A stretch of DNA of 63,315 nt from an uncultured Desulfovibrio sp. (GTDB lineage Bacteria > Desulfobacterota > Desulfovibrionia > Desulfovibrionales > Desulfovibrionaceae), in the NCBI RefSeq assembly GCF_944327235.1, contig NZ_CALVHE010000003.1:1-63315 (forward strand), read 5' to 3'. Positions 1-63,315 of this stretch are shown here, one piece after another. Below the pieces are notes generated by a model, which saw only the letters and a program-made list of their open reading frames with translations, searched no databases and had not been told where the DNA came from. Within the stretch, counting starts at the first letter, position 1; each line of letters opens with the position of its first letter. The position numbers and the translations under genes were made by a program.

Positions 1-293
1 CCCCGCAGATCGGGCACCTTTCCCCCCATGAGCGCGAACAGTTCCGGGTAGGCTGTCTGCGATATGGTTTGTCCATTACATTCCAACCAGTTGAAGCTTC
101 CGTCGGGATTTTGCCAATCCGCCGGGTTTTGGGCTACCGGCCAGGAGATGATCGTGCCTACGGGGATGGAGCTTATCGGCTTGGCCGTGACTTTGACCAA
201 AGTCGGGTCGAATGAGGTCGCGTCAGCGGCATGAGTGGTGAGCGGCAAGGCGGACATCAGGATCAATACTGGAAAAAGGAAAAATCGTTTCAT
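1..293 (-). CDS. Tail-collar-like secreted protein (3' part outside window)
   Basis: Partial: the gene runs off the left edge, so only about 97 N-terminal residues are seen. The ATG at 293 follows a clear AGGAG site. The product starts with a signal peptide ending near THAADA, then a stretch GTIISWP...LECNGQ...YPELFALMGGKVPDLRG that has the pattern of the phage tail collar fold (GxI..W......WL.CnGq......YpeLf...G...PDLRG). Such domains occur at tips of phage fibres and of some pilus adhesins. It is the last visible gene of the leftward transfer operon, so a secreted tip or adhesin role is an inference. The N-terminal secretion signal argues against an ordinary phage tail gene. Confidence 0.6.
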   Translation of the reverse strand, partial: MKRFFLFPVLILMSALPLTTHAADATSFDPTLVKVTAKPISSIPVGTIISWPVAQNPADWQNPDGSFNWLECNGQTISQTAYPELFALMGGKVPDLR

Positions 294-348
294 GGGAACT
301 CCTTTTAGGCGGGCCGACCGGAACCGACCGGCCCTACCGCATTGCGGA

Positions 349-1266
349 TTACACGCCAAAGAGAGCGCGGACAGCGCCGACGCACTGTTCAAAAAGATAC
401 AGTTTTTCCAGCAGGGCGGCTTCGCCGGCTGATTCTTCCGTCTTGGGAGTCCGCACGGCAAGAAGCGTCAGCTCCGGCGTCAGGCTGAACTGCCAGGCAA
501 AGGCTTCGCCGTCCCGTTCCATGTTGATTTTCAGCCTGTCGATGGAAAAACCGGCTTCCAGCCCGGCCTGCGCGCTGGCCATGTCGTTCTTGGCCACGAT
601 GGTGACGGCCTCTTCCTCACTGGAGATGCCGGACAGCGTGACCTGTCCGCCCTGGGAGAAGGTATAGGCATGGCCATTGAAATCAGTATGCACTTCCCCG
701 TCAAAGACGGCTCGCAGGGGAGTTTGCGGATCTTCCGGCAGGGGCAACGGTTCAGGCGTGACGCCGAAGGAAGCCGCCGCCGTGTCCTGAAAGAGCTGAA
801 GTAGCCCCTTGCTCGCGGTGGAGACAAACGTCAGGCCCGTGTGCATATTCATGGCCACATCCACCAGAGAAGGGACGGGTTCCACGTGCGGAAGAAGACG
901 CAGCATGAGCTGCTCCTTCAGCTCCTTTTTGCGGGTGCGACTGACGATGGGGACATCCGCGCCGGCCCGTGCCATATTTTCCCGCTCCTCCTTCAGGGCA
1001 TCCTCGAAGTGTTTCTTGAGTACCGCGCCGGGGATGGAGCGGCGATCCACACGCAGGGTAAAGCAAAGCCACTCGCCGTACTCAGGCGAAGAATGGAAAG
1101 CGGTATCGGCCATATCCTCGATACCCGTCCAGCCGGCGGCGAGAGTTTCGGTTTTCAGGTCGTCAATGGGACGGAAGGCGTGCTGTCTGAGCTTTTGCGA
1201 GGTGACGCGATCAGGTGAGGCGATGGTGAAGACGGAAATATCCGTACTGGCACGCAGAAAGGGCAT
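349..1266 (-). CDS. rdgC: RdgC-like recombination-associated protein
   Basis: 305 aa, about the size of E. coli RdgC (303 aa). RdgC forms a ring around DNA and restrains RecA loading. Seen here are the N-terminal pattern AFRP...DLKTETLAAGW, the central basic run RTRKKELKEQLMLRLLPH and the following hydrophobic strand ending in an AS..GLLQLF-type helix, which match the order of conserved blocks in RdgC. Start ATG at 1266 follows AAAGGAG. It lies 18 bp downstream of topB in the same direction. RdgC homologues on mobile elements are thought to protect or tune recombination of incoming single-stranded DNA; here that is inference. Confidence 0.75.
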   Translation of the reverse strand: MPFLRASTDISVFTIASPDRVTSQKLRQHAFRPIDDLKTETLAAGWTGIEDMADTAFHSSPEYGEWLCFTLRVDRRSIPGAVLKKHFEDALKEERENMARAGADVPIVSRTRKKELKEQLMLRLLPHVEPVPSLVDVAMNMHTGLTFVSTASKGLLQLFQDTAAASFGVTPEPLPLPEDPQTPLRAVFDGEVHTDFNGHAYTFSQGGQVTLSGISSEEEAVTIVAKNDMASAQAGLEAGFSIDRLKINMERDGEAFAWQFSLTPELTLLAVRTPKTEESAGEAALLEKLYLFEQCVGAVRALFGV

Positions 1267-1284
1267 GGTGTACTCCTTTGATGG

Positions 1285-3579
1285 TTAGTTGCCGAAATCC
1301 GGCTTGCCGTTTTTCTCGAAAAACGACGCCTTGCAGTGGGGATAGCCGGAACAGTTGTAGACGGTGAACGTCTTGCCCGTGCGCCTGCTGACACGGCTTT
1401 GCCTGCGCAGAGGCTTGCCGCAGTCCGGACAGACGAAGCCGGAGTCCTGAGCGACCTTGCGGGGCACGGGCTTGCCGTCCACGTTGTCGAAAGTCGCGCC
1501 GCACGCCTTGTCGGAGCAGGCAAAGAAGTCATATCGCCGCCCGTTTTTTTCGCCCGCCACATGGCGCAAAGGCTTGCCGCAGGTCTCACAGGCAAACTCC
1601 GTCAGCGTCGGCGCGCGGCGTTCGCCCGGACGGCCCCGGTCATCCGGCAGATGGACGGGCTTGCCGTCGGGATGCAGATCCGCACGCAAGCAGCGCCAGA
1701 ACGGGCCGCGCTCGTTGCTGCTTTTCTGGAGCGGCTTGCCGCAGGCCGGGCAGGGAAAGACCGGCCCATCCACCTTGATGACGATCTCCCCGGAGAGCAG
1801 CGGCGCAAGCAGTGCGGGCAGCATGGCCGCCTGATCAGCCATGAAGGCATCCAGAGAGTCCGTGCCGTCGGCGATGGCTTTCAGGCGGCTTTCCCAGCGC
1901 GCCGTGGTCACGGGATCTTTCAGCGCCTGCGGCACCGCGTCGATGACCTGCCCGGCCAGACGTGTCGAAACAAGCGCCTTGCCCTGACTGACCAGATACT
2001 TGCGCGCTTTCAGGGTCTCCAGGGTCCCGGCACGGGTCGCTTCGGTGCCTATGCCCTCGTTTTCCCGCAAAATCCCCTTCGCATCGGCGTCATCGACAAA
2101 GCGGTGGACATTGGTCATTGCCTCGATGAGCGTGCCCTCCGTCCAGCGCGCCGGCGGAGAGGTTTTCTTCCTCAGGACATCCACCGCCTTGCAGGTGACG
2201 GCATCCCCCCGCGCCAATGCGGGCAGAGACTGCTCCGGTTCGGCTTCCTCGTCCGCTTCCCGCGTGACGCGCGTCCAGCCCGGTTCCACCACATGACGGC
2301 CCGTGGCCTGCCAGACCGTACCTTCCACGTCCAGCACGACTTTCTGCGACGTATAGCGCATGGCGGGATGGAACTGGACGATGTAGCCTACGGCGATGAG
2401 CTCATACAGCTTGCGCTCATCTTCAGTCAGAGTTCCGGGCATCTCGCCGGTGGGGATGATGGCATGGTGCGCCGTCACCTTGCCGGTGTCCCATGCGGCG
2501 GACTTCAGAGAGGGATCGGCCCCTTGCGCGGCGGCTTCCAGTCCAGGGACGCGGGCAAGCGCGCCGAGGATGCGCGCGGCATCCTCGAACTGCTCCGACG
2601 GCAAATAATTGCAATCCGAGCGCGGATAGGTCGTGAGCTTCTTTTCATACAGCGACTGAGCCACATCCAGTACACGCTGCGCCGTCATATCGAACCGCGC
2701 CGAGGCCGCCTTTTGCAGCGTTGACAGGCTGTGGGGCTTGGGTTGCGCTTTTTGACGGTTCTCCTGGGCGACCGAGGTCACGGAGCCAGTTTTGCCGCGT
2801 ACCGCATCAAGGATGGCGTCCACGGCTGCCGCCTTGACCAGCCGTCCCTGGTCATCCAGTCCGTCTTGCAGTTCTCCGGGAACGAAACGGGCGACGACAG
2901 TCCCGCGCGTATGCTCGAAGGTCGCTTCCGGCACCATATAATCTATGGGCTTGAAGGCGGCGATGGCCCTGTCCCGCGAGACGACCAGATTGAGGACGGG
3001 CGTCTGGACGCGGCCCAGCGAAAGAGTCTCGAAGATACCGGAATCCCGACCAAGATTGGTCAGGGCACGGGTAGCGTTGAGACCTACTAGCCAGTCAGCG
3101 CGGGAACGCGCGCGGGCCGCGTCCCGCAAGGAGGCATAGGCGGCATTGTCCGTCAGGCCGGCCAGCGCCTTTGCCACGGAGCGGGCATCAAGAGAGGCCA
3201 GCCAGATCCGCTTTACCGGGCCTGCATAGGCGAAGTGCTCCAGCACCTCGTCAACGAGGAGTTGGCCTTCCCGATCCGGGTCGCCCGCATGGACGACCGA
3301 ATCGGCCTTGCGCAGCAGGTCGCCAATGACGGCGATCTGCGCCTCGGCATCTTTCTTGGGCTTCATGCGCCAAGCGGGAGGTACGACGGGAAGGACGCGC
3401 CAGCTTTTCCAGGTCGGGTCATAGTCCTCCGGATCGCACTGTGTGAAGATGTGACCAAAGCACCATGTCACCTTGTCCTGGCCACAATCCCAATACCCGT
3501 TGCAGCGGCGCGGCGACGGCGACAGATTTTCGGCGATAGCCTGGGCCAGTGAAGGTTTTTCCGCAATAAATACGCGCAT
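1285..3579 (-). CDS. topB: DNA topoisomerase III (type IA)
   Basis: 764 aa. Toprim domain at the N-terminus (FIAEKPSLA at 4-12, DPDREG at 100-105). Active-site tyrosine is Tyr318 in the motif TTYPRSD. The C-terminal third carries three Cys4 zinc-ribbon-like units (CPACGKPL, CETCGKPL, CPDCGKPL), usual for topoisomerases handling single-stranded DNA. TopB/TraE-type enzymes are carried by many conjugative elements, where they resolve or relax DNA during transfer and replication. Start ATG at 3579 follows GAGAGGAG. It sits directly downstream of an unknown gene and upstream of rdgC. Confidence 0.93.
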   Translation of the reverse strand: MRVFIAEKPSLAQAIAENLSPSPRRCNGYWDCGQDKVTWCFGHIFTQCDPEDYDPTWKSWRVLPVVPPAWRMKPKKDAEAQIAVIGDLLRKADSVVHAGDPDREGQLLVDEVLEHFAYAGPVKRIWLASLDARSVAKALAGLTDNAAYASLRDAARARSRADWLVGLNATRALTNLGRDSGIFETLSLGRVQTPVLNLVVSRDRAIAAFKPIDYMVPEATFEHTRGTVVARFVPGELQDGLDDQGRLVKAAAVDAILDAVRGKTGSVTSVAQENRQKAQPKPHSLSTLQKAASARFDMTAQRVLDVAQSLYEKKLTTYPRSDCNYLPSEQFEDAARILGALARVPGLEAAAQGADPSLKSAAWDTGKVTAHHAIIPTGEMPGTLTEDERKLYELIAVGYIVQFHPAMRYTSQKVVLDVEGTVWQATGRHVVEPGWTRVTREADEEAEPEQSLPALARGDAVTCKAVDVLRKKTSPPARWTEGTLIEAMTNVHRFVDDADAKGILRENEGIGTEATRAGTLETLKARKYLVSQGKALVSTRLAGQVIDAVPQALKDPVTTARWESRLKAIADGTDSLDAFMADQAAMLPALLAPLLSGEIVIKVDGPVFPCPACGKPLQKSSNERGPFWRCLRADLHPDGKPVHLPDDRGRPGERRAPTLTEFACETCGKPLRHVAGEKNGRRYDFFACSDKACGATFDNVDGKPVPRKVAQDSGFVCPDCGKPLRRQSRVSRRTGKTFTVYNCSGYPHCKASFFEKNGKPDFGN

Positions 3580-3588
3580 ACGCTCCTC

Positions 3589-4227
3589 TCATTTGAATCG
3601 AATGATGAAATTCCTCTGCGGGATGTCATGGACAGCGCCGAAAAAAGCGAACGTGCGCTTCCTCTGGTGCGGCACGCCGCCCATGTCGGAAAAGCGTATA
3701 TCCGCTTCCAGCGTGAACTCTCCGAGCACATCCCGCATCCGGGCATTGTCCCGCTCAAGCCCCCATTCCACCGCCAGTTCAAGCAGAGGAAGGAGGTAGG
3801 CGGGCAGCTTCATTTCAGCGGCATGTTCCCCGCCGGGCAGCAGGTGATCGATAAAAGCCGCGCACGGAAGGGAAAGGCCCCTGCTTGAAAAGCCGTTTTC
3901 TTCAGAGTGGAAAATCTTTATCTGCCCGTCTTCTCGCGCCAAAGAGATGCCTTCGTCCCGCAGCGCCTCGTTAACGACGGGAATGAGTCGCTCCAGGGGC
4001 ATGGAAAGCTCCACGCGCACATCTTTGGCCACGCCGAATCCGACATTGCGAAGCCGGAGACAGGGGGCATCCTCTCCGGTGGTGAGGACAGGAAAGATGC
4101 AGGCGATGTCCGGACGCCATGAGGCTTCCCGCTGCCGCTTCATTTCCGTCACCGTGCGCCATGTCGCCAGAGCGGCGGCGCAGGAACCCAGGGCGGCAAA
4201 CATGCTGGCTATATCGGAGACGTTCAT
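3589..4227 (-). CDS. Hypothetical protein with N-terminal membrane segment
   Basis: 212 aa, not recognised. The first ~25 residues form one probable membrane helix (MFAALGSCAAALATW), followed by a basic coiled stretch and a mostly soluble domain with aromatic strands. The stop lies 9 bp before topB and the start 1 bp after the stop of the primase gene, so it is a tightly coupled member of the transfer operon. No catalytic motif is visible. Such membrane-anchored soluble proteins are common but I cannot assign a role. Confidence 0.6.
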   Translation of the reverse strand: MNVSDIASMFAALGSCAAALATWRTVTEMKRQREASWRPDIACIFPVLTTGEDAPCLRLRNVGFGVAKDVRVELSMPLERLIPVVNEALRDEGISLAREDGQIKIFHSEENGFSSRGLSLPCAAFIDHLLPGGEHAAEMKLPAYLLPLLELAVEWGLERDNARMRDVLGEFTLEADIRFSDMGGVPHQRKRTFAFFGAVHDIPQRNFIIRFK

Positions 4228-4228
4228 G

Positions 4229-6802
4229 CTACCGCTCCAGCTCCTGTTCAGCGACCTGCTCCCGAACGGCGGAAAGCCCTCTGGAACGGTGCAGATCGTT
4301 GAAGTCCGTCTGGCCCCGCGCCTTCTCCTCTCTGGAGAATTCGGGGATGACGGCTATCCCTCCCACGGCCTGCGCGGCCTCTTTGGCCTTTTCCACGCCG
4401 ACATTGTTTTCCCTGGTGTGGTCATTGTCCGCGCAGATGATGATAGCGGCATTGGGATGCCGTTCCCGGATGGCTTCGGCCACGGAGCGCAGATTGCCCG
4501 CATCAAAGGCGACGGCCACCGGCATATCCGTGGCCATATGCAGGCTCGCGCCCGTGGCATAGCCCTCACAAATCAGGATCTCCCCATGCGACAAATCCCT
4601 GTCCTCACCGCCGATAAGGTGGAAGTTGCCCTTCTTTTCGATCCCCCTGGCAAAGGCTTTCTGCCCGTCCGGAGCGATGGCCTGGAAGCCGCGCATCTCT
4701 CCGTCCACATTGCGTACCGGGATGATGAGGTTCAGTCCGTCCTGCTTCACCCCGAAGGCATCCACGCCCTTGGCTTCCAGATAGGGGGCGTCCGTGACGC
4801 CGGCAAAGCGATCCCACATTTCCTTGCAGCGGGAAGCGGCGGCATCATACGCCGCCCGGCGTTCCGCTTCCGCTTCGCGCAGGCGCTCCGCCCGTTCCCG
4901 TTGCTGCCGTTCGCGCTCCTCCGGCGCAAGGACGACACCGGTCGCCCTGAGCTTGATCAGCTCGCCGGTGATGTGGTTCTGCGCCCAGCCGGCGGGGATG
5001 CCGTCGCCATGCAGGCAGTAGGCCCCGTCCAGGCCCTTGCCGTTCTTGGCCAGCACAGGCACGCGGTGCGTCCTGCCGTCCAGCACGGGCAACTCGCCCC
5101 GCAGATCGAGGCCCAGCTCTTCCAGCTTGCGGGCAAACTCCTGTTGCGGATCCAAAGTTTGCTGAGAACGACGTTCCACCTCTTTCGCATTGAGCCAAGG
5201 CGACAGCGGCTCAAGGTCGGTCCCCACCGGCGCGTACCACTGCTTGCGCTCCCTGTCCCAGCGCGCGCCCAGCTTCTTGGCCAGTTCCTTGTCTTCATAG
5301 GGCACATGCAGCGCCGTGGGCTTTTCCGCCCGCCTTTCCACCGTGGATACCGAGCCGCTGACAGCCATATCTCGCTCCTGTTGCTGTTCGGACAAAAAGG
5401 GCCGCAGGGGAGCAAGGTCAACGCCTTCCGGGGCGTACCACCGCTTGTTGTCCCTGTCCCAGCGTGCCCCCAGCTTCTTGGCCGTGTTCCTGGCCGTGTA
5501 GGGAATGTTGAGCCATGTCCTCTCCGGGGAAGTCTCCCGTGACGGATACCGCTCGACGGCATCCTTTGACGCGCCATCGTTCCGCCGGGCGGAGGATAGT
5601 TCGGGGACATCCCGCGCCTGTTCGGCTTCGGCAAGCCACGGACGCAGCGGTTCAAGGTCGGTTCCCGCCGGGGCGTACCACTGCTTGCGATCCACATCCC
5701 AGCGTGCGCCGAGCCGCTTGACCTCGTTCTTGTCCCTGAAGGCGACATTAAGCCATGTCTTTTCCGGCGAAGTCTTTTGCGGGACGCTCCGCTCCGCATC
5801 CTCCCCGCCGGTTTCGATCTCCTCAAAGTCGGCAAGGGATTCTCCGCGCTCCGGCTCACGATTGTCGAGGCCGAGTTCCCGTTCCAGCTCCAGCACATAG
5901 TCCCGGATGTGTTCGGCGGCGCGGCAGGCATGGATGATCTCGTGCGGATCATCCTTCAGCGCCTGGATCCAGTTCTGGACATAGGCGGCGTGCTGCCCAG
6001 GATCATGGCCGACGCCGATGTCTTCTCCCAGCATCCACGAGGCGATCTCCGCCCGCAGTTCCTCTTTGGCATACGCCTGGGTACCGCGCGGGCCGAACTC
6101 CCGATCCAGACGGGAGGTATGGCCAGTCCAATGACCAAGCTCATGCAGAGCTGTGGCATAGTATTTATCGCCGGCATCAAAGCTGGAGCGCGGCGGCAGA
6201 TGGATCTCATCCGTGGACGGTCGGTAGAACGCCTTATCCGCCTGGTCATGCTTGATGACAGCACCGGAAGCTTTCAGCAGGGCTTCCGCCCGTTCCTGCG
6301 GCTCCCATTCGTAACGCTTTGCCGGCAGTTCCAAGGGCGGCAGACCGTCGATTTGTGAGCCGTTGAAAACGCGGGAAAAGCACACTACAGGCCGTTCCAG
6401 CAGGACGGTCTCCCGTTCCGGCTTGCCGTCCTCGCCGAGGATCGGTCTGCCTGCATCGTCCAGCCTGTCCCGCTCCCGTGTGAACGAGTAGTAGACGATG
6501 GTCGTGGATCTGCTGCCTTTCCTGATGCGGTAGCCCTGTTCGTTGGCCTGCCGCATGGTCATCCAGCGCGGATCGTCAAAGCCGTTCTCCAGGGACGAAA
6601 TGGCCAGGTTCAGCCGGTTCACGCCCTTGTAGACCGTGCCGCTTGCGGGATTGTGGAACGACATGCCCCGTGCGGGTTCCCACGGCTTCTGCCAAGGGGC
6701 TGTTCCCTGCTCCAGCAGGGAGATGACCTTCTCCGCAAACCGCTCGTGGAACGGCTTTCGCCGTTCTCCCTGTTTATGCTGCTTTTCCCTTGTGTCACTC
6801 AT
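4229..6802 (-). CDS. traC: ArdC-type antirestriction / TraC-like Toprim primase fusion
   Basis: 857 aa from the ATG at 6802, which follows GGAAAGGAG; an in-frame upstream ATG at 6916 lies inside traF and is rejected. Domains in order: ArdC N-terminal ssDNA-binding domain (about 15-160), zincin metallopeptidase-like part with HELGHWTGH (about 220-228), three DUF5710-type repeats (349-390, 429-470, 496-537; each with K.LGARWD...K.WYAP), and a C-terminal Toprim domain (CEGYATGASL near 745-754, ADNDHT near 791-796). RP4 TraC has a related ArdC-primase plan: it is exported with the DNA and primes the complementary strand. The start overlaps traF by 8 bp. Three DUF5710 copies in a row are notable. 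Confidence 0.88.
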   Translation of the reverse strand: MSDTREKQHKQGERRKPFHERFAEKVISLLEQGTAPWQKPWEPARGMSFHNPASGTVYKGVNRLNLAISSLENGFDDPRWMTMRQANEQGYRIRKGSRSTTIVYYSFTRERDRLDDAGRPILGEDGKPERETVLLERPVVCFSRVFNGSQIDGLPPLELPAKRYEWEPQERAEALLKASGAVIKHDQADKAFYRPSTDEIHLPPRSSFDAGDKYYATALHELGHWTGHTSRLDREFGPRGTQAYAKEELRAEIASWMLGEDIGVGHDPGQHAAYVQNWIQALKDDPHEIIHACRAAEHIRDYVLELERELGLDNREPERGESLADFEEIETGGEDAERSVPQKTSPEKTWLNVAFRDKNEVKRLGARWDVDRKQWYAPAGTDLEPLRPWLAEAEQARDVPELSSARRNDGASKDAVERYPSRETSPERTWLNIPYTARNTAKKLGARWDRDNKRWYAPEGVDLAPLRPFLSEQQQERDMAVSGSVSTVERRAEKPTALHVPYEDKELAKKLGARWDRERKQWYAPVGTDLEPLSPWLNAKEVERRSQQTLDPQQEFARKLEELGLDLRGELPVLDGRTHRVPVLAKNGKGLDGAYCLHGDGIPAGWAQNHITGELIKLRATGVVLAPEERERQQRERAERLREAEAERRAAYDAAASRCKEMWDRFAGVTDAPYLEAKGVDAFGVKQDGLNLIIPVRNVDGEMRGFQAIAPDGQKAFARGIEKKGNFHLIGGEDRDLSHGEILICEGYATGASLHMATDMPVAVAFDAGNLRSVAEAIRERHPNAAIIICADNDHTRENNVGVEKAKEAAQAVGGIAVIPEFSREEKARGQTDFNDLHRSRGLSAVREQVAEQELER

Positions 6803-7313
6803 GATTGCTCCTTTCCAGAACGAATACAGGCTCCATCCGGACAAGACTGTCCAGCGGCACGAATCCGAAATACCGGCTGTCGAAACTGCCGGGATGATCC
6901 GCCAGCACAAGGGCACTGCCAGGCGGTATCACGCCTTGCAGGGACGCCCGCGCAAGCGGCCTTCCCTTGCCGTCTCTGGCCAGAGGGACGCCCGGCCAGC
7001 GACGGGGCTTGTCCTCCGGCCCACAGACGATCCCTTCATCCGTCAGGCGCACCTGATCGCCGGGCAGACCGGCAAGGCGCTTCATGAGGGGCCGCAGGCC
7101 GGACGGGCAGGAACCGGAGGCCACATAGCCGCGCTCCCTGGCCAGGTCGGCGAAGGATCCCTCCAGACAGAAGCCCACCACATCCCCCCGCCGGAGCGGC
7201 CCGTCCGCCAGCCGGTAGACGCCGCGCGGCAGCGAACCAGTGACGTTGAGGCGAAAACCGCTTGCATAGCCCAAGGCAAGCAGGGCCAGAACGGCAATGA
7301 CGCAACGGATCAT
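6795..7313 (-). CDS. traF: TraF-like conjugative transfer signal peptidase (S26)
   Basis: 172 aa. One N-terminal membrane helix (residues 3-19) is followed by a periplasmic catalytic domain. The motif NVTGSLPRGVYR places the nucleophile at Ser27 and LMKRLAGLPGD places the general base at Lys78, the Ser/Lys dyad of S26 peptidases. In RP4, TraF cyclises the TrbC pilin. The ATG overlaps the traG stop by 4 bp, and the gene end overlaps the primase start by 8 bp, so it is translationally coupled on both sides. The VirB2-like TrbC encoded at 33.9 kb is the likely substrate. Confidence 0.88.
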   Translation of the reverse strand: MIRCVIAVLALLALGYASGFRLNVTGSLPRGVYRLADGPLRRGDVVGFCLEGSFADLARERGYVASGSCPSGLRPLMKRLAGLPGDQVRLTDEGIVCGPEDKPRRWPGVPLARDGKGRPLARASLQGVIPPGSALVLADHPGSFDSRYFGFVPLDSLVRMEPVFVLERSNHE

Positions 7314-9235
7314 GCGTCCTCCAGAAAATCCTCAAAGCGTATCGTGGGCGCAGGCGCGGACGGTTGTTCCTCTGCCGGCGCGGGCGCGCGATACAGGGAA
7401 TCCGACACGGCGGGAGCGGGCATCTTCGAGCGTTCGGAAAACACCGGATCGCGGAAGTAGAGGATCTGCCGCCCGTAAATGGGCGGCTGTCCCGCCGTGA
7501 AGACAAGCATGTGGCCGGGCTTGACGACCTTGCCCGATGCGTCCTTCACCGCGCCGGGCAGCTTGCCGCACTCGTCCGGCGTCAGCAGCGGACGGGCCGT
7601 TTCCGAGATGCTGATGGAGCGGGACGTGCCCCCCTTGCCCTTGGACAGGGACTCCTTGCGTTCAACCACCGTCGTCTGACCTGTCATCTTGGACAGTACT
7701 TCCGCCGTTTCGGGATCATTGGGCGCGTAGGCGATGCGCACATGGCAGTTACCCATGATGGAGGTCTCCTTGCCGTATTCGCCATAGAGCTGACGGATGT
7801 CCTGGATGATGATGTAGAGCTTGCCGCCGTACCCGGCGATGTAGGCAAGCCCCTTTTCGATGACCGGCAGCTTGCCCAGAGACGTGAACTCGTCCAGCAT
7901 GAACAGCAGGCGATGCCTGTAGCCCGCCTTGCTCGCGCCGCCCTCGAATTCCATCTTCGCGCAGACATGGCGGACGATCATGTCCACCATGAGGCGCATC
8001 AGCGGGCGCACACGGTCGATGCCGCTTGGCGGCACAACCAGATAGAGATCCACCGGCGAGTCGCTGTTCATCAGATCTTTCAGCCGGAAATCCGACCGCG
8101 AGGTGTTCAGGGCGATGATGGGATCGCGGTACAGGCCCATGTTGACCAGCGCCGTGGAGAAGACGCCGGAGCGCTCCTTCTTCTCCTTGGCCAGCATCTC
8201 CCGCGCGCTGGAGGCGATGAAGACATGGCAGGCGTGCATGACTTCGGCGGACGGCTTTTGCTCGAACTTCCCGAACAGATCGTCATGGGAGCCGGTCATG
8301 GCGCTCAACAGCTCGTCCATCGAACCCTTTTCCCCGGCCAGCGTGAGCGTCAGGTCATGCAGGGTGGCGAAGCGCTTCTCCCGCGCCATGACGGTGATGC
8401 AGCAATGGAGAATGGCCCCGCCAAAGAAGGAAAAGGCGGCCTTTGTCCAGTGTTCGCTCAGCCCCTTGCCGTCCGGATCGATGAGCATGAGGGCGATATT
8501 CTGCACGTCCTGTATGGCCTCAAGGCTGTGCAGCCGCACTTCCGCCAGCGGATTGAAGGAGCAGCCGTTGCCGGAGGCATCCGTGGGATCGAACCGCAGC
8601 ACCTTGTGCCCTTGCGATCGCCGCCAGCCGGCGGTCAGCGCCCAGTTTTCCCCCTTGATGTCCAGCGTGATGGACGACCCCTGCCAGGCAAGCAGGGTCG
8701 GCAGGATGAGGCCCACGCCCTTGCCGGAACGGGTGGGCGCGAAGCACAGGATGTGTTCCGGGCCGTTGTGCCGCAGATAGCGCAGGCGCTTCTTTTTGGC
8801 GTCCCACCAGCCGCCCACATAGACGCCCTGGCCGTTGAGATAGCCCATGTCCCGTATCTCCCGTTCCGTGGCCCAGCGCGCGGATCCGTGCAGGATGGCA
8901 TTGCCCCGGAGCAGGCGCATGGCCATGACGCACAGCAGCACGAACATCAGCGGCAGGATGAAGAACGTCTGGCCGACCGTTTGCGCGCCGGTCATGATGT
9001 CTGGATGGATGTCCCAGATGAAGATCTTCCACGGCGCGTAGACGGGCAGCTTGCCCAGCCTGAACAGCGGAGCGCCGAGGGCCTCATGGAAGCCGTAGTC
9101 CGACGCCGCCTTGAAGGTGGCCGCCGTCATGCCCAGCAGCGCCAGCACGGGAATGGCCGCCAGCGCCACCCAGAAGGCCGTCCGGGGACGGCGGGACTCC
9201 TTCTGATCCTGAAGACCGTAATGCCGTTCCTTCAT
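7310..9235 (-). CDS. traG: TraG/VirD4 type IV coupling protein
   Basis: 641 aa. Two N-terminal membrane helices (about 22-42 and 88-110) anchor the ATPase domain. Walker A is at 166-173 (APTRSGKG) and Walker B is LLFMLDEF followed by TSLGKLP, both typical of TraG/VirD4. The protein docks the relaxase-DNA complex onto the mating channel. Start ATG at 9235 follows GTGAGG. It sits between trbI and traF; in RP4 traG and traF are also adjacent. The relaxase it should recruit is not in the window. Confidence 0.95.
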   Translation of the reverse strand: MKERHYGLQDQKESRRPRTAFWVALAAIPVLALLGMTAATFKAASDYGFHEALGAPLFRLGKLPVYAPWKIFIWDIHPDIMTGAQTVGQTFFILPLMFVLLCVMAMRLLRGNAILHGSARWATEREIRDMGYLNGQGVYVGGWWDAKKKRLRYLRHNGPEHILCFAPTRSGKGVGLILPTLLAWQGSSITLDIKGENWALTAGWRRSQGHKVLRFDPTDASGNGCSFNPLAEVRLHSLEAIQDVQNIALMLIDPDGKGLSEHWTKAAFSFFGGAILHCCITVMAREKRFATLHDLTLTLAGEKGSMDELLSAMTGSHDDLFGKFEQKPSAEVMHACHVFIASSAREMLAKEKKERSGVFSTALVNMGLYRDPIIALNTSRSDFRLKDLMNSDSPVDLYLVVPPSGIDRVRPLMRLMVDMIVRHVCAKMEFEGGASKAGYRHRLLFMLDEFTSLGKLPVIEKGLAYIAGYGGKLYIIIQDIRQLYGEYGKETSIMGNCHVRIAYAPNDPETAEVLSKMTGQTTVVERKESLSKGKGGTSRSISISETARPLLTPDECGKLPGAVKDASGKVVKPGHMLVFTAGQPPIYGRQILYFRDPVFSERSKMPAPAVSDSLYRAPAPAEEQPSAPAPTIRFEDFLEDA

Positions 9236-9242
9236 GGAAACC

Positions 9243-10445
9243 TCACTGCCGCCAGCGCGTATAGGGCTGGCGGAAAATGATGTCTTTCGTCACCACGATG
9301 TTGAACTGGTAGCCGGGCCGGATCTCCAGCGTCGGCTTGATGCTCAGATTGCGCTGGAGAAGCGTCGTGGTGGCCTGTCCGAGCTGCGCGGCAAGCGCCG
9401 AGGTCATCTCGTCGCTCATGCGCGTGCCGTTGTCCGTCTCCGTGGAGTCGTTGGTGCTGTCCATAGCGTAGGCCATGCCACCGGAGACCAGAGACATCAT
9501 CAGCGCCGAGCCGAAGATGCGCAGGTAATGGTTGTTCACCTGATCATTCAGGCCGGCCATGCCGCCCATGTCCGCGCCGGGCATGGCTCCCAGCGTGATG
9601 GATGACCCGTCCGGATAGATGAGCCTATTCCAGGCGATGAGGACGCGCTCCTGCCCGTAGACCACGCGGGAATCGTAGATCCCGTACAGCCTCGACCCCT
9701 GCGGGATGAGCAGATGGCGTCCGGTGGCCGTGTCGTAGATATTCTGCGAGACCTGCGCGATCATGTTGCCCGGCAAGTCCGAATTCACGCCCGTCAGCAT
9801 GACGCCGGGAACCACCGAGCCCGTCTTGAGCTCATAGGGCATACCTTCCGTGCGCTGTTCGGCAAGTTGCCATGAGGTATCCTTGCGGGCGCGCGCGAAG
9901 AACGCTTCCTTGTCCCTGTCCGCCGCCGGATCGTAATTTTCCGACGGCGGGATATGGCCGGCCTGTCCCGATGAGCCGGGGACGGCTGCCGGGGCCGCCG
10001 CGTTGGCCTCTGCCGGGGCCGCCGTGCGGCGTACCGAGACCAGCGGCGAGGACAGCGCGCTCATGTACGACTGGCTGCGCGTCCGCCGAAGCTGCTCCAC
10101 GCGCTGCTCCTCCGCCGTGGACTTCTGGACGACCACCACGGGCGGACGTTTTTCGTCAGGTGTTTCCTTTTGCGCTCCGGAGACGGCGGGCGCGGTCGCT
10201 CCGGGCAGCGGCCCGGCCACGCCCTGTCCCTGCGCGTCCACCAGCGGCTTCACGTCTTCCGCATGTTCGGGCTCCGGCACGGCGGCGCTTTGTTCGGCGG
10301 GCCTGTGAGAAAAGGAGACGCTGTAAATCAGGGCGGCCAACAGCAGCAATGCCGCACCGCAGGCCGCATACAGTGGCCACTTCCGCATCCGGGTCGTTCC
10401 CGGATCGGGAGAGATGTCCAGTCCATTGGGCGAGGAATCGTTCAT
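9243..10445 (-). CDS. trbI: TrbI/VirB10 core-complex protein
   Basis: 400 aa. Cytoplasmic N-terminus, one membrane helix (about 24-46), a long Pro/Ala-rich periplasmic linker, then the conserved VirB10 C-terminal barrel with LLIPQGSRLYGIYDS and LIYPDGSSITLG. The protein spans both membranes and gates the outer-membrane pore formed with TrbG. ATG at 10445 overlaps the trbG stop by 4 bp (ATGA). Length matches the family. Confidence 0.95.
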   Translation of the reverse strand: MNDSSPNGLDISPDPGTTRMRKWPLYAACGAALLLLAALIYSVSFSHRPAEQSAAVPEPEHAEDVKPLVDAQGQGVAGPLPGATAPAVSGAQKETPDEKRPPVVVVQKSTAEEQRVEQLRRTRSQSYMSALSSPLVSVRRTAAPAEANAAAPAAVPGSSGQAGHIPPSENYDPAADRDKEAFFARARKDTSWQLAEQRTEGMPYELKTGSVVPGVMLTGVNSDLPGNMIAQVSQNIYDTATGRHLLIPQGSRLYGIYDSRVVYGQERVLIAWNRLIYPDGSSITLGAMPGADMGGMAGLNDQVNNHYLRIFGSALMMSLVSGGMAYAMDSTNDSTETDNGTRMSDEMTSALAAQLGQATTTLLQRNLSIKPTLEIRPGYQFNIVVTKDIIFRQPYTRWRQ

Positions 10446-11323
10446 GAGTCCTTCCTGTGGATACGGATCTCTTCCCTGTTCTTCCCCACGCCAAGCAGGA
10501 GGGAAATTTCCTCGAACACTCCGTCAACGCTGATCTTGCCGCCGTCAACACGATAATTGACCATGACGTTTTCGCCATTCTTGCGGGCGAGCAGGACGGG
10601 CATTTCCGCGACCTTGCGCGGCAGGTGGATATGCGTCTTTTCGCCGTCGTCAAAGACGCGCACCGGCTTCCACGACGCCTTGCCCTTCACCTCGTAGTTG
10701 AAGTTCAGGGTGGAAATGTCCACGGCCATGCCGCCCATGTCCGCCGTATTGCGCTCCTGTTCGCGCTGTCGTTCCGCCTTTTGTTCCTCAAGGCGCATCT
10801 TCATGGCGTCGGCATAGACAAAGCCCACATACGGCGTATGCCCCGTCCGTTGCGAGACAAGGCGGAGATGGTAGACGCGGCGATCCGTCGTGACCACCGC
10901 CGTGGTCTCCAGTCCGGCGTCCACCGGTTTGATGAAAAGATGCGTCGTATCCCCCGCCGTGCCGGTCTCCACCATCCAGCGGGCCGAATCGCCCACGATG
11001 ACCTCATTGACCGATTCCCCCGGCTGGAGCTCCACGTCGCAGACCTGCATGGGGCTGGCCAGGATGGTCGGCAGACTTGCCCCGTGGACGTAGACCAGCT
11101 TCCCCGACCGGGAGAGGACGGGAGCCGGGCCGCGCCCCGCCCAATCACGTGTCAGGTTCAGCGCCTTTTTCTCGCGTCCCGTCAGGGGCACGGCATCAGG
11201 ACTGAGCAGGCCGTCATAAAAGCCCGGCGGCAGCGGGAGCTCATCGGACTTGCCCGTATCCGCCGCCCAGACGACATGCGGCAGCAGGAGCAGGGAGAGC
11301 GGCAAAAACCACGTCTTTTTCAT
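10442..11323 (-). CDS. trbG: TrbG/VirB9 outer-membrane core protein
   Basis: 293 aa from the ATG at 11323, which has AGGAAGG five bases upstream; a GTG at 11338 overlapping the trbF stop is possible but lacks its own site. Signal peptide of about 20 residues (ends VVWAAD). N-terminal VirB9 strands, central charged helix rich in Glu/Arg/Gln, and C-terminal VirB9 domain with the pattern LNFNYEV...W.P..VFDDG.KT.I..P. Together with TrbI it forms the outer ring of the mating channel. Confidence 0.93.
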   Translation of the reverse strand: MKKTWFLPLSLLLLPHVVWAADTGKSDELPLPPGFYDGLLSPDAVPLTGREKKALNLTRDWAGRGPAPVLSRSGKLVYVHGASLPTILASPMQVCDVELQPGESVNEVIVGDSARWMVETGTAGDTTHLFIKPVDAGLETTAVVTTDRRVYHLRLVSQRTGHTPYVGFVYADAMKMRLEEQKAERQREQERNTADMGGMAVDISTLNFNYEVKGKASWKPVRVFDDGEKTHIHLPRKVAEMPVLLARKNGENVMVNYRVDGGKISVDGVFEEISLLLGVGKNREEIRIHRKDS

Positions 11324-11334
11324 CATGTCCTTCC

Positions 11335-12030
11335 TCACTTGAAGACCTTGCTGGCGGAAAGGTGCGTGATGTACACCCCGCCGGGATTGTGCAGCAGGAC
11401 GGCTTCGGATGTAGGCGGGACGATGCGTATGGTGACGGTCGCCTCGAACGCGGTGCTCTCCAGCGCCACTCCGGCATGGGAGCGCACGGTCTCAGTCCAC
11501 TCCACACGATAGGAGTCACTGGAGACCGGCAGCGGCAGGCTTTTCACTTCCACATGCACAAGGCGTCCTCCCTTGGCGATCTCATAGGGATTGTTCGTGC
11601 TGAACCACTCCTTCAGCACGCCCTTGGCGCTGCCCGCGCAGTAAAAGGAAAGCCGCTGGATCATCTGCCGCTGGAGCTCCACGTCCGCCGTGACCGTGCG
11701 CCAGTCCGTGATGAAGCTCGCGATGTCGGCCTGAATGAGCCGCAGCGGCGCGGCGCTGGCCTGATCCGCGCGAGTCGTCACCGACGCCTTGCCCAGCCTG
11801 TCCACCTCGATGATGTAGGGCACGGCCTTGACCTGCATGGACTGCATGATGTTGCCGCCCAGCGACACCAGCAAAAGCAGCAGAGACAGCAGCGCCGCCT
11901 GCCGCCAGTGTCGGGCGCGGGCGATGTAGGAACCATACCGCTCCAGCCACTCCCGCCGGGCGTTCAGGTAAGGGCTGTGCTCGTCCGTCGTTCCGGCGGA
12001 CGCCTTTTCTTTCTTGCCGAAAAAGCTCAT
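11335..12030 (-). CDS. trbF: TrbF/VirB8 inner-membrane scaffold
   Basis: 231 aa from the ATG at 12030 (GAGGAGAGG just upstream); a TTG 15 bp further up is less likely. A short cytoplasmic head (MSFFGKKEK) precedes one membrane helix (about 45-66) and a periplasmic VirB8/NTF2-like domain with RVEWTETVRS. It scaffolds the inner-membrane complex. The first ~35 bp of this gene are copied at the start of another gene at 13638, and its 5' end lies only 30 bp from a divergent rightward gene. Confidence 0.92.
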   Translation of the reverse strand: MSFFGKKEKASAGTTDEHSPYLNARREWLERYGSYIARARHWRQAALLSLLLLLVSLGGNIMQSMQVKAVPYIIEVDRLGKASVTTRADQASAAPLRLIQADIASFITDWRTVTADVELQRQMIQRLSFYCAGSAKGVLKEWFSTNNPYEIAKGGRLVHVEVKSLPLPVSSDSYRVEWTETVRSHAGVALESTAFEATVTIRIVPPTSEAVLLHNPGGVYITHLSASKVFK

Positions 12031-12059
12031 ATTGCCTCTCCTCAAACAGGAGGTTGATC

Positions 12060-12566
12060 ATGAAGGCATCTCGAAAACGCCCCCATGCGCGCCGTCCGCT
12101 CACTCCAGTCAGGACGAGGGCACGGCGAGGATCCGTCGCCAGAGCCGCGTCCCCGGCGGCTCGTCCCAATGCGCAAAACAATATTTCCCAATGGCTTTCG
12201 CTGTACTCGCTCACAAGTTCGCAAGCCCACTCCGCATTGAATATCCTTGCTTCCATCGCCGTGGTGGCCAATTCCGCCTTTGCCTTTGCGGCATTCGGCA
12301 GAGGGGCTTACAACTTCTTTTCTGTCGGAATAGGTCTCTATCTTGTTTCTCTTGCCGCCTATGTCGGCTATTTTCTGGTCTGTTTTGAAGCAAAGAAAAA
12401 AATCAAAAACTTTGTCCTCAATCAAGAAAAGATTGAATTATTAAAAATGGTAAATACGATTGAACGTAGAGAGGGACGTGTATTTTTATTAATATTATTT
12501 GTCATATCCATATCATTTTTATCTTTCTTGTTTATTGACTGTGGTTTGTCTGAAAAAATAAAATAA
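12060..12566 (+). CDS. Rightward islet gene A: basic head plus three membrane segments
   Basis: 168 aa, family not recognised. The ATG at 12060 has a strong AGGAGG six bases upstream. Residues 1-40 are Arg-rich (about one residue in three is Arg or Lys); membrane segments lie at about 58-80, 85-108 and 143-163, separated by a charged cytoplasmic linker. It is opposite in strand to the surrounding operon and convergent with the next gene, overlapping it by 35 bp. A frameshifted paralogue sits at 13668. The two copies keep protein similarity in the C-terminal half (YFLVCF, NQE, NTIE.RE) where the DNA has diverged, which argues that the gene is real. Confidence 0.7.
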   Translation: MKASRKRPHARRPLTPVRTRARRGSVARAASPAARPNAQNNISQWLSLYSLTSSQAHSALNILASIAVVANSAFAFAAFGRGAYNFFSVGIGLYLVSLAAYVGYFLVCFEAKKKIKNFVLNQEKIELLKMVNTIERREGRVFLLILFVISISFLSFLFIDCGLSEKIK

Positions 12567-12897
12567 CAATTTGACAAACAAGCAAAAGACAGGGGGAAAA
12601 CAGTATTATGGAAAATAATAGGCATTCCATCAATTCTTCTCGACTTGATGATTCAGTGATCTTCATTAGCTCCATGAAAGCCCCCAAAAATATTCCAACC
12701 AACATGGCCGCGAAAAAGACACGAAGCAAAATCTCTGGGATGTCAGGGCGCACCATGTAGAAAATGCAGCCCATCAGAAACGGCAATGAGGCGAATGAAA
12801 AAAGAGCGATGCGCGTGGCGACATACGCAAGCCTCCTCAAGGCGGGTTCAGGCATGGTCGTGAGTTTCTTTTTCAAAAATTGAGGTAAATAGGGCAT
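12532..12897 (-). CDS. Islet gene F: small four-helix membrane protein
   Basis: 121 aa, not recognised. TAAGGAG precedes the ATG. A short basic head (LKKKL..MPEPALRRLA) leads into hydrophobic segments at about 29-49, 58-76 and 92-115. A charged linker KITESSSREEL separates the last segment. The first ~60 residues are almost identical to the protein at 14157-14507, while the remainder differs. It converges on rightward gene A with a 35-bp tail overlap. The pairing recurs at three other places in the element, so the two products may act together; no function is known. Confidence 0.65.
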   Translation of the reverse strand: MPYLPQFLKKKLTTMPEPALRRLAYVATRIALFSFASLPFLMGCIFYMVRPDIPEILLRVFFAAMLVGIFLGAFMELMKITESSSREELMECLLFSIILFSPCLLLVCQIVILFFQTNHSQ

Positions 12898-12929
12898 GAC
12901 GCGCTCCTTATTGTGTTACGCACTTGGCA

Positions 12930-13277
12930 TCAATGTTTAAATGTTTCCAAAGCTAGCCGAATAAATACAAACAAGCCGAATGACAGCACAAAGCAGAGTC
13001 CAAGAAGAAACTTGCATGATTCACTCAATTCAGAAGATTCTTTTTCTCTCACTTTTTTAAGGGAAACGCCCATGTCTATGCAAAACAGAATAAATATAAA
13101 AGTAAAGAAACCTGCAACAACATCCCAGCCCGCTTTAGGGAAAAGCACCCAGAACACGGCAAGAAGCAACGCGGCAATGAGCATGACCAATATGCGCAGG
13201 GCGTAATTGAGCCTTCTGAGTGATGTTTCGGAAAGCTCGTCAAACTTCCGGCCCAGGAAAGAAAACAGCGTGAACAT
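12930..13277 (-). CDS. Islet gene G: small membrane protein related to gene F
   Basis: 115 aa. The head LGRKFDELSETSLRRLNYALR aligns by eye with the head of the neighbouring gene F (KKKLTTMPEPALRRLAYVATR), and a charged linker REKESSELSES precedes the last helix, as in F. Predicted membrane segments are at about 28-48, 52-72 and 88-108. AAGGGG lies just before the ATG. I read it as a diverged member of the same small family standing alone, without a rightward partner. Confidence 0.6.
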   Translation of the reverse strand: MFTLFSFLGRKFDELSETSLRRLNYALRILVMLIAALLLAVFWVLFPKAGWDVVAGFFTFIFILFCIDMGVSLKKVREKESSELSESCKFLLGLCFVLSFGLFVFIRLALETFKH

Positions 13278-13287
13278 ATGGTTCCCC

Positions 13288-13638
13288 TTATGACTGCTGG
13301 TGCGGCTGGCGTTCGGGCCAGGGGCGCGGGAATCTCACCACTCCAGGCGGCGTGTCCGGCAAGCCGAGAATGCGGGCAAGATTGACCAGAAACATGTCCG
13401 TCCGGGCCAGCCAGCCCTCTATCCACGGGCAGCGCCGCAGGGTCTCCGGCGAATGCTTTTGCAGGCATTCAAGAAGTTCCCGCTGCTCATCAATGACTTT
13501 CCAGATGCCGCGTCCTTCATTGCTCTCAACGCAGAATTCTCTGACAGCGAGCAGGCAGGTATCCCTCGTATCGCTTTCAGCCCCGCCGTGTTCGCTTTCA
13601 ATGGCAGGCGTCTTTTCTTTCGTGTCGAAAAAGCTCAT
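13288..13638 (-). CDS. Islet gene H: soluble protein with a trbF-derived start
   Basis: 116 aa from the ATG at 13638, preceded by the same GAGGAGAGG context as trbF. The first nine residues (MSFFDTKEK) copy those of TrbF (MSFFGKKEK) and the DNA is similar for about 35 bp; the rest is unrelated. No membrane segment; the C-terminal half is a helical stretch rich in Leu/Arg/Trp (CPWIEGWLARTDMFL). It appears that duplication of the trbF 5' end together with gene A placed a foreign reading frame under the trbF translation start. Function unknown. Confidence 0.55.
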   Translation of the reverse strand: MSFFDTKEKTPAIESEHGGAESDTRDTCLLAVREFCVESNEGRGIWKVIDEQRELLECLQKHSPETLRRCPWIEGWLARTDMFLVNLARILGLPDTPPGVVRFPRPWPERQPHQQS

Positions 13639-13667
13639 ATTGCCTCTCCTCAAACAGGAGGTTGATC

Positions 13668-14176
13668 ATGAAGGCATCTCGAAAACGCCCCTATGCGCGC
13701 CGTCCGCTCACTCCGGTCAGGACGAGGGCACGGCGAGGATCCGTCGCCAGAGCCGCGTCCCCGGCGACCCGTCCCGATGCACAAAACAACATTTCCCAAT
13801 GGCTTTCGCTGTACTCGCTCACAAGTTCGCAAGCCCACTCCGCATTGAATATCCTTGCTTCCATCGCCGTGGTGGCCAATTCCGCCTTTGCCTTTGCGGC
13901 ATTCGGCAGAGGGGCTTACAACTTCTTTTCTGTCGGAATAGGTCTCTATCTTTTTCTCTTATCATCTATGTCCTCTACTTTCTGGTGTGTTTTAAAATAA
14001 AAAACACAGTTCAGAAGTTTGTTATCAATCAAGAAAGAGCAGACATTTCCAAAATTATAAATACAATTGAAGGCAGAGAGAGGTGGATAATTTCTTTAAT
14101 GCTGCTCGTCACACTTGTTTCATATGCTTCTTTCTTTGCTATCGATTACAGCCTGGCTAAAGGAAAAACACCGTAG
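13668..14176 (+). pseudogene. Rightward islet gene B: frameshifted paralogue of gene A
   Basis: The first ~290 bp match gene A almost base for base, including AGGAGG and the Arg-rich head. At 13951-13955 the sequence reads five Ts where gene A has TTGTTT, so one base is missing and the frame ends at 14000 after about 110 aa. The -1 frame continues to a stop at 14176 and aligns with the gene A C-terminus (YFLVCF, KFVINQE, NTIEGRE). The break is recent, a sequencing error, or a slippage switch in the T tract. The 3' end overlaps the convergent gene I by 20 bp. Confidence 0.6.
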
Positions 14177-14507
14177 ATACTATTCCAACGCAGAGGATAG
14201 AGAAAAAAAACGTCATCATGGAAAGCAGTATGATGTCGATCAATTCTTCTTGGCGTGATGACTTGGTGATCTTCAGCAGCTCCGCGAAAACCAAAAGCAT
14301 CGCGCCAACCAGCATGGTCGCGAAAAAGACACGAAGCAAAGCCTCGGAGATGTCAGGGCGCACCATGTAGAAAATGCAGCCCATCAGAAACGGCAATGAG
14401 GCGAATGAAAAAAGAGCGATGCGCCTGGTGATATGCGCAAGCCTTCTCAAGGCGGGTTCAGGCATGGTCGTGAGCTTCTTTTTCAAAAATTGAGGTAAAT
14501 AGGGCAT
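14157..14507 (-). CDS. Islet gene I: small membrane protein, paralogue of gene F
   Basis: 116 aa. The first ~60 residues are nearly identical to gene F (12532-12897); after KITKSSRQEEL the sequence changes to a different hydrophobic tail. AAGGAGAG precedes the ATG. It converges on the broken gene B, reproducing the A/F arrangement, and lies 18 bp downstream of trbL. Conserved heads with different tails in both paralogue pairs suggest exchange of the central block by recombination. Confidence 0.62.
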   Translation of the reverse strand: MPYLPQFLKKKLTTMPEPALRRLAHITRRIALFSFASLPFLMGCIFYMVRPDISEALLRVFFATMLVGAMLLVFAELLKITKSSRQEELIDIILLSMMTFFFSILCVGIVSTVFFL

Positions 14508-14525
14508 GACGCTCTCCTTGTTGCG

Positions 14526-15671
14526 CTATTCGCCGTCCGGCATCTTGGGCATCTGCGCCTGAAGCAGGCGGTTGCGCAGGCTGGAGGCCACGGTGCTTTG
14601 CCGCTCCCCCCTGTTGTGCGACGCTTCGCGGGATGCCCCCCAGAGATGCGAGGCCGCGCCCCTGATGGTGCCGCCTATGCCGGACGCCCCTTCGGCCCGC
14701 GCCGTCCTGGCCGCTAGGCCGATGTTGCGCGCGGCGGCCATGCCCAGCGCCCCGGCCCCCACGGCGGCGGCTCCCATCGTCGCCACCGTGGACGACAGGG
14801 CGTTGCCCGTGCTCACATGCGAGCCGCTGATGATCCCGGACACCACGTCCGGCAGCGTCTTCACCAGCGAATAGAAGATGACGCAGAAGCAGATGGTGAC
14901 ACCGATCTGCGCCCAATCCATCTCTTCTGAAACTTGCAACGTGGTGATAAAATTGATACCCACGCCCATGACGAGCTGCATGGTCATCAGCTTGAAGGCC
15001 ACAGCAAAGACGTAGCGCAGCGCGTTGATGGCGTACTCCCGGAAAAAGGACGTGGCCCCCAGGCCCAGCAGGATGGCCGACGCGCACATGGCCACGATGC
15101 ACTCGCACTTGATCATGATGATTTGCAGCGTGATCAGCGCGAAGCAGAAGAGAATCGCCATGCCTGCAAGGATGTAGGCTAAAGAATCAAGAGGCTTAAT
15201 TAACTTTGTTTTACTAAACAGAGACTTCGATATTTCAAGACCAACAGTAAAAGGCTTATCCGAAGCGTCTACGAGGGTTGTCGCTTCACCCGCGATGGTC
15301 TTGAGGCCGTTGATAACGTTCCATGTCCATTCATGGTAGTTGTTGATGACGGCAAGGAAAAATCCAGCGCCAAGCAGAATCATGACAAAATCCTTGATGG
15401 CATCCTTAATGTCCGAAGCGCCAAGAGCTTTTTTTATGCCGAGAAATACAATCTCAAGCACAGCACACCAGTAAAAAACAACCTTTGCGTACTTGAGCAT
15501 GACGGATTCATACCGTGAAAGTTCATTGTGGAACTTTGACACAATATCTGAGACGATGGTTCCGCCTTGAACTTCCGCATGAACAGGATTAGTATCCAAG
15601 AGCAACACAAATCCTATGAGGAGTATTATTATGCGGAAAATATTTTTTGCTTTTTGTGCAGTGTCCGTCAT
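14526..15671 (-). CDS. trbL: TrbL/VirB6 polytopic channel protein
   Basis: 381 aa. Signal-like first helix, then about six membrane segments, with a Gly/Ala-rich cytoplasmic tail typical of P-type TrbL. It forms the inner-membrane conduit of the mating channel. The 5' part (about 15180-15671) is much more AT-rich than the 3' part, suggesting that the N-terminal half was replaced. The start overlaps the rightward gene at 15631 by 41 bp; the ribosome site before the ATG at 15671 is weak. VirB6-type proteins are the donor targets of entry exclusion in some plasmids, which makes the mosaic N-terminus interesting. Confidence 0.88.
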   Translation of the reverse strand: MTDTAQKAKNIFRIIILLIGFVLLLDTNPVHAEVQGGTIVSDIVSKFHNELSRYESVMLKYAKVVFYWCAVLEIVFLGIKKALGASDIKDAIKDFVMILLGAGFFLAVINNYHEWTWNVINGLKTIAGEATTLVDASDKPFTVGLEISKSLFSKTKLIKPLDSLAYILAGMAILFCFALITLQIIMIKCECIVAMCASAILLGLGATSFFREYAINALRYVFAVAFKLMTMQLVMGVGINFITTLQVSEEMDWAQIGVTICFCVIFYSLVKTLPDVVSGIISGSHVSTGNALSSTVATMGAAAVGAGALGMAAARNIGLAARTARAEGASGIGGTIRGAASHLWGASREASHNRGERQSTVASSLRNRLLQAQMPKMPDGE

Positions 15672-15939
15672 GTTTATAACTCAATCCGTCCATGCCTTTG
15701 AATTGGAGGGGCAATGGAAGCAAGAGGTTGTAAATGAGAAAGTTCCTGATAGCATAAAAATTACCAAAGAAACTTTTTTTGGATTCACGTATAAAATTTT
15801 ATCAAAAGAAAACGGAATTATAAAAATATCAATACAAAATTCGGATGATCCAACAATTATAAAAATCAACAATGATGACAGTATTACGATAACAACGGTA
15901 AATGGAGATACAGGAACATATTCACGAGTCAGCGAGTAG
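15631..15939 (+). CDS. Islet gene C: small secreted protein at the trbK position, opposite strand
   Basis: 102 aa from the ATG at 15631 (GAGGAG eight bases upstream). Signal peptide of about 21 residues ending SVHA, then a Lys/Ile/Asn-rich beta-type domain of about 80 residues with no cysteine and no lipobox. Strongly AT-rich. It ends 3 bp from the convergent trbJ stop and overlaps the trbL 5' end. In RP4 the entry-exclusion gene trbK sits between trbJ and trbL; this gene occupies that slot in inverted orientation. An exclusion role is inference from position only. Confidence 0.65.
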   Translation: MRKIFFAFCAVSVMFITQSVHAFELEGQWKQEVVNEKVPDSIKITKETFFGFTYKILSKENGIIKISIQNSDDPTIIKINNDDSITITTVNGDTGTYSRVSE

Positions 15940-15942
15940 CAT

Positions 15943-16743
15943 CTAAAATGGATCAGGCTTGGATGTGGTATCCAACTTGTCAAACCCATCAAGCATTTTG
16001 CGATGTAAGTTCTCCTCCATCTGATCCACCTTTTCCTCCTTGGACTGTCCCGCCATATCCGCCTGGAACTTCGTTGCGATAAGTTCGCGGAGCTGGCGGG
16101 ACTCCTGTATTTGCAGGGCGGCAAGCTGATTGCCCGCCATGATGGCCTTTTGCTGCCCGTCGGGCGTGGACAGCAACTCGTTGATGTAGGCTTCCATCCT
16201 GCCCGCATCCTCAAGATCCTTGAGCTGGCTGGCCGAGAGCTGGAAGGTCGCCTTGGTGGATTCGTCCACGCGGTCGCTCCAGTTGTCCCAATACGTCCGA
16301 TAGGTCACCGCGCCCCCGGAGAGCATGTCACGGGGCAGGGACGCCAGTTCCCGGAACTCGTCGCGGGTGCGGTACAGCTCGTCAAAGACATTGGCCATGC
16401 CGGTGATGTCGTTACGCATGGTGTGCAGGGCCCCGGTCAGACGGCCAAGCTTGCTCAGTTCTCCAGAGACTTCTTGGATGAGATGCGCCGGGAGCTGGAC
16501 GGTGTTCTGCACCATATTGGCGTACTGCTCGATATTCTGCTGCACCATCTGGATCTGCTGTGCCGTCTGCTGGACGTATTGGTCATAGGCCAGTTTCAGC
16601 TCCGCGAGCTGGGAGTTGGCCAGCGCCTTTTCCAGCGCCTGCATGGCGCTGGTGGAGCAGTTGACGCAGTACACGTTCCCGGCATGGGCCGGAGCGGTGT
16701 ACAGGGCGGCAAATACGATGGCGGCAAGGGCTGTCTTCTTCAT
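15943..16743 (-). CDS. trbJ: TrbJ/VirB5 minor pilus protein
   Basis: 266 aa. Signal peptide (cleavage near AHAGN), a conserved cysteine pair VYCVNCST directly after it, and long amphipathic helices (QQTAQQIQMVQQNIEQYANM) as in P-type TrbJ. It is periplasmic and probably sits at the tip of the mating pilus. It lies 20 bp downstream of trbE. Confidence 0.9.
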   Translation of the reverse strand: MKKTALAAIVFAALYTAPAHAGNVYCVNCSTSAMQALEKALANSQLAELKLAYDQYVQQTAQQIQMVQQNIEQYANMVQNTVQLPAHLIQEVSGELSKLGRLTGALHTMRNDITGMANVFDELYRTRDEFRELASLPRDMLSGGAVTYRTYWDNWSDRVDESTKATFQLSASQLKDLEDAGRMEAYINELLSTPDGQQKAIMAGNQLAALQIQESRQLRELIATKFQADMAGQSKEEKVDQMEENLHRKMLDGFDKLDTTSKPDPF

Positions 16744-16763
16744 GGCGTCCTCCTGTCAGGGGC

Positions 16764-19169
16764 CTAATCCTGTTCGTTCATCCACGCTTCCTGCCAGGCA
16801 TCAGGCCCATGCTGGGCCATGAGCGCCTTGATACGGGCGATGCTTTCCTTGTCCGACGCGCCCACGAAGGCCAGTTCCTTCCGGCGCAGGCCGAGCTGGA
16901 ACAGACGGCGGCCATAGCCGTTGACCATGTAGTAGTCCCGCTTGGGGCGAGCATGGGTGATGATGCCGATCTGGCGGTCGTTGAGGCCGCACGCCTGATA
17001 CAGGTCGAGGTTATCCCGGTTCATGGCTTCGGCATTGGGCAGATAGATCTTGGTGGGGCAGGACTCCACAAGCACGTCGATGATGCCGCTGTTGCGGGCA
17101 TCGGAAAGCGCCTGCGTGGCCAGCAGCACCGCGCAGTTGGCCTTGCGCAGCACCTTGAGCCATTCCCGGATCTTGGCGCGAAAGACGGGATGCCCCAGCA
17201 TGATCCACGCCTCGTCCAGGATGAGCAGCGTCGGACGGCCATCCAGGGCCTGTTCGATGCGATGGAAAAGATAGGTCAGCACGGGGATGAGATTGCGATC
17301 CCCCTGCTTCATGAGTTCCTCGACCTCAAAGACCACAAGGGACGAAAGGCCCAGCGTATCCGATTCCGCATCGAGCAGGCTGCCCATAGCCCCCTTGAGC
17401 GTGAAATGCGCAAGGTCTTCCCGGATCTGCATATCCGGCACAAGATGCAGCAGATTGGTCAGTGAACGCATGTGCTCCGGCTGATTGGCCAGCTCCCGCA
17501 GACCGGTGTTGATGGCGTTGCGCATGGCGGGCAGCACGGCCACGTTCTGCAATTCGAGGAGAGAAGCGAGCCATTCCGCCGCCCAGGCGGTCTCTCCGGG
17601 CTGGTCGATGTGTTGCAGGGGAGCGAAGGCCAGCTTGTCATCCACGCCGATCTCGTAATGGGAACCGCCAAGGGCGGCGGCCAGGGGAAACAGCGACATA
17701 CCCTTGTCGAAGGCGAAGATGCGGGCATTGGCATAGCGCCGGAAGTTCCAGGCGATCTCCGCGATCAGCGTGGACTTGCCTGCGCCCGTGGGGCCGAAGA
17801 CAAGCGTGTGACCACGATCCCCTTCATGCAGATTGAACCAGAACGGCGTGGAACCGTCGGTCAGAAAAACGGCCAGCGGAGGGGAGTCCGGCGGATAGAA
17901 GGGGCAGGGGCAGGCATCCTGCCCTGTCCAGACGGATTGCAGAGGCAGCAGATCCGCAAGGTTGAGCGTATTGACGATGGGCCGGCGCAGATTGGCGTAA
18001 CTGTTGCCGGGCAGGCTGCCGAGCCAGGCTTCCAGCGCGTTGACGGTCTCAATGCGGCAGCCGAAGCCCGCCGCCTGTATGGCCCGGCGCAGCGTGCGGG
18101 CATTCTCCGCCAGGACTTCCGTATCCTTGTCCAGCAGGACGATGCAGGAGGTCAGATAGCCTGCACCGACGATCCCGGACTGGACTTCCGTCTTGGCGTC
18201 TTCCGCATCTTCGCGCATGGCCAGCGCATCCCGATTGACCTTGGGGTTGGGATTGTTCAGGAACTGATCCATGAAGCCGAGGACGCGCTGGTTCCAGCCC
18301 TTGACCTGCCGGTTGACTTCCCGTTCCGCATCATACTGGTCAAGGCAGATGAAGCGGGTGGAGTAGCGTAGTTCAAAGGGCATCTCATCCAGCATGGCCA
18401 GCATGGCGGGCCATGACTCCTGCGGCAGGCCGTCGATGCTCACGATGGCCAGATGGCGGTTGCCCAGACGCGGGGCAAGTCCGCCGGTCAGATCTTCACT
18501 CCCCAGCACGGCATCCAGATACATGGGGATATGCGGTACGCGCAGGGGGTGCAGCGTGCCGGTCAGGCAGCTTTGCAGCCAGGCCAGCAGCTCCGACCAG
18601 CGGGCGGGGACACCGGCGGCGTCAGGCAGGTCGTATTCCGCAAGACGCTGCATACTCAGTACGGCGGAGCAGGCATCCTCGAATTCCAGCAGAGTATTGC
18701 GGAAGGTCTCAAGAGTTTTTTCAAGCGTGGAGGAAGGTCGCCCGCCCCTGGCCGCTCCCGCCATGCGCGCGGCATGGAAGTTGGGCAGCCAGGTGACGGT
18801 CAGGAAGGTGGACGTGCGGTAGCAGATGTCCTGCCCGAAAAAGGCCCGGCGCTCGTCATCGAGGAGCCGCGAGACACGATCCGGGAAGTGGGAGCGCTCC
18901 GGCGCGGGATAGGCGCGCTGCGTATCGCGGCAGGCATCCACATGGAGCATCCAGCCAGTGCCCAGCAGCTTGACGGCGCCGCTGAACCGCTCCGACATGT
19001 ACGCCAACTCCGTGGGAGTGGAGCTGGCCGTGTCCTGACCGCGAATCTCCCATGCCGCGAGGAAGGAGCCGTCCTTTTGCAGGACGATTCCGGGATCAAT
19101 GAGAGCTGCATAGGTCAGCAGATCGGGCAGCCCCTTTGCCCGACTGCGGAAGTCGCTCAATTTCAACAT
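16764..19169 (-). CDS. trbE: TrbE/VirB4 ATPase
   Basis: 801 aa, usual VirB4 size. N-terminal CagE/VirB4 domain, Walker A at 459-467 (GPTGAGKST), Walker B RPTLLILDEAW, and the following ATQALSDARNSGI block. It powers pilus assembly and substrate passage at the inner membrane. The ATG lies one base after the stop of the thermonuclease gene (TAG-ATG), so its ribosome site GGAGGG is inside that gene and the two are translationally coupled. Confidence 0.95.
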   Translation of the reverse strand: MLKLSDFRSRAKGLPDLLTYAALIDPGIVLQKDGSFLAAWEIRGQDTASSTPTELAYMSERFSGAVKLLGTGWMLHVDACRDTQRAYPAPERSHFPDRVSRLLDDERRAFFGQDICYRTSTFLTVTWLPNFHAARMAGAARGGRPSSTLEKTLETFRNTLLEFEDACSAVLSMQRLAEYDLPDAAGVPARWSELLAWLQSCLTGTLHPLRVPHIPMYLDAVLGSEDLTGGLAPRLGNRHLAIVSIDGLPQESWPAMLAMLDEMPFELRYSTRFICLDQYDAEREVNRQVKGWNQRVLGFMDQFLNNPNPKVNRDALAMREDAEDAKTEVQSGIVGAGYLTSCIVLLDKDTEVLAENARTLRRAIQAAGFGCRIETVNALEAWLGSLPGNSYANLRRPIVNTLNLADLLPLQSVWTGQDACPCPFYPPDSPPLAVFLTDGSTPFWFNLHEGDRGHTLVFGPTGAGKSTLIAEIAWNFRRYANARIFAFDKGMSLFPLAAALGGSHYEIGVDDKLAFAPLQHIDQPGETAWAAEWLASLLELQNVAVLPAMRNAINTGLRELANQPEHMRSLTNLLHLVPDMQIREDLAHFTLKGAMGSLLDAESDTLGLSSLVVFEVEELMKQGDRNLIPVLTYLFHRIEQALDGRPTLLILDEAWIMLGHPVFRAKIREWLKVLRKANCAVLLATQALSDARNSGIIDVLVESCPTKIYLPNAEAMNRDNLDLYQACGLNDRQIGIITHARPKRDYYMVNGYGRRLFQLGLRRKELAFVGASDKESIARIKALMAQHGPDAWQEAWMNEQD

Positions 19170-19670
19170 CTATTTGCCCTCCCTGCGCCAGACCCACGGC
19201 GGCACGGGCACGGGATCGCTCCAAAGTCCAATCTTGCGCTTGCGGGCGGTATTTTCCAGCGTCTGCCAGCCGATACAGGCCGGACGGCGGCAGTATTGGT
19301 CATACAGCCAGGCGGCCCCGGCTTTCAGAAGCAACTCCTGCAGGATGGAGCCGTCATCCAGGCTGACGATACCGACGACGCGCCCGTACTTGTCCTGATC
19401 CACCTTTTCCAGCTTTACCGTCCGGTCGAGCGTCAGACGGCGGGTGATGGCGGTGGCGTCCGCCCCGCGAGCCTGCCGCTTCTCAGGGCAGTCCACGCCA
19501 TAGAGACGAATGCGCCTGCCGTCGGCGGCGCGGAGCGTGTCTCCGTCCGACACGGCGCTGATGAGCACTCTCTCTGTCCCCATGCCCAGCCCCGGCAGGA
19601 AGTCGGATAGGCTGAAGCCCAGGAGGCAGAGGCTGGAAAGCAGAAAGAGGAGCGGCTTACGGTGTTTCAT
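19170..19670 (-). CDS. Secreted thermonuclease-family (SNase) protein
   Basis: 166 aa from the ATG at 19670. N-terminal membrane or signal segment (about 6-25), then an SNase-like OB fold: SDGDTL, RIRLYGVDCPE (Arg, Asp and Glu at the expected catalytic spacing) and YGRVVG with the second arginine. SNase proteins are found on several conjugative plasmids, with an unproved periplasmic role in DNA handling. Its stop abuts the trbE start. The upstream start in frame at 19778 would run into the divergent gene D and has no clear site. Confidence 0.82.
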   Translation of the reverse strand: MKHRKPLLFLLSSLCLLGFSLSDFLPGLGMGTERVLISAVSDGDTLRAADGRRIRLYGVDCPEKRQARGADATAITRRLTLDRTVKLEKVDQDKYGRVVGIVSLDDGSILQELLLKAGAAWLYDQYCRRPACIGWQTLENTARKRKIGLWSDPVPVPPWVWRREGK

Positions 19671-19751
19671 GGCCTTTCCGTTGGAGGTTGAAGAAAAGAA
19701 CTGTATGGTGCGTCGTGGCATGGCAATAAGCCGTATCAACAGGAGGAAATC

Positions 19752-20270
19752 ATGCGCATGGGAAGCCTTCGGTTTCATCGTCGTGGAAAGGGTGTCATCA
19801 GGAACAGGAACAAGTTCGGAAGTTCCCCCCGAAAAGGGAAAAAGCCTTTCAAGCCTAAAAGCAATTCTTTCAAAAAAGAAAGTTATAAAAGATTTTCTTC
19901 CCTTCTTTCATCATCAAATACTCATCTTCAGACTTTTCTAGCGGCCTTTTCTTCATCTATTATGGCGATAGACATTGCACTTCTTATACTTTTTATGAAT
20001 AACTTAGAAAGTCAAAAAATTAGAGAGGCGTATCTTAAATACATATCTCTATTTACCGTATGCTTGGTAGCATTTTTTGTAGCCATATTTATTATATTTA
20101 TTCGTCGAATATTTATTATTTGGAAAATTAAAAGAAACGTTTTCAATATTGAAAATGAACAATATAATTATGAATACTGGTTGACAATCGCCTATATTAT
20201 AATTCTTACCGCGTGTACATATTTTGCAGCTATATTTATATATATTGTTTGGACTTTTCATTCGATGTAA
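19752..20270 (+). CDS. Rightward islet gene D: basic head plus three membrane segments
   Basis: 172 aa, not recognised. AGGAGG six bases before the ATG. Residues 1-47 are very rich in Arg/Lys; membrane segments at about 66-84, 95-117 and 145-167. From about 19850 onward the DNA is strongly AT-rich, unlike the flanking operon. It ends 2 bp from the stop of the convergent gene J. The plan (basic head, two helices, charged linker, last helix) matches gene A although sequence similarity is weak. Confidence 0.65.
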   Translation: MRMGSLRFHRRGKGVIRNRNKFGSSPRKGKKPFKPKSNSFKKESYKRFSSLLSSSNTHLQTFLAAFSSSIMAIDIALLILFMNNLESQKIREAYLKYISLFTVCLVAFFVAIFIIFIRRIFIIWKIKRNVFNIENEQYNYEYWLTIAYIIILTACTYFAAIFIYIVWTFHSM

Positions 20271-20272
20271 TG

Positions 20273-20683
20273 TCATAAAACAAAAAACAGCAATATGTAT
20301 GATAAAACGAAGCCGTAGAATATAATTTTAATCATAATCTCAGCAGCTAATACGTTTTGTATTTCTTCTTCGGTTTCTACCCAATAGAACATCAGGTAAG
20401 AAAGAATCATGCAGGCTACAAGCGTCAACGTCTTTCCAAAAGCAATGAAGAGCCCTTTGAAAATAAATTCGTACACAAAAGAAAAGACAATCCCCGCAAC
20501 GAAGATCACAAACAGGATTTCCGCAGGCGCTATTCCCTTTGTGCCGTCCGGTCTGACTCTCCGGCGCATCAGGAAAGAATCAAGCACCCGGAGAGGCCAA
20601 AGCAGGATTTTCACACCATTGAGCGAAGCTTTCAGAAGCTTCATGCTCCACAGTTCATCATTTTCAATCTTCACTTCCTTCAT
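20273..20683 (-). CDS. Islet gene J: small membrane protein convergent with gene D
   Basis: 136 aa from the ATG at 20683 (GAGAGGTG upstream). A charged head, a basic stretch (MRRRVRPDG), then membrane segments at about 56-76, 80-98 and 112-134, with an acidic linker VETEEEI before the last, echoing the acidic linker of genes F and I. It begins 4 bp after the lytic transglycosylase stop, so it is co-transcribed with the operon. Unknown function. Confidence 0.62.
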   Translation of the reverse strand: MKEVKIENDELWSMKLLKASLNGVKILLWPLRVLDSFLMRRRVRPDGTKGIAPAEILFVIFVAGIVFSFVYEFIFKGLFIAFGKTLTLVACMILSYLMFYWVETEEEIQNVLAAEIMIKIIFYGFVLSYILLFFVL

Positions 20684-20687
20684 GGTG

Positions 20688-21242
20688 TCACCTCTCAGCA
20701 AGGATGTTCCGCACATGACGGACAATGGACTGCGCGTAGGCCCGGCCCCGTTCCGGGTTCCGATGCAAAGGCGTGTGATAGTAGGCCACGGCCCGCCAAG
20801 TCAGCCCGTGCCGCCGGATTTCCTGAGCCAGAATCCAGACGCCGACCTTGACGTTGTTGCGCGGCTCAAGCACCTGCTCCACCTTCCAGCCGTACTTGCG
20901 CAGCCAGAAGCTGTTGATCTGCATGATGCCGATGTCCACGGATCGCCCCGCCCGCATGGCGGCGCAGGCGATGCGGACGGCCTCATCTTTCGAGCGCGGA
21001 CGCACGTCCTTTCCGCCCACATTGAGGATGTACGGGTGACAGCCGCTTTCCTGCCGGGCGATGGCCAGCGCCAGCGTCTTGGGCACGTCGTACTTCGCGC
21101 AGGGCGCGTCAAACAGCGATTCGATGACTGCCTGTCGTTCCGTGAGAGAGGCCGCCTGGGCCGTATGGACGCAGCAGAACAGCACCAGAAGCACCAGAAG
21201 GATGAGCTTGCGAAGCGGGAGTAGTCGCCTGTAGTATCTCAC
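20688..21242 (-). CDS. Lytic transglycosylase (PilT/VirB1-like)
   Basis: 184 aa using a GTG at 21242; an ATG at 21371 would overlap the divergent gene E and is less likely. Signal peptide (cleavage after AQA), then an SLT domain: catalytic Glu65 in IARQESGCHP, GIMQIN and AVAYYHTP motifs. It cuts peptidoglycan locally so that the pilus or mating channel can pass. In R64 the pilT gene encodes such an enzyme next to pilS; RP4 has TrbN. Because it serves both machines, I leave the symbol open. Confidence 0.85.
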   Translation of the reverse strand: MRYYRRLLPLRKLILLVLLVLFCCVHTAQAASLTERQAVIESLFDAPCAKYDVPKTLALAIARQESGCHPYILNVGGKDVRPRSKDEAVRIACAAMRAGRSVDIGIMQINSFWLRKYGWKVEQVLEPRNNVKVGVWILAQEIRRHGLTWRAVAYYHTPLHRNPERGRAYAQSIVRHVRNILAER

Positions 21243-21266
21243 GTCAATTTCCCAATGGAGGTTTTC

Positions 21267-21698
21267 ATGATTCGTCGTTCTCAAGGTTGCCGTCCTGTCC
21301 GCCCCGCTGTTGTTCGCCGTCCTAGGCAGGTGCAGAAGCGCAAAGAAGAACAAGGTAAAAGCATTCAACATTCACATGAATATATGATGTTGGCATTAAA
21401 ATTTATGTTTGCGGCAAATGGAATTGCCACCACAACACTTCTTATAAATAATCTTCCAAATAAATCTGGTGCGGCTTTGTTATTTTATTCTTGCGGAGTT
21501 GCAGCTACAATTTTTTCAACATTATCTCTTTCGCTTATGGACGACAGAAATATTTTAAATAAAAATATTGTGTATAGAATTTTAAATTATTCTTATATTG
21601 CAACACGGATAATAATAGTTGTTTTTCCGTGTATATTGTTCATTTTGGGAATATTCTTCTCAATAGATATTTTTGCCAGTATACGAATTAAAAACTAA
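21267..21698 (+). CDS. Rightward islet gene E: basic head plus membrane segments
   Basis: 143 aa from the ATG at 21267, with GGAGG upstream. The head (residues 1-32) has about 12 Arg/Lys; hydrophobic segments at about 43-61, 68-88 and 107-130 follow. AT-rich after the head, like genes A, B and D. It is 25 bp divergent from the transglycosylase start and converges on gene K with a 17-bp gap. Fourth example of the same layout in the element. Confidence 0.62.
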   Translation: MIRRSQGCRPVRPAVVRRPRQVQKRKEEQGKSIQHSHEYMMLALKFMFAANGIATTTLLINNLPNKSGAALLFYSCGVAATIFSTLSLSLMDDRNILNKNIVYRILNYSYIATRIIIVVFPCILFILGIFFSIDIFASIRIKN

Positions 21699-21715
21699 CA
21701 CTTTGAGAAACTGAA

Positions 21716-21943
21716 TTATGATAAAATTAAAGGAATAGACAAAAAAAGCAGGCAATATACTGTCCAGAAAGCCAGAACTAAATATTTTGTCTTCCTTTGT
21801 TCAGTTTCACATTCTCGCATATATTCCCGCACGGCCCTGGCTTCCGCTTCCAGTCCTCTCCGCAGCGCGGCCCGCAACTGCTGTCTGTGCAGCGCGGGAG
21901 GCAGTATCCTGTGAGGGTGGCTTTTCCTTTGCTGAGGTCTCAT
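21716..21943 (-). CDS. Islet gene K: small C-terminally anchored protein
   Basis: 75 aa from the ATG at 21943 (GGAGAAGG upstream). Basic helical head rich in Arg/Gln/Ala, then one C-terminal membrane helix (about 54-74). The ATG overlaps the methylase stop by 4 bp, so it is translated with the operon. It converges on gene E. Shorter than the partner genes at the other islets. Confidence 0.58.
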   Translation of the reverse strand: MRPQQRKSHPHRILPPALHRQQLRAALRRGLEAEARAVREYMRECETEQRKTKYLVLAFWTVYCLLFLSIPLILS

Positions 21944-22986
21944 GACGCCTTCTCCATGAATCGCAGTCCATCGGCTTCCGCCATGCGCTCGCCAAGCCAG
22001 CGCATGACGTTGACGCACATGGCATTGCCCAGCGCCCTGTACCGGAGACGATCCGGAGCGGGGCGACCACGCCACGGGATGTCCGTCCAGCCGTCGGGGA
22101 AGCCCTGCAAACGCTCCGCTTCCAAGGGCGTGATCCGTCTGACGCCATGTGACGGGATCAGGGTCTCAGTCTCGAAGTCGTAGCGTTCCGTGCGGCTTGT
22201 GAGGCAGCGGGCAACAGAAATGAGTCGGCCTTCCTGCCAAACATTGTCCGCATATGGAGTCGTCGTAAGCGGGGGCATGACAGGGATATAAAAACCACCC
22301 TGCGCCCGGTTATCGTCCGCGCCCCCGCAGCCGAAGCTGCGGGTAAGCGCCTGCGTCACGCAAGCCGTGCCGCGACACGCTCCAGCGCCTCCTTCAGCGC
22401 CGGAGGCAGCCGCCGTCTCCGCCTTTCCGCCCGGCGCAAGATGCCCGCGCAGGCTTTCGGGCTCAAAAAGAACCGAGGCGGGATAGCGCCAGTCTCCAGA
22501 ATGTCCGACAACGAAGAGGCGACGGCGCCGCTGGGGGACTCCGAAGAACTGAGCGTCAAGCACTCGCCATGCGAGATGATACCCGCACTCGGCCAACGTC
22601 CCGACGAATGCCCCGAAGTCCCGTCCGCCGTGAGTGGAAAATACTCCGGGGACATTTTCCCAGAGGAACCAGCGCGGACGGATCGCATCAACAAGTCGGA
22701 CAAAGTGCATGGCCAGTCCGCTGCGCTCATCGTCCAGTCCCTGACGGCCTCCTGCGATGCTGAAGCCTTGACAGGGCGTTCCGGCGACAATGATCTCAAC
22801 CATTCCATGAAAATCTTCTCCCTCAAGCCGCGTCATGTCGCCGAAGTTCGGCACGGACGGATAATGATGCGCAAGTACGGCGGACGGGAACGCCTCGATC
22901 TCGCAGAATCCGACCGGCTGCCAGCCGAGCGGCTCCCACGCGACACTGGCGGCCTCGATGCCGGAACACAGGGACAGATAGCGCAT
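21940..22986 (-). CDS. DNA cytosine-5 methyltransferase (orphan)
   Basis: 348 aa. Motif I LCSGIEAASVAWEPLG, motif IV with catalytic Cys72 in GTPCQGFS, motif VI ENVPG, motif VIII QRRRRLFVVG, and motifs IX/X at the end (TPLEAERLQGFPDGW, GNAMCVNVMRWLG). No restriction endonuclease gene is adjacent, so it probably protects the element or host DNA from m5C-sensitive restriction. It is embedded between pilV and the small gene K within the operon. Confidence 0.92.
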   Translation of the reverse strand: MRYLSLCSGIEAASVAWEPLGWQPVGFCEIEAFPSAVLAHHYPSVPNFGDMTRLEGEDFHGMVEIIVAGTPCQGFSIAGGRQGLDDERSGLAMHFVRLVDAIRPRWFLWENVPGVFSTHGGRDFGAFVGTLAECGYHLAWRVLDAQFFGVPQRRRRLFVVGHSGDWRYPASVLFEPESLRGHLAPGGKAETAAASGAEGGAGACRGTACVTQALTRSFGCGGADDNRAQGGFYIPVMPPLTTTPYADNVWQEGRLISVARCLTSRTERYDFETETLIPSHGVRRITPLEAERLQGFPDGWTDIPWRGRPAPDRLRYRALGNAMCVNVMRWLGERMAEADGLRFMEKAS

Positions 22987-22996
22987 CGATCTCCTC

Positions 22997-24127
22997 CTAC
23001 AGCGTCTGCCGGGCGCAGGTAGTGAAAACGAGGATCCGCGCGTAGTTCTCCGCCGGATAGATCCAGCCGTCCGCGTCGCCGAGGGAAGAGTCTCCTGTCT
23101 GGACGCGCAGATAGACTTGCCATTCCGTATCCGAAGCGGACACGGCCCACGTCTGAAAAGCCGTCAACGGCGGCGCATCAGGCCCGGCTTCCGCGAGGGA
23201 CGGCGATGTGTAGATTGCCGGGACGGTATTCGTGGACGGAGCGCAAGATGGCTTGGGGATGCGTTCGCCGTTCTTGGCAACCACGGCGCTTTTCAAAGCA
23301 GCCGAGTTGCCGGAGTCGCCGATGATCTCAAGCGAGTTGTTGCGGCAGATGTACAGCCCCTGGATCCGGTCGAGGAACACGCGCCCCTGATCTTCGGCGG
23401 CGGTACACGTTTCCGTCGTGATCTCCCGCTCAGTAAACTGGACGGACTGCACGTTGTTGATGGCGTGATCCGTCATGTCCAGAGAGGTCTGCATGGCGTT
23501 GAGTTCAGGATTGCCGGGCACGGCCACGCGGTAGAGATAGTCCTGCCCCAGGGCCGAGGAGTCATACGTCGAGAGCGCCCCGAGATGCCCCGCGCCCGGC
23601 GACGGGATGCCCAGCGCTGTCAGGCTGACGGTCCAGCCGTTCCCGGCCCCATGCAAAGAGTCCGCGCTTTGTCCGGCCAGGATCCCCGTGGGGATGAAGC
23701 CGCCCGCGCCGCCCACCAGAGAAGCGGCATGAGGCACGATCAGGTTACCGAACTTGTCCGAGGCATCCACCGCGCCGCGCCCGCCCGTGGTCAGCACGAC
23801 CGCCTGAAGCTGACCCGTCTCAGGCTGACGCACATAGATGCGATATTCCTGGTACCAGACGTTGCGCTCAGAGAAGCCGTCATGCAGGAAGCCTTCAGTG
23901 ACGAGCGTCGGGATCGTCACCGTGGGGCCGGAAGAGACGCCGGACTGGCTCAACAGCGTGTCTTGATGCCGGTTGACGTAGCTCCGGGCGGCCTGCACGA
24001 CCAGCCGCATGTGATCGGCGGCCAGGCGCTGCTGCGTGGCCGTGTTGCCCTGTTCCCACAGGGAAAGCAGGCCGGGAAGCATCAGGATGGTGATGATCAG
24101 TGCGCCGATGGCATTCAGAATGGTCAT
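22997..24127 (-). CDS. pilV: PilV-like type IVb minor pilin / tip adhesin
   Basis: 376 aa. Hydrophobic prepilin N-terminus (LNAIGALIITILMLPGLL) followed by an extended helix and a large extracellular domain, as in R64 PilV. In R64 PilV recognises the recipient cell and its C-terminus is switched by a shufflon. Here the gene is followed directly by the methylase; I see no rci recombinase or inverted 19-bp segments. The C-terminal quarter contains a conserved cysteine pattern. Confidence 0.82.
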   Translation of the reverse strand: MTILNAIGALIITILMLPGLLSLWEQGNTATQQRLAADHMRLVVQAARSYVNRHQDTLLSQSGVSSGPTVTIPTLVTEGFLHDGFSERNVWYQEYRIYVRQPETGQLQAVVLTTGGRGAVDASDKFGNLIVPHAASLVGGAGGFIPTGILAGQSADSLHGAGNGWTVSLTALGIPSPGAGHLGALSTYDSSALGQDYLYRVAVPGNPELNAMQTSLDMTDHAINNVQSVQFTEREITTETCTAAEDQGRVFLDRIQGLYICRNNSLEIIGDSGNSAALKSAVVAKNGERIPKPSCAPSTNTVPAIYTSPSLAEAGPDAPPLTAFQTWAVSASDTEWQVYLRVQTGDSSLGDADGWIYPAENYARILVFTTCARQTL

Positions 24128-24128
24128 G

Positions 24129-24557
24129 CTAGACCTCCGTCACGCTGACAAGGTTGCCGTCGGGAATGAACGACGGGACGGGAACGGGATGCGGGGCCAG
24201 CGAGGGGACGATACGTCCCCCGCTTGCCAGCCCCACGGCAAAGCTTCCCAGAAAAAGCCGGCGCACGGCTTCCACTTCTTTTGGTGTGGCCTCACCATAG
24301 ACATAGCAGCAACGGCCCTCGATGCGGGCTTTCCAGGGACGTAACGCGCGCCAGCTTTCCGGGAGATTCAATGACGAAAGCGGAATGTCTCCGCTGAAGC
24401 CCTTGTGTGCCTGCGCAAAGAGGAAAGCCGCGTTGCGGTAAACGGCATAGTTCACCGCAAGCCCGCGTATGGACGCGGTTTCCACGTCGTTTTCCGTCGG
24501 GCGCTGCATGATCGCCAGAACGCCAAGCAGAAAAAACAGCACAGCAAGGGCCTTCAT
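24129..24557 (-). CDS. pilM: PilM-like thin-pilus protein
   Basis: 142 aa. One N-terminal membrane helix (about 2-17), then a small domain with NYAVYRNAAFLFAQAH, GDIPLSSLNLP and CYVYGE, which fits the R64 PilM family in size and pattern. PilM is an inner-membrane anchored thin-pilus biogenesis factor. Its place between pilS and pilV differs from R64, where it precedes pilN. Assignment is by pattern and context. Confidence 0.65.
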   Translation of the reverse strand: MKALAVLFFLLGVLAIMQRPTENDVETASIRGLAVNYAVYRNAAFLFAQAHKGFSGDIPLSSLNLPESWRALRPWKARIEGRCCYVYGEATPKEVEAVRRLFLGSFAVGLASGGRIVPSLAPHPVPVPSFIPDGNLVSVTEV

Positions 24558-24561
24558 GGGA

Positions 24562-25029
24562 TCACCGCGCCGTGTAGGTTATGGTGTTGGTCTCGCCGCA
24601 GGCATTGGTCACGGCTGCGGGGTCGCTCGAATCGATCTCCCCGCCGTTGACGGCCACGCCCGCCCAGGCATCCGCCTGAAAGCGGGCGAGTTGGGCGCAG
24701 TCCACCTGCGGGATATTGGTCATCTCAATAGTGAACGTATTGTCGCCAGCCGAGGCGAGAGTGATGTCGCCCCCCCAGGGATTCCGCAACTGATCGCCCT
24801 TGATGAACGCCTCCGGGACGATCCCGGCTTTGATGGCGACATCGTTGGACAACTTGCTGTAATCCGTCCCGTTGAAGTACTGCTGCGCCTGCATACGCAT
24901 GATGATCAGGTTTTCCTCAGCCGAGGCCACGTTGGATTTGCTGAAGCCGGAAAACAGCCCGGAAGCCGCGCCGCCCAGCACGATAAGTCCGATGAGAAGG
25001 CCACCGAGTGCCCCAAGAATGTGTCCCAC
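24562..25029 (-). CDS. pilS: PilS-like type IVb major prepilin
   Basis: 155 aa from a GTG at 25029 sharing one base with the pilR stop (TAGTG); GGAGG lies seven bases upstream. Short leader ending GG, then a hydrophobic helix (LLIGLIVLGGAASGLF) and a globular domain with a C-terminal cysteine pair (VDCAQL, NACGET) that can form the pilin disulphide loop. It would build the thin pilus shaft after cleavage by a prepilin peptidase not seen in this window. Confidence 0.85.
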   Translation of the reverse strand: MGHILGALGGLLIGLIVLGGAASGLFSGFSKSNVASAEENLIIMRMQAQQYFNGTDYSKLSNDVAIKAGIVPEAFIKGDQLRNPWGGDITLASAGDNTFTIEMTNIPQVDCAQLARFQADAWAGVAVNGGEIDSSDPAAVTNACGETNTITYTAR

Positions 25030-26102
25030 TACATACCTCCGATCTTGAGTTGCGATTCAAAGTTGCCCGCAACCAGCGATATGAGGATCAGCTGGCCAAG
25101 AATCAGCAAGTTGACGGTTACTCCGATTTTTTGGGCGCAGGATTTCACTTTCTCCACGCCGTCCTCAAGCCAGGTGTCCGCGATCTCCGCCATGCGCTCC
25201 TGAAACTCCGGCATGCGTGCGTAGACGCGCATGTCGTCCACGATCTCCCGGCTGGGGAAGGCCATGCCGGAATCCCGGAGCGCCGTCCCGAAGTCTTCCC
25301 CGTGACGGCTGTGGCGAAGGATCGCGGAAACGATCTCCCGCAGATAGGGGGAAGACGTGCCCTCCATGCGGGAAAGTATCTGGGAAAAATGCTGCCCGGC
25401 CTTCATGCGTGTGGCGATGGTGTAGAGCCAGACCGTGCCTACAGTCAGCCGGTAGATGCTCCAGGGGATGAGTCTGTCGGCAAGCCGCCTGCCCGCTCCC
25501 GTCCAGAAACGGAAGGAAACAAAGACGACGACCAACGCCGCAAGAAAGGCGATTCCCGCCACGATGCCCCACCATGAGGCGATGAAGGAGGAGAGCAGAT
25601 ACAGGACATAGGACGCTCCCGACCAGGTGCGCGGATCGGAGACGAGCGCGAGCTGCGGCATGACATGCAGGGCGATGACGACCATCATGGCAATGCAGGC
25701 CAGGAACATCAGAATGGGCGCTGAGAGATTGGTCACAAGACACTTGCGCATCACTCCCTTGGCTTCCAGCACACGGATGGCCAGGGCAAAACCCTCGGCC
25801 AGCTTGCCGCCGGACTGCGCCGAAGCGATGAGCATGATCTCCTCCTGGGAGGCGATGCCTTCCAGGGCGGCGTCCAGCGGCCTGCCATGCCCAAGCGTCG
25901 TCAGTATATGCGCAAAGATGTCCTCCAGAGGGGACCTACTTTCCTTCGCATGCCGCAGGAGCTGGCGCAGGGACTCTTCCAGCCGCATATTGTTACGTAT
26001 CTGCGTATGAAGTTTCTTCCAAACGCGGATACGCTCCTGCACGCCAAAAAACATGAGGGCCAGGATGCGGACGGTCAGAGGGACATCATGCGTCACAGCC
26101 AT
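25029..26102 (-). CDS. pilR: PilR/GspF-like pilus inner-membrane platform protein
   Basis: 357 aa. Two GspF-type cytoplasmic domains (ASAQSGGKLAEGFALAIRVLEAKG in the first) separated by three membrane segments. It couples the PilQ ATPase to pilin insertion. It overlaps the pilQ end by 10 bp and shares a base with the pilS start. Confidence 0.88.
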   Translation of the reverse strand: MAVTHDVPLTVRILALMFFGVQERIRVWKKLHTQIRNNMRLEESLRQLLRHAKESRSPLEDIFAHILTTLGHGRPLDAALEGIASQEEIMLIASAQSGGKLAEGFALAIRVLEAKGVMRKCLVTNLSAPILMFLACIAMMVVIALHVMPQLALVSDPRTWSGASYVLYLLSSFIASWWGIVAGIAFLAALVVVFVSFRFWTGAGRRLADRLIPWSIYRLTVGTVWLYTIATRMKAGQHFSQILSRMEGTSSPYLREIVSAILRHSRHGEDFGTALRDSGMAFPSREIVDDMRVYARMPEFQERMAEIADTWLEDGVEKVKSCAQKIGVTVNLLILGQLILISLVAGNFESQLKIGGM

Positions 26103-27757
26103 CGTTCCGCTCCGTTTTTCGGGGTCGGGCGTCGCCGGTCACGGTCAATGTCGTAGTCGATGGGCATGGAGAGCCCATCTTCTGTGGTGGCGGGATCAAG
26201 CACACCTTCCGTCATCAGATGCCGGGCATGCTCGAAGTAGCTCATACCGTGCAGCTCATCCCGCCAGTAGGCGCGCGCCTCGTCCATGTCGCCTTCGCGC
26301 AGCATAGCCAGCATGGAGGAGTCGATGGGCACGACTTCGGCCACCACGGTCTGCCGCCAGAGGCCGGGCTGTCCGCCCGACCGGCAGTGGTCGCAGCCCT
26401 CGTGGTTTCGCAAAAAGATGCCGTCATGACGGCTGTCGCCATAGATCAGTTCCGGCGGCAGGCAGCGTTCCAGCCGCGCACGCCGATCCGGACGCAGGGC
26501 CTGCCGGTCTTCCCGCAGCGGCTTGCGGCAATGCGGGCAGAGCCGGGCGACGAGGCGCTGGTATTCGACGCCGGAGAGTACCGTGGGATCGCAGACCGTG
26601 CGCAGCGGTTCCGCCATGTGCCCGCGCAGCATGACCTCCAGACGAGTCAGGATGCCGAAGGCGTCACTGGCGTGGATCGTGGCCCAGACCGCATGGCCGG
26701 ACTGTGCCACCTCGATGGCCGCCATAGCGGCATCCGCATACCGAATCTCGCCGATCATCACCGTGTCCGGGTCGTCTCTGTTGGTTCCCGCTATGGCCAG
26801 CGTGTAGGCCGACAAGCCGCCGGAGCGCTGCTGGTCGTCCTTGCTGTTGACGCGGATTTGGTGCATCCCCACGATGGGCTTTTCCGGCGGGTCTTCCACG
26901 GATATGAAGTTGTCGCCGGGGCGCTCATGAATGAGCGCCTCCATCGTGTGCGCCAGCGCTGTGCTTTTACCGGAACCCGTGCATCCGGAGATGAGCGTCA
27001 TGCCGTTCCTGTCCGCAAGACGGCGGAAAATACCTGTCTGCGCACAGGCCGTGCGCTGTTTGCCGCTCCTGTCCGTGATGGTCACGTCAGCATCGGTGAA
27101 GCCGAGCCGGGCAAGACGCTCTTCCAGCGTCCCGGAAGCGCCGGACGTGTCATGTATGAGCCGCAGGGCCATGAAGGTGCCGAAGCCGTCCTCCCCATGT
27201 ATGCACTCCGTGGGTTCTGAGTGGATACGCACCGAATGCACGCCGTGGGGCAGCACGTTGCGATCCGCGATCCGCGCGTCCAGCGAGAATTTGTTGTTGA
27301 AGGCCGACGTGTCCTGCGACGCCCCCAGATGGTCGTAGATGACGCGGATCAACTGGCGGCCCGTGAAGCCGTCCAGTTCCGAATCGTCGGTCAGCATGCC
27401 AAGGACGCGGAACCTGATCTTGCAGAACGTCCCCATATCCGCGACATGGATGTCCGACGCACCCTGCGCATGGGCACGGGCGATCAAGTCGATGGCCATC
27501 TGCTGGATCTCGTTGTCTCCAAGACCGCTTCGGGCGGCGTAGCGGACATACTGCGCATCAAAACGCGCCGGCGGGACAAAGACGATGCCGCCTATGCCAA
27601 GCCGGGACGCCGTGGTGGCCAGATTGATGATCTCGATCTTGCCCTTCTGTTCCTCCGAGATGTAGAGGGTCTCATCCACCAACGCCACGCGCCCGCGCAG
27701 ATCATCCGGCAGGGAACGGACGCTTTTCAGGCAGGTTTCCATGCTTGTGGCCGCCAT
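26093..27757 (-). CDS. pilQ: PilQ-like type IVb pilus assembly ATPase
   Basis: 554 aa, GspE/PilB superfamily. Walker A at 258-266 (GCTGSGKST), Asp box near SVEDPPE, Walker B VMIGEIRYADAAM, His box ATIHASDA. A tetracysteine element (LCPHCRKPL ... GCDHCRSGG) in the C-terminal part resembles the zinc motif of GspE ATPases. It drives thin-pilus extension. Confidence 0.9.
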   Translation of the reverse strand: MAATSMETCLKSVRSLPDDLRGRVALVDETLYISEEQKGKIEIINLATTASRLGIGGIVFVPPARFDAQYVRYAARSGLGDNEIQQMAIDLIARAHAQGASDIHVADMGTFCKIRFRVLGMLTDDSELDGFTGRQLIRVIYDHLGASQDTSAFNNKFSLDARIADRNVLPHGVHSVRIHSEPTECIHGEDGFGTFMALRLIHDTSGASGTLEERLARLGFTDADVTITDRSGKQRTACAQTGIFRRLADRNGMTLISGCTGSGKSTALAHTMEALIHERPGDNFISVEDPPEKPIVGMHQIRVNSKDDQQRSGGLSAYTLAIAGTNRDDPDTVMIGEIRYADAAMAAIEVAQSGHAVWATIHASDAFGILTRLEVMLRGHMAEPLRTVCDPTVLSGVEYQRLVARLCPHCRKPLREDRQALRPDRRARLERCLPPELIYGDSRHDGIFLRNHEGCDHCRSGGQPGLWRQTVVAEVVPIDSSMLAMLREGDMDEARAYWRDELHGMSYFEHARHLMTEGVLDPATTEDGLSMPIDYDIDRDRRRPTPKNGAERWL

Positions 27758-27760
27758 GTC

Positions 27761-28414
27761 TTACTCCATGAAGGGAATGTCTCGGCTCGTGGAGCCGGAG
27801 CGTATCGTGACGCTGCGCCGCGTCACGCTCAGGACGCCCCCGCCGAAGCGCTGGCCGTGCCGCACGGTCACGGTCTCGCCGGAAGACGTGCGGATGGTGG
27901 CCGAGAGACGGTTGCCCACGCCCTGTACAGAGATGACCACCGGCCCGGAAGGCCGCTTGGGCTTGTCATCCTTTTCTTCTGAGGGCTTTTCCCTTTTGGG
28001 CGGTTCCAGCGGCGGCAGGACGATCTCCTGCGGCTGGGGAACGACCGGAGCGATGGTCTGCGCTTCCCGAAGCTGGCGCTGCAACTCGGCGATCTTCACT
28101 TCCTGCTCAAGCAGATGCTTCTGGCCACGCATACGGGCCAGATCGCCGAGCCGAGTTCCGGAATCGTTGAGCGCGGCCTGCACACGTTCGCCGGTTTGGC
28201 CCTTTTCCGACTTTTGCGCGGGCGTGGAAGGAGACTTCGGCTGTCCGACCGTCCGATCCCCCAGCTTCTTCTCCACCTTGGGGGCAGGAAGCTGTGACGC
28301 GGGCTTTCCGGTATCCTGAAGAAATGACGGCAGGAAGAGCCACGCAAGGCTGCCCGCCATGAAGACCATGCTTCCGCCAAGAAGCAGATTCTTGCCTTTT
28401 TTAGTGAGCGGCAT
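27761..28414 (-). CDS. pilP: PilP-like pilus biogenesis protein
   Basis: 217 aa from the ATG at 28414 (GGAGGG upstream). Membrane helix near the N-terminus (about 10-28), Pro/Lys-rich linker, coiled helix (LEQEVKIAELQRQLREA), then a small PilP-type beta domain with VVISVQGVGNRLSATIRT. It links the inner-membrane platform to the secretin. Overlaps the pilO end by 14 bp. Confidence 0.8.
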   Translation of the reverse strand: MPLTKKGKNLLLGGSMVFMAGSLAWLFLPSFLQDTGKPASQLPAPKVEKKLGDRTVGQPKSPSTPAQKSEKGQTGERVQAALNDSGTRLGDLARMRGQKHLLEQEVKIAELQRQLREAQTIAPVVPQPQEIVLPPLEPPKREKPSEEKDDKPKRPSGPVVISVQGVGNRLSATIRTSSGETVTVRHGQRFGGGVLSVTRRSVTIRSGSTSRDIPFME

Positions 28415-29765
28415 AGATCTTTCCCTCCACAAACCAGTTTCCGCTGTCGTAGCCGATGCTTTCAATGGTCAGGCCCGGCACTTCGGCGAGCATTTCAAAC
28501 AGCCCGTCCTCACCGCCCACGCCCATGAGCAGATCGGGTACGGAGGAAAGGCTCCACGTCCCCACATGCCACGGCGACACCACGCTGATGCCGTCAATGC
28601 TCTTCTTCGTCTGGGTGGCGAACTTCAACTCAAGCTTCGTGCCCGTGTCCTGGGCTATCTGCGAGAGCAGACCGGATGCCGCGTCCTGGGCCACCAGCAT
28701 CTCGTGATCCGTGCCCGGCCCGTCCGGGCGCTTCGCCGGTGACGGCAGAGGCGCGACGGCCCGCGTGGAAGTAGCAATCTTGCCGTTTTTCGGCGAAATC
28801 TTGCCGTTGTCCGGCAGATTGATGAAATCCCCGCCTTCCCGGTGCCGCCATTCCAGGCGCACCTGCTTGCCCACGCACTCAGCTTTGCCCAGCTCCCAGC
28901 CCTGGCTGGACATAGGCAACTCCATGAGCGAGGGCAGGCACTGCCGCGCAACATCTGTAGCCAGCGGCGCTTTCTGCCAGTCCATCGGGAAAAATTTCCA
29001 GGGATTTTCCCTCAAGTCCTTCTGGCGCTGCATACGGGCGATCTGCGCCTGCCGGGCGGCTTCGTATTCCGCTCGCTTGACGTGGTAGTGCGCGGCGAAG
29101 GCCCCGCCCGCGAGGATGGCAACAAGGCCCAGCCCCACGGCAAGGCGCAGCGCCCCGGTGCGGGAAAGGCTGCGATTCAGATTGAGCAGGCGTCCCTTGT
29201 CCCGCGCCCAGACATCCGCCGAAGACAGCCGGCAACGCTCCGCGAGCCAGTCCATGCTGTCCGAGACCGTTTCAGGGCGCATGCAATCTTCCGGCGAGAT
29301 GCCGGTCAAATGCTGGAAGAAGGTCAGCGCCTCTTCGGCCTCTTCGCGCGTGAAGAAGACCTGATCCCCCTGTTCAGGGATGACGCCGTTCATGCGGCAG
29401 TGCAGCCACCATGCGGGGCGGCCCTCGCCATCCTTTGAGGCGGCAAGCTCCAGAGGGAAAAGGCCGAGGAAGCTTTGCGGTGCATCCAGGCAGGCCGCGA
29501 GACTGCGTGCCGTCGCCCAGGGCCGCCAGTCCTCCGCGAAGCTGAACCCCTCCTGACCCGTGAACGCCTGCCAGACTCTGCGCCGCTCTTTGGGCAGGCG
29601 ATGTCTGGCCATAGCCCGCATGTCCGGCGCATCTTCGCCGAAGCCCACACGCACGGCATCGGCGTGATCGCGCAAGACCTTCCGCGACGAGGCGAACTTT
29701 TTCACCGGCATGGCCCAGACAAGGCCAATGGCAAAGGGGCGTCCATTCAGCAATACCAGCTCCAC
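28401..29765 (-). CDS. pilO: PilO-like thin-pilus protein
   Basis: 454 aa. N-terminal cytoplasmic domain, one membrane helix near 206-224 (ALRLAVGLGLVAILAGGAFAA), and a periplasmic C-terminal part; matches R64 PilO in size and topology. It lies between pilN and pilP as in R64. The family is known mainly by this context. Confidence 0.82.
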   Translation of the reverse strand: MELVLLNGRPFAIGLVWAMPVKKFASSRKVLRDHADAVRVGFGEDAPDMRAMARHRLPKERRRVWQAFTGQEGFSFAEDWRPWATARSLAACLDAPQSFLGLFPLELAASKDGEGRPAWWLHCRMNGVIPEQGDQVFFTREEAEEALTFFQHLTGISPEDCMRPETVSDSMDWLAERCRLSSADVWARDKGRLLNLNRSLSRTGALRLAVGLGLVAILAGGAFAAHYHVKRAEYEAARQAQIARMQRQKDLRENPWKFFPMDWQKAPLATDVARQCLPSLMELPMSSQGWELGKAECVGKQVRLEWRHREGGDFINLPDNGKISPKNGKIATSTRAVAPLPSPAKRPDGPGTDHEMLVAQDAASGLLSQIAQDTGTKLELKFATQTKKSIDGISVVSPWHVGTWSLSSVPDLLMGVGGEDGLFEMLAEVPGLTIESIGYDSGNWFVEGKIYAAH

Positions 29766-29767
29766 GG

Positions 29768-31345
29768 CTAGTCCTCCGTGCCGCCCCCAGCGGCCTCAAG
29801 CTCTATGGTGATGACCAGCAGGGTCTTGGCGTACTGCCGCCCGCGCCCGAAGTTCAGCAGGCCGAGGGAATTGGCGAGCTGTTGCGTCTGATCCTGGAAG
29901 CCCGCCAGCACCAAGGTCTGGCCCATCTGCATCTGTGACCGCTGCGAGAAGGCGCGGGTGCTTGTTCTGGGAAGCTGCACCGTCAGATCGGCGGTGCTGA
30001 ACTCCGTCAGCTCATCCAAGCTGGACAAGTTGATGCTGTACTGGAGCAGCACACGCCTGCGATCCAGAATGTGCGGGATGATGGTCATGGCAAAGCCCGT
30101 CGTCACTTCGCCGGGCGTGATCTCCGATGTCTGTCCGTACTCCGATTGCGTGGACGACGAGCCCGCTAGGTATGCGATGCGCTTGATCGACTGGATGGGT
30201 ACAGGCTGGTTGGACAGCACGAGACCCCCCCCGGACGTGACCTGCGTGGCATTCCCCCACTCCTTGAGCGCCTTGAGCACGCCCGTGGAGTTTTTGAGAT
30301 CCCCGGACACGATGGTGGCCGAGGCCGTGGACGGCCCGCCCAGAGAAGACAGGCTGCCCGCGACGACGGACACGTCGCCGTTGGCGAAGATGGCTTGGAG
30401 ATCTATGCCCGCTTCCGCATCGTCAGAGACTTCCAGCGCCCAGACGTTGACCGTCAGCGCGACCTGTCTCGATAAGCGTTGATTGATGTCCGCAATGTAG
30501 CTCGATATCTGGCGAACATTCTCGAAGCGATCCCGGACCGTGATGGTGCCCGTGGCCTGGTTGCCGACCACCGAGCCTTCCGGCGAAAGCAGCGCTTTGA
30601 CGGCCTTTTCCGTGTCCACCCATACATCGTATGAGTATTGCGTCTTGTTGGACTGCATCGTCTGCGACGACGTGTCCGCCGTGGATACGGTTTGATTGAC
30701 TCCGCCCCCGCCGATGGAAGTGTTGGAGGTCTCCTTGCTCTTGTTGGTGATCTGCCCTTGGTACTCTTGTTTTCCAGGCGCGGAGAGCAACGTGAAGGTC
30801 TTCACCGTCAGGCGGGTAAAGACGACCGTCTTTGCCTTGGCGTCATACTCCCAGCCGTAGCCGCTGGCCATGGACACATGATCGAGCAGGCCGCGCAGCG
30901 TCCCCTCATAAGAAATGTTGAGGACAGTCCCCAGACCGCCGGACGGCACGTCCAGCAAGTCGGGCAGATCGGCGGGAGCGCCGGGCGCGGGTGTGGGAGC
31001 CTTGGCGGGCGTCAGCGGAGCCGGATCCGCGCCGACCTGCACCGTCAGCGGCGTCAGGTCGGAGATGCCCGCCGCGATGCGCGGCAGCGTCCCCCGCATA
31101 CGCAGGGTGACGTGCGTTGCCAGCTCCGGGGCGCTTTGCGCGCCCGCGCGAATAGGCACCGCTTTGGCCCCCACATACGGCTCCGCAACCACCTCCACTG
31201 ATTTAGAGCGGGAAAGGGTCGTAAACTCCTTGCCTCTGGCTTCCACATCCTCGTGCGTGGGCGCGCCCTTGTAGGAGCAGCCCACAAGGCTGACGCCAAG
31301 CAGCAGGATGGAAAGAAGGCGCATGATCCGGCTAGTTGTGTTCAT
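29768..31345 (-). CDS. pilN: PilN secretin lipoprotein (type IVb pilus)
   Basis: 525 aa. Lipobox LVGC near residue 23, N-terminal secretin N-domains, and a C-terminal secretin domain with TEFSTADLTVQLPRTSTRAF and a Gln/Leu-rich closing strand. It forms the outer-membrane pore of the thin pilus. Alternative starts at 31345 (ATG) and seven codons later cannot be separated. In R64 pilN is likewise a lipoprotein secretin. Confidence 0.88.
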   Translation of the reverse strand: MNTTSRIMRLLSILLLGVSLVGCSYKGAPTHEDVEARGKEFTTLSRSKSVEVVAEPYVGAKAVPIRAGAQSAPELATHVTLRMRGTLPRIAAGISDLTPLTVQVGADPAPLTPAKAPTPAPGAPADLPDLLDVPSGGLGTVLNISYEGTLRGLLDHVSMASGYGWEYDAKAKTVVFTRLTVKTFTLLSAPGKQEYQGQITNKSKETSNTSIGGGGVNQTVSTADTSSQTMQSNKTQYSYDVWVDTEKAVKALLSPEGSVVGNQATGTITVRDRFENVRQISSYIADINQRLSRQVALTVNVWALEVSDDAEAGIDLQAIFANGDVSVVAGSLSSLGGPSTASATIVSGDLKNSTGVLKALKEWGNATQVTSGGGLVLSNQPVPIQSIKRIAYLAGSSSTQSEYGQTSEITPGEVTTGFAMTIIPHILDRRRVLLQYSINLSSLDELTEFSTADLTVQLPRTSTRAFSQRSQMQMGQTLVLAGFQDQTQQLANSLGLLNFGRGRQYAKTLLVITIELEAAGGGTED

Positions 31346-31360
31346 GGTGTTGTCCTGTCA

Positions 31361-31666
31361 TCAGTTCTTCGCATCCGGGATTTCCGGAATGGCCCGCTTC
31401 AGTCGATCCTGCAAAACACGCTTCTTGCAGTCGTAAAAATTCCGTGCATCATCTTTGAAAATCTCTTCTTTCCCCTTGAGGTGCAGTCGTGCGCAATCCA
31501 TGATTTCCCTGTCATTGCTGTTGTTCCTGATGTCGGAAAGCAATTCTTCCGTCTCGGAAAGGGGAACTTTATCTGGAGTATACAGACAAAACAGAACAAT
31601 AGCTAAAAAGAATAGTCCAGCAAATAACGCCAACATCTGCCGCACAAGATCCGTCCAATCTTTCAT
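31361..31666 (-). CDS. Small single-pass membrane protein
   Basis: 101 aa from the ATG at 31666 (GAGG upstream). Membrane helix at about 11-29, then a charged soluble region with two cysteines (DCARLHL, YDCKKR). AT-richer than the pil genes. Last of three small genes between the fusion lipoprotein and pilN; 15 bp before pilN. Not recognised. Confidence 0.55.
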   Translation of the reverse strand: MKDWTDLVRQMLALFAGLFFLAIVLFCLYTPDKVPLSETEELLSDIRNNSNDREIMDCARLHLKGKEEIFKDDARNFYDCKKRVLQDRLKRAIPEIPDAKN

Positions 31667-31673
31667 GTCCGCC

Positions 31674-31844
31674 TCACCCCATCGTTCTGCCGAACAGAAA
31701 GCCAAGGAGAAAGAAGAGCGAAGCCAGGGAACTGGCCGCTGGGATCAACATCGACATGAACATCCTGTCGATGCGCTGGAGCAGTTCCAGCCGCAGCTCA
31801 AACTCCCGTTGCGTCAGTGGCCGCCTGTTGCGCGTATCATTCAT
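31674..31844 (-). CDS. Very small membrane protein (56 aa)
   Basis: 56 aa, read directly: ATG at 31844, TGA at 31676-31674. Basic helical head (MNDTRNRRPLTQREFELRL), then a hydrophobic C-terminal helix (about 31-52: LIPAASSLASLFFLLGFLF). Its ATG overlaps the stop of the upstream gene by 4 bp (ATGA), good evidence for coupled translation. Unknown role; similar in style to islet gene K. Confidence 0.5.
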   Translation of the reverse strand: MNDTRNRRPLTQREFELRLELLQRIDRMFMSMLIPAASSLASLFFLLGFLFGRTMG

Positions 31845-32308
31845 TGTCCTGCCCCCCGTTTCCAGATGCCCAGCGAGTCGAGTTCCCGCTGCGCTTCCTC
31901 ATCCTTTCTTCTTTTCTCGATTTCAGAGATGCAGTCATTGTATTCCAGAAAATCACCGAAGGTAATTTTGCCGCGTGTCTCCGCAAGCTTTTCTTCACAT
32001 ACGCGCAGTTCCGTGTCTGAACGATGGGAAGAGATCGCTTCATAGAGCTCTTTCTTTTCCTCAAGGGAAAGTTCAAAAGACCCCACAAGGGCTCCTATAA
32101 GAAATCTAGCTCCTACGAATAAGAGTATGATCAAAAGTACGGCAGCCAAAAGATAGAATAAGCAGGACAGCAGGTTTCCAAGGATTGACAGCATGGTTCC
32201 AAGTACTGTTTCATCAAGGAAAACAAGCAGCCTCTTCCTAATTGACTTCAGGAAACGAAGCGCCTTTTCGCCCCGCGTCTCTGTCTTGCGCTTGCCCCAT
32301 TCCCGCAT
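31841..32308 (-). CDS. Membrane protein with coiled C-terminal domain
   Basis: 155 aa. Very basic N-terminus (about 1-28), two adjacent hydrophobic segments (about 36-75), then an 80-residue charged helical domain rich in Glu/Lys with one CEEKL motif. The stop at 31841 overlaps the next small gene, and the start is 3 bp downstream of the fusion lipoprotein. Not recognised. AT-richer than its neighbours. Confidence 0.58.
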   Translation of the reverse strand: MREWGKRKTETRGEKALRFLKSIRKRLLVFLDETVLGTMLSILGNLLSCLFYLLAAVLLIILLFVGARFLIGALVGSFELSLEEKKELYEAISSHRSDTELRVCEEKLAETRGKITFGDFLEYNDCISEIEKRRKDEEAQRELDSLGIWKRGAGQ

Positions 32309-32311
32309 GAC

Positions 32312-33631
32312 TTAATGCTCCGACACTTCCACGACGCTGTTGCCTTCAAAAATGGTCACACGCAGGGCATGGCCGTTGCTCTGGAGCGCCCCGAAGAACG
32401 CCTTCACGGCAGCCTGGAAGGAGCCGTTGAACGTGGAATTGCTCTGCATTTCGTAGTCGTTGTGCGCCGACCAGATAAGGGTGTACCCGGCATCCGTCGC
32501 CCATCTTTCAAGTTGTGCTTTAAGCATTTCGCCCTTGACGATTTCCCAGGAGCGCACGCCGCCCATGCCAGCAGGATTGCTGACCGGGATGATCTCCGCA
32601 TCGGCGGGCAGGGACGCCGGAACGGCGGCTGTGTCTCCTGAAGGTGTGCTCGTGGGCACGGGAGACGGCACGGGAGACACGCGCGGGCCTTCGGCCACAG
32701 GCGCGGGCGGAGCCGGAGGCGTCACAGGTGCGGCGACCGGCGTATAGGAAATAGTCTTGGTCTCCGCTTTTTGCGGAGTCGCGGAGGACAGGCTCAGCTT
32801 GGCCGATGTGTGCGCAGGCAGCGTCGTGGATGCGGGCACGGGCGCGGGAAGCGTGGCACCCGGTGTCCCGGCGGCCACTCCGGCGGGCACGGGATTTTCG
32901 GCGGCCACGGGGATCGTCCCGGCGGGCGGTTCCGACAAGTACACCTGATAGCCTTCGATGAGCATGGCGTTCGGGCCGACGTTGTTCCAGCGGCAAAAGT
33001 CATCGACCGGGACGCCGGAACGCCGCGCAACGGCGGCAGCCGTGGCGGTACGGCTCACCGGCACCGTCTTGACGTTACCCGCTCCAGCCGGGGGAGTCGT
33101 GGCCGCTTTTGCCGGGCTTTCGGCCACTGGTAAGGCCGTCTGTCCGGCGGGATCCACGCCAGGAGAAGAAACGGGATCCGGCAGGGGCCGAGCTTCCAGG
33201 GTGGAAGACGGAGCTTGCGCTGAAGGTGGTTCGGTATAGGTGACGGGCGTATCCGACAGCTTGCGCGAGATGCTGAAAAGCTGGCCATCCGTGCTGCTGA
33301 TCCGGGCATAGCCCAGCGGCTGCCCTTGGTCGCGCAACACGTCCAGTGTGTACGATATGCCGAGACCGCCATCAGGTACGAGCGCGAATCCGGCCCGGCG
33401 CAGTTCCGCTTCCAGCGTTTCGCCAAACGCCCCCGGCGCACGTTCCAGCCGCAGGGCCGTATGCGCCGGCGCATGACGTTCCGCCAGTTCCGTGGCCGCC
33501 AATTCCGCCAGCGCCCGTGCGTCCCCGGCGTGATCGGCGCTCAGGGTATCCAGCGATCCGGTCTTTTGCCCGGCAAGGCAGCCGGTCAGACTCATGCTCG
33601 TCAGAAAAGCCAGGACAAGCAGTCGCTTCAT
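32312..33631 (-). CDS. TrbH-LysM-PilL/TcpQ fusion lipoprotein
   Basis: 439 aa. Lipobox LTGC with acyl-Cys18. Residues 33-133 fit the TrbH lipoprotein pattern (AATELAERHAPAHTALRLER, AFGETLEAELRRAGFALV). Residues 188-233 look like a LysM peptidoglycan-binding unit (TAAAVARRSGVPVDDFCRWN ... GYQVYL). A Pro/Ala/Thr-rich linker spans 234-355. Residues 361-436 match the TcpQ/PilL C-terminal domain (WEIVKGEMLKAQLERWATDA...W). TrbH belongs to the P-type mating channel and PilL/TcpQ to the type IVb pilus secretin, so the protein appears to join the two. The gene sits exactly between trbD and the pil genes. Confidence 0.78.
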   Translation of the reverse strand: MKRLLVLAFLTSMSLTGCLAGQKTGSLDTLSADHAGDARALAELAATELAERHAPAHTALRLERAPGAFGETLEAELRRAGFALVPDGGLGISYTLDVLRDQGQPLGYARISSTDGQLFSISRKLSDTPVTYTEPPSAQAPSSTLEARPLPDPVSSPGVDPAGQTALPVAESPAKAATTPPAGAGNVKTVPVSRTATAAAVARRSGVPVDDFCRWNNVGPNAMLIEGYQVYLSEPPAGTIPVAAENPVPAGVAAGTPGATLPAPVPASTTLPAHTSAKLSLSSATPQKAETKTISYTPVAAPVTPPAPPAPVAEGPRVSPVPSPVPTSTPSGDTAAVPASLPADAEIIPVSNPAGMGGVRSWEIVKGEMLKAQLERWATDAGYTLIWSAHNDYEMQSNSTFNGSFQAAVKAFFGALQSNGHALRVTIFEGNSVVEVSEH

Positions 33632-33634
33632 GCC

Positions 33635-33922
33635 TCACCTCACTATGCGCCAGCGGGAAGACCGCGAGCTGTAGAAATCCTGCTGCTTGACGTGGCGCAG
33701 CCACACGCGGCTCAGCATGGGATCAACTTTGGCCATGCGCCGCAGGACAAAGAGCGTGAATAGCCAGAAAGTCAGGGCCATCCCTCCGGAAATGAGCGTC
33801 ATGCCGCCCACACCGACAAGCAGCGAAACCAGCGCCGAGCCCATGACCAGATCACGCTCGCCGCCCAGCACGAGATTGTGCCGGTGCAGGGACTGATGGA
33901 TGATATGCGTCGTCTGTTCCAT
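33635..33922 (-). CDS. trbD: TrbD/VirB3 membrane protein
   Basis: 95 aa from the ATG at 33922, which shares one base with the trbC stop (TGATG). Two adjacent membrane segments at about 28-65, then the VirB3-type charged tail LRRMAKVDPMLSRVWLRH. VirB3 partners the VirB4 ATPase; here trbE is displaced 14 kb downstream by the inserted pil block. Confidence 0.88.
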   Translation of the reverse strand: MEQTTHIIHQSLHRHNLVLGGERDLVMGSALVSLLVGVGGMTLISGGMALTFWLFTLFVLRRMAKVDPMLSRVWLRHVKQQDFYSSRSSRWRIVR

Positions 33923-34233
33923 CACGCCACCAGCGCCCCGGAAAAGGAAAAGACCGTGTTCACCATGCTGCCCGCAAAAGCGATGAAGGAGATGCCGAAT
34001 ACGGCACTCAGCAACAGCTTGAAGCCGCCGGAAATATCTTCCCGGTTGAAAAGAAAGATGACGCCGCAGATCGCCATTGCCGTGATGGAGATATACTTGC
34101 CCGCTGGGCCGGTAATGGTGTTCACCACCTTTTCCAGAGGACTGGAAAACTCCGTGATGCCGCCGCTGGCCAGCGCCAGTTCCGGCAGCAGGAGCAGGCA
34201 GGCAAACGCAAGAAGAACAGACAGTTTTCGCAT
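33922..34233 (-). CDS. trbC: TrbC/VirB2 pilin
   Basis: 103 aa. Signal peptide ending ALASG, then two hydrophobic helices with the VirB2 pattern (GPAGKYISITAMAICGVIFLF, then FKLLLSAVFGISFIAFAGS). Likely subunit of the mating pilus and substrate of the TraF peptidase. The gene stop shares a base with the trbD start. Confidence 0.9.
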   Translation of the reverse strand: MRKLSVLLAFACLLLLPELALASGGITEFSSPLEKVVNTITGPAGKYISITAMAICGVIFLFNREDISGGFKLLLSAVFGISFIAFAGSMVNTVFSFSGALVA

Positions 34234-34242
34234 GATGATACC

Positions 34243-34431
34243 TCAATGAGAGCGTGTAAAAAGAGAAGCCACACACTTTTTCCACCAACTCTTCCAGCCG
34301 CTCCAGAGCTTCACCGCCCACTTCGGGCGGAAGAGAAAAATCAGACCGAAGGCGACCATGAGCGTTATGGAGATATACTTGCCCGCTGGGCTGGTCATGG
34401 CGTCCGCCATCCTTGCTGCCAACGTATCCAT
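34243..34431 (-). CDS. Mini VirB2-like protein (tandem paralogue of trbC)
   Basis: 62 aa. Contains SPAGKYISITLMVAFGLIFLF, nearly the same as the first helix of the adjacent TrbC, but lacks a signal peptide and the second VirB2 helix; instead it ends in a Trp/Lys-rich amphipathic stretch (KLWSGWKSWWKK). It lies 9 bp upstream of trbC and 9 bp after trbB. It may be a decayed duplicate or a shortened pilin-like regulator of pilus assembly; its intact frame and spacing suggest it is still translated. Confidence 0.62.
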   Translation of the reverse strand: MDTLAARMADAMTSPAGKYISITLMVAFGLIFLFRPKWAVKLWSGWKSWWKKCVASLFTRSH

Positions 34432-34440
34432 GACGACACC

Positions 34441-35397
34441 TCAATTGCGCGTGTAGAGGGGCGTCACATCATACGCCCCCTTACCGACATCGAATTTGTT
34501 TACTCGGATGATGCTGGACAGGCGGCGCGTGTTGTCCCGCGTCTTTTCCATAAAGATGATGATATCCACAGCCCGGCCTATGAGCTTCTGCTTCGGGCCG
34601 ACGCCCGCCTCTTCCACAAGCTCTTCAAGCCGTTCCAGCGCCTCTTCCGCGCTGTCGGCATGGAACGTCCCGATGCCGCCGGGGTGCCCCGTGTTCCAGA
34701 GTTTGAGCAGTTCCAGGGCGGCGCTGTCGCGCACTTCCCCGACGAGGATCCGTCGGGGCGCGTAGCGCATACAGACCTTGGTGAGCTGTCTCATGCCAAC
34801 CGTGTCCGAGGTGAGGAAAAAAACCGAATTGGCCGCCGAGGAGCGCAGTTCCGCCGTGTCCTCAAGGATGAGCAGGCGGTCATGCGGGCAAAGTTTGTCC
34901 AGCTCGTGGATGACGGCATTGACAAATGTCGTCTTGCCGCTGGACGTTCCGCCGACCACGACGATATTGCTGCGGTCCAGGATAGCCTTATGGATGATGG
35001 ACGGGACTTCCTCGGTGATCACGCCGTTTTCAAGGTATTCATCGAACGTGATGATCCGGTTGGCTTTCTTGCGCAGGGAAAAGGATGCGCCCGGCCCCAC
35101 CAGAGGCGGGAAGACGCCCTCGAAACGGGAGCCGTCCAGCGGGAACGAACCCTCCACGATGGACTGCTTTTCGCTGACCGCCATGCCGAGGGCGCTGGCC
35201 ACCAGCGACAGGATGAGCCGCCCCTGCGCCTGCGGCAGATGGGCGACGCATTCCTGTTCCTGGCCATAGCGTTCGATCCACACCGCGCCGTCGGGGTTGA
35301 GCATGATCTCGATGACCGAGGGGTCGCGCAGCGCCTCCATGATATGCGGGCCGCAGTTGTGCTCCAGACTGGAAAGCAGGCGGGCATCAGCGTCCAT
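34441..35397 (-). CDS. trbB: TrbB/VirB11 ATPase
   Basis: 318 aa from the ATG at 35397, which shares a base with the traM stop (TGATG) and has GGAGG five bases upstream; a GTG 12 bp further up is possible. Walker A at about 149-157 (GGTSSGKTT), Walker B RRILVGEVRDSAA, His box GGIGTFHADSAEEALERLEEL. Hexameric cytoplasmic ATPase that switches the channel between pilus building and DNA transfer. Confidence 0.95.
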   Translation of the reverse strand: MDADARLLSSLEHNCGPHIMEALRDPSVIEIMLNPDGAVWIERYGQEQECVAHLPQAQGRLILSLVASALGMAVSEKQSIVEGSFPLDGSRFEGVFPPLVGPGASFSLRKKANRIITFDEYLENGVITEEVPSIIHKAILDRSNIVVVGGTSSGKTTFVNAVIHELDKLCPHDRLLILEDTAELRSSAANSVFFLTSDTVGMRQLTKVCMRYAPRRILVGEVRDSAALELLKLWNTGHPGGIGTFHADSAEEALERLEELVEEAGVGPKQKLIGRAVDIIIFMEKTRDNTRRLSSIIRVNKFDVGKGAYDVTPLYTRN

Positions 35398-35855
35398 CAC
35401 GCCCTCCACCAGGCAGCGCCCAGCATGAGCAGGGCGGAAAACAGGGCAAGCCCCGTGCAGATGAGCAGGGTCGTGCGGAACGAGGCCAGCGCGGACTGAA
35501 ATTGGGTGACGACATGTCCGATGTTCTCCACCGTGACGCCGGAAAGCTTCTCGCTCAACGCCGCGACATTCTTCGCCACGGACTCCGTATGCGTGGCCGT
35601 CTCCCTGGACATGAGCTCCGTCAACGCCTTGCGGTGGAGCTGGTGCAGCCTCTCCACAGCCGTAAGGTGCGCGTTCGCGATGGTCAGGGCCACAAGGATG
35701 GGGTCATCCGCTTCGATACGCACATGGTTCCTCTGCTCGATGAGTGCTCGCACCTCATCCAGAGACAGGCCGACGCCCTCCGGCAGGACCGGCATGATCG
35801 GAGGCGCGTCCGGAGCGCCCCGTCTTTCCGCGTCACGCATGGCCGTCTCACTCAT
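35397..35855 (-). CDS. traM: TraM-like conjugation protein
   Basis: 152 aa from the ATG at 35855. Soluble N-terminal helices with DDPILVALTIANAHL, a coiled region, and a C-terminal membrane helix (about 130-150). Size, position after a TraL-type ATPase and topology match RP4 TraM. It overlaps traL by 8 bp and trbB by one base. Confidence 0.7.
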   Translation of the reverse strand: MSETAMRDAERRGAPDAPPIMPVLPEGVGLSLDEVRALIEQRNHVRIEADDPILVALTIANAHLTAVERLHQLHRKALTELMSRETATHTESVAKNVAALSEKLSGVTVENIGHVVTQFQSALASFRTTLLICTGLALFSALLMLGAAWWRA

Positions 35856-36687
35856 GATATTCCCCTGGATCCGATTCCGTGGACGTGGCGACGGCTTCAT
35901 GCGCATCGGAGGCGTCAGTCACCTTTTCCTCTTGCTGGGGCGGCAGCAGGCCGCACTCGTCCATATTCCTGAGCACTTCGCGCCAGTAGCGTTGCAGCCG
36001 GGATCTCACGGCGATGCACGCCTGCGCCATACCTTCGTCAAATGTCAGGCAGCGGGCGAAAAGCTCCTGTAGGTCACGGCCCGCCAGATTCTGATTCACG
36101 GCGGGCAACTTGACCAACGCACGGATCTGCTCCATGTTTTCTTGGATGACGCCGAATTCCTCAAGGTTCTTGTGCTCGCCCTTGGCGTCCCTGCTCACCG
36201 CCCCAAAAAACGGGTTTTCCCACACGAAGGCCAGGTCTCGATCCTTGAAGTCCTTGAAAAGATTGTACAAACACTTGCAAGTGTCATTGAGCCCCTGACC
36301 GCCGACGATGATGGAATGAAAAATGACGCTGTGCCCGGCTTCCCGCAGCGTGCCCAACAGGTCGTTTTCCCGGATGTATGTCGAAAAGGCCATGAACGAG
36401 GACGCTCCGTTGTCCACGATGACGACCTCATCCGAGGGCGCATTGATCAGCTCCTCCAGCAGCATGTCGAACGCGCGGATGTCGATATTTCCCGTCCCGT
36501 CGCCCTCAACAATGCCGATCTCTTTCACGGGCAAGCCCTTGAACGCCGCAAGGGAAGAGTTCACCGGGTCGGTGTCGATGCCGAGACACCGCTTGCCACG
36601 AGACAAAAACGCCTGAAGGAGCATGGACGCCAGCATGGTCTTGCCGACCCCGCCCTTGCCTTGCAAAATGAAATGGATCTCCGCCAT
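35848..36687 (-). CDS. traL: TraL-like ParA-family ATPase
   Basis: 279 aa. Deviant Walker A GKGGVGKT at about residues 10-17 (MinD/ParA type), then VVIVDNGASSF as the second acidic motif. RP4 traL lies in the same traK-traL-traM order. Role in transfer is not well known; probably positions the DNA-processing complex. AAAGGAGG precedes the ATG. Confidence 0.82.
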   Translation of the reverse strand: MAEIHFILQGKGGVGKTMLASMLLQAFLSRGKRCLGIDTDPVNSSLAAFKGLPVKEIGIVEGDGTGNIDIRAFDMLLEELINAPSDEVVIVDNGASSFMAFSTYIRENDLLGTLREAGHSVIFHSIIVGGQGLNDTCKCLYNLFKDFKDRDLAFVWENPFFGAVSRDAKGEHKNLEEFGVIQENMEQIRALVKLPAVNQNLAGRDLQELFARCLTFDEGMAQACIAVRSRLQRYWREVLRNMDECGLLPPQQEEKVTDASDAHEAVATSTESDPGEYHE

Positions 36688-36708
36688 GAATACCTCCTTT
36701 GCGGGCCG

Positions 36709-37098
36709 TTAAAGCCATTCCTCTTCCTTGACTTCCTCAGCGGGCGCGGTCCTCTCGTCCCGCCTGCCCACCACCAGCAGCCCCTTCTTTTCGCCGGGGG
36801 CCGGAGCCGTGGCCGGCTTCACCGCCGTCCCCGTCGGACGCGCACTCGCCTTGCCGACCTGCCCGGTCATGCGTTCCTGGGTCGCCGCTCGTTCTTTATT
36901 TCGTACCTGCTCCAGCGGAAAGGCGGAGAAGGAGTGGCGCATGAGCAGACGGCAAAAATACGAGTAGCTCATGCTGATCTTCTTCGCCTTGCGCAGCGCG
37001 GCATACAGACGCTGCTTGGACGGCGAGGTCTTGACCAGCTCACGGATGTCCGGCAGCACCGTCAGGAACTCCATATGGGCGTCGCCCCAGCGTTTCAC
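36709..37098 (-). CDS. traK: TraK-like oriT-binding protein
   Basis: 129 aa from a GTG at 37098 overlapping the upstream stop (GTGA); an ATG eight codons later is an alternative. The block FLTVLPDIRELV...LRKAKKISMSYSYFCRLLMRHSF aligns by eye with RP4 TraK (FLAVRADVEAAL...GKVKFSYETFRSHARRH), and both end in a short acidic-hydrophobic tail. RP4 TraK wraps DNA next to oriT, so oriT may be near this end of the element. Confidence 0.75.
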   Translation of the reverse strand: MKRWGDAHMEFLTVLPDIRELVKTSPSKQRLYAALRKAKKISMSYSYFCRLLMRHSFSAFPLEQVRNKERAATQERMTGQVGKASARPTGTAVKPATAPAPGEKKGLLVVGRRDERTAPAEEVKEEEWL

Positions 37099-38261
37099 GA
37101 TACCCAGACCTCGCGCATCCAGTCGCCAAAGGAGACGGGCCGGGCCGCATCCCGCACAAAGGCTTGCGCCCGCGCCAGCAGGGCCGGAAGCGACATGCCG
37201 CGCAGCTTCGCTCTGGTCAGGGCGGCGGGTATGGCCCCGCCTTCCGAGGGCCAGAGAGCGCGCAGGCCGCGTGTCACAGTGGCAAACTCTCCCATGCCGC
37301 GTCGTTCCGCTTCGGTGAGGGGGACGGGCCGCGTTTCCGGCAGGGGCCGGGGCGGCAGCGCCATGACCGGCGGTTCCACGCGGTTTTCCGGCTGCTGCGG
37401 CTGGAACGGCTCGTCATGCCAGCGTTCCCCGCGCAGCCAGCTCGTCAGCAACGGCGGGCAGCCGTTGCGCCAGTGCTTGTCTTCCCGCTGGAAGCGTTCC
37501 ACCGTGGCCAGCAGCGCGCCGATGACGGGGAGCCGTCCGGCCCGGCGCAGCGAGAGGAAGATTCTTTCCGCCGTCCGCCTGTCCTTTTTCACCGGCCAGG
37601 CGGCAAACAGGCGCTCAAAGTCGGCTTCCGCCGCTGTTCGCTCCGTCTGCCTTTCTCTGGCGTCATCACTTGTCCGGAGTAGGGAAAGCCGTCGCCGTTC
37701 TTCGCCTGACCGTGAGGAAAGAGATCCCCCCCTCCCGTGAGTTCCGTATGCCGGGGGAGAAGGTGGCATACGGTGAGCTGCGTTGGAGGAGGCCCGTACC
37801 GGATGTTCGGGAAGGGGGGAAAGGGGGGATATATATATTTCTTCTTTCTTCTTTATAGCGGGCGCAAAATTTGCGCCCCCCTCCGGCAAAATCTGCGTGC
37901 CGGCAGGCGCAAAAAAAGCCTCTTCCAGCGCGGCCTGTTCAGCCGCCCGGATGAGGCCCAGGACGCGGGGACTGCGGAGCAGGCGGTACACGCTCCTGCC
38001 GCTGTCGGGGTCGCGAAGGATCTCCAGATACTGAAGCTCGACAAGTTCCTTGAGATAATTCTGAACGGATCGGACGCAGCACTTGCCCACATGGGCAAGC
38101 CGCTCCTGGGAGACGCGGCAGACGCCGTGATGGTATGCGCGGGAAAAGAGGTAGACATAGAGATACCCTGCCCCGCGTGAAAGTTCGGTATCCTCAAAAA
38201 GAAAGGTGGGAACGAACTTTTCCCGTACCCGCAGAAAAGCTGCCGGAACCAGCGTCTTCAT
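37095..38261 (-). CDS. HTH replication initiator-like protein
   Basis: 388 aa from the ATG at 38261 (GGGAGAG upstream). Residues 10-100 form a winged-helix/HTH domain (RVSQERLAHVGKCCVRSVQNYLKELVELQYLEI). A low-complexity linker follows. Residues 215-285 match the C-terminal module of phage/plasmid replisome organisers (FERLFAAWPVKKDRRTAERIF ... PPLLTSWLRGERW). This suggests the element can start its own replication, perhaps by loading the host helicase. It heads the long transfer operon. Confidence 0.65.
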   Translation of the reverse strand: MKTLVPAAFLRVREKFVPTFLFEDTELSRGAGYLYVYLFSRAYHHGVCRVSQERLAHVGKCCVRSVQNYLKELVELQYLEILRDPDSGRSVYRLLRSPRVLGLIRAAEQAALEEAFFAPAGTQILPEGGANFAPAIKKKEEIYISPLSPLPEHPVRASSNAAHRMPPSPPAYGTHGRGGSLSSRSGEERRRLSLLRTSDDARERQTERTAAEADFERLFAAWPVKKDRRTAERIFLSLRRAGRLPVIGALLATVERFQREDKHWRNGCPPLLTSWLRGERWHDEPFQPQQPENRVEPPVMALPPRPLPETRPVPLTEAERRGMGEFATVTRGLRALWPSEGGAIPAALTRAKLRGMSLPALLARAQAFVRDAARPVSFGDWMREVWVS

Positions 38262-38309
38262 GCTTCTTCTCTCCCCCGGAAAAAAGGTAAAGAAGTAGCC
38301 CCCCAAGCC

Positions 38310-38424
38310 TTGACAGGCTGGTGTATTTGCGGGTAAGTTCTTCTTGTTCGTTTGGAACGAGAAGTACCCGCAAGGGACTCAGGCCGCGTTGGATGTTCTC
38401 AGCATCCAGCGCGGTTTTCTTTTG
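38310..38424 (+). promoter_or_regulatory. Leader of the initiator gene: promoter-like TTGACA and two hairpins
   Basis: Between the initiator-like gene and ssb. A perfect -35 box TTGACA (38310-38315) on the + strand is followed 18 bp later by a weak -10 TAAGTT (38334-38339). A hairpin with 9-bp outer arms TTGCGGGTA/TACCCGCAA (38327-38373) contains a second 9-bp stem (CTTCTTGTT/AACGAGAAG). A second hairpin (38384-38414, CCGCG.TGGATG/CATCCA.CGCGG) is followed by TTTTCTTTT, a Rho-independent terminator on the + strand. The layout would give an RNA of about 75 nt antisense to the initiator leader; an oriT palindrome is the alternative. Confidence 0.4.
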
Positions 38425-38479
38425 CCTTTATTCCTGTTTCATGCGTTTCCCTGAAAATATGTTTCTTGTCCTCGAACCC

Positions 38480-38896
38480 TCAAAACCACTCCGGCACGTC
38501 CTCTTCGGGCGGCTCCGGCATGGCTTGCAGTTCCTGCGGTGGTTCGTCCACCGGCGCTTCCTCATCCCGTCTGGGACTCCCCAGAAAGCGGATACGGCGG
38601 CAGTTCACTTCCGTGGCATAGTGGGTCTGTCCTTCCTGATCCACCCAGCGGCGATTTTTCAGGCTGCCCTCGATATACACAAGGGATCCCTTGCCCAGGT
38701 ACTGCCGGCAGTTTTCCGCATTGCGCCCGAAAACCACCACGGAGTGCCAGTCCGTTTGTTCCACACGCTGGCCGTCGCTGTTGGTATACGAGGCGTCAGT
38801 GGCGATGCGCAGCCGTGTTACGGGCTTTCCCGTCGGCAGGAAGCGCAGCTCGACATCATGGCCAAGACGACCGACCAGCGTCACGTTGTTGATCAT
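38480..38896 (-). CDS. ssb: Single-stranded DNA-binding protein
   Basis: 138 aa. OB fold with MINNVTLVGRLGHDVELRF, WHSVVVFGRNAE and GSLVYIEGSLKNRRW. The acidic C-terminal tip ends EDVPEWF rather than the common DDIPF, so contacts with partner proteins may differ. Mobile elements often carry their own SSB to protect entering DNA. Same direction as the transfer operon, 219 bp upstream of the initiator gene. Confidence 0.93.
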   Translation of the reverse strand: MINNVTLVGRLGHDVELRFLPTGKPVTRLRIATDASYTNSDGQRVEQTDWHSVVVFGRNAENCRQYLGKGSLVYIEGSLKNRRWVDQEGQTHYATEVNCRRIRFLGSPRRDEEAPVDEPPQELQAMPEPPEEDVPEWF

Positions 38897-38908
38897 GCCG
38901 CGATCCTC

Positions 38909-39142
38909 TCAGGCGGGGATAGCCAGCCGCTGGGCCTCAAGACTCAACCGCTCCTGCATGACCGGACTGAGGAGTTCCCGGAACCGGATAGCCGCCCGGA
39001 TCAGCGCGCGCTCATGCGCCTGTTCCAGCTCTTCGGCCATAGCGCGGGCCAGAAACTTTTCCGCCTTCGGATCCTTGAAAATGGGGTCAAGGATCAGATG
39101 CTCTTCCACCTGCCTCTGCGGCCTGTTGTGCCTCTTCTTCAT
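38909..39142 (-). CDS. Small hypothetical protein
   Basis: 77 aa, not recognised. Highly helical and charged (KAEKFLARAMAEELEQAHER), no membrane segment. GGGAGG precedes the ATG. Immediately upstream of ssb with a 12-bp gap; first gene of the leftward unit in the window. Confidence 0.6.
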   Translation of the reverse strand: MKKRHNRPQRQVEEHLILDPIFKDPKAEKFLARAMAEELEQAHERALIRAAIRFRELLSPVMQERLSLEAQRLAIPA

Positions 39143-39409
39143 GACTGCCTCCCAAGTGTTTTTTGCTGTTTGCTACCCTGTTTTCTACCCGAATTTTCAG
39201 TTTTAATCCTTTGATTTTCGTATGTTAGAAAAAACCATTTTTCTTGCAGCAATAGCTTCGCAAGCAACCCCACAAAAAAGTAGGGATTACACCAAAGTTT
39301 TTTGGCATAACCCCCACATAAAACTAGACTTTAGTCAGTCGTGCTATTTTTTGCTGAAGCTTATTGCAAAAAGCCCCCTCCTTTCCCCCGCAAAAAACGT
39401 GAAGCCTCG
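39143..39409. other. AT-rich intergenic region; probable element boundary and operon promoter
   Basis: No gene. The composition changes here from the AT-rich leader of the transfer unit to the GC-rich chromosome. Two GGGTAG motifs 12 bp apart occur on the minus strand near 39170-39190, and an imperfect hairpin TTTTTTGC/GCAAAAA spans about 39347-39374. No tRNA gene and no obvious attachment repeat can be recognised with only one end in view. Confidence 0.35.
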
Positions 39410-40078
39410 TTATTCTTTCAGGGCGGCGGCCTCGGCTGCGATGCGGGAGAAAAGCGCATCGAGATTGTCGATGCCGACCAGCATCACGCGGTCGTCCCGT
39501 CGGGCAAAGTGTCCGACCACGGGATAGTCATTACCGTTGCCCGCATCGAAGACGCGGAAGGGGAGGGTCCAGCCGCCGCCTTCCCGTGCGCGGGCCTGTC
39601 CGATGTCGTGGATCTCCTTGCGGCCCATGGAGGCGTCGGCAAAGAGCGGCGCGATGAGGCCTTCCGATCGGTAATCCTGCGACGGCTTCCGTCCCGCAAA
39701 AGCGCCTGACACGATGCCGTTGCGCACAAAGGCTCTGGCCTCGCCGCGCAGCATCTTGCGCACGCGCCCTCCGCCGTCGGCCAGTGCCGCACCGGAAAAC
39801 ATGAGGTTCAGCATAGGCGGCAGCTTGCCGGCATTTTCCGGGCGGCGGGCTTCCACGAACAGCTTTTCCACGACGGCCTCCAGGATGCCGTCCACATCCA
39901 CACGTCGCTCGAATGCCGTCATATCGCCTTCCGTGATGGCCTGCGCGATGCTTTCAAGGCAGGCCTGCGGACTGTCCGCCGCTGACGCCGCCTGCGGGGG
40001 CAGACAGACGAGGGTGCACAGCAGGAGCGGCAGGAGGCGCTGGATCAGTGCCGCAAGAGGAGTAACGCGACGTTCCAT
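39410..40078 (-). CDS. Secreted uncharacterised protein
   Basis: 222 aa from the ATG at 40078 (AGAGG upstream). Signal peptide ending SAAD, then a helical domain starting ACLESIAQAITEGDMTAFERRV, a pattern seen in proteins that count or bind through small helical-strand repeats, and a final part with RVFDAGNGNDYPVVGHF. It starts 4 bp after the stop of the upstream gene, so the two form an operon. Family not identified; it resembles DUF2939-type proteins only loosely. Confidence 0.6.
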   Translation of the reverse strand: MERRVTPLAALIQRLLPLLLCTLVCLPPQAASAADSPQACLESIAQAITEGDMTAFERRVDVDGILEAVVEKLFVEARRPENAGKLPPMLNLMFSGAALADGGGRVRKMLRGEARAFVRNGIVSGAFAGRKPSQDYRSEGLIAPLFADASMGRKEIHDIGQARAREGGGWTLPFRVFDAGNGNDYPVVGHFARRDDRVMLVGIDNLDALFSRIAAEAAALKE

Positions 40079-40082
40079 GCCG

Positions 40083-41564
40083 TTACCTCTGTTGTCCCGT
40101 CGGAGAAGACACTGCGGGCGGGATGCGCAGCGGCGGCGTGGAGGATTCCTCCGAAGGCGGCAGGGGCGGCGTTTGAGCGGGCGCGGCGGGAGGGGCCTGC
40201 GGCGGGCGGTAGTCAGGCGAGCCGAGCGGCGCGCGCCGTGCCGGGCGGGCGGGCGGTTGCGCGCCGGAGGGAAGGGCGGTGGAAGGCTGTTGCCCGGCCT
40301 GTGCGGGGGCGGCTGTCGTCGGGGCCGTGGCGGGAGTCTCCGCGGCAGACTGTGGAGCGGCCGCCGGACGGGGCTGTACCAGAACGCCGCTGGCGCCGCC
40401 CTGAGCAAAGCGCCGTCCCAGATCGCGCAGGATGCCGATGCCCGCCTGTACGGCGGACCGGGCGTCAGGATCTTGCCGCAGACGCCGGTCTACCCAGCGG
40501 GCCATGAACAGGACGGTATCCTCGTCCATACCCTGCGCGCCGTGCGTCCGGATGCTGTTGACGAGATCGCGCCGCACGGCATCCTGTTCGTCCACGGCCT
40601 TGCGGTAGCGGGTGCCGAGGCTGTCCACCGCCAGCTGGGCGGCAGCCAGTTCGGTCTCGGTGGCTCCCTGTTGTCGCTGTTCGTCGAGCGCGTAGACGGC
40701 ATTGGTCATCTGTCCGCCGATCTCGCGCACCGCATCCCCCTTTGCCTGCAGCTGGTCGAGCTGCCCACGCAGATCGGGCACTTTCAGCACGGCATCGAGG
40801 GCCGCGGCCGTCGTCACCAGGCGTCCGGCAAAGACCATGTACATCTGCCGGGCCTGGGCCTGCGTCAGCGTCCGGCCCTTGTGCGGCAGCTGGCTCTCCA
40901 GCGCGACCGCTTCCAGGAAGCGTTCAACATACAGATTATAGAGGCCGTGCAGCATGGTGGGATGGAAGGCGTAATGCAGCACGCCTTCCCGTCCGCCCTG
41001 CGCGCCGCCGTCCAGACCGGTCAGATTGACGCCGTAACGGCTGTTGAGGCTTTGCGGGCTGATGGCCAGACTGCCGCCGCGCGCTCCGGGGGTATAGCTT
41101 TCCACCAGATAGGCGGCCAGGTCGTCCACGAAGCCGAAACGGACCCGGGTATCTTCCACCACCTTGGGCGCAACGACCTGCGGCCCGCCGTCCTGCGGCG
41201 CTCCCGGCATCATGGACGTATCCACCGGCGTGCCGACGCTGCCCTGGACGGTGGGACCGGCCAGCGTGCCCGGCGCTGTGGGCGGATTGAGCACGGACGG
41301 CGGAGGCGGAGGTGGCGGCGGCGTCAGCAGGGTGCTGACACCGGCAAGAGGCGTTCCTTCCGTGACGTTGTCGATGGCGGTAACGGCCTGTTTTCGTAAA
41401 GTCTCCCGCGTGGCCTCATCGCGCGTCAGCCAATAGGCGGCAGCGGAGACCACAAGGAGGGCCAGCACGGCCAGCAGGGCCAGCCGGAAGCCGCTGCGGC
41501 CGGGGCGCGGTTTGGGCAGTTCGCTGATGTCAGTCGTGGGGAGCGTACGACGTTCCGTTTTCAT
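40083..41564 (-). CDS. Membrane-anchored Pro-rich uncharacterised protein
   Basis: 493 aa from the ATG at 41564. One membrane helix (about 26-46), a Pro-run (eight prolines), a central helical domain of about 250 residues (LNSRYGVNLTGLDGG, HYAFHPTMLHGLYNLYVERF), and a long Pro/Ala-rich tail. It is likely periplasmic with a cytoplasmic head. Forms an operon with the secreted protein downstream. First clear chromosomal gene on this side of the boundary. Not recognised. Confidence 0.6.
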   Translation of the reverse strand: MKTERRTLPTTDISELPKPRPGRSGFRLALLAVLALLVVSAAAYWLTRDEATRETLRKQAVTAIDNVTEGTPLAGVSTLLTPPPPPPPPSVLNPPTAPGTLAGPTVQGSVGTPVDTSMMPGAPQDGGPQVVAPKVVEDTRVRFGFVDDLAAYLVESYTPGARGGSLAISPQSLNSRYGVNLTGLDGGAQGGREGVLHYAFHPTMLHGLYNLYVERFLEAVALESQLPHKGRTLTQAQARQMYMVFAGRLVTTAAALDAVLKVPDLRGQLDQLQAKGDAVREIGGQMTNAVYALDEQRQQGATETELAAAQLAVDSLGTRYRKAVDEQDAVRRDLVNSIRTHGAQGMDEDTVLFMARWVDRRLRQDPDARSAVQAGIGILRDLGRRFAQGGASGVLVQPRPAAAPQSAAETPATAPTTAAPAQAGQQPSTALPSGAQPPARPARRAPLGSPDYRPPQAPPAAPAQTPPLPPSEESSTPPLRIPPAVSSPTGQQR

Positions 41565-41922
41565 GGGAAAGATCCTTGCTGTAGGAAAGGCGGGCGTGCT
41601 GATGTCCGGACAGACGCTGCGGCCGTCAGGCGGTGGATCCGCTTCCCGTGGGAGGAGGCCGCCGGAGCGGATCGGGCAGACGGAAATGGCCGTGGACTGT
41701 TCTTCCGGACAGGGCGGCACGGTCATGCGTCCTGCACCCTAGCATTGCTCCTGAACGCTGTGAAGTGATTTTCCACAGGCGGCGCCGGCAAGCTGGAGAT
41801 GCTACGGCTCGTCCCGTCTTGACGGGCGCGGGGGGGCGTGCTAGGGGAGAAACGTTCTCGATAGGCCGCAAACGTCGCTTTTCCGGCTTCTTGCGGCAAA
41901 CTTCTGTTCCGGGAGGCTTTGT
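41565..41922. other. Intergenic region upstream of cstA
   Basis: About 360 bp between two divergent genes. A small hairpin CCCGTC-TT-GACGGG lies at 41813-41826. The cstA ribosome site GGGAGG is seven bases before its ATG. I see no confident promoter or operator. Confidence 0.3.
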
Positions 41923-43365
41923 ATGCCTACATTCCTGTATTTTGTTCTTGCCGTGGTGGCGCTCGTCGTCGGGTACGCCATTTACGGAACGTTGGTGGCC
42001 AAGATCTTCGGCGCCGATCCCAAGCGTCCCACGCCGGCCCAGACCATGGCCGACGGTGTCGACTATGTTGAGATGCCGATGTGGAAAGTCTGGCTCATCC
42101 AGCTTTTGAACATCGCGGGCGTGGGGCCGGTGTTCGGGCCCATCCTGGGCGCGCTCTACGGGCCGTCCGCCCTGCTCTGGATCGTCATCGGCACCATCTT
42201 CGCCGGGGCCGTGCATGACTATTTTTCCGGGATGCTGTCGCTGCGCTACGGCGGGGCCAACGTGCCCACCATCGTGGGCTACAATCTCGGCAATATCGCC
42301 AAGTACGTCATGCGCGTCTTTTCCGTGGTGCTGCTCCTGCTGGTGGGGGTGGTCTTCGTGGCGGCCCCGGCCGGCCTGCTGGCCAAGCTGACGCCGGAAT
42401 CCCTCAATCTCACTTTCTGGATCGCGGTGATCTTCGTGTACTACTTCCTGGCCACCATCCTGCCCATCGACAAGATCATCGGGCGTCTCTACCCCATTTT
42501 CGGGGCGGTGCTCATCATCATGGCCGTGGGCATGACCGTGGGCATGTTCGTTTCCGGCAAGGAGTTCTACAGCTGGCTGGAATGGCGCAATCCCCATCCT
42601 GAGGGTCTGCCCGTTTATCCGATGGTCTTCATCACCATCGCCTGCGGGGCGCTTTCCGGTTTCCATGCCACGCAGTCGCCGCTCATGTCCCGTTGTCTTG
42701 CCAACGAGCGGCAGGGACGGGCTGTCTTCTACGGCGGCATGGTGGCCGAAGGGCTCATCGGCCTTGTCTGGGCCACGGTGGGTATGACCTTCTACCAGAG
42801 CCCCGAACTGCTCAATGCGGCCCTCAAGGCCGGTGGCCCCGGCAACGTGGTGACCGAGACATCCCTTGCCCTCATGGGTTCCTTTGGCGGCGTGCTGGCC
42901 ATCCTCGGCGTGGTGGCCCTGCCCGTGACCTCCGGCGACACGGCTTTCCGCGCCGCGCGCCTGACCATTGCGGAAGTGTTCAACTTCTCGCAGCGTTCCG
43001 TCGCTTCGCGTCTGATCATCGCCGTGCCCATCTTCGTCATCGGCATCATCCTGGCCAACGTGGACTTCAACATCATCTGGCGCTACTTCGGTTTCGCCAA
43101 CCAGGCGCTGGCGGCCATCGTGCTCTGGGCGGCGGCGGGCTACCTCTACCGCAAGCACCTTCTGCACTGGATCTGCACCGTGCCCGCGGTCTTTATGACC
43201 TCGGTCTGCATCTCCTACATCTGCTTCGAGCCGAACATGGGCTTCGGCATGACCATCGGCATCTCCGACACCATCGGCATCATCTGCGCGGTGGTGACGC
43301 TGGCGGCTTTCCTTGCGCTGGCGCGCAAGCCCATTGCCGGCGCGCCGGACATAGACAGCGTTTAG
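41923..43365 (+). CDS. cstA: CstA-family peptide/pyruvate transporter
   Basis: 480 aa, the shorter CstA form. Signature blocks include DGVDYVEMPMWKVWLIQLLN, IAGVGPVFGPILGALYG and GAVHDYFSGMLSLRYGG, followed by about 12 membrane segments. CstA proteins take up pyruvate and peptides under carbon limitation. GGGAGG lies before the ATG; a strong terminator follows. Single-gene unit. Confidence 0.93.
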   Translation: MPTFLYFVLAVVALVVGYAIYGTLVAKIFGADPKRPTPAQTMADGVDYVEMPMWKVWLIQLLNIAGVGPVFGPILGALYGPSALLWIVIGTIFAGAVHDYFSGMLSLRYGGANVPTIVGYNLGNIAKYVMRVFSVVLLLLVGVVFVAAPAGLLAKLTPESLNLTFWIAVIFVYYFLATILPIDKIIGRLYPIFGAVLIIMAVGMTVGMFVSGKEFYSWLEWRNPHPEGLPVYPMVFITIACGALSGFHATQSPLMSRCLANERQGRAVFYGGMVAEGLIGLVWATVGMTFYQSPELLNAALKAGGPGNVVTETSLALMGSFGGVLAILGVVALPVTSGDTAFRAARLTIAEVFNFSQRSVASRLIIAVPIFVIGIILANVDFNIIWRYFGFANQALAAIVLWAAAGYLYRKHLLHWICTVPAVFMTSVCISYICFEPNMGFGMTIGISDTIGIICAVVTLAAFLALARKPIAGAPDIDSV

Positions 43366-43399
43366 TTTCCGCCTGCGGCGGGATTGCGCATCGACAACG

Positions 43400-43426
43400 G
43401 GCGGGCTATAGTTAGCCCGCCTTTTT
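43400..43426 (+). terminator. Rho-independent terminator after cstA
   Basis: Perfect 9-bp stem GGCGGGCTA/TAGCCCGCC (43400-43408 and 43413-43421) with a 4-base loop, followed by TTTTT. It closes the cstA unit 35 bp after the stop. Confidence 0.85.
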
Positions 43427-43492
43427 CCGTTTAGTATACTGCGGGAGCCGTCGAAAGCAGGCGGCGCCGCCGAAGACAAAGGAGTCTTGCCC

Positions 43493-44302
43493 ATGTTGCA
43501 GCCACCGAACATCCTTACCATTGCCGGGTCGGACTCCGGCGGCGGGGCCGGCATACAGGCCGATCTCAAGACCATCATGGCCCTCGGCGGCTACGGCATG
43601 AGCGTCATCACCGCGCTGACGGCCCAGAACGGGCTGGGTGTGCGGGGCATCCATGCCCCGGAGCCGGAATTCGCCGTATTGCAGCTGCGTACCGTGCTGG
43701 AAGGTTTTCCCGTGGCGGCCGCCAAGACGGGTATGCTCTTTTCGGCGGGGATCATCCGTGCGCTGGCTGCCGAACTGCGTAACGTCGCTTTCCCGCTGGT
43801 GGTGGACCCTGTTTCCATCAGCCAGAGCGGCAGCCCCCTCCTGCAGGAGGACGCCATTGCCGCGCTCAAGGAGGAGATGATCCCCCTGAGCACGCTCCTG
43901 ACGCCCAACCGCCCCGAAGCCGAAGCGCTGACCGGCATGACCATCCAGTCCATCGAGGACGCTTTTGCCGCGGGGGAGAAGCTGCTGGACATGGGGGCCC
44001 GCGCCGTCCTCATCAAGGGAGGGCACATGGAAAGCTCCGTCGTGGTGACGGACTGCCTGCTCGTGAAGGGCGAGGCCCCCAAAACGCTCCCGCAGCCCAA
44101 GGTGGAGACGGAGAACAATCATGGTACCGGCTGCACCCTTTCCGCCGCCATCGCCACGGGGCTGGGCAAGGGCGAACCGCTCCCGGTGGCCGTGAAACAT
44201 GCGCAGGAGTACCTCAATCTGGCGTTGCGCAAGAGTTACGCGCCGGGCAAGGGATGCGGGCCGGTCAATCATGCCGCGCCGTTCACGTCCGCCGGGCGTT
44301 GA
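43493..44302 (+). CDS. thiD: Hydroxymethylpyrimidine/phosphomethylpyrimidine kinase
   Basis: 269 aa. N-terminal LTIAGSDSGGGAGIQADLKT, substrate motif TALTAQNG, and the C-terminal nucleotide loop NNHGTGCTLSAAIA with the catalytic Cys in GTGCT. Phosphorylates HMP and HMP-P in thiamine synthesis. ATG at 43493 has AAAGGAG upstream. No TPP riboswitch is present in the short leader. Confidence 0.95.
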   Translation: MLQPPNILTIAGSDSGGGAGIQADLKTIMALGGYGMSVITALTAQNGLGVRGIHAPEPEFAVLQLRTVLEGFPVAAAKTGMLFSAGIIRALAAELRNVAFPLVVDPVSISQSGSPLLQEDAIAALKEEMIPLSTLLTPNRPEAEALTGMTIQSIEDAFAAGEKLLDMGARAVLIKGGHMESSVVVTDCLLVKGEAPKTLPQPKVETENNHGTGCTLSAAIATGLGKGEPLPVAVKHAQEYLNLALRKSYAPGKGCGPVNHAAPFTSAGR

Positions 44303-44431
44303 AGGACCGTCACAGAGGGGATGTCCGATCGCAGTCGCCGCAAGCGTATGTCGCGGATAGCGTTCCGAGCGTTTTGCCATGGAAAAAGGCAAAAACGCGA
44401 GGCGGTGGCATGGCTCCGTCCGGCCCAGCAC

Positions 44432-44508
44432 AAGGGGAAAACCGCGTTTTTCCGCGCAGCGACAGGCCGGGTGGTTTGGGGCGTGAAACGTTTCAAACGG
44501 AAAATGTT
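44432..44508 (-). repeat. Dispersed intergenic repeat, copy 1
   Basis: Read on the minus strand the segment matches copy 2 at 55959-56034 closely: CATTTTCCGTTTGAAACG at the start, CAAACCA and CGGCCTGT in the middle, and CGCGG(A)nCGCGGTTTT at the end. Lies between thiD and fliJ in otherwise non-coding DNA. No transposase is attached. Confidence 0.6.
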
Positions 44509-44572
44509 CTAGTTTGCACGCATTTTGCATATGGTATGGGCGTGCTTTGATACCGTCAAAAAGAAGGCGCCC

Positions 44573-45010
44573 ATGCCCTTTCATTTCAGTATGCAGAAGG
44601 TGCTCGATTACCGCGAGCAGCTGGAAGAAGAGGCCAAGGTCAGACTGGCCAAGGCCGAACAGCAGCGCAATGAGCTCCGCACCCGGTTGGAGCTCATCCG
44701 CAAGGAGCTGATGGAACAGGAAGAACGCCTGTATACCCATCCGCCGAGCAACGCGGGAGAACGCTGGCTGCTGGAGCACTTCGTCAAGGGGCTCAAGGCC
44801 GACATGGCCGCCACGGCGGTGCAGCTTCGCGCTGCGGAAAACATGGTGGAAGAATCCCGCAGGATACTGGCGCAGCGGGCGATGGACCGCAAGATCCTCG
44901 ACAAGCTCAAGGAACGCCAGAAGCAACATTATATGCACGATGAGCGCATGAAGGAGCAGCGCTTCAATGACGAAATCGCCACACTCCGTTACAAGGCTCC
45001 GACTTTTTAA
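44573..45010 (+). CDS. fliJ: FliJ flagellar export chaperone
   Basis: 145 aa from the ATG at 44573 (AAGAAGG upstream). A single long coiled coil beginning FHFSMQKVLDYREQLEEEAK, as in FliJ (about 147 aa), with ERQKQHYMHDERMKEQRFND near the end. FliJ links the export gate and the FliI ATPase. It overlaps the following motE gene by 44 bp. Confidence 0.85.
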   Translation: MPFHFSMQKVLDYREQLEEEAKVRLAKAEQQRNELRTRLELIRKELMEQEERLYTHPPSNAGERWLLEHFVKGLKADMAATAVQLRAAENMVEESRRILAQRAMDRKILDKLKERQKQHYMHDERMKEQRFNDEIATLRYKAPTF

Positions 45011-46199
45011 GCTGTACCGCCTGCTGGCGCTGTTGTGCGTCTTCAAGCTCTGCCTTTTCGGCGCGCTGCTGCTGGATGTGGACTGGGGCAAGGTGCACGA
45101 GGACGTCAGAGATGTCGCTCAGGCGGACATACGGCCGGATGACGAGGCAGAGGAGCTGACCGCTTCCGCCGAGGAGGCGGATACGGGCGCGGCCCCGGAA
45201 GAGGCCGTACCTGAGGCGCTCGCGGCGGCGAAGCAGAAGGCTGCCGAAACCGCCGAAGGTTCGCCGGAAAAGGGCAAGGAGCCGCAAGGGGCCGAAGCCG
45301 CCAGGCTGGCCGCCGAGGCCCGGCCCGCCGCGCGTCCGTCCACCATCTCCTCCGGTCTGGACGACAGTGCCGCCACGGCCACATCCGTCGCGGCGGCACA
45401 GGAGGATGCGGGAGGCATCATCCCCAGTGCGGACAGCCCCTTCGTTCGGGCTCCCCAGCTGGCCGAGCCGCCCTTGCTGGAAGCCGGGCTGGCCAGAAAT
45501 GCGCGTCCGAAGGAAGAAGGCATCATGGACATGCTGGGCCTGAGCAATCTGCCCATCCCCCGGCTGGGCAGCGTCAAGACGGCCCATGCGGCGGCGCAGG
45601 ACATGCCGGTGCCTTCCGTGGCTGACCGGGTGGGCAATACCAGCTTTGCGCCCGCAGCGCAGCAGAACGCCACCGTCATGCCGGGAGCGCCGGCCATTCC
45701 TCCCAATATCCCCCGTGGCGAGGACATCGCGTCGGGACGGGCGGAACCCCGGCGGGCCAATGCGGCGGATCTGCCGCCTCTGCCGCAGGCTTCTTCGGAC
45801 GTGGCGCGCGCTCCGGCTCCGACCATCCGTCCCATGACCCTGCCGGACGATCCTAACGAAAAGGCGCAGGACTTGGCTCGTCAGGAGCAGGATATGCTTG
45901 TGCTGCGCCAGCAGATGGACCAGCGTCTCAAGGAGCTGGAAGGGGCCGAGAAGCGTATGCAGGAGCTCATCCGCGATGCCCGTTCCCTTGAGGACCAGAA
46001 GGTGCGCTCGCTTATCCAGATGTACGCCAACATGAAGCCGCGCGTGGCCGCCAAGGCGCTGGAAAATATGGATGAGCGCGTGGCTGTGCGCATCCTCTCC
46101 GGCATGGCTCCCAAGCAGTCCGGCGAGATCCTGACCTATACCAACCCGGAAAAGACCGCCAAGTTTACGGAGATCATCACCCGCATGAGGACGCCCTAG
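44967..46199 (+). CDS. MotE-like flagellar protein (MgtE N-domain type)
   Basis: 410 aa. Short head, membrane helix (about 17-36), long Ala/Glu/Pro-rich linker, then a coiled coil (RQEQDMLVLRQQMDQRLKEL) and a C-terminal MgtE_N/MotE fold (MYANMKPRVAAKALENMDER..RILSGM). MotE-like proteins act with the stator MotC or in flagellar assembly. The coding sequence overlaps fliJ and abuts truA, suggesting one mRNA. Confidence 0.78.
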   Translation: MTKSPHSVTRLRLFKLYRLLALLCVFKLCLFGALLLDVDWGKVHEDVRDVAQADIRPDDEAEELTASAEEADTGAAPEEAVPEALAAAKQKAAETAEGSPEKGKEPQGAEAARLAAEARPAARPSTISSGLDDSAATATSVAAAQEDAGGIIPSADSPFVRAPQLAEPPLLEAGLARNARPKEEGIMDMLGLSNLPIPRLGSVKTAHAAAQDMPVPSVADRVGNTSFAPAAQQNATVMPGAPAIPPNIPRGEDIASGRAEPRRANAADLPPLPQASSDVARAPAPTIRPMTLPDDPNEKAQDLARQEQDMLVLRQQMDQRLKELEGAEKRMQELIRDARSLEDQKVRSLIQMYANMKPRVAAKALENMDERVAVRILSGMAPKQSGEILTYTNPEKTAKFTEIITRMRTP

Positions 46200-46201
46200 C
46201 G

Positions 46202-46987
46202 ATGCGCCTGCGGCTTCTGCTGGCTTATGACGGCAGTCGTTACAGCGGATGGCAGATCCAGGAGGCGGCCAAGGCCCCGCTCACCATTCAGGGAGAAGGT
46301 GAGAAGGCGCTTGGCCGCCTTTGCGCCTGTCCGGTGAGATTGTTTGGTTCGGGTCGCACGGATGCGGGCGTACATGCGCACGGGCAGGTGGCGCATGTGG
46401 ACGTGCCGGACAGTCGGGCCGGGCTGCCGTGGCGGCACGCGCTCAACTGCCTGCTCCCCCCGGATATCCGCGTGCTGTCGGCAGAGGAGGCGCATCCGCG
46501 CTTCCATGCACGGTTGGATGCTCTGCACAAGACGTATGTGTATGACCTCTGGCAGGATCGCGCCTTTGTGCCGCCACGCCTTGCGCCCTATGTCTGGGCC
46601 TGCGGTCCTGTGTCCCTGCCGCCCATGCGCGAGGCGCTGCGTATGCTGCTGGGCGAGCATGACTTTGCCAGTCTGCAAAATGCCGGCACCCCTCTGGAAG
46701 GGACAGTGCGGCGGATACTGGAAGGGGATCTGACGGAATGCCCTGCCGAGGAATTCCTGCCGCCGCACTTGCCGCGCATCCGTTTGCGCATCACAGCCAA
46801 CGGCTTCCTCAAGCAGATGGTCAGGAACATTGCCGGGTTGCTGGTCGCCTGCGGCACTGGCAAGCTGATGCCTGACGCTATCCCCGCCATCCTGACCGCC
46901 TGCGATCGGCAGGCCCTGCCGTCGCCTACCGCGCCACCGCAAGGATTGGCGCTGGCTCACGTCACCTATCCTGATCCCGCCGCCTGA
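46202..46987 (+). CDS. truA: tRNA pseudouridine(38-40) synthase
   Basis: 261 aa. N-terminal LLAYDGSRYSGWQIQ, catalytic Asp54 in GSGRTDAGVHAHGQVAHVD, and the later H..F....KTYVYDL-type block. Converts U38-U40 of tRNA anticodon arms. Starts 2 bp after the motE stop. Confidence 0.95.
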   Translation: MRLRLLLAYDGSRYSGWQIQEAAKAPLTIQGEGEKALGRLCACPVRLFGSGRTDAGVHAHGQVAHVDVPDSRAGLPWRHALNCLLPPDIRVLSAEEAHPRFHARLDALHKTYVYDLWQDRAFVPPRLAPYVWACGPVSLPPMREALRMLLGEHDFASLQNAGTPLEGTVRRILEGDLTECPAEEFLPPHLPRIRLRITANGFLKQMVRNIAGLLVACGTGKLMPDAIPAILTACDRQALPSPTAPPQGLALAHVTYPDPAA

Positions 46988-47013
46988 TTTTGGCCGGTCG
47001 GGACTGTCGCCTC

Positions 47014-47042
47014 GCATTTTGTCTTTGGAAAAGACAAAATGC
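47014..47042 (+). terminator. Hairpin after truA
   Basis: Perfect 13-bp stem GCATTTTGTCTTT/AAAGACAAAATGC with loop GGA, 27 bp after the truA stop. A second hairpin CCCAAG/CTTGGG about 30 bp further is followed by TTCTTTTTT and is the more typical terminator. Confidence 0.7.
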
Positions 47043-47243
47043 TCCCAAGAGCAAGCAGGCATATGGCTTGGGTTCTTTTTTATTTAGCGAAATACGGTGT
47101 ATAAGATGTGCGGCGGGCGTTTACCGTCCTACGCGGTCCAGACCATGATGCCGCCGCGCAAAAGGCGGATCTGGCCATACATCTTGCCCCGAACAGGGGC
47201 GGCGCTGGGCGTAGGGGGGGCAAATCGGTGGGGAAACAACAGG

Positions 47244-47358
47244 AAAAAACCCCGCCAAAGCGGGGTTTTCCGATGTGTTGGGCCGTTTAATGGGAGGGAA
47301 ACCCAGCTCCGCCAATCGGAGCCCACATCAAGATCCGGGAGCGGCGTTATCACTCCTT
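47244..47358 (-). ncRNA. Candidate small RNA
   Basis: On the minus strand, TTGCCA (47393-47388) and TAGTTT (47370-47365) are spaced by 17 bp like a sigma-70 promoter. The predicted RNA of about 115 nt has an internal hairpin GCTCCG/CGGAGC, a long-range stem GATGTG/CACATC, and ends in CCCCGC-TTTG-GCGGGG plus TTTTTT. No convincing reading frame lies within. Function unknown. Confidence 0.45.
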
Positions 47359-47455
47359 GGAAATAAACTAGCGCAAAAGAAATTTTTTGGCAAGCAAAAA
47401 AGACCAGACGCAAAAAACATCCGTCAGCAAACGATTTTGGGGGGCTTTCTGACAT

Positions 47456-47489
47456 CATGCTGTCCGAAAGGCATGTTTCGGACAGCATG
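47456..47489 (-). terminator. Hairpin downstream of the YbjQ-like gene
   Basis: Perfect 14-bp stem CATGCTGTCCGAAA/TTTCGGACAGCATG with a 6-base loop, 16 bp past the stop of the leftward gene. The T-run is weak, so it may also be an mRNA-stabilising end. Confidence 0.65.
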
Positions 47490-47505
47490 TTCGTACCAGT
47501 CTGGC

Positions 47506-47940
47506 CTAGAGGATATCCTCGTCCATGCGGCCTTCGTCCTGCAGGGTGCGGAAGCGCTGCTGCAACATGAGCGGCAGGGCGTCGCGATCGTTGGGATCGT
47601 ATTCGAACATGACCGCCGTGCCGTAGCAGGAGAAATATTTGCTGCCGTCGGGATGGAAGGCAACGTTTTCATTGTAGCCCACGATGGCCTGCGCTCCCTT
47701 GTTCATGGCCCGGCAGGCCATGCCGAAGAAAGCTTCTTCCGAATCGAAGCCGCGGCAGCAGACCAGACCAAGCACCTTGGCGATGCGGCGGCCTTCCACT
47801 TCATCCGTCGTCACCACAGGGAAGCGTCCGGCCATGAAGATCTCACGCGCACGATCCGTCATCTCGCCCATCTTGCGATGCTGCTTCCGTTCAGCCTTGC
47901 GGGCCTTTTTCTCACTGTTGCCACCAAGCAGAAAAAACAT
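47506..47940 (-). CDS. YbjQ/UPF0145-like protein
   Basis: 144 aa from the ATG at 47940 (GGGAGG upstream). Basic N-terminal ~35 residues, then VVTTDEVEGRRIAKVLGLV, GMACRAMNKGAQAIVGYN and YGTAVMFEY, which fit the order of blocks in YbjQ-type (UPF0145) proteins, a pentameric beta fold of unclear role sometimes called heavy-metal binding. Shorter loop than usual between blocks. Single-gene unit. Confidence 0.5.
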   Translation of the reverse strand: MFFLLGGNSEKKARKAERKQHRKMGEMTDRAREIFMAGRFPVVTTDEVEGRRIAKVLGLVCCRGFDSEEAFFGMACRAMNKGAQAIVGYNENVAFHPDGSKYFSCYGTAVMFEYDPNDRDALPLMLQQRFRTLQDEGRMDEDIL

Positions 47941-48435
47941 GGACACCTCCCTCGAGCACATGTAGCGTGCCATCTTGTTGCCACTTTAAATGCAAGATGA
48001 GGGCCAAACTCTATAAAGCAAATAAAATAAGTGTATTGGATTGTTTTACTGGTGGGATGCCAAAAGGCTGACGGGGACTGTGCCGTCCGCGTGGTCAGTA
48101 CAGGGAAAGGGCCGACAGCAGGACAGGCGGGGGCTGTCAAAAGCCCGCCGCCCGTCATTTGTAGTCGATGGAAAGTATTTTCAGGGTGAAAGGTTTTGCG
48201 TTTCAAACCAGATGGCTTGTCGTCTGGCGGGAGCACGCGGCTTTTTCGCTCATTTTGGGCTTTAGGCAATCCCCTGATGCCTGAACGGGGAGGTATCTGC
48301 CTGCGCGGCGCTGGCGTTTCACGGGCGTTGCGCCGTCGGAAAACATCGTGCACGCCGACGTCTCGCCATCGTCTGTTGTTGCCATCGGGAGATGGCCCGT
48401 CAGACCTGCGGGACGCTGGCGGCATCCGCACTCCG
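47941..48435. other. Intergenic region with dispersed repeat copy 3
   Basis: About 495 bp without a gene. 48178-48253 holds a diverged copy of the repeat (GCGTTTCAAACCA, GGCTTGTCGTCTGGCGG). A small hairpin CCATC-GGGA-GATGG near 48381-48394 may end the MFS transcript. The stretch 47985-48060 is AT-rich and may hold the promoter of the YbjQ-like gene. Confidence 0.4.
48178..48253 (+). repeat. Dispersed intergenic repeat, copy 3
   Basis: Shares TTTGCGTTTCAAACCA and the following GGC.TGT...CGG...CGCGG.TTTTTC layout with copy 2; less well conserved at its 5' end. Confidence 0.5.
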
Positions 48436-49701
48436 TCAGCGTTCCCAGGAGCGGAGACGCTGCCGCTTGTCCTTGTGTTCCCACCAGGCAAGACGCAGTC
48501 TGTCCAGCACCATGCTGGCGCCGCAGGCGGCGATGAGCAGCGCGGCCGTGCTGAACACGCCGCGATACCCCCAGCCCGCGTTGACCACAGCGCCGCCCAG
48601 AAGGGGGCCGATCATGCCGCTGGCGTCGAAGGTCAGCATCATCACGTTGGAATTGATGGAGCGGGTCTCCGGGGTGGAGCGGTCGTAGACGGTGGCGGCC
48701 AGCAGCGGGTAGAGCAGGCCAAGGCTGATGCCGTAGAAGCAGGCGCAGAGGAAGAACAGGCTGCGCGGCGCCCAGGCCAGGCCCAGCAGACAGCAGACGA
48801 GGGTCAATGCGCAGATGGGTACCACCCGGTAGCGGGGCAGCGTATCCAGCAGATGTCCGCCGAACAGGCGGATCAGGATCATGGTGATGGTATAGGTAAG
48901 GAAGAACCATTCCGGCCGCGCGCCGGTCTCCACGCACAGCCCCTTGATGAAGTAGATGGCAAGGCTCACCATGATGCTGAAGGTCAGACAGCCGAGATAG
49001 ATGAAAGCCAGCCCTGAATGACTGGCCGCATGGATGAGCTTGCGGGCCGTGAGCTGATCGGCTTCCGCGGGGGGGATCTCCGAGGCGCGCAGTTTGGGGG
49101 CCAGCGGCAGCAACATGCACAGCGCGGGGATGCCCAGCATGGCCGTGGCGGCAAAAAGATAGGGCTCGCCGCCCAGCAGAGGAAGGATGCGCTCGCCCAC
49201 GGCGGGGATGATGGAGTACGGCAGCAGTGTGGTCAGGGAGAAGAGAGCGAAACCGCGCGCGCTCTGTCCCTTGGGGATGCAGCTCACCATGACGGCCACC
49301 ACACAGCAGGAATAGACGGCCAGCGAGATGCCCTGCACGATACGCAGCGTCCAGACCATCCCGACCACATGATCGTGAGGCACCAGCGGGTAGGCCAGCA
49401 TGACGCAGCTTGATAGGATGATGGTACAGAGCAGCGGCGGCAGTTTGTTGCGCTTGAGGAAGACCACGCTGGCCACGGGACGGAACAGCAGCACCATGGC
49501 GGCCAGACTGGCAAGCAGGATGCCGCGCCAGTTGGGGCTTACGGCAAGGCCTTCCAGCCATTGTTCGAAGCAATAGAATACGGCCAGATAGCTGTTGCAG
49601 CACATGGACATGCAGAACAGCAGGATGAAGTCTCGGCTGAGCAGTTTTTCCTGAGGCTGCTGACCGGAAAAGTCACGTGGGCGATTCGGGCGAAAGGGCA
49701 T
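48436..49701 (-). CDS. MFS transporter
   Basis: 421 aa from the ATG at 49701 (AGAGGTAAC upstream). Twelve hydrophobic segments with a central basic loop (KLRASEIPPAEADQLTARK), typical of drug/metabolite MFS exporters. Loop 2-3 has RPVASVVFLKRNK, a variant of the MFS signature. Substrate cannot be inferred. Divergent from the YchJ-like gene across about 240 bp. Confidence 0.85.
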   Translation of the reverse strand: MPFRPNRPRDFSGQQPQEKLLSRDFILLFCMSMCCNSYLAVFYCFEQWLEGLAVSPNWRGILLASLAAMVLLFRPVASVVFLKRNKLPPLLCTIILSSCVMLAYPLVPHDHVVGMVWTLRIVQGISLAVYSCCVVAVMVSCIPKGQSARGFALFSLTTLLPYSIIPAVGERILPLLGGEPYLFAATAMLGIPALCMLLPLAPKLRASEIPPAEADQLTARKLIHAASHSGLAFIYLGCLTFSIMVSLAIYFIKGLCVETGARPEWFFLTYTITMILIRLFGGHLLDTLPRYRVVPICALTLVCCLLGLAWAPRSLFFLCACFYGISLGLLYPLLAATVYDRSTPETRSINSNVMMLTFDASGMIGPLLGGAVVNAGWGYRGVFSTAALLIAACGASMVLDRLRLAWWEHKDKRQRLRSWER

Positions 49702-49944
49702 GGTTACCTCTGTCAACCGTCGGGCCCCACGCTGGGGGCGGCGGTATACGGCGCTAGGCGTGACTGCGTCACGTATTGGGGTGGGAAAAGAACATAACAG
49801 CCTAGCACCAGCCCTGAACAAGGTAAAGTCGGCAAAATGGGCAGTCCGCGGCCCGTAGCAGCGGACAGCTTGCGGGATGAGGCGCTCTGGGCTAACATGG
49901 CCTAACTGGAAGATTCTGTGGTTACTTCAGCAAAGGATACTGGC

Positions 49945-50454
49945 ATGTCCCAACTTTGTCCCTGCGGCAGCGGCCGCGAACTGGCTGCCTGCTGCGGCCC
50001 TTGTCTGGACGGCACGGAGCAGGCCGATACGGCCGAACGTCTCGTGCGCTCCCGCTATACGGCTTACGCGCTCGGCAACTTTGCCTATGTGGTGGAAACG
50101 ACCCATCCGGATCACCGGGAGGATCTCTCCGTCGAAACGCTTGAGGAGCAGACGCGCGGCGTGCACTGGCTGCGGCTGGATATGGGCCCCTGTCAGGAAC
50201 AGGTGCCCGCGGACCCGCAGGGCGAGCTCTACGACGTGGCCGAATTTTACGCATACTATGAGTTGGAAGGCGTGACTCGTCAGATCGGGGAACGCAGTTT
50301 CTTCGCCCGCAAGGACGGCAGGCTGTACTATGTGGACGGCGAGGCGCGCCGCCCGCAGGCTTACCGTCGGGTCGAGCCCAAGGTCGGCCGCAATGACCCC
50401 TGTCCCTGCGGCAGCGGCAAGAAATACAAGAAGTGCTGCGGAGCCGCAGGCTAG
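49945..50454 (+). CDS. YchJ-family SEC-C protein
   Basis: 169 aa from the ATG at 49945 (AAAGGA upstream). Zinc-binding SEC-C motifs at both ends: [15 protein letters not shown] at the N-terminus and [14 protein letters not shown] at the C-terminus, enclosing a YchJ NTF2-like domain ([23 protein letters not shown]). Widespread family of unknown biochemical role. Confidence 0.88.
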
Positions 50455-50701
50455 ACTGCCCGGCGGCAGGACGCATATGGACGCCGTCCGCGAGACGTGG
50501 GATCGTTTTCGCAGGGCAGGAGCCGGGCAAACAGCGGACGCAGCCGTGTCGAAAGCGGGCCGATGGTTTCCCGGCAGCGGCGTCCTGCGGAGAAGGCTGC
50601 CAGGAGGCAGACAGGATACCGCGCTCTGAGGCCGGTCCGGGCCGGGAGACGCCGGGACGGCTGATCCCGGCGCAGAGGGACGGCAAGAATGAGGGAAAAG
50701 C

Positions 50702-51058
50702 ATGGCAGGCGGCGGCAGCATCGCGTCCATCAGACGATTCTGTCTTGATTGTCAGGGGGATTCGCCCAAGGGCGTGCGGGAGTGCGCCGATACGGCCTGT
50801 CCGTTGTGGGCGTGGCGCATGGCCGCGGCCCAGCCCGGCACGCAGGAGCTGTGGTGCGGCCCGGAAGCGCCCCGGCGCGCCATGCGTGAGATCCGGCGGC
50901 AATGCCTTGCCTGCGCGGGCGGCAGACGGGAAGTGCGCCAGTGCGCCGCGCGCGAAGCCTGTCCGTTGTGGCGCTGGCGTTTCGGCGTCCGTCCCCAGAC
51001 ATACCGGGATGTCCGGCAGCGTTTTTTTGCTCCAAGACCGCTGAGTCTTTTCGACTGA
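50702..51058 (+). CDS. Small cysteine-rich protein with two CLxC...CPLW units
   Basis: 118 aa. Two similar halves: CLDCQGDSPKGVRECADTAC and CLACAGGRREVRQCAAREAC, each followed by PLW.WR. Each unit offers four cysteines and likely binds zinc. The pattern occurs in small bacterial and phage proteins of unknown function. GAGGG lies before the ATG. Lies between the YchJ-like gene and pgi. Confidence 0.6.
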   Translation: MAGGGSIASIRRFCLDCQGDSPKGVRECADTACPLWAWRMAAAQPGTQELWCGPEAPRRAMREIRRQCLACAGGRREVRQCAAREACPLWRWRFGVRPQTYRDVRQRFFAPRPLSLFD

Positions 51059-51136
51059 CGACGGGATCTCCCGCGCCAGCGGGCGCGAGCGTCCCGTCGG
51101 AAGGGCTGCGGAGAGAAGAGCAGGGGAGAAGAGCAC

Positions 51137-52501
51137 ATGACACATTATCTGGACTGGTCTCACGCGACGACCGGTCGGCTGACGGAGGATATGCTGCGGC
51201 GGCCGTGCGCTCGGGCTGCCGAGCTGTCGTCCCGTCTTGCCGCCGAGGTGGAGCAGGGGCACTTGCCTTTTCTTGACCTGCCGTTCCGGCAGCGGCTGGA
51301 GCGCGAGCTGCCTCCCCTGCTGCCCCGTCTGAAGGCCCGGCGGCATATGCTGCTGCTGGGCATCGGCGGTTCGGCGCTGGGCGCGCGCGCCTTGCAACGC
51401 GCTTTTGCGCCGCAGCAGGACGAGCCGGGCCATGACGGCCCCAGTCTCTGGATAGCGGACAACGTGTGCGAAGCGACCCTGGCCCGCTGGCTCGACCGCC
51501 TTGTCCCCGCCGAGACGCAGGTGGTGTGCGTGAGCAAATCCGGCGGCACCATTGAGACCGTGGCGCAGTATCTGCTGGTCCGGGACTGGTTGCGGGACTC
51601 TCTGGGGGATGCGTGGCGGGAGCATGTGCTGCTCGTGACGGACGACCGGCAGGGCTTCCTGCGCGAAGAGGCAGAGCGGTATGGCCTCCCCGCGCTGGAG
51701 GTGCCGGATCATCTGGGGGGCCGGTATTCGGCTTTGTCCGCCGTGGGGATCGTGCCTGCCGCTTTTCTGGGCATCGACTGGCAGGCGTTGCTGGACGGCG
51801 CTGCCGCACAGGGAGAGAGCCTCATTCGGGCGGCTCGCGCCGGAGAGCTGACCGGACACCCGGCCTTCCGTCTGGCGGCCTGGGCGCATGAGCTGGAAGG
51901 CTGCGGCTATGACCAGCTGATCTTTTTCTGTTACCTGCCGCAGTGGGCGGCCTTCGGGGCGTGGTTCGCCCAGCTCTGGGCCGAAAGTCTCGGCAAGTCG
52001 GGCACGGGCAGTCAGCCGCTGCCTGCTGTGGGGGTGACGGATCAGCACTCCATCAATCAGATGTTCCTTGACGGGCCGCGCAACAAGGCGTGTCTTTTCC
52101 TGACCGGTCCGGATGTCGCTGTGCGTCAGGCGGACGGAAAGGGGCCGCACTTCTCGGCGGACATGCCGGAACGCTGGCGCTGGCTGGCGGGCCGCCCCTT
52201 CGGCTGTCTGCTGGATGCCGAGGCGCTGGGCACGCGCATGGCCTTGTGCCGGAACGGGCTGCCGTTGACGCATCTGCACATGGCGGAAGCCACGCCGCAG
52301 GCCGCGGGCGCGTTGATGGCTCTTCTGGAAGGGGCCACCCTGCTGACGGGCTGGCTCAACGGCATCGATCCGCTGGATCAGCCCGCGGTGGAGCTGGGCA
52401 AGCGACTGGCCAACGCTCGTCTCGGCGCGCCGGGACTGGATGAGGATGCGGCGGCTATGCGGGAGTTTCTGGCGCGGAGCGCCGATCGTCAGCCGTTTTG
52501 A
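51137..52501 (+). CDS. pgi: Glucose-6-phosphate isomerase
   Basis: 454 aa. MLLLGIGGSALGARAL, the SIS-type SKSGGTIETVAQYLLV sugar-phosphate loop, and QHSINQMFLDGP with the catalytic His/Glu region. Length fits the shorter bacterial form. Interconverts glucose-6-P and fructose-6-P. Confidence 0.92.
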   Translation: MTHYLDWSHATTGRLTEDMLRRPCARAAELSSRLAAEVEQGHLPFLDLPFRQRLERELPPLLPRLKARRHMLLLGIGGSALGARALQRAFAPQQDEPGHDGPSLWIADNVCEATLARWLDRLVPAETQVVCVSKSGGTIETVAQYLLVRDWLRDSLGDAWREHVLLVTDDRQGFLREEAERYGLPALEVPDHLGGRYSALSAVGIVPAAFLGIDWQALLDGAAAQGESLIRAARAGELTGHPAFRLAAWAHELEGCGYDQLIFFCYLPQWAAFGAWFAQLWAESLGKSGTGSQPLPAVGVTDQHSINQMFLDGPRNKACLFLTGPDVAVRQADGKGPHFSADMPERWRWLAGRPFGCLLDAEALGTRMALCRNGLPLTHLHMAEATPQAAGALMALLEGATLLTGWLNGIDPLDQPAVELGKRLANARLGAPGLDEDAAAMREFLARSADRQPF

Positions 52502-52521
52502 GTCTTGCGGGGCAAGAAGCT

Positions 52522-54051
52522 ATGCGCAGCATTCGAGAATGGCTGGGAAGATCCCGGCCGGAACCCCGCGAGACCGCCGGAGCGCCGGCGGCGGACCTGC
52601 CGCTCAGCTATGCGCGGACACTTTCCTGGCTCTCTCTCGTGGTCATTTTGCTGACGAGTCTGGGCTTGTCCTTCTTTATCTCCAACTCGGCGCGTCAGAC
52701 CCTGCTGACCAAGCAGGAGGAGTTTGCCCGTCTGCTGGCGGACAACCTCAACCATCAGATCTTCCGGCGTTTCGCCCTGCCCACCATCCTTGCACACGGA
52801 CGCATCGCTCTGCGACAGTCCTCCCAGTATGAGCATCTCAGCGAGGTGGTCGGCTCCGTCATCCACGGTCTGCCGGTGGAACGGCTGCGGATCTATGATT
52901 TTTCCCGTTTGGTGGCCTTCTCCACCAATAAGGAAGATCTGGGACGCACAGGGCTTGCTCCGGAAGGGCTGGAAGAGGTCCTGCGCGGCGGTCCGGCACA
53001 GGTGGAGATCATTTCCTCCATCCCCGACTGGCAGGCACCGTTCAACATCCCGCTGAAACGCGGGACGTTCGTCCTGCGCCTGCTTTGTCCCCTGCGGGGC
53101 GAGGCGCTGGAGGCCGGCGGCGATCCGCCGCTCATGGGGGCGCTGGAACTGACGCAGGACATTACCGGCGACTACGAGCAGGTGCTGGCCTTTCAGGGCA
53201 TCATCGTGGTCATGTGTCTGTTGTCGTCGGTGATCCTCTTCGCGCTGTTGCTCATGCTCATCCATCGGGCCGAGCGAGTGCTGGCCGAGCGCATGAATCG
53301 CAATCGCCAGCTGGAAAACGAATTGCACAGCAATGAGAAGCTGGCCAGCATGGGGCGGGTCATCGCCAGCATCGCCCACGAGATCCGCAATCCGTTGGGC
53401 ATCATCCGCTCCAGCGCCGAGCTTTTGCAGCGCCGGACGGACAAGGCGGATGCGGGGACCCGCCGTATCCTTGACGCCATTTATGACGAATCCGTGCGCC
53501 TTTCGCAGACCGTCAACGATTTTCTGGACTATGCCCGGCCCCGGCAGCCCCGGCAGGATCTGGTGGACGTCAATCTGGTGCTGGATCAGGCGCTGGCCTT
53601 TCTGGAAGGGGAGTGGAACCGTTGCGGCGTGCGGCTGGAACGGCAGACCCCTGAAGGCCTGCTCATCCTGGGCGACAAGGATCTGCTCTACCGCGCCTTT
53701 TACAACATCCTGACCAATGGGCAGCAGGCCATGGACGGCCCCGGGGTCATGCGGGTGAGCGCCCGGCATGTGCAAGGGGAGATCGTCCTCGAATTCCACG
53801 ACAGCGGTCCCGGTATCGACGAGGCCATCCTGCCCAATCTGCTCGATCCCTTCTTTACCACCAAGGATGACGGGACAGGGCTGGGACTGCCCATCGTGCA
53901 GTCCATCATTGCCAGCCACGGCGGGCAGCTCCATCTGGCCAACGGTGAAGAAGGGGGCGCGGTGGTCACCGTCGCCCTGCCGGCAGCGCCGTGTCCGCCG
54001 GACGGATCCGGTGAGGGAGCGGCCAGCGCGGCAAGCAAGGAGAACGCATGA
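52522..54051 (+). CDS. Membrane sensor histidine kinase (NtrB/ZraS type)
   Basis: 509 aa from the ATG at 52522. Membrane helix at about 34-54, periplasmic sensor domain to about 222, second helix (223-247), then DHp with phospho-acceptor His286 in IASIAHEIRNPLG and a HATPase domain (DSGPGID, TTKDDGTGLGLPI). The stop overlaps the next gene by 4 bp (ATGA). Partner of the sigma-54 regulator that follows; signal unknown. Confidence 0.93.
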   Translation: MRSIREWLGRSRPEPRETAGAPAADLPLSYARTLSWLSLVVILLTSLGLSFFISNSARQTLLTKQEEFARLLADNLNHQIFRRFALPTILAHGRIALRQSSQYEHLSEVVGSVIHGLPVERLRIYDFSRLVAFSTNKEDLGRTGLAPEGLEEVLRGGPAQVEIISSIPDWQAPFNIPLKRGTFVLRLLCPLRGEALEAGGDPPLMGALELTQDITGDYEQVLAFQGIIVVMCLLSSVILFALLLMLIHRAERVLAERMNRNRQLENELHSNEKLASMGRVIASIAHEIRNPLGIIRSSAELLQRRTDKADAGTRRILDAIYDESVRLSQTVNDFLDYARPRQPRQDLVDVNLVLDQALAFLEGEWNRCGVRLERQTPEGLLILGDKDLLYRAFYNILTNGQQAMDGPGVMRVSARHVQGEIVLEFHDSGPGIDEAILPNLLDPFFTTKDDGTGLGLPIVQSIIASHGGQLHLANGEEGGAVVTVALPAAPCPPDGSGEGAASAASKENA

Positions 54052-55427
54052 GCGAAAAATCGCATATCCTGATCATAGATGACGAAAAGAATTATCTGCT
54101 GGTGCTGCAGACCCTGCTGGAGGATGAAGGCTATACCGTGACCGCCATCAGCGACCCGGAGACCGCGCTGGCCTTTCTGGGGGAGAGCGAGGTGGACGTG
54201 GTGGTGACGGACATGAAGATGCCGCGCGTCTCCGGCCGGGAGGTGCTGCAGCGGGTCAAGAAGAGCTGGCCTTACATCCCCGTCCTGATCATGACGGCGT
54301 TCGGTTCCATCGAGAGCGCCGTGGAAGTCATGAAGTACGGGGCGTTCGACTACATCACCAAGCCCTTCTCCAATGACGAGCTGCTGCTCTCCCTGCACAA
54401 CGCCACGGAATTGGCCCGGACCCATCGGCAGTACCGTCTGTTGCAGGAAGCCATGGAGGACCGGTACGGCGTGCACAAGATCGTGGGGCGCAGCCGGGCC
54501 ATCCGGGATGTGCTGGCCATGGTGGACAGGGCGGCCCCCAGCCGCGCCACGGTGCTCATCACCGGCGAGTCGGGGACCGGCAAGGAACTGGTGGCCCGCG
54601 CCATCCATTATTCCAGCCCGCGCAAGGAAAAGCCCTTTGTTTCCGTCAATTGCATGGCGCTCAATCCCGGCGTGCTGGAAAGCGAACTTTTCGGGCACGA
54701 AAAGGGATCCTTTACCGGAGCTGTGGCCATGCGGCGCGGTCGTTTTGAGCAGGCGGACGGCGGTACGCTCTTTCTGGACGAGATCGCGGAGCTCACGCCG
54801 GAATTGCAGGTCAAGCTCCTGCGTGTCCTGCAGGAACGGCGCTTCGAGCGGGTGGGCGGCAGCGAAGAGGTGGAGGTGGATATCCGCGTGGTGGCCGCCA
54901 CCAACAAGGATCTGGCGAGCATGGTGGAGGCCGGGACGTTCCGGGATGACCTGTACTACCGCCTCAATGTGGTGCAGATCCCCTTGCCGCCCCTGCGCGA
55001 GCGGCGGGAGGACATCCCTCTGCTGGTGGCCCATTTTGTGGAAAAGGTGGCGGCGGACAACAACATGCCGCCCAAGACCTTCAGTACGGAAGCCCTCAAC
55101 TATCTGACCGGTTACGAATGGCCCGGCAATATCCGCCAGCTGGAGAATGTGGTGGAAAGCTGCATCGTGCTGGTGCCCGGCTCGGTCATCGAGGTGGACA
55201 ATCTGCCCGCGGAGATCCGGGACGAAGACGCCCAGTTCAAGAGCGCGGTGGACTTATTGCCTGTCCAGCTTGATCTGGCGGACACGCTGGAAAAGATCGA
55301 AGCCGCGCTCATCCGCCGCGCGCTGGTGCGGGCAGATCTTGTGCAGGTCAAGGCCGCCGAGCTGCTCGGCATCTCCAAAAGCCTCCTGCAGTACAAGCTC
55401 AAGAAATACGCCATTACCGGCCATTAG
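54048..55427 (+). CDS. Sigma-54-dependent response regulator (NtrC family)
   Basis: 459 aa. Receiver with Asp55 (VVTDMKMPR), AAA+ domain with Walker A GESGTGKE, sigma-54 contact loop as GSFTGA (GAFTGA variant), and a Fis-type HTH at the C-terminus (LVQVKAAELLGISKSLLQYKL). Activates sigma-54 promoters after phosphorylation by the kinase encoded upstream. Confidence 0.95.
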   Translation: MSEKSHILIIDDEKNYLLVLQTLLEDEGYTVTAISDPETALAFLGESEVDVVVTDMKMPRVSGREVLQRVKKSWPYIPVLIMTAFGSIESAVEVMKYGAFDYITKPFSNDELLLSLHNATELARTHRQYRLLQEAMEDRYGVHKIVGRSRAIRDVLAMVDRAAPSRATVLITGESGTGKELVARAIHYSSPRKEKPFVSVNCMALNPGVLESELFGHEKGSFTGAVAMRRGRFEQADGGTLFLDEIAELTPELQVKLLRVLQERRFERVGGSEEVEVDIRVVAATNKDLASMVEAGTFRDDLYYRLNVVQIPLPPLRERREDIPLLVAHFVEKVAADNNMPPKTFSTEALNYLTGYEWPGNIRQLENVVESCIVLVPGSVIEVDNLPAEIRDEDAQFKSAVDLLPVQLDLADTLEKIEAALIRRALVRADLVQVKAAELLGISKSLLQYKLKKYAITGH

Positions 55428-55455
55428 CGTCTGTTGACGCTTTGCGTGGGGTATT

Positions 55456-55510
55456 GTGGGGGGAAGGGGGACCCCCCGCCTCGCGCGGGTGGGGTCCCCC
55501 TTCCCCCCAC
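55456..55510. repeat. Long G/C palindrome after the response regulator
   Basis: Perfect 20-bp arms (55456-55475 and 55491-55510) made of G6-AA-G5-A-C4 and its complement, with a further 4-bp stem CCGC/GCGG in the loop. No T-run. Starts 28 bp after the regulator stop, so it may act as an mRNA end or be a repeat element. Confidence 0.7.
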
Positions 55511-55733
55511 GCCCCCCATCCCCTCCCCGGCGCGCTTTGGCAAAGGGGGAGAGAAGGGGGATTTACGTCCTTCATGCATAGCGTTCCGCAAACACAGGGC
55601 CCCGTCCGGACGTATATGCCGGGCGGGGCCCGCCGGCATCTGGAGGAGACAGACGCCGGCTTGGGGGATGCAGCGGGAATAGGGGACAGCGGCGGATCCC
55701 ATCACGCGCCGCCCGTGGGCCTGGAGCGGATTC

Positions 55734-55871
55734 GCATTGAAATCGTGTCCAATTTCAATGCTGGCGCTGCCCTCACACTACGGAAAAAGCGTGCCTTTTC
55801 CGTGTGTTCAGTTGTGGGTAGTCGCTCTCGCGACTACCAGAGCAATCCACATTTTCAATGTGGAATTGCTC
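55734..55871. repeat. Cluster of four hairpins
   Basis: Within 138 bp: 55734-55761 (GCATTGAAAT/ATTTCAATGC), 55774-55806 (CACAC..CGGAAAA/TTTTCCGTGTG), 55817-55838 (GGTAGTCGC/GCGACTACC) and 55840-55871 (GAGCAAT.CCACATT/AATGTGGAATTGCTC). Each is near perfect. Non-coding; may be a structured RNA or stacked repeat elements. Confidence 0.6.
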
Positions 55872-55958
55872 TATTCGCCTGTGCTCTCCATCTGGCGGGA
55901 GAAGAGCTCTCCGGTGAGCACGTGGAGCCCCTCTCCGGATCAGACTGTCGGTCCAGCG

Positions 55959-56034
55959 CATTTTCCGTTTGAAACGCTTTGCGTTTCAAACCATACGGCC
56001 TGTTGTTTCGCGGAAAAAACGCGGTTTTTCCGTT
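55959..56034 (+). repeat. Dispersed intergenic repeat, copy 2
   Basis: Best preserved copy: CATTTTCCGTTTGAAACG, then TTGCGTTTCAAACCA, CGGCCTGTTG and CGCGGAAAAAACGCGGTTTT. Contains inverted GTTTGAAACG / CGTTTCAAAC, so it folds as a hairpin. Lies just before the alcohol dehydrogenase stop. Confidence 0.6.
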
Positions 56035-56070
56035 TGGTTTTGGCCGGGTGGCGCTGTTCCTCCGCCTCGC

Positions 56071-57282
56071 CTAGCGCATGGGCACGAGCGAATTGCGGTA
56101 GATGCGGGCAATGCACTCGCGATTACCTTCCACCGGCGCAAGCGAGACGAGCAGACCCAGGGACGGGGTCTGTTCCACCAGATCGCAAAGCGTCTCCACA
56201 TCCGTTTCCGTAAAGCCCACGGACGTGAGCTTTTCCGTCACGCCGAGGCCGAACAGCCATTGCTCCACAGCACGCGCCACCTTGGGCGCTTCGTCCGGCA
56301 TACCGGAAAGGCCGGGCACGATGGGCTTGAGGATATGGGCCATGACCTGCGGCCGTGCGGGGTAGCACTCCTCGACGACGGCGGGCAGCAGCATGGCCAG
56401 CCCCAGCCCGTGAGCCAGTGTCGGTTTCAGGGCACTGAGGGGGTGTTCCAGCGCATGGGTCAGGTGCAACATGCCGTTGTCGAACGCGGTCCCGGCCATC
56501 ATGGCCGCGTAGGCCAGATCGTACCGTGCCCGGAGATCGTCGGGATGGGCAATGATGCGGGGCAGATTGGCGTGGACGAGGCGTACCGTCTCCGCGGCCA
56601 GCATGACGGCAAAGGGGTTGGAGCAGGTAGTGGTTGCCGCTTCCACTACATGGTTCACGGCGTCGATGGACACATAGCGCGTCTGATTGGGAGAAAGGCC
56701 GCTCATCAGCGCCGGGTCGTCGATGGCATAACGCGGATAGATGCAGTCGTAGGCGATGGCGGGCTTGTAGTTCAGGTGGGTGATGGTCGCCACGGCAAAG
56801 CGGTTCACTTCGCTGCCGGTCCCGTGCGTCAGATTGATGGCCACGATGGGCAGGGCCGTGCGCGGCGCGAATTTGTAGCAGTAAAGTTCTTCCGCCGTCT
56901 TACCGGGATTGGCCAGCAGGATGGCCGCACTCTTGCCGCAGTCGATAGGGCTGCCGCCGCCGATACAGAGCACGGCACCGGCTCCGGCCTCGCGTCCCTG
57001 TGCGGCCGCCTCGTCCACACTGGCGGTCGTGGGATTGGGGGTGACCTTATTGTAGAGGGAAAGCCGCAAGCCGTGCTTGGTTGCCGCGGCCTCTACCTTC
57101 TCCCACGCGCCGGAAAGCTTGTAGGAGTGGCCGCCCGTCACGCACAAGACGGCAGAGATGCCTTCAGCCTTGAATTCGGCAAAGATATCGTCGATCTTGT
57201 TTATGGCTCCCACCCCGAGATAGGCGGTGGTTTTGGTCCTGATCTCTCTTACTGAATCATACATCATGCTTTCGTCCCACAT
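56071..57282 (-). CDS. Iron-containing alcohol dehydrogenase
   Basis: 403 aa from the ATG at 57282 (AGGAGG upstream). NAD-binding CIGGGSPIDCGKS, THGTGSEV, and metal-binding histidines in SIDAVNHVVEA, GMLHLTHALEHPL and KPTLAHGLGLAM. Reduces aldehydes or oxidises alcohols with NAD(H) in the cytoplasm. Single-gene unit; a palindromic operator-like site is upstream. Confidence 0.93.
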   Translation of the reverse strand: MWDESMMYDSVREIRTKTTAYLGVGAINKIDDIFAEFKAEGISAVLCVTGGHSYKLSGAWEKVEAAATKHGLRLSLYNKVTPNPTTASVDEAAAQGREAGAGAVLCIGGGSPIDCGKSAAILLANPGKTAEELYCYKFAPRTALPIVAINLTHGTGSEVNRFAVATITHLNYKPAIAYDCIYPRYAIDDPALMSGLSPNQTRYVSIDAVNHVVEAATTTCSNPFAVMLAAETVRLVHANLPRIIAHPDDLRARYDLAYAAMMAGTAFDNGMLHLTHALEHPLSALKPTLAHGLGLAMLLPAVVEECYPARPQVMAHILKPIVPGLSGMPDEAPKVARAVEQWLFGLGVTEKLTSVGFTETDVETLCDLVEQTPSLGLLVSLAPVEGNRECIARIYRNSLVPMR

Positions 57283-57667
57283 GGGAACCTCCTTGACGTG
57301 AAAGCTCTTGACGGAAAAAATCCTAGGCTCGACAAAAGCAAAGGTCAAGTTTTTGTGTTAATTTTCACAATTTTTTCGTGAAGCGCGGAAAATCGAAAAA
57401 TATGCAGCTGTTACAGGTGACTAAAAGAACGAAAGCTTTGGCGTAAAGGGAAGGATGGTCGTCCTGTGGCCTGTTTTCGCCCATGTGAAAAAGGAATGTG
57501 ACGAGAGGAACAAAGCCGCTTGCCACACGAGGCCGGAGGGCCTACTATCCTTGCGACTGGACATCCCGCGTCAGGTGCGGCCACCCGCGGTCGTGGCTCG
57601 GCCAGCGGCATGAAAGCGGCGTGTCGCCGCAAGGCAGACGCCTGACGCAAAGCCACAAGGAGCTGTC
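57283..57667. other. Intergenic region between the alcohol dehydrogenase and CGGC genes
   Basis: About 385 bp, divergent. Apart from the palindrome at 57353-57370 nothing firm is seen; an AAGGAG site precedes the CGGC gene start. Confidence 0.3.
57353..57370 (-). promoter_or_regulatory. Operator-like palindrome upstream of the alcohol dehydrogenase
   Basis: TTGTGTTAATTTTCACAA, an 18-bp palindrome with 5-bp perfect outer arms, 70 bp before the start codon and in an AT-rich stretch. It resembles CRP/FNR-family (HcpR-like) and Rex sites, which share the TTGTG...CACAA form. Rex would fit an NADH-linked enzyme. Assignment is tentative. Confidence 0.4.
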
Positions 57668-58048
57668 ATGAAAAAGAAAGTCGGCATCATCCGGTGTCAG
57701 CAGACGGAAGACCTGTGCCCCGGTACCAAGGATTTTTGCTATGCGGCAGAGGGGAAAGGGGCGTTTGAGCCTTTAGGGACCTGTGAAGTGGTGGGCTTCG
57801 TGTCCTGTGGCGGCTGTCCCGGCAAGCGGGCCGTGGCGCGGGCGCAGATGTTGAAGGACAGGGGGGCGGAAGTCGTGGCCCTCACGTCGTGCATCACCAA
57901 GGGAACGCCCATCGGCTTCCCCTGCCCCAACAAGGGCATGATGCTGCGTGCCATCCGCGCCCGTCTGGGTGAGGACTTCCCGGTGCTCGACTACACGCAT
58001 CCCTCCGCCGCGGAACTCAAGGCCGCGGAAGAAGCTGCCAAGTCATAG
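57668..58048 (+). CDS. CGGC domain protein
   Basis: 126 aa. Cys10 in GIIRCQ, CPGTKDFC, the CGGC motif at 47-50 (VSCGGCPGK), and CITKGTPIGFPCPN. This cysteine-rich family is common in anaerobes and probably binds a metal or an FeS cluster. AAGGAG lies before the ATG. Function unknown. Confidence 0.88.
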   Translation: MKKKVGIIRCQQTEDLCPGTKDFCYAAEGKGAFEPLGTCEVVGFVSCGGCPGKRAVARAQMLKDRGAEVVALTSCITKGTPIGFPCPNKGMMLRAIRARLGEDFPVLDYTHPSAAELKAAEEAAKS

Positions 58049-58127
58049 CGCCTTTTCCGCTTGACTTGGGCCGGGCGGCGCTGTGCCGACACCTCACATG
58101 TTGCCTTTTTTCAAAGGCGCCATGATC

Positions 58128-58169
58128 CAAAAAACGTCGAGGGGCGGGAGATTGTCCCCCGCCCTCGAC
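58128..58169 (-). terminator. Terminator after the EFR1-type gene
   Basis: Stem GTCGAGGG.GCGGG/CCCGCCCTCGAC with one bulged base at 58136-58169, followed on the minus strand by TTTTTT. It ends the leftward ferredoxin gene 9 bp past its stop. Confidence 0.75.
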
Positions 58170-58177
58170 AGACAGCA

Positions 58178-58960
58178 TCAGAGATAGAGTGCGGGCGTGT
58201 CCCGCCGTTCCAGACAGGGTCCCAGTTTTTCGGCCAGCAGCGCCATGACGGGCGCGGGCAGCGCGCGGGCGCGGGCCGGACAGATCTTGACGCAGCGCAT
58301 ACAGAGGATGCAGCGCTCCCGGTCGCTCGTCTGCGGCTGGGCCGGATCGATGGCCTGCGCGGGGCAACGGGCGGCGCAGAGGCCACAGGACGTACAGGTC
58401 ACGGAAGCGGTGGGGGCTATCTGCATGGCCTGCCATTGCCGGTAGGGCCGTTGGCCGGGCAGGTGCGGCGCGGACACGGGAGCCGCGCGGAGGTGCTCGG
58501 CGGCCTGACGGCCGAGATCGCGCAGGGCTACGGCATCTTCCGCATCTGGACGGCCTGCCGCCACGCTGCGGCACATGCTGTGCTCGGCAACGGCGGACAT
58601 GCCGGCCATGACCAGCAGACCGCAGGCAGTGGCCTTGTCGGCCAGTTCCAGCAGGGCATCCTCAAAGGCCCGGTTGCCGTAAACGACAAGCGCGATGGCC
58701 GGGAGCTGCTTGCCGTCGGTGAGCGGACGCAGCGCCTCAAGACGTTCGGCCAGGAAGCCCGGTATGCGTCCGCCGTAGACCGGCGCGGCCAGGAGGACCA
58801 CATCACCGGCGGCAAATTCAGGCCAGACGACATGTGGGGCGGCCAGATCGCAGGCGACGGCGTCCATGCCCAGCGTCTGCGCCACAACGTCGCCCACCAG
58901 GCGTGCCACACGCTCCACGCCGCCCGTGGGGCTGAAATGCAGGATATGACAGATCGACAT
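58178..58960 (-). CDS. EFR1-type flavodoxin-ferredoxin protein
   Basis: 260 aa. N-terminal flavodoxin-like fold (HFSPTGGVERVARL phosphate loop, LLAAPVYGGRIP), then two [4Fe-4S] motifs CTSCGLCAARCPA and CILCMRCVKICPA. Such proteins shuttle electrons in anaerobes. AGGAGGAAAG precedes the ATG. Single gene. Confidence 0.9.
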   Translation of the reverse strand: MSICHILHFSPTGGVERVARLVGDVVAQTLGMDAVACDLAAPHVVWPEFAAGDVVLLAAPVYGGRIPGFLAERLEALRPLTDGKQLPAIALVVYGNRAFEDALLELADKATACGLLVMAGMSAVAEHSMCRSVAAGRPDAEDAVALRDLGRQAAEHLRAAPVSAPHLPGQRPYRQWQAMQIAPTASVTCTSCGLCAARCPAQAIDPAQPQTSDRERCILCMRCVKICPARARALPAPVMALLAEKLGPCLERRDTPALYL

Positions 58961-59026
58961 CTTTCCTCCTGACGGGATGCCGGACCGTCCGCTGGGGGCT
59001 GTTCGGCATCCACGATGCGAACAAGG

Positions 59027-59455
59027 TTATTTCTGCACGGCAAGGATGACGTTGGAGGCCTTGACCGCGGCCGTCACCCGGGAGCCGGGAGCCAGCTTGA
59101 GCTTTTCTGCGCTGGCGACCGTCACGATGGCGCAGAGCGTCTGACCGCTGGGCAATTCCATATCCACTTCCGTGTTGACCGCGCCGGGACGCACGGCCTT
59201 GACGGTACCGCTGAACTGGTTGCGGGTGGAAAGCAGCCAGTCTTCGGCGTCTTCCAGCAGGATGACGAAGCTGGCCTTGATGAGGGCAAGCGCTTTCTTG
59301 CCGGCGGCAAGCCCGAGACGTTTGGTGCTGGCCTGAGTGATGGAGGCCACCACTTCCTGACCGCCTTCCATGCTCAGGACGATCTCATCATTGACGGCCC
59401 CGCCGTGGACGGCGGTCACCGTGACCGGAAAAACATTGCGGGCGCTGGTCAGCAT
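59027..59455 (-). CDS. Molbindin (two TOBE/Mop domains)
   Basis: 142 aa made of two Mop repeats (about 5-70 and 76-141); each starts SARNVF.VTV.AV or STRNQFSGTVKAV and contains GGQEVVASIT or SGQTLCAIVT. Binds molybdate or tungstate as a store or sensor in the cytoplasm. AGGAG lies before the ATG. Confidence 0.9.
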   Translation of the reverse strand: MLTSARNVFPVTVTAVHGGAVNDEIVLSMEGGQEVVASITQASTKRLGLAAGKKALALIKASFVILLEDAEDWLLSTRNQFSGTVKAVRPGAVNTEVDMELPSGQTLCAIVTVASAEKLKLAPGSRVTAAVKASNVILAVQK

Positions 59456-59585
59456 AGATGCTCCTTATTCTGGCGCACAGGGCGCAGATGTTGTTATGTC
59501 TAATCGAGAATAATTCTTTATGGCCGTTTGGCAAGTCCTTGGGGAGGTATGGCGGTCGGAGGGATCCGGCAGGCGTCCATGATGA

Positions 59586-59906
59586 CTACGAAGCCAGCTT
59601 GAGGATGAGCACGCCGGCGATGATCAGCGCCACCCCCAGCACGCGAGCCAGATGCAGCGGGTCGCCAAAGAAGATCGCGCCTATGGCGAACGTCCCCACA
59701 GCACCCATGCCGGTCCAGACCACGTAGGCCGTCCCCAGCGGGATATGACGCTGCGCCAGGAACAGCAGGTAGCCGCTGAGTGCCATGCTGATGACGGCGA
59801 AGATCAACCCCGGTATGCGCCATGCGGGCTGCTGGGCCAGCTTGAAGCCCAGCGGCCAGCCGATCTCGAGCAGGCCCGCGCCGATGAGCGTCAACCACGG
59901 ATTCAT
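59586..59906 (-). CDS. SMR-family exporter, Gdx/SugE type
   Basis: 106 aa with four membrane helices. Proton/substrate Glu14 sits in GAGLLEIGWPLGFKL, which is the Gdx (SugE) pattern rather than the EmrE one. Gdx proteins export guanidinium. Only 23 bp separate it from the upstream trmI stop, so no guanidine riboswitch can fit; it is probably co-transcribed with trmI. Confidence 0.85.
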   Translation of the reverse strand: MNPWLTLIGAGLLEIGWPLGFKLAQQPAWRIPGLIFAVISMALSGYLLFLAQRHIPLGTAYVVWTGMGAVGTFAIGAIFFGDPLHLARVLGVALIIAGVLILKLAS

Positions 59907-59929
59907 GGGATGTCTCTCCCTTTACTGCG

Positions 59930-60802
59930 CTATTCGTCAGCGTACGGGTCCACGCCCGCCTCGGCCAGCCGGGCCTGCCGCGCCGCTTCCTGCTTGCGCT
60001 GGCGGGTCCCCAGCGGCACGAAGGTCTCAAAGGCTTCGCTGCGTTCCTGCTGGCGGCAGAAGACCAGAAAGCCCGTGTGGGCCGTCATGCGGTCCTCGGG
60101 TCGCAGACGGTCGGCTACCGGCTTCCAGCGTCTGACGAGGATCTCGCAGACCTCCACCTCGGCAAAGGGGCGCTGCTCGATGCCGAGCAGAAGCTTGCTG
60201 ACCTGATCCACCGTCGGCAGGAGAAAACCGAACATGCCCCCCGGGCGCACGGCGCGCAGGGCATGGTCGAGATATTCCCAGGGCGTCCGGACATCGAGGA
60301 AGAGGGCGTCCGCATTGTCCACGCAAAAGCCGTCAGCGATGTCGCGGTGATGGATGGTCACATTGTCGCCCAGTCCGGCCCAGTCCAGATTGCGGCGGGC
60401 AAGCTTGGCGAACTCCTCACGGGCCTCATGACTGACGACCCGGCCGGTGGGACCGCAGAACCAGGAAAGCCCGCAGGTCATGCCGCCGGAGCCGCAGCCC
60501 GCCTCGATGATGGTACGGCCGGGACCGGCTCCCAGCCGCAGGGCGATATAGGCGATGTCCTTGGCATAGATGACTTGCGTCTGGCGCTTGAGGCCCTGCA
60601 GGCGGTCAAAGAGCGTGGCTTCCAGCACGCGGATGGGGACATCCAGCGAGGTGCGGGCCTCGCCGCCGAAATGCAGCTCATGTACCTGCGCCGCGGTCAG
60701 CACGCCGTCGTTGCTGTGCCAGTCGTTGCCTTCTTCCAGTCGTTTGATGTAGCGCTTGCCTGTTGGGGTCAGGTATACCACAAGAGAGCCGTAGGGGATC
60801 AT
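59930..60802 (-). CDS. trmI: tRNA (adenine-N1)-methyltransferase
   Basis: 290 aa from the ATG at 60802 (AAAGGAC upstream). N-terminal GSLVVYLTPTGKRYIKRLEEG, SAM loop IIEAGCGSGGMTCGLSW, and VDNADALFLDVRTPWEYLDH. Makes m1A58 in the T-loop of tRNA. Upstream frame extension covers the tandem repeats and is rejected. Confidence 0.88.
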   Translation of the reverse strand: MIPYGSLVVYLTPTGKRYIKRLEEGNDWHSNDGVLTAAQVHELHFGGEARTSLDVPIRVLEATLFDRLQGLKRQTQVIYAKDIAYIALRLGAGPGRTIIEAGCGSGGMTCGLSWFCGPTGRVVSHEAREEFAKLARRNLDWAGLGDNVTIHHRDIADGFCVDNADALFLDVRTPWEYLDHALRAVRPGGMFGFLLPTVDQVSKLLLGIEQRPFAEVEVCEILVRRWKPVADRLRPEDRMTAHTGFLVFCRQQERSEAFETFVPLGTRQRKQEAARQARLAEAGVDPYADE

Positions 60803-60892
60803 TTTCCGTCCTTTGCGGGGGCGTTGAAGGGGATTCAGAGCATGGGAAAGGGGGACTCCGCCGCGCCCCGGTAGCGACCCGACGGCGACCGC

Positions 60893-61084
60893 AGGGCCGT
60901 GCCCGTTGCGACGCAGGAAGCTACGGGCATCGACAGCAGAGCGCGACCGAAAGGCGGCCCGTAGGGCCGTGCCCGTTGCGACGCAGGAAGCTACGGGCAT
61001 CGACAGCAGAGCGCGACCGAAAGGCGGCCCGTAGGGCCGTGCCCGTTGCGACGCAGGAAGCTACGGGCATCGACAGCAGAGCGA
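60893..61084. repeat. 70-bp tandem repeat, about 2.7 copies
   Basis: The unit GGGCCGTGCCCGTTGCGACG... recurs at exact 70-bp steps (GCCCGTTGCG at 60901, 60971 and 61041) with almost no change. Each unit can fold through GTGCCCGT/ACGGGCAT. Lies between the PBP1A and trmI genes, outside any supported coding sequence. Rest of the 329-bp gap holds nothing recognised. Confidence 0.85.
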
Positions 61085-61131
61085 GGGGTTCCCCTTCCCC
61101 CAAAACAAACAGCTAATAGTGTTAACAGCCC

Positions 61132-63315
61132 CTAGAACATCTGGCGCATGAGGGCCTCTCCGCCGTCGGAGGTGTCGGTCGTGCCGTCGCCGCCGTCAAG
61201 AGCCGAAAGGCCCGGCACCGGTTCCCCCTGGAAAGCCAGCCCGCCGGACATGGTGATGCCTGGAGGCATGGCGAATTCCTGCGGCTGATCCTTGTAGAGG
61301 TCCTCCACAGCTGTCCGGTAGTAACGGAATATGGGGGCCGCCGTGCGCCCGCCCTGTTCGAGGCGGCCCAGCGAACGTACCTGGTCGAAGCCCACATAGA
61401 CGCCGGTAGCCAGATAGGGCGAGAAGCCCACGAACCAGGTATCCCGTTCCTCGTTGGTCGTGCCGGTCTTGCCCGCGATATTGGTATGGCCGTCAACGCG
61501 GGCACGGCTGCCGGTACCGGCGTTGACCACTTCCTTGAGCAGGGTCGCCATCTGGAAAGCATTCTGCGGACTGACGGCCTGCCAGTGTTCGGGGTCCTGC
61601 CGGTAGAGCTCGCGTCCCTTGCTGTCGCGGATGGAGGTGATGATGCGCGGGCGTACGCCCAGACCGTTGTTGGCAAAGGCGGCGTAGGCCTGCGTGAGGT
61701 TGAGCGGCGTCACGTCCACCGCGCCCAGACAGATGGCCAGCTCCGCCGGGAAATTGGGTTCCAGACCGAGGGCCTTGGCGCGCATGATGACGTTTTCGAT
61801 GCCGATGGTGTGGGCCACGCGGACGGTCGTCGTATTGCGCGAGAGCGCCAGCGCCCTGTGCAGGGGCATGACGCCCTTGAAATTGTGTTCGTAGTTGGAC
61901 GGCCGCCAAATTTCGTTGGTATAGGGGTTCACGTAGACGAAGGGGCCGTCCAGCACTTCGGAGGTCGGCGTGAAGCCGAAGTCCAGCGCCGCGGAGTAGA
62001 CGATGGGCTTGAAGCTGGAACCGGGCTGACGCCGGGCCTGCGTTGCCCGGTTGAAGTGGCTGTTGCCGAACTGGTATCCGCCGATGAGCGCCACCACGTC
62101 CCCGCTCTGCGGTTCGATGGAGGCCAGCGCCCCCTGCACTTCCGGCACCTGCTGCAACAGCAGGGGGATGGCCGTGCCGGGGCGTACGCGTTCGGAATCG
62201 TACGGGACGGTCTCGGTACGCTTCTTCTTGGTCTTGGGATCGGTCTTGGTCACCTTTTCTTCAGCGGCGGACACCCAGATGACATCGCCGGGAGTCACCA
62301 CGGGACGGGCGTCCTTGATGGCCGGCGCGTACATGCCCGCCACTTTAGGATTGGGCGTACGGGCCCAGCTCATGTTGGCCAGCGGGATGACGCCCACATA
62401 GCCCTTGCCGAAGGCCACTTCCACCCGCTGCTGTTCGACCTTGGTGACCAGCGCTCTGGCCCAGGAGCCGCCCAGCAGATTGTCCGGGCCAAAGTCGCTC
62501 TTTTCCAGGAACTCCCGCTGGTCATTGCTGGAAAGATGGGTGACCGGTCCGCGCCAGCCCTGCCGCTTGTCCAGCTCTTCCAGGCCGCGACGCAGGGCCG
62601 CGCCCGCCGCTTCCTGCTGTACGGGGTCCATGGCGGTCTGGACGGTCAGGCCCGCCTCATAGACGTAGTCCTCGCCGTAACGCGGCGTATCGATGCCGAG
62701 CGCGCGCAGGTTCTGTTCGGTGAAAAATTCGATGAGCAGGCGGCGCGCTTCTTCCAGATACCAGTCGGCAGCGCCGCCGCGTCCGTCGGGCATACTCCAG
62801 TAGACGAGAGGCTCGTTGCAGGCGTTCTGGTATTCTTCCTCGCTGATCCATTGCAGCGTCCGCATACGCTCCAGCACATAGCGCTGCCGGGCCTGTGCGG
62901 ATTCGGGACGGCGGAAGGGGTTGTACTTGCTCGGGGCCTGCGGCAATCCGGCGATGACGGCGCATTCGGCCAGCGTCAGGTCGGACGCGTGCTTGCCGAA
63001 GTAGGTGCGTGCCGCCGCTTCCACGCCGTAGGAGTGTTGGCCCAGATAGATATAGTTGAGGTAGGTCAGCAGGATCTCGTCCTTGCTGAGGCTGTTTTCC
63101 AGCCGGTAGGCAAGGATGGCCTCCTTGATCTTGCGGGTGTAGCTGCGCTCCGAGGTCAGCAGGAGCTGCTTGATGATCTGCTGCGTGATGGTGCTGCCGC
63201 CCTGTCCCGTGCCGCCGTGCTGGAGATTGTGGAGGGCAGCGCGGATGATGGCCACGATGTCGATGCCGGGATGCGTATAGAAATTGTCGTCCTCGGCGGC
63301 CAGAAAGGCCATGGG
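61132..63315 (-). CDS. Penicillin-binding protein 1A (5' end outside window)
   Basis: At least 727 aa are visible; the N-terminal membrane anchor lies beyond the right edge, and the Met at 63312 is internal. GT51 transglycosylase: EDDNFYTHPGID, GGSTITQQIIKQLLL, KILAYRLE-type block. Transpeptidase: SxxK in QPGSSFKPIVYS, SxN in LSRNTT, and KTGTTNEERDTWFVGFSP. Bifunctional peptidoglycan synthase of the inner membrane. Confidence 0.93.
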   Translation of the reverse strand, partial: PMAFLAAEDDNFYTHPGIDIVAIIRAALHNLQHGGTGQGGSTITQQIIKQLLLTSERSYTRKIKEAILAYRLENSLSKDEILLTYLNYIYLGQHSYGVEAAARTYFGKHASDLTLAECAVIAGLPQAPSKYNPFRRPESAQARQRYVLERMRTLQWISEEEYQNACNEPLVYWSMPDGRGGAADWYLEEARRLLIEFFTEQNLRALGIDTPRYGEDYVYEAGLTVQTAMDPVQQEAAGAALRRGLEELDKRQGWRGPVTHLSSNDQREFLEKSDFGPDNLLGGSWARALVTKVEQQRVEVAFGKGYVGVIPLANMSWARTPNPKVAGMYAPAIKDARPVVTPGDVIWVSAAEEKVTKTDPKTKKKRTETVPYDSERVRPGTAIPLLLQQVPEVQGALASIEPQSGDVVALIGGYQFGNSHFNRATQARRQPGSSFKPIVYSAALDFGFTPTSEVLDGPFVYVNPYTNEIWRPSNYEHNFKGVMPLHRALALSRNTTTVRVAHTIGIENVIMRAKALGLEPNFPAELAICLGAVDVTPLNLTQAYAAFANNGLGVRPRIITSIRDSKGRELYRQDPEHWQAVSPQNAFQMATLLKEVVNAGTGSRARVDGHTNIAGKTGTTNEERDTWFVGFSPYLATGVYVGFDQVRSLGRLEQGGRTAAPIFRYYRTAVEDLYKDQPQEFAMPPGITMSGGLAFQGEPVPGLSALDGGDGTTDTSDGGEALMRQMF

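Follow-up and report, generated by a model that had tools for sequence, protein, structure and literature searches.

TraG of F is 93% identical to its R100 counterpart over the whole protein, yet identity falls to 17% within residues 610–673, where exclusion specificity is determined (PMC9797247). In IncC, an exclusion gene is expressed independently of the transfer activator (PMC11493245), and TrbK is encoded in a transfer region, yet transfer proceeds without it (PMC8923210). The exclusion proteins of RP4, TrbJ and TrbK, guard recipients against killing by the type IV secretion system (T4SS) (PMC11045733). In IncHI1 R27, exclusion is a function of two proteins, EexA and EexB, which are reported to be needed in donor and recipient (PMC8923210; PMC7690428). 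Here we describe a Trb-type conjugative element of an uncultured gut Desulfovibrio sp. that hosts, between trbL and trbF, an array of convergent gene pairs termed A/F. We propose, with a probability of roughly 0.4, that A and F constitute a two-protein entry-exclusion (self-recognition) module that is exchanged as a matched block.

The array lies in a window of 63,315 nucleotides (contig NZ_CALVHE010000003.1) and is bordered upstream by trbL (VirB6 class; 14526–15671, minus strand) and downstream by trbF (VirB8 class; 11335–12030, minus strand). Gene A (12060–12566, plus strand), antisense to the trb operon and preceded by AGGAGG, encodes a 168-residue protein with a basic N-terminal tail and three long hydrophobic helices. 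Gene F (12532–12897, minus strand), preceded by AAGGAG and co-directional with the operon, encodes a 121-residue three-helix membrane protein, and the two genes overlap tail-to-tail by 35 nt. The helix predictions come from models of low to moderate confidence: hydropathy and AlphaFold2 give three long helices for each protein (pLDDT 64 for A). A second copy of the pair is formed by gene B (13668–14000, plus strand), which is frameshifted, and gene I (14157–14507, minus strand), an intact F copy that is 69% identical to F. Between the copies lie gene H (12930–13277, minus strand), encoding a 115-residue membrane protein without an antisense partner that is a weak third relative of F (28% identity over 92 residues, E = 0.001), and gene G (13288–13638, minus strand), encoding a soluble protein. 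Gene G starts with a copy of the trbF ribosome site and the first ~12 trbF codons; a G homologue beside trbL in L007 has no such start. Outside the A/F cassette, though related in pattern, gene K (15616–15939, plus strand) occupies the trbK position, in the trbJ–trbL gap, where it runs antisense and encodes a protein with a signal peptide. The same operons contain antisense genes besides A, and the window also encodes a PilV with a shufflon N-terminal domain.

None of the proteins A, F, H, G and K had a significant match in Pfam, NCBIfam, PADLOC or PHROGs; for A and F this includes exclusion, immunity, defence, toxin and antitoxin families, and curated profiles of the known exclusion families (TraS, TrbK, Eex) did not match. 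Neither protein has a lipobox, and a fold search with the two models gave no match. No match to A, F or the constant end turned up in searches of plasmids and viral contigs, no further copy of the constant-end DNA was found among 79 genomes of the genus, and scans of the locus for promoters and terminators were uninformative.

The A/F (12060–12897) and B/I (13668–14507) cassettes are tandem copies. Their direct repeats, 11995–12294/13603–13902 (96% identical) and 12695–12918/14305–14528 (93% identical), are spaced by 1,608–1,610 bp, and the repeat unit begins within the first codons of trbF. On alignment, divergence between the copies is 2.1% in the 5′ block, rises to 37.8% in the centre and falls to 7.1% in the 3′ block; the outer ends are 93–98% identical and the convergent centre is only 62% identical. 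A two-breakpoint model (2ΔlogL = 181) places borders at 12354 and 12695. These separate a near-constant end running from the first codons of trbF into the 5′ half of A (11995–12354; second copy, 13603–13961), a divergent AT-rich centre holding the C-terminal ends of A and F (12355–12694; approximate counterpart in copy 2, 13962–14304) and a near-constant end holding the 5′ half of F (12695–12918; second copy, 14305–14528). The repeats, the alignment and the model together confirm the preliminary description of a duplicated cassette with constant ends and a divergent convergent centre. Judged by dS between the copies, which is low in the ends (0.06–0.09) and high in the centre (0.5–0.9), the tandem copies are recombinant mosaics. 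Positive selection alone was ruled out as the source of the centre's divergence because synonymous sites have diverged there too. Neither a recombinase nor a recombination site was apparent at the block borders.

The shared 5′ ends reported for A and B are evident in codons 48–94, which are identical, synonymous sites included; B, however, cannot be counted as an intact counterpart of A. One base is missing at about 13952, exactly at the breakpoint, the frame ends at 14000 and the A-like C terminus is found in a different frame (13952–14176), a frameshift that the first reading overlooked. Programmed frameshifting was considered and rejected, as a five-T run is present but no canonical slippery heptamer, and loss of a base at the recombination joint appears likelier. 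The earlier claim that the centre preserves the protein pattern holds for the C termini of A and B (46% amino-acid identity) and for F and I over their length, with the reservation that B is frameshifted.

Divergent interiors with conserved flanks and sharp borders are found between copies 1 and 2, between the window and L050/L051, and between L027 and L063, near-identical elements that differ mainly in the cassette centre. The comparison with L050/L051 concerns a third pair in the window (19752–20680), at a virB1/nuclease slot. There, an antisense A-family gene (19752–20270, plus strand; 172 residues, E = 1.2e-5) lies between a nuclease gene and its F partner, a convergent gene for an F-type membrane protein (20273–20680, minus strand) downstream of virB1. 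The block at 19713–20675 cannot be aligned to L050/L051, both flanks are ~90% identical, and the whole A/F block differs from start codon to start codon. Exchange of A/F as a block between elements is thus well supported by sequence comparison, and the proposed homologous exchange of the central block is borne out by the dS contrast, this second slot with its ~90% identical flanks and the L027/L063 pair. The form originally described, constant ends with variable C termini, is limited to the tandem copies and L027/L063, as the other slot replaces the whole block.

In L037/L038, omega is 0.34 for A and 0.26 for F, with synonymous exceeding nonsynonymous change (p = 0.018 and 0.024), and a test of the A/B C terminus for purifying selection gave p = 0.003. 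By these estimates, both the A and F frames are under purifying selection. The preliminary suggestion that two membrane proteins vary at once agrees with the three-helix predictions on both strands and is weakened by the broken A copy here and by L063, which has lost most of A. These losses, together with sites that are often empty, would also suit an account in which small membrane genes accumulate at permissive operon gaps, duplicate and decay, and the mosaic is ordinary gene conversion, which alone could homogenize the ends of tandem copies. Selection on both proteins, replacement of the block at the virB1 site without a tandem copy and the recurrence, across seven genomes and three sites, of the same arrangement of two genes on opposite strands make such neutral cargo decidedly unlikely.

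A has relatives in six other genomes, and A/F-type pairs number nine in seven genomes, three of them in the window. All are encoded inside the transfer region of conjugative elements, at the trbL–trbF, virB1–trbE/nuclease and pilL–pilN sites. In every pair, F follows the direction of the transfer or pilus operon and A runs against it, and a tail-to-tail overlap of 20–56 nt is present in eight of the nine. Among 348 genomes of the order, all A-family matches lie within conjugation or thin-pilus operons and none is a stand-alone copy; the family accompanies Trb-type and also type IVB apparatus. A match in G256 (E = 8.5e-4) was rejected, being located among ordinary long metabolic genes without a convergent partner. 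The A-family profile is common to the elements despite very low DNA similarity. F proteins of different pairs are 9–27% identical, and their homology rests on position, size and topology; profile comparison detected no homology between A and F. Other operons have no pair: virB1 and trbE are 2–13 bp apart with nothing between them in L057, L061 and L062, and the trbL–trbF gap is 13–35 bp in L008/L009. F occurs without A as gene H, in L063 and perhaps in L013, and A without F was never found among the A-family loci.

This arrangement bears on two further alternatives. In one, the A transcript would oppose the operon and lower trb or pil expression, with the proteins secondary. The constant antisense orientation of A, the overlap of the genes and the additional antisense genes in these operons are in keeping with such control, but it is difficult to reconcile with purifying selection on the A protein and with a protein profile shared across elements that have very little DNA similarity; as the promoter scan for A was also uninformative, we grant it a slim chance. 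In the other, A would be a membrane toxin that F, also a membrane protein, counteracts (or that is silenced through overlap of the mRNAs), the pair stabilizing the element by addiction. F persists where A is broken or lost (B/I; L063) and A never occurs without intact F, the tail-to-tail overlap recalls antisense-regulated pairs, and a putative HigA-like antitoxin gene, named from its sequence, adjoins the pair in L021. Type I toxins are typically shorter than 100 residues, and A and F each exceed this length. An addiction pair is nevertheless unlikely, given the lack of a toxin or antitoxin family match in the databases searched, the confinement of every copy to transfer or pilus operons and the variation of both partners, which plain addiction does not need.

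From location, predicted topology and variability, we infer an exclusion role in which A and F would serve donor–recipient self-recognition as small inner-membrane proteins of Desulfovibrio conjugative elements. A/F is hypervariable between related elements, a specificity-type divergence, and the related operons without a pair suggest that it may be dispensable for the machinery. F would be made along with the secretion apparatus and so be present in donors. A would be expressed separately, under a signal on the opposite strand, possibly in cells in which the transfer operon is silent, a point on which the promoter scans were uninformative. A resident A matching the incoming apparatus or F type would then block redundant transfer. 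A convergent pair swapped by one double crossover would be favoured because both specificities must match. The tandem array probably arose when unequal recombination close to the start of trbF brought two A/F alleles together, an event that would also have given G its trbF-like start. In its most specific form, a dedicated identity system with F as donor-side tag and A as recipient-side receptor, both specificities changed by a single double crossover and two identities stored per element in tandem copies, the proposal is rather unlikely.

Several observations count against exclusion: gene K is another candidate for that role, at the trbK position of these elements; B is broken; and no single shared target is evident, as the pairs accompany both Trb-type and type IVB apparatus. 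The occurrence of F without A but never the reverse could likewise be explained if F were an antidote. Alternatively, instead of blocking DNA entry as such, the pair may protect the carrier's own inner membrane against injury caused by conjugative secretion machinery (lethal zygosis or T4SS antagonism). The same location, topology and variability apply, RP4 TrbJ/TrbK provide a precedent (PMC11045733), and sequence cannot distinguish the two; with the pair absent from many related elements, we regard self-protection as very unlikely.

Should the entry-exclusion reading be correct, a convergent pair exchanged as a block would offer a simple genetic means of changing exclusion identity while preserving the donor–recipient match, and A/F may allow a cell to recognize and refuse copies of such elements. 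The locus also suggests that transfer operons may carry exclusion-type genes on their antisense strand, which annotation can miss, and its alleles provide concrete pairs for mating tests.

Among described systems, A/F resembles TraS/TraG (F, R100) and Eex/TraG (SXT/R391) in having a small inner-membrane protein encoded in the transfer region and a hypervariable segment between conserved parts, which in TraG sets donor–recipient specificity. In those systems, the donor factor is a structural transfer protein, whereas the factors proposed here are both small, dedicated, convergent and co-exchanged, without a sequence match. TrbK of RP4 and pKPC_UVA01, like A and F, is the product of a small accessory gene of a trb operon, one that is dispensable for transfer in the case of TrbK (PMC8923210). 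TrbK, however, is a lipoprotein whose gene lies between trbJ and trbL, in the orientation of the operon. The multi-helix proteins A and F are encoded at other gaps, A from the antisense strand, and neither matches TrbK in sequence; gene K occupies the TrbK position but is antisense. EexA/EexB of R27 stands beside A/F by description, as exclusion by two proteins. The txpA/RatA-type type I pairs are likewise convergent, 3′-overlapping transcription units that include a membrane protein, but A and F are both conserved proteins of more than 100 residues, with no family match. Finally, PilV of R64-type elements is a conjugation protein with a constant part and an exchangeable C-terminal part, a likeness to A/F; in the shufflon, a site-specific recombinase inverts DNA, whereas the differences between A/F blocks lie between elements or between tandem copies.

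The A/F region lies in the minus-strand Trb-type type IV secretion operon of a conjugative element, between trbL (14526-15671, -) and trbF (11335-12030, -); trbJ (15943-16743, -), trbE (16764-19169, -), trbG, trbI and traG belong to the same operon. The element also carries pil genes, a topoisomerase gene, RdgC-like genes and PilV (22997-24127, -), the last matching Pfam Shufflon_N (E 4e-25) in a constant N-terminal region of shufflon type, and the nearest relatives of its trbF are in Desulfovibrio genomes. From trbL to trbF, read along the operon, the order is I, B, G, H, F, A. The operon-sense genes are the membrane genes I (14157-14507) and F (12532-12897), the soluble-protein gene G (13288-13638) and the weakly F-like membrane gene H (12930-13277); A (12060-12566) and B (13668-14000) run in the opposite sense, A converging on F and B on I.

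The preliminary description of a duplicated cassette with near-constant ends and a divergent centre is borne out. Two repeat units of about 925 bp, spaced 1608-1610 bp, differ by 2.1% in the 5' block, 37.8% in the centre and 7.1% in the 3' block, and the borders, which it had proposed to measure, fall at 12354 and 12695 (two-breakpoint model, 2dlogL 181). The centre is AT-rich, with GC as low as 0.24 against 0.61 for the window. Synonymous divergence between A and B is 0.055 over codons 1-94, zero over codons 48-94 and 0.76-0.92 in the C-termini, and between F and I it is 0.085 in the N-termini and 0.50-0.65 in the C-termini. A single clock cannot explain this contrast, and the sequences point to recombination either way: the centre was replaced or else the ends were homogenised. 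The repeat unit takes in trbF's ribosome site together with its opening codons, so the start of G is a copy of them; a G homologue in locus L007 adjoins trbL without a trbF-like start. We infer that unequal crossover between two alleles of the trbL-trbF region made the duplication. The trbL-trbF site of L007 holds an unrelated soluble pair, sense and antisense (8624-9199, +; 9171-9926, -), overlapping tail to tail by about 29 nt, with a G-like C-terminal part in the sense protein.

Profile searches of 348 genomes of the order (one per species, with strain-level alleles of the same ends outside view) found A-family genes in seven genomes, all of the same genus; weak matches (E ~1e-5) were kept because each had a convergent partner and an operon location. 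trbF itself occurs in 22 of the 79 genomes of the genus, so only a minority carry A/F as an accessory. A third pair in the window (A-family 19752-20270, F-type 20273-20680, convergent) lies between virB1 and a nuclease gene, as do the L037/L050 and L038/L051 pairs; L019/L022, L027/L030 and L036/L052 lie between virB1 and trbE, and the L004/L021 pair is flanked by pilL- and pilN-type genes of a pil operon. The virB1-trbE site is empty in L057, L061 and L062, with a gap of just 2-13 bp. The F-type gene is operon-sense and A antisense in all nine pairs. These pairs are not fully independent, since the set includes the orthologues L037 and L038 and, in the window, two tandem copies. Eight have 3' ends that overlap, by 20-56 nt, and the ninth leaves a 2-nt gap; across pairs, homology among the F proteins is weak (9-27% identity). 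Antisense regulation is a less likely account of this arrangement.

Both frames are constrained. Omega in L037/L038 is 0.34 for A (p = 0.018) and 0.26 for F (p = 0.024). The A/B C-termini give 0.41 (p = 0.003); for F/I taken alone the test falls short of significance (p = 0.06). Neutral cargo is a less likely reading. In the window, A and F each have a strong ribosome site upstream, and three long helices are predicted in each (pLDDT 64 and 74), consistent with two membrane proteins varied together, but B reads only 110 residues because one base is missing exactly at the border, its final few residues lying outside the A frame.

Differences between elements also fall in blocks. Between the window and L050/L051, virB1 (89.5-89.7% identity) and the nuclease gene (89.8-90.4%) flank about 960 bp that cannot be aligned, a stretch that spans the A/F pair and has its limits close to the two start codons; past the nuclease gene, L050/L051 encode a type IVB apparatus (DotI, DotD and TraI homologues) in place of Trb. 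These elements have the pil-virB1-nuclease part in common with the window, followed by an R64-like secretion system. L027 and L063 are 95% identical in virB1 and 99% from the A start through the trbE start; their F genes are 92-100% identical over the first 250 bp and 62-72% toward the centre. The earlier proposal of central-block exchange agrees with this pair and with the synonymous contrast between the tandem copies, but at the virB1/nuclease slot nearly the whole pair differs. In L037/L038, dS is ~0.10 in the module against 0.26 in virB1 and 0.20 in the nuclease gene, so module and flanks may have separate histories.

Other intervals vary similarly. Another antisense small membrane gene lies upstream of virB1 (window 21255-21698, +; L037 69-656, -), and window 21296-21822 cannot be aligned to L050/L051 between flanks ~90-98% identical, a further exchange slot. 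Window 31345-32285, the pilN- to pilL-type interval, is unalignable to L050 (flanks 85-88% identical); the corresponding interval of L021 is occupied by an A/F pair together with a HigA-like gene.

Where A/F lies, its absence from related operons that are intact, the topology of its membrane proteins, their hypervariability and the split orientation together make exclusion probably a better fit to A/F than other known functions of small transfer-operon genes; protection from secretion damage is less likely. What is informative here is the way the orientation is split: F is tied to the fate of the operon and A need not be. Exclusion would be needed even in a cell that may have its own transfer genes switched off; an A expressed independently of the operon would therefore be the natural receptor, and F its natural donor-side partner. 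If the specificities of the two must match, a convergent pair with conserved borders would let one exchange swap both. In this account the sequences show the architecture, the mosaic, the block differences and the constraint, whereas the route of recombination, the states of expression, the A-F interaction and exclusion are inferences. The main rival is a toxin-antidote role, because F persists without A and the reverse was not seen; in L063 most of A is deleted relative to L027. Directly before F in that genome, a 48-codon open frame (L063 3826-3972, reverse strand) with F-like upstream sequence and start may be what is left of a second F copy or may be a small membrane gene in its own right.

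At the trbK position, the trbJ-trbL gap, most related elements have an antisense signal-peptide or lipoprotein gene, possibly an exclusion gene: gene K in the window (15616-15939, +), L008 8519-8896, L009 8508-8960, L010 8528-8965, L013 1256-1612, L014 8455-8790, L016 8486-8881 and L018 7873-8151. In several, the signal peptide is followed by a GxWK-like motif.

No family-profile matches for A or F, and no fold matches to their predicted structures, were found, and a literature search, with most subscription journals outside its scope, found no papers on convergent or antisense exclusion pairs. By likely mechanism, A/F would group with exclusion systems while belonging to no known family. A hypervariable specificity segment flanked by constant parts, the logic proposed here, is also seen in TraG of F and R100, which are 93% identical overall and 17% in the exclusion segment, residues 610-673 (PMC9797247). 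TrbK provides exclusion from within a trb operon (PMC8923210), and IncC sfx, expressed independently of the transfer activator, is a precedent for the activator-independent expression proposed for A (PMC11493245).
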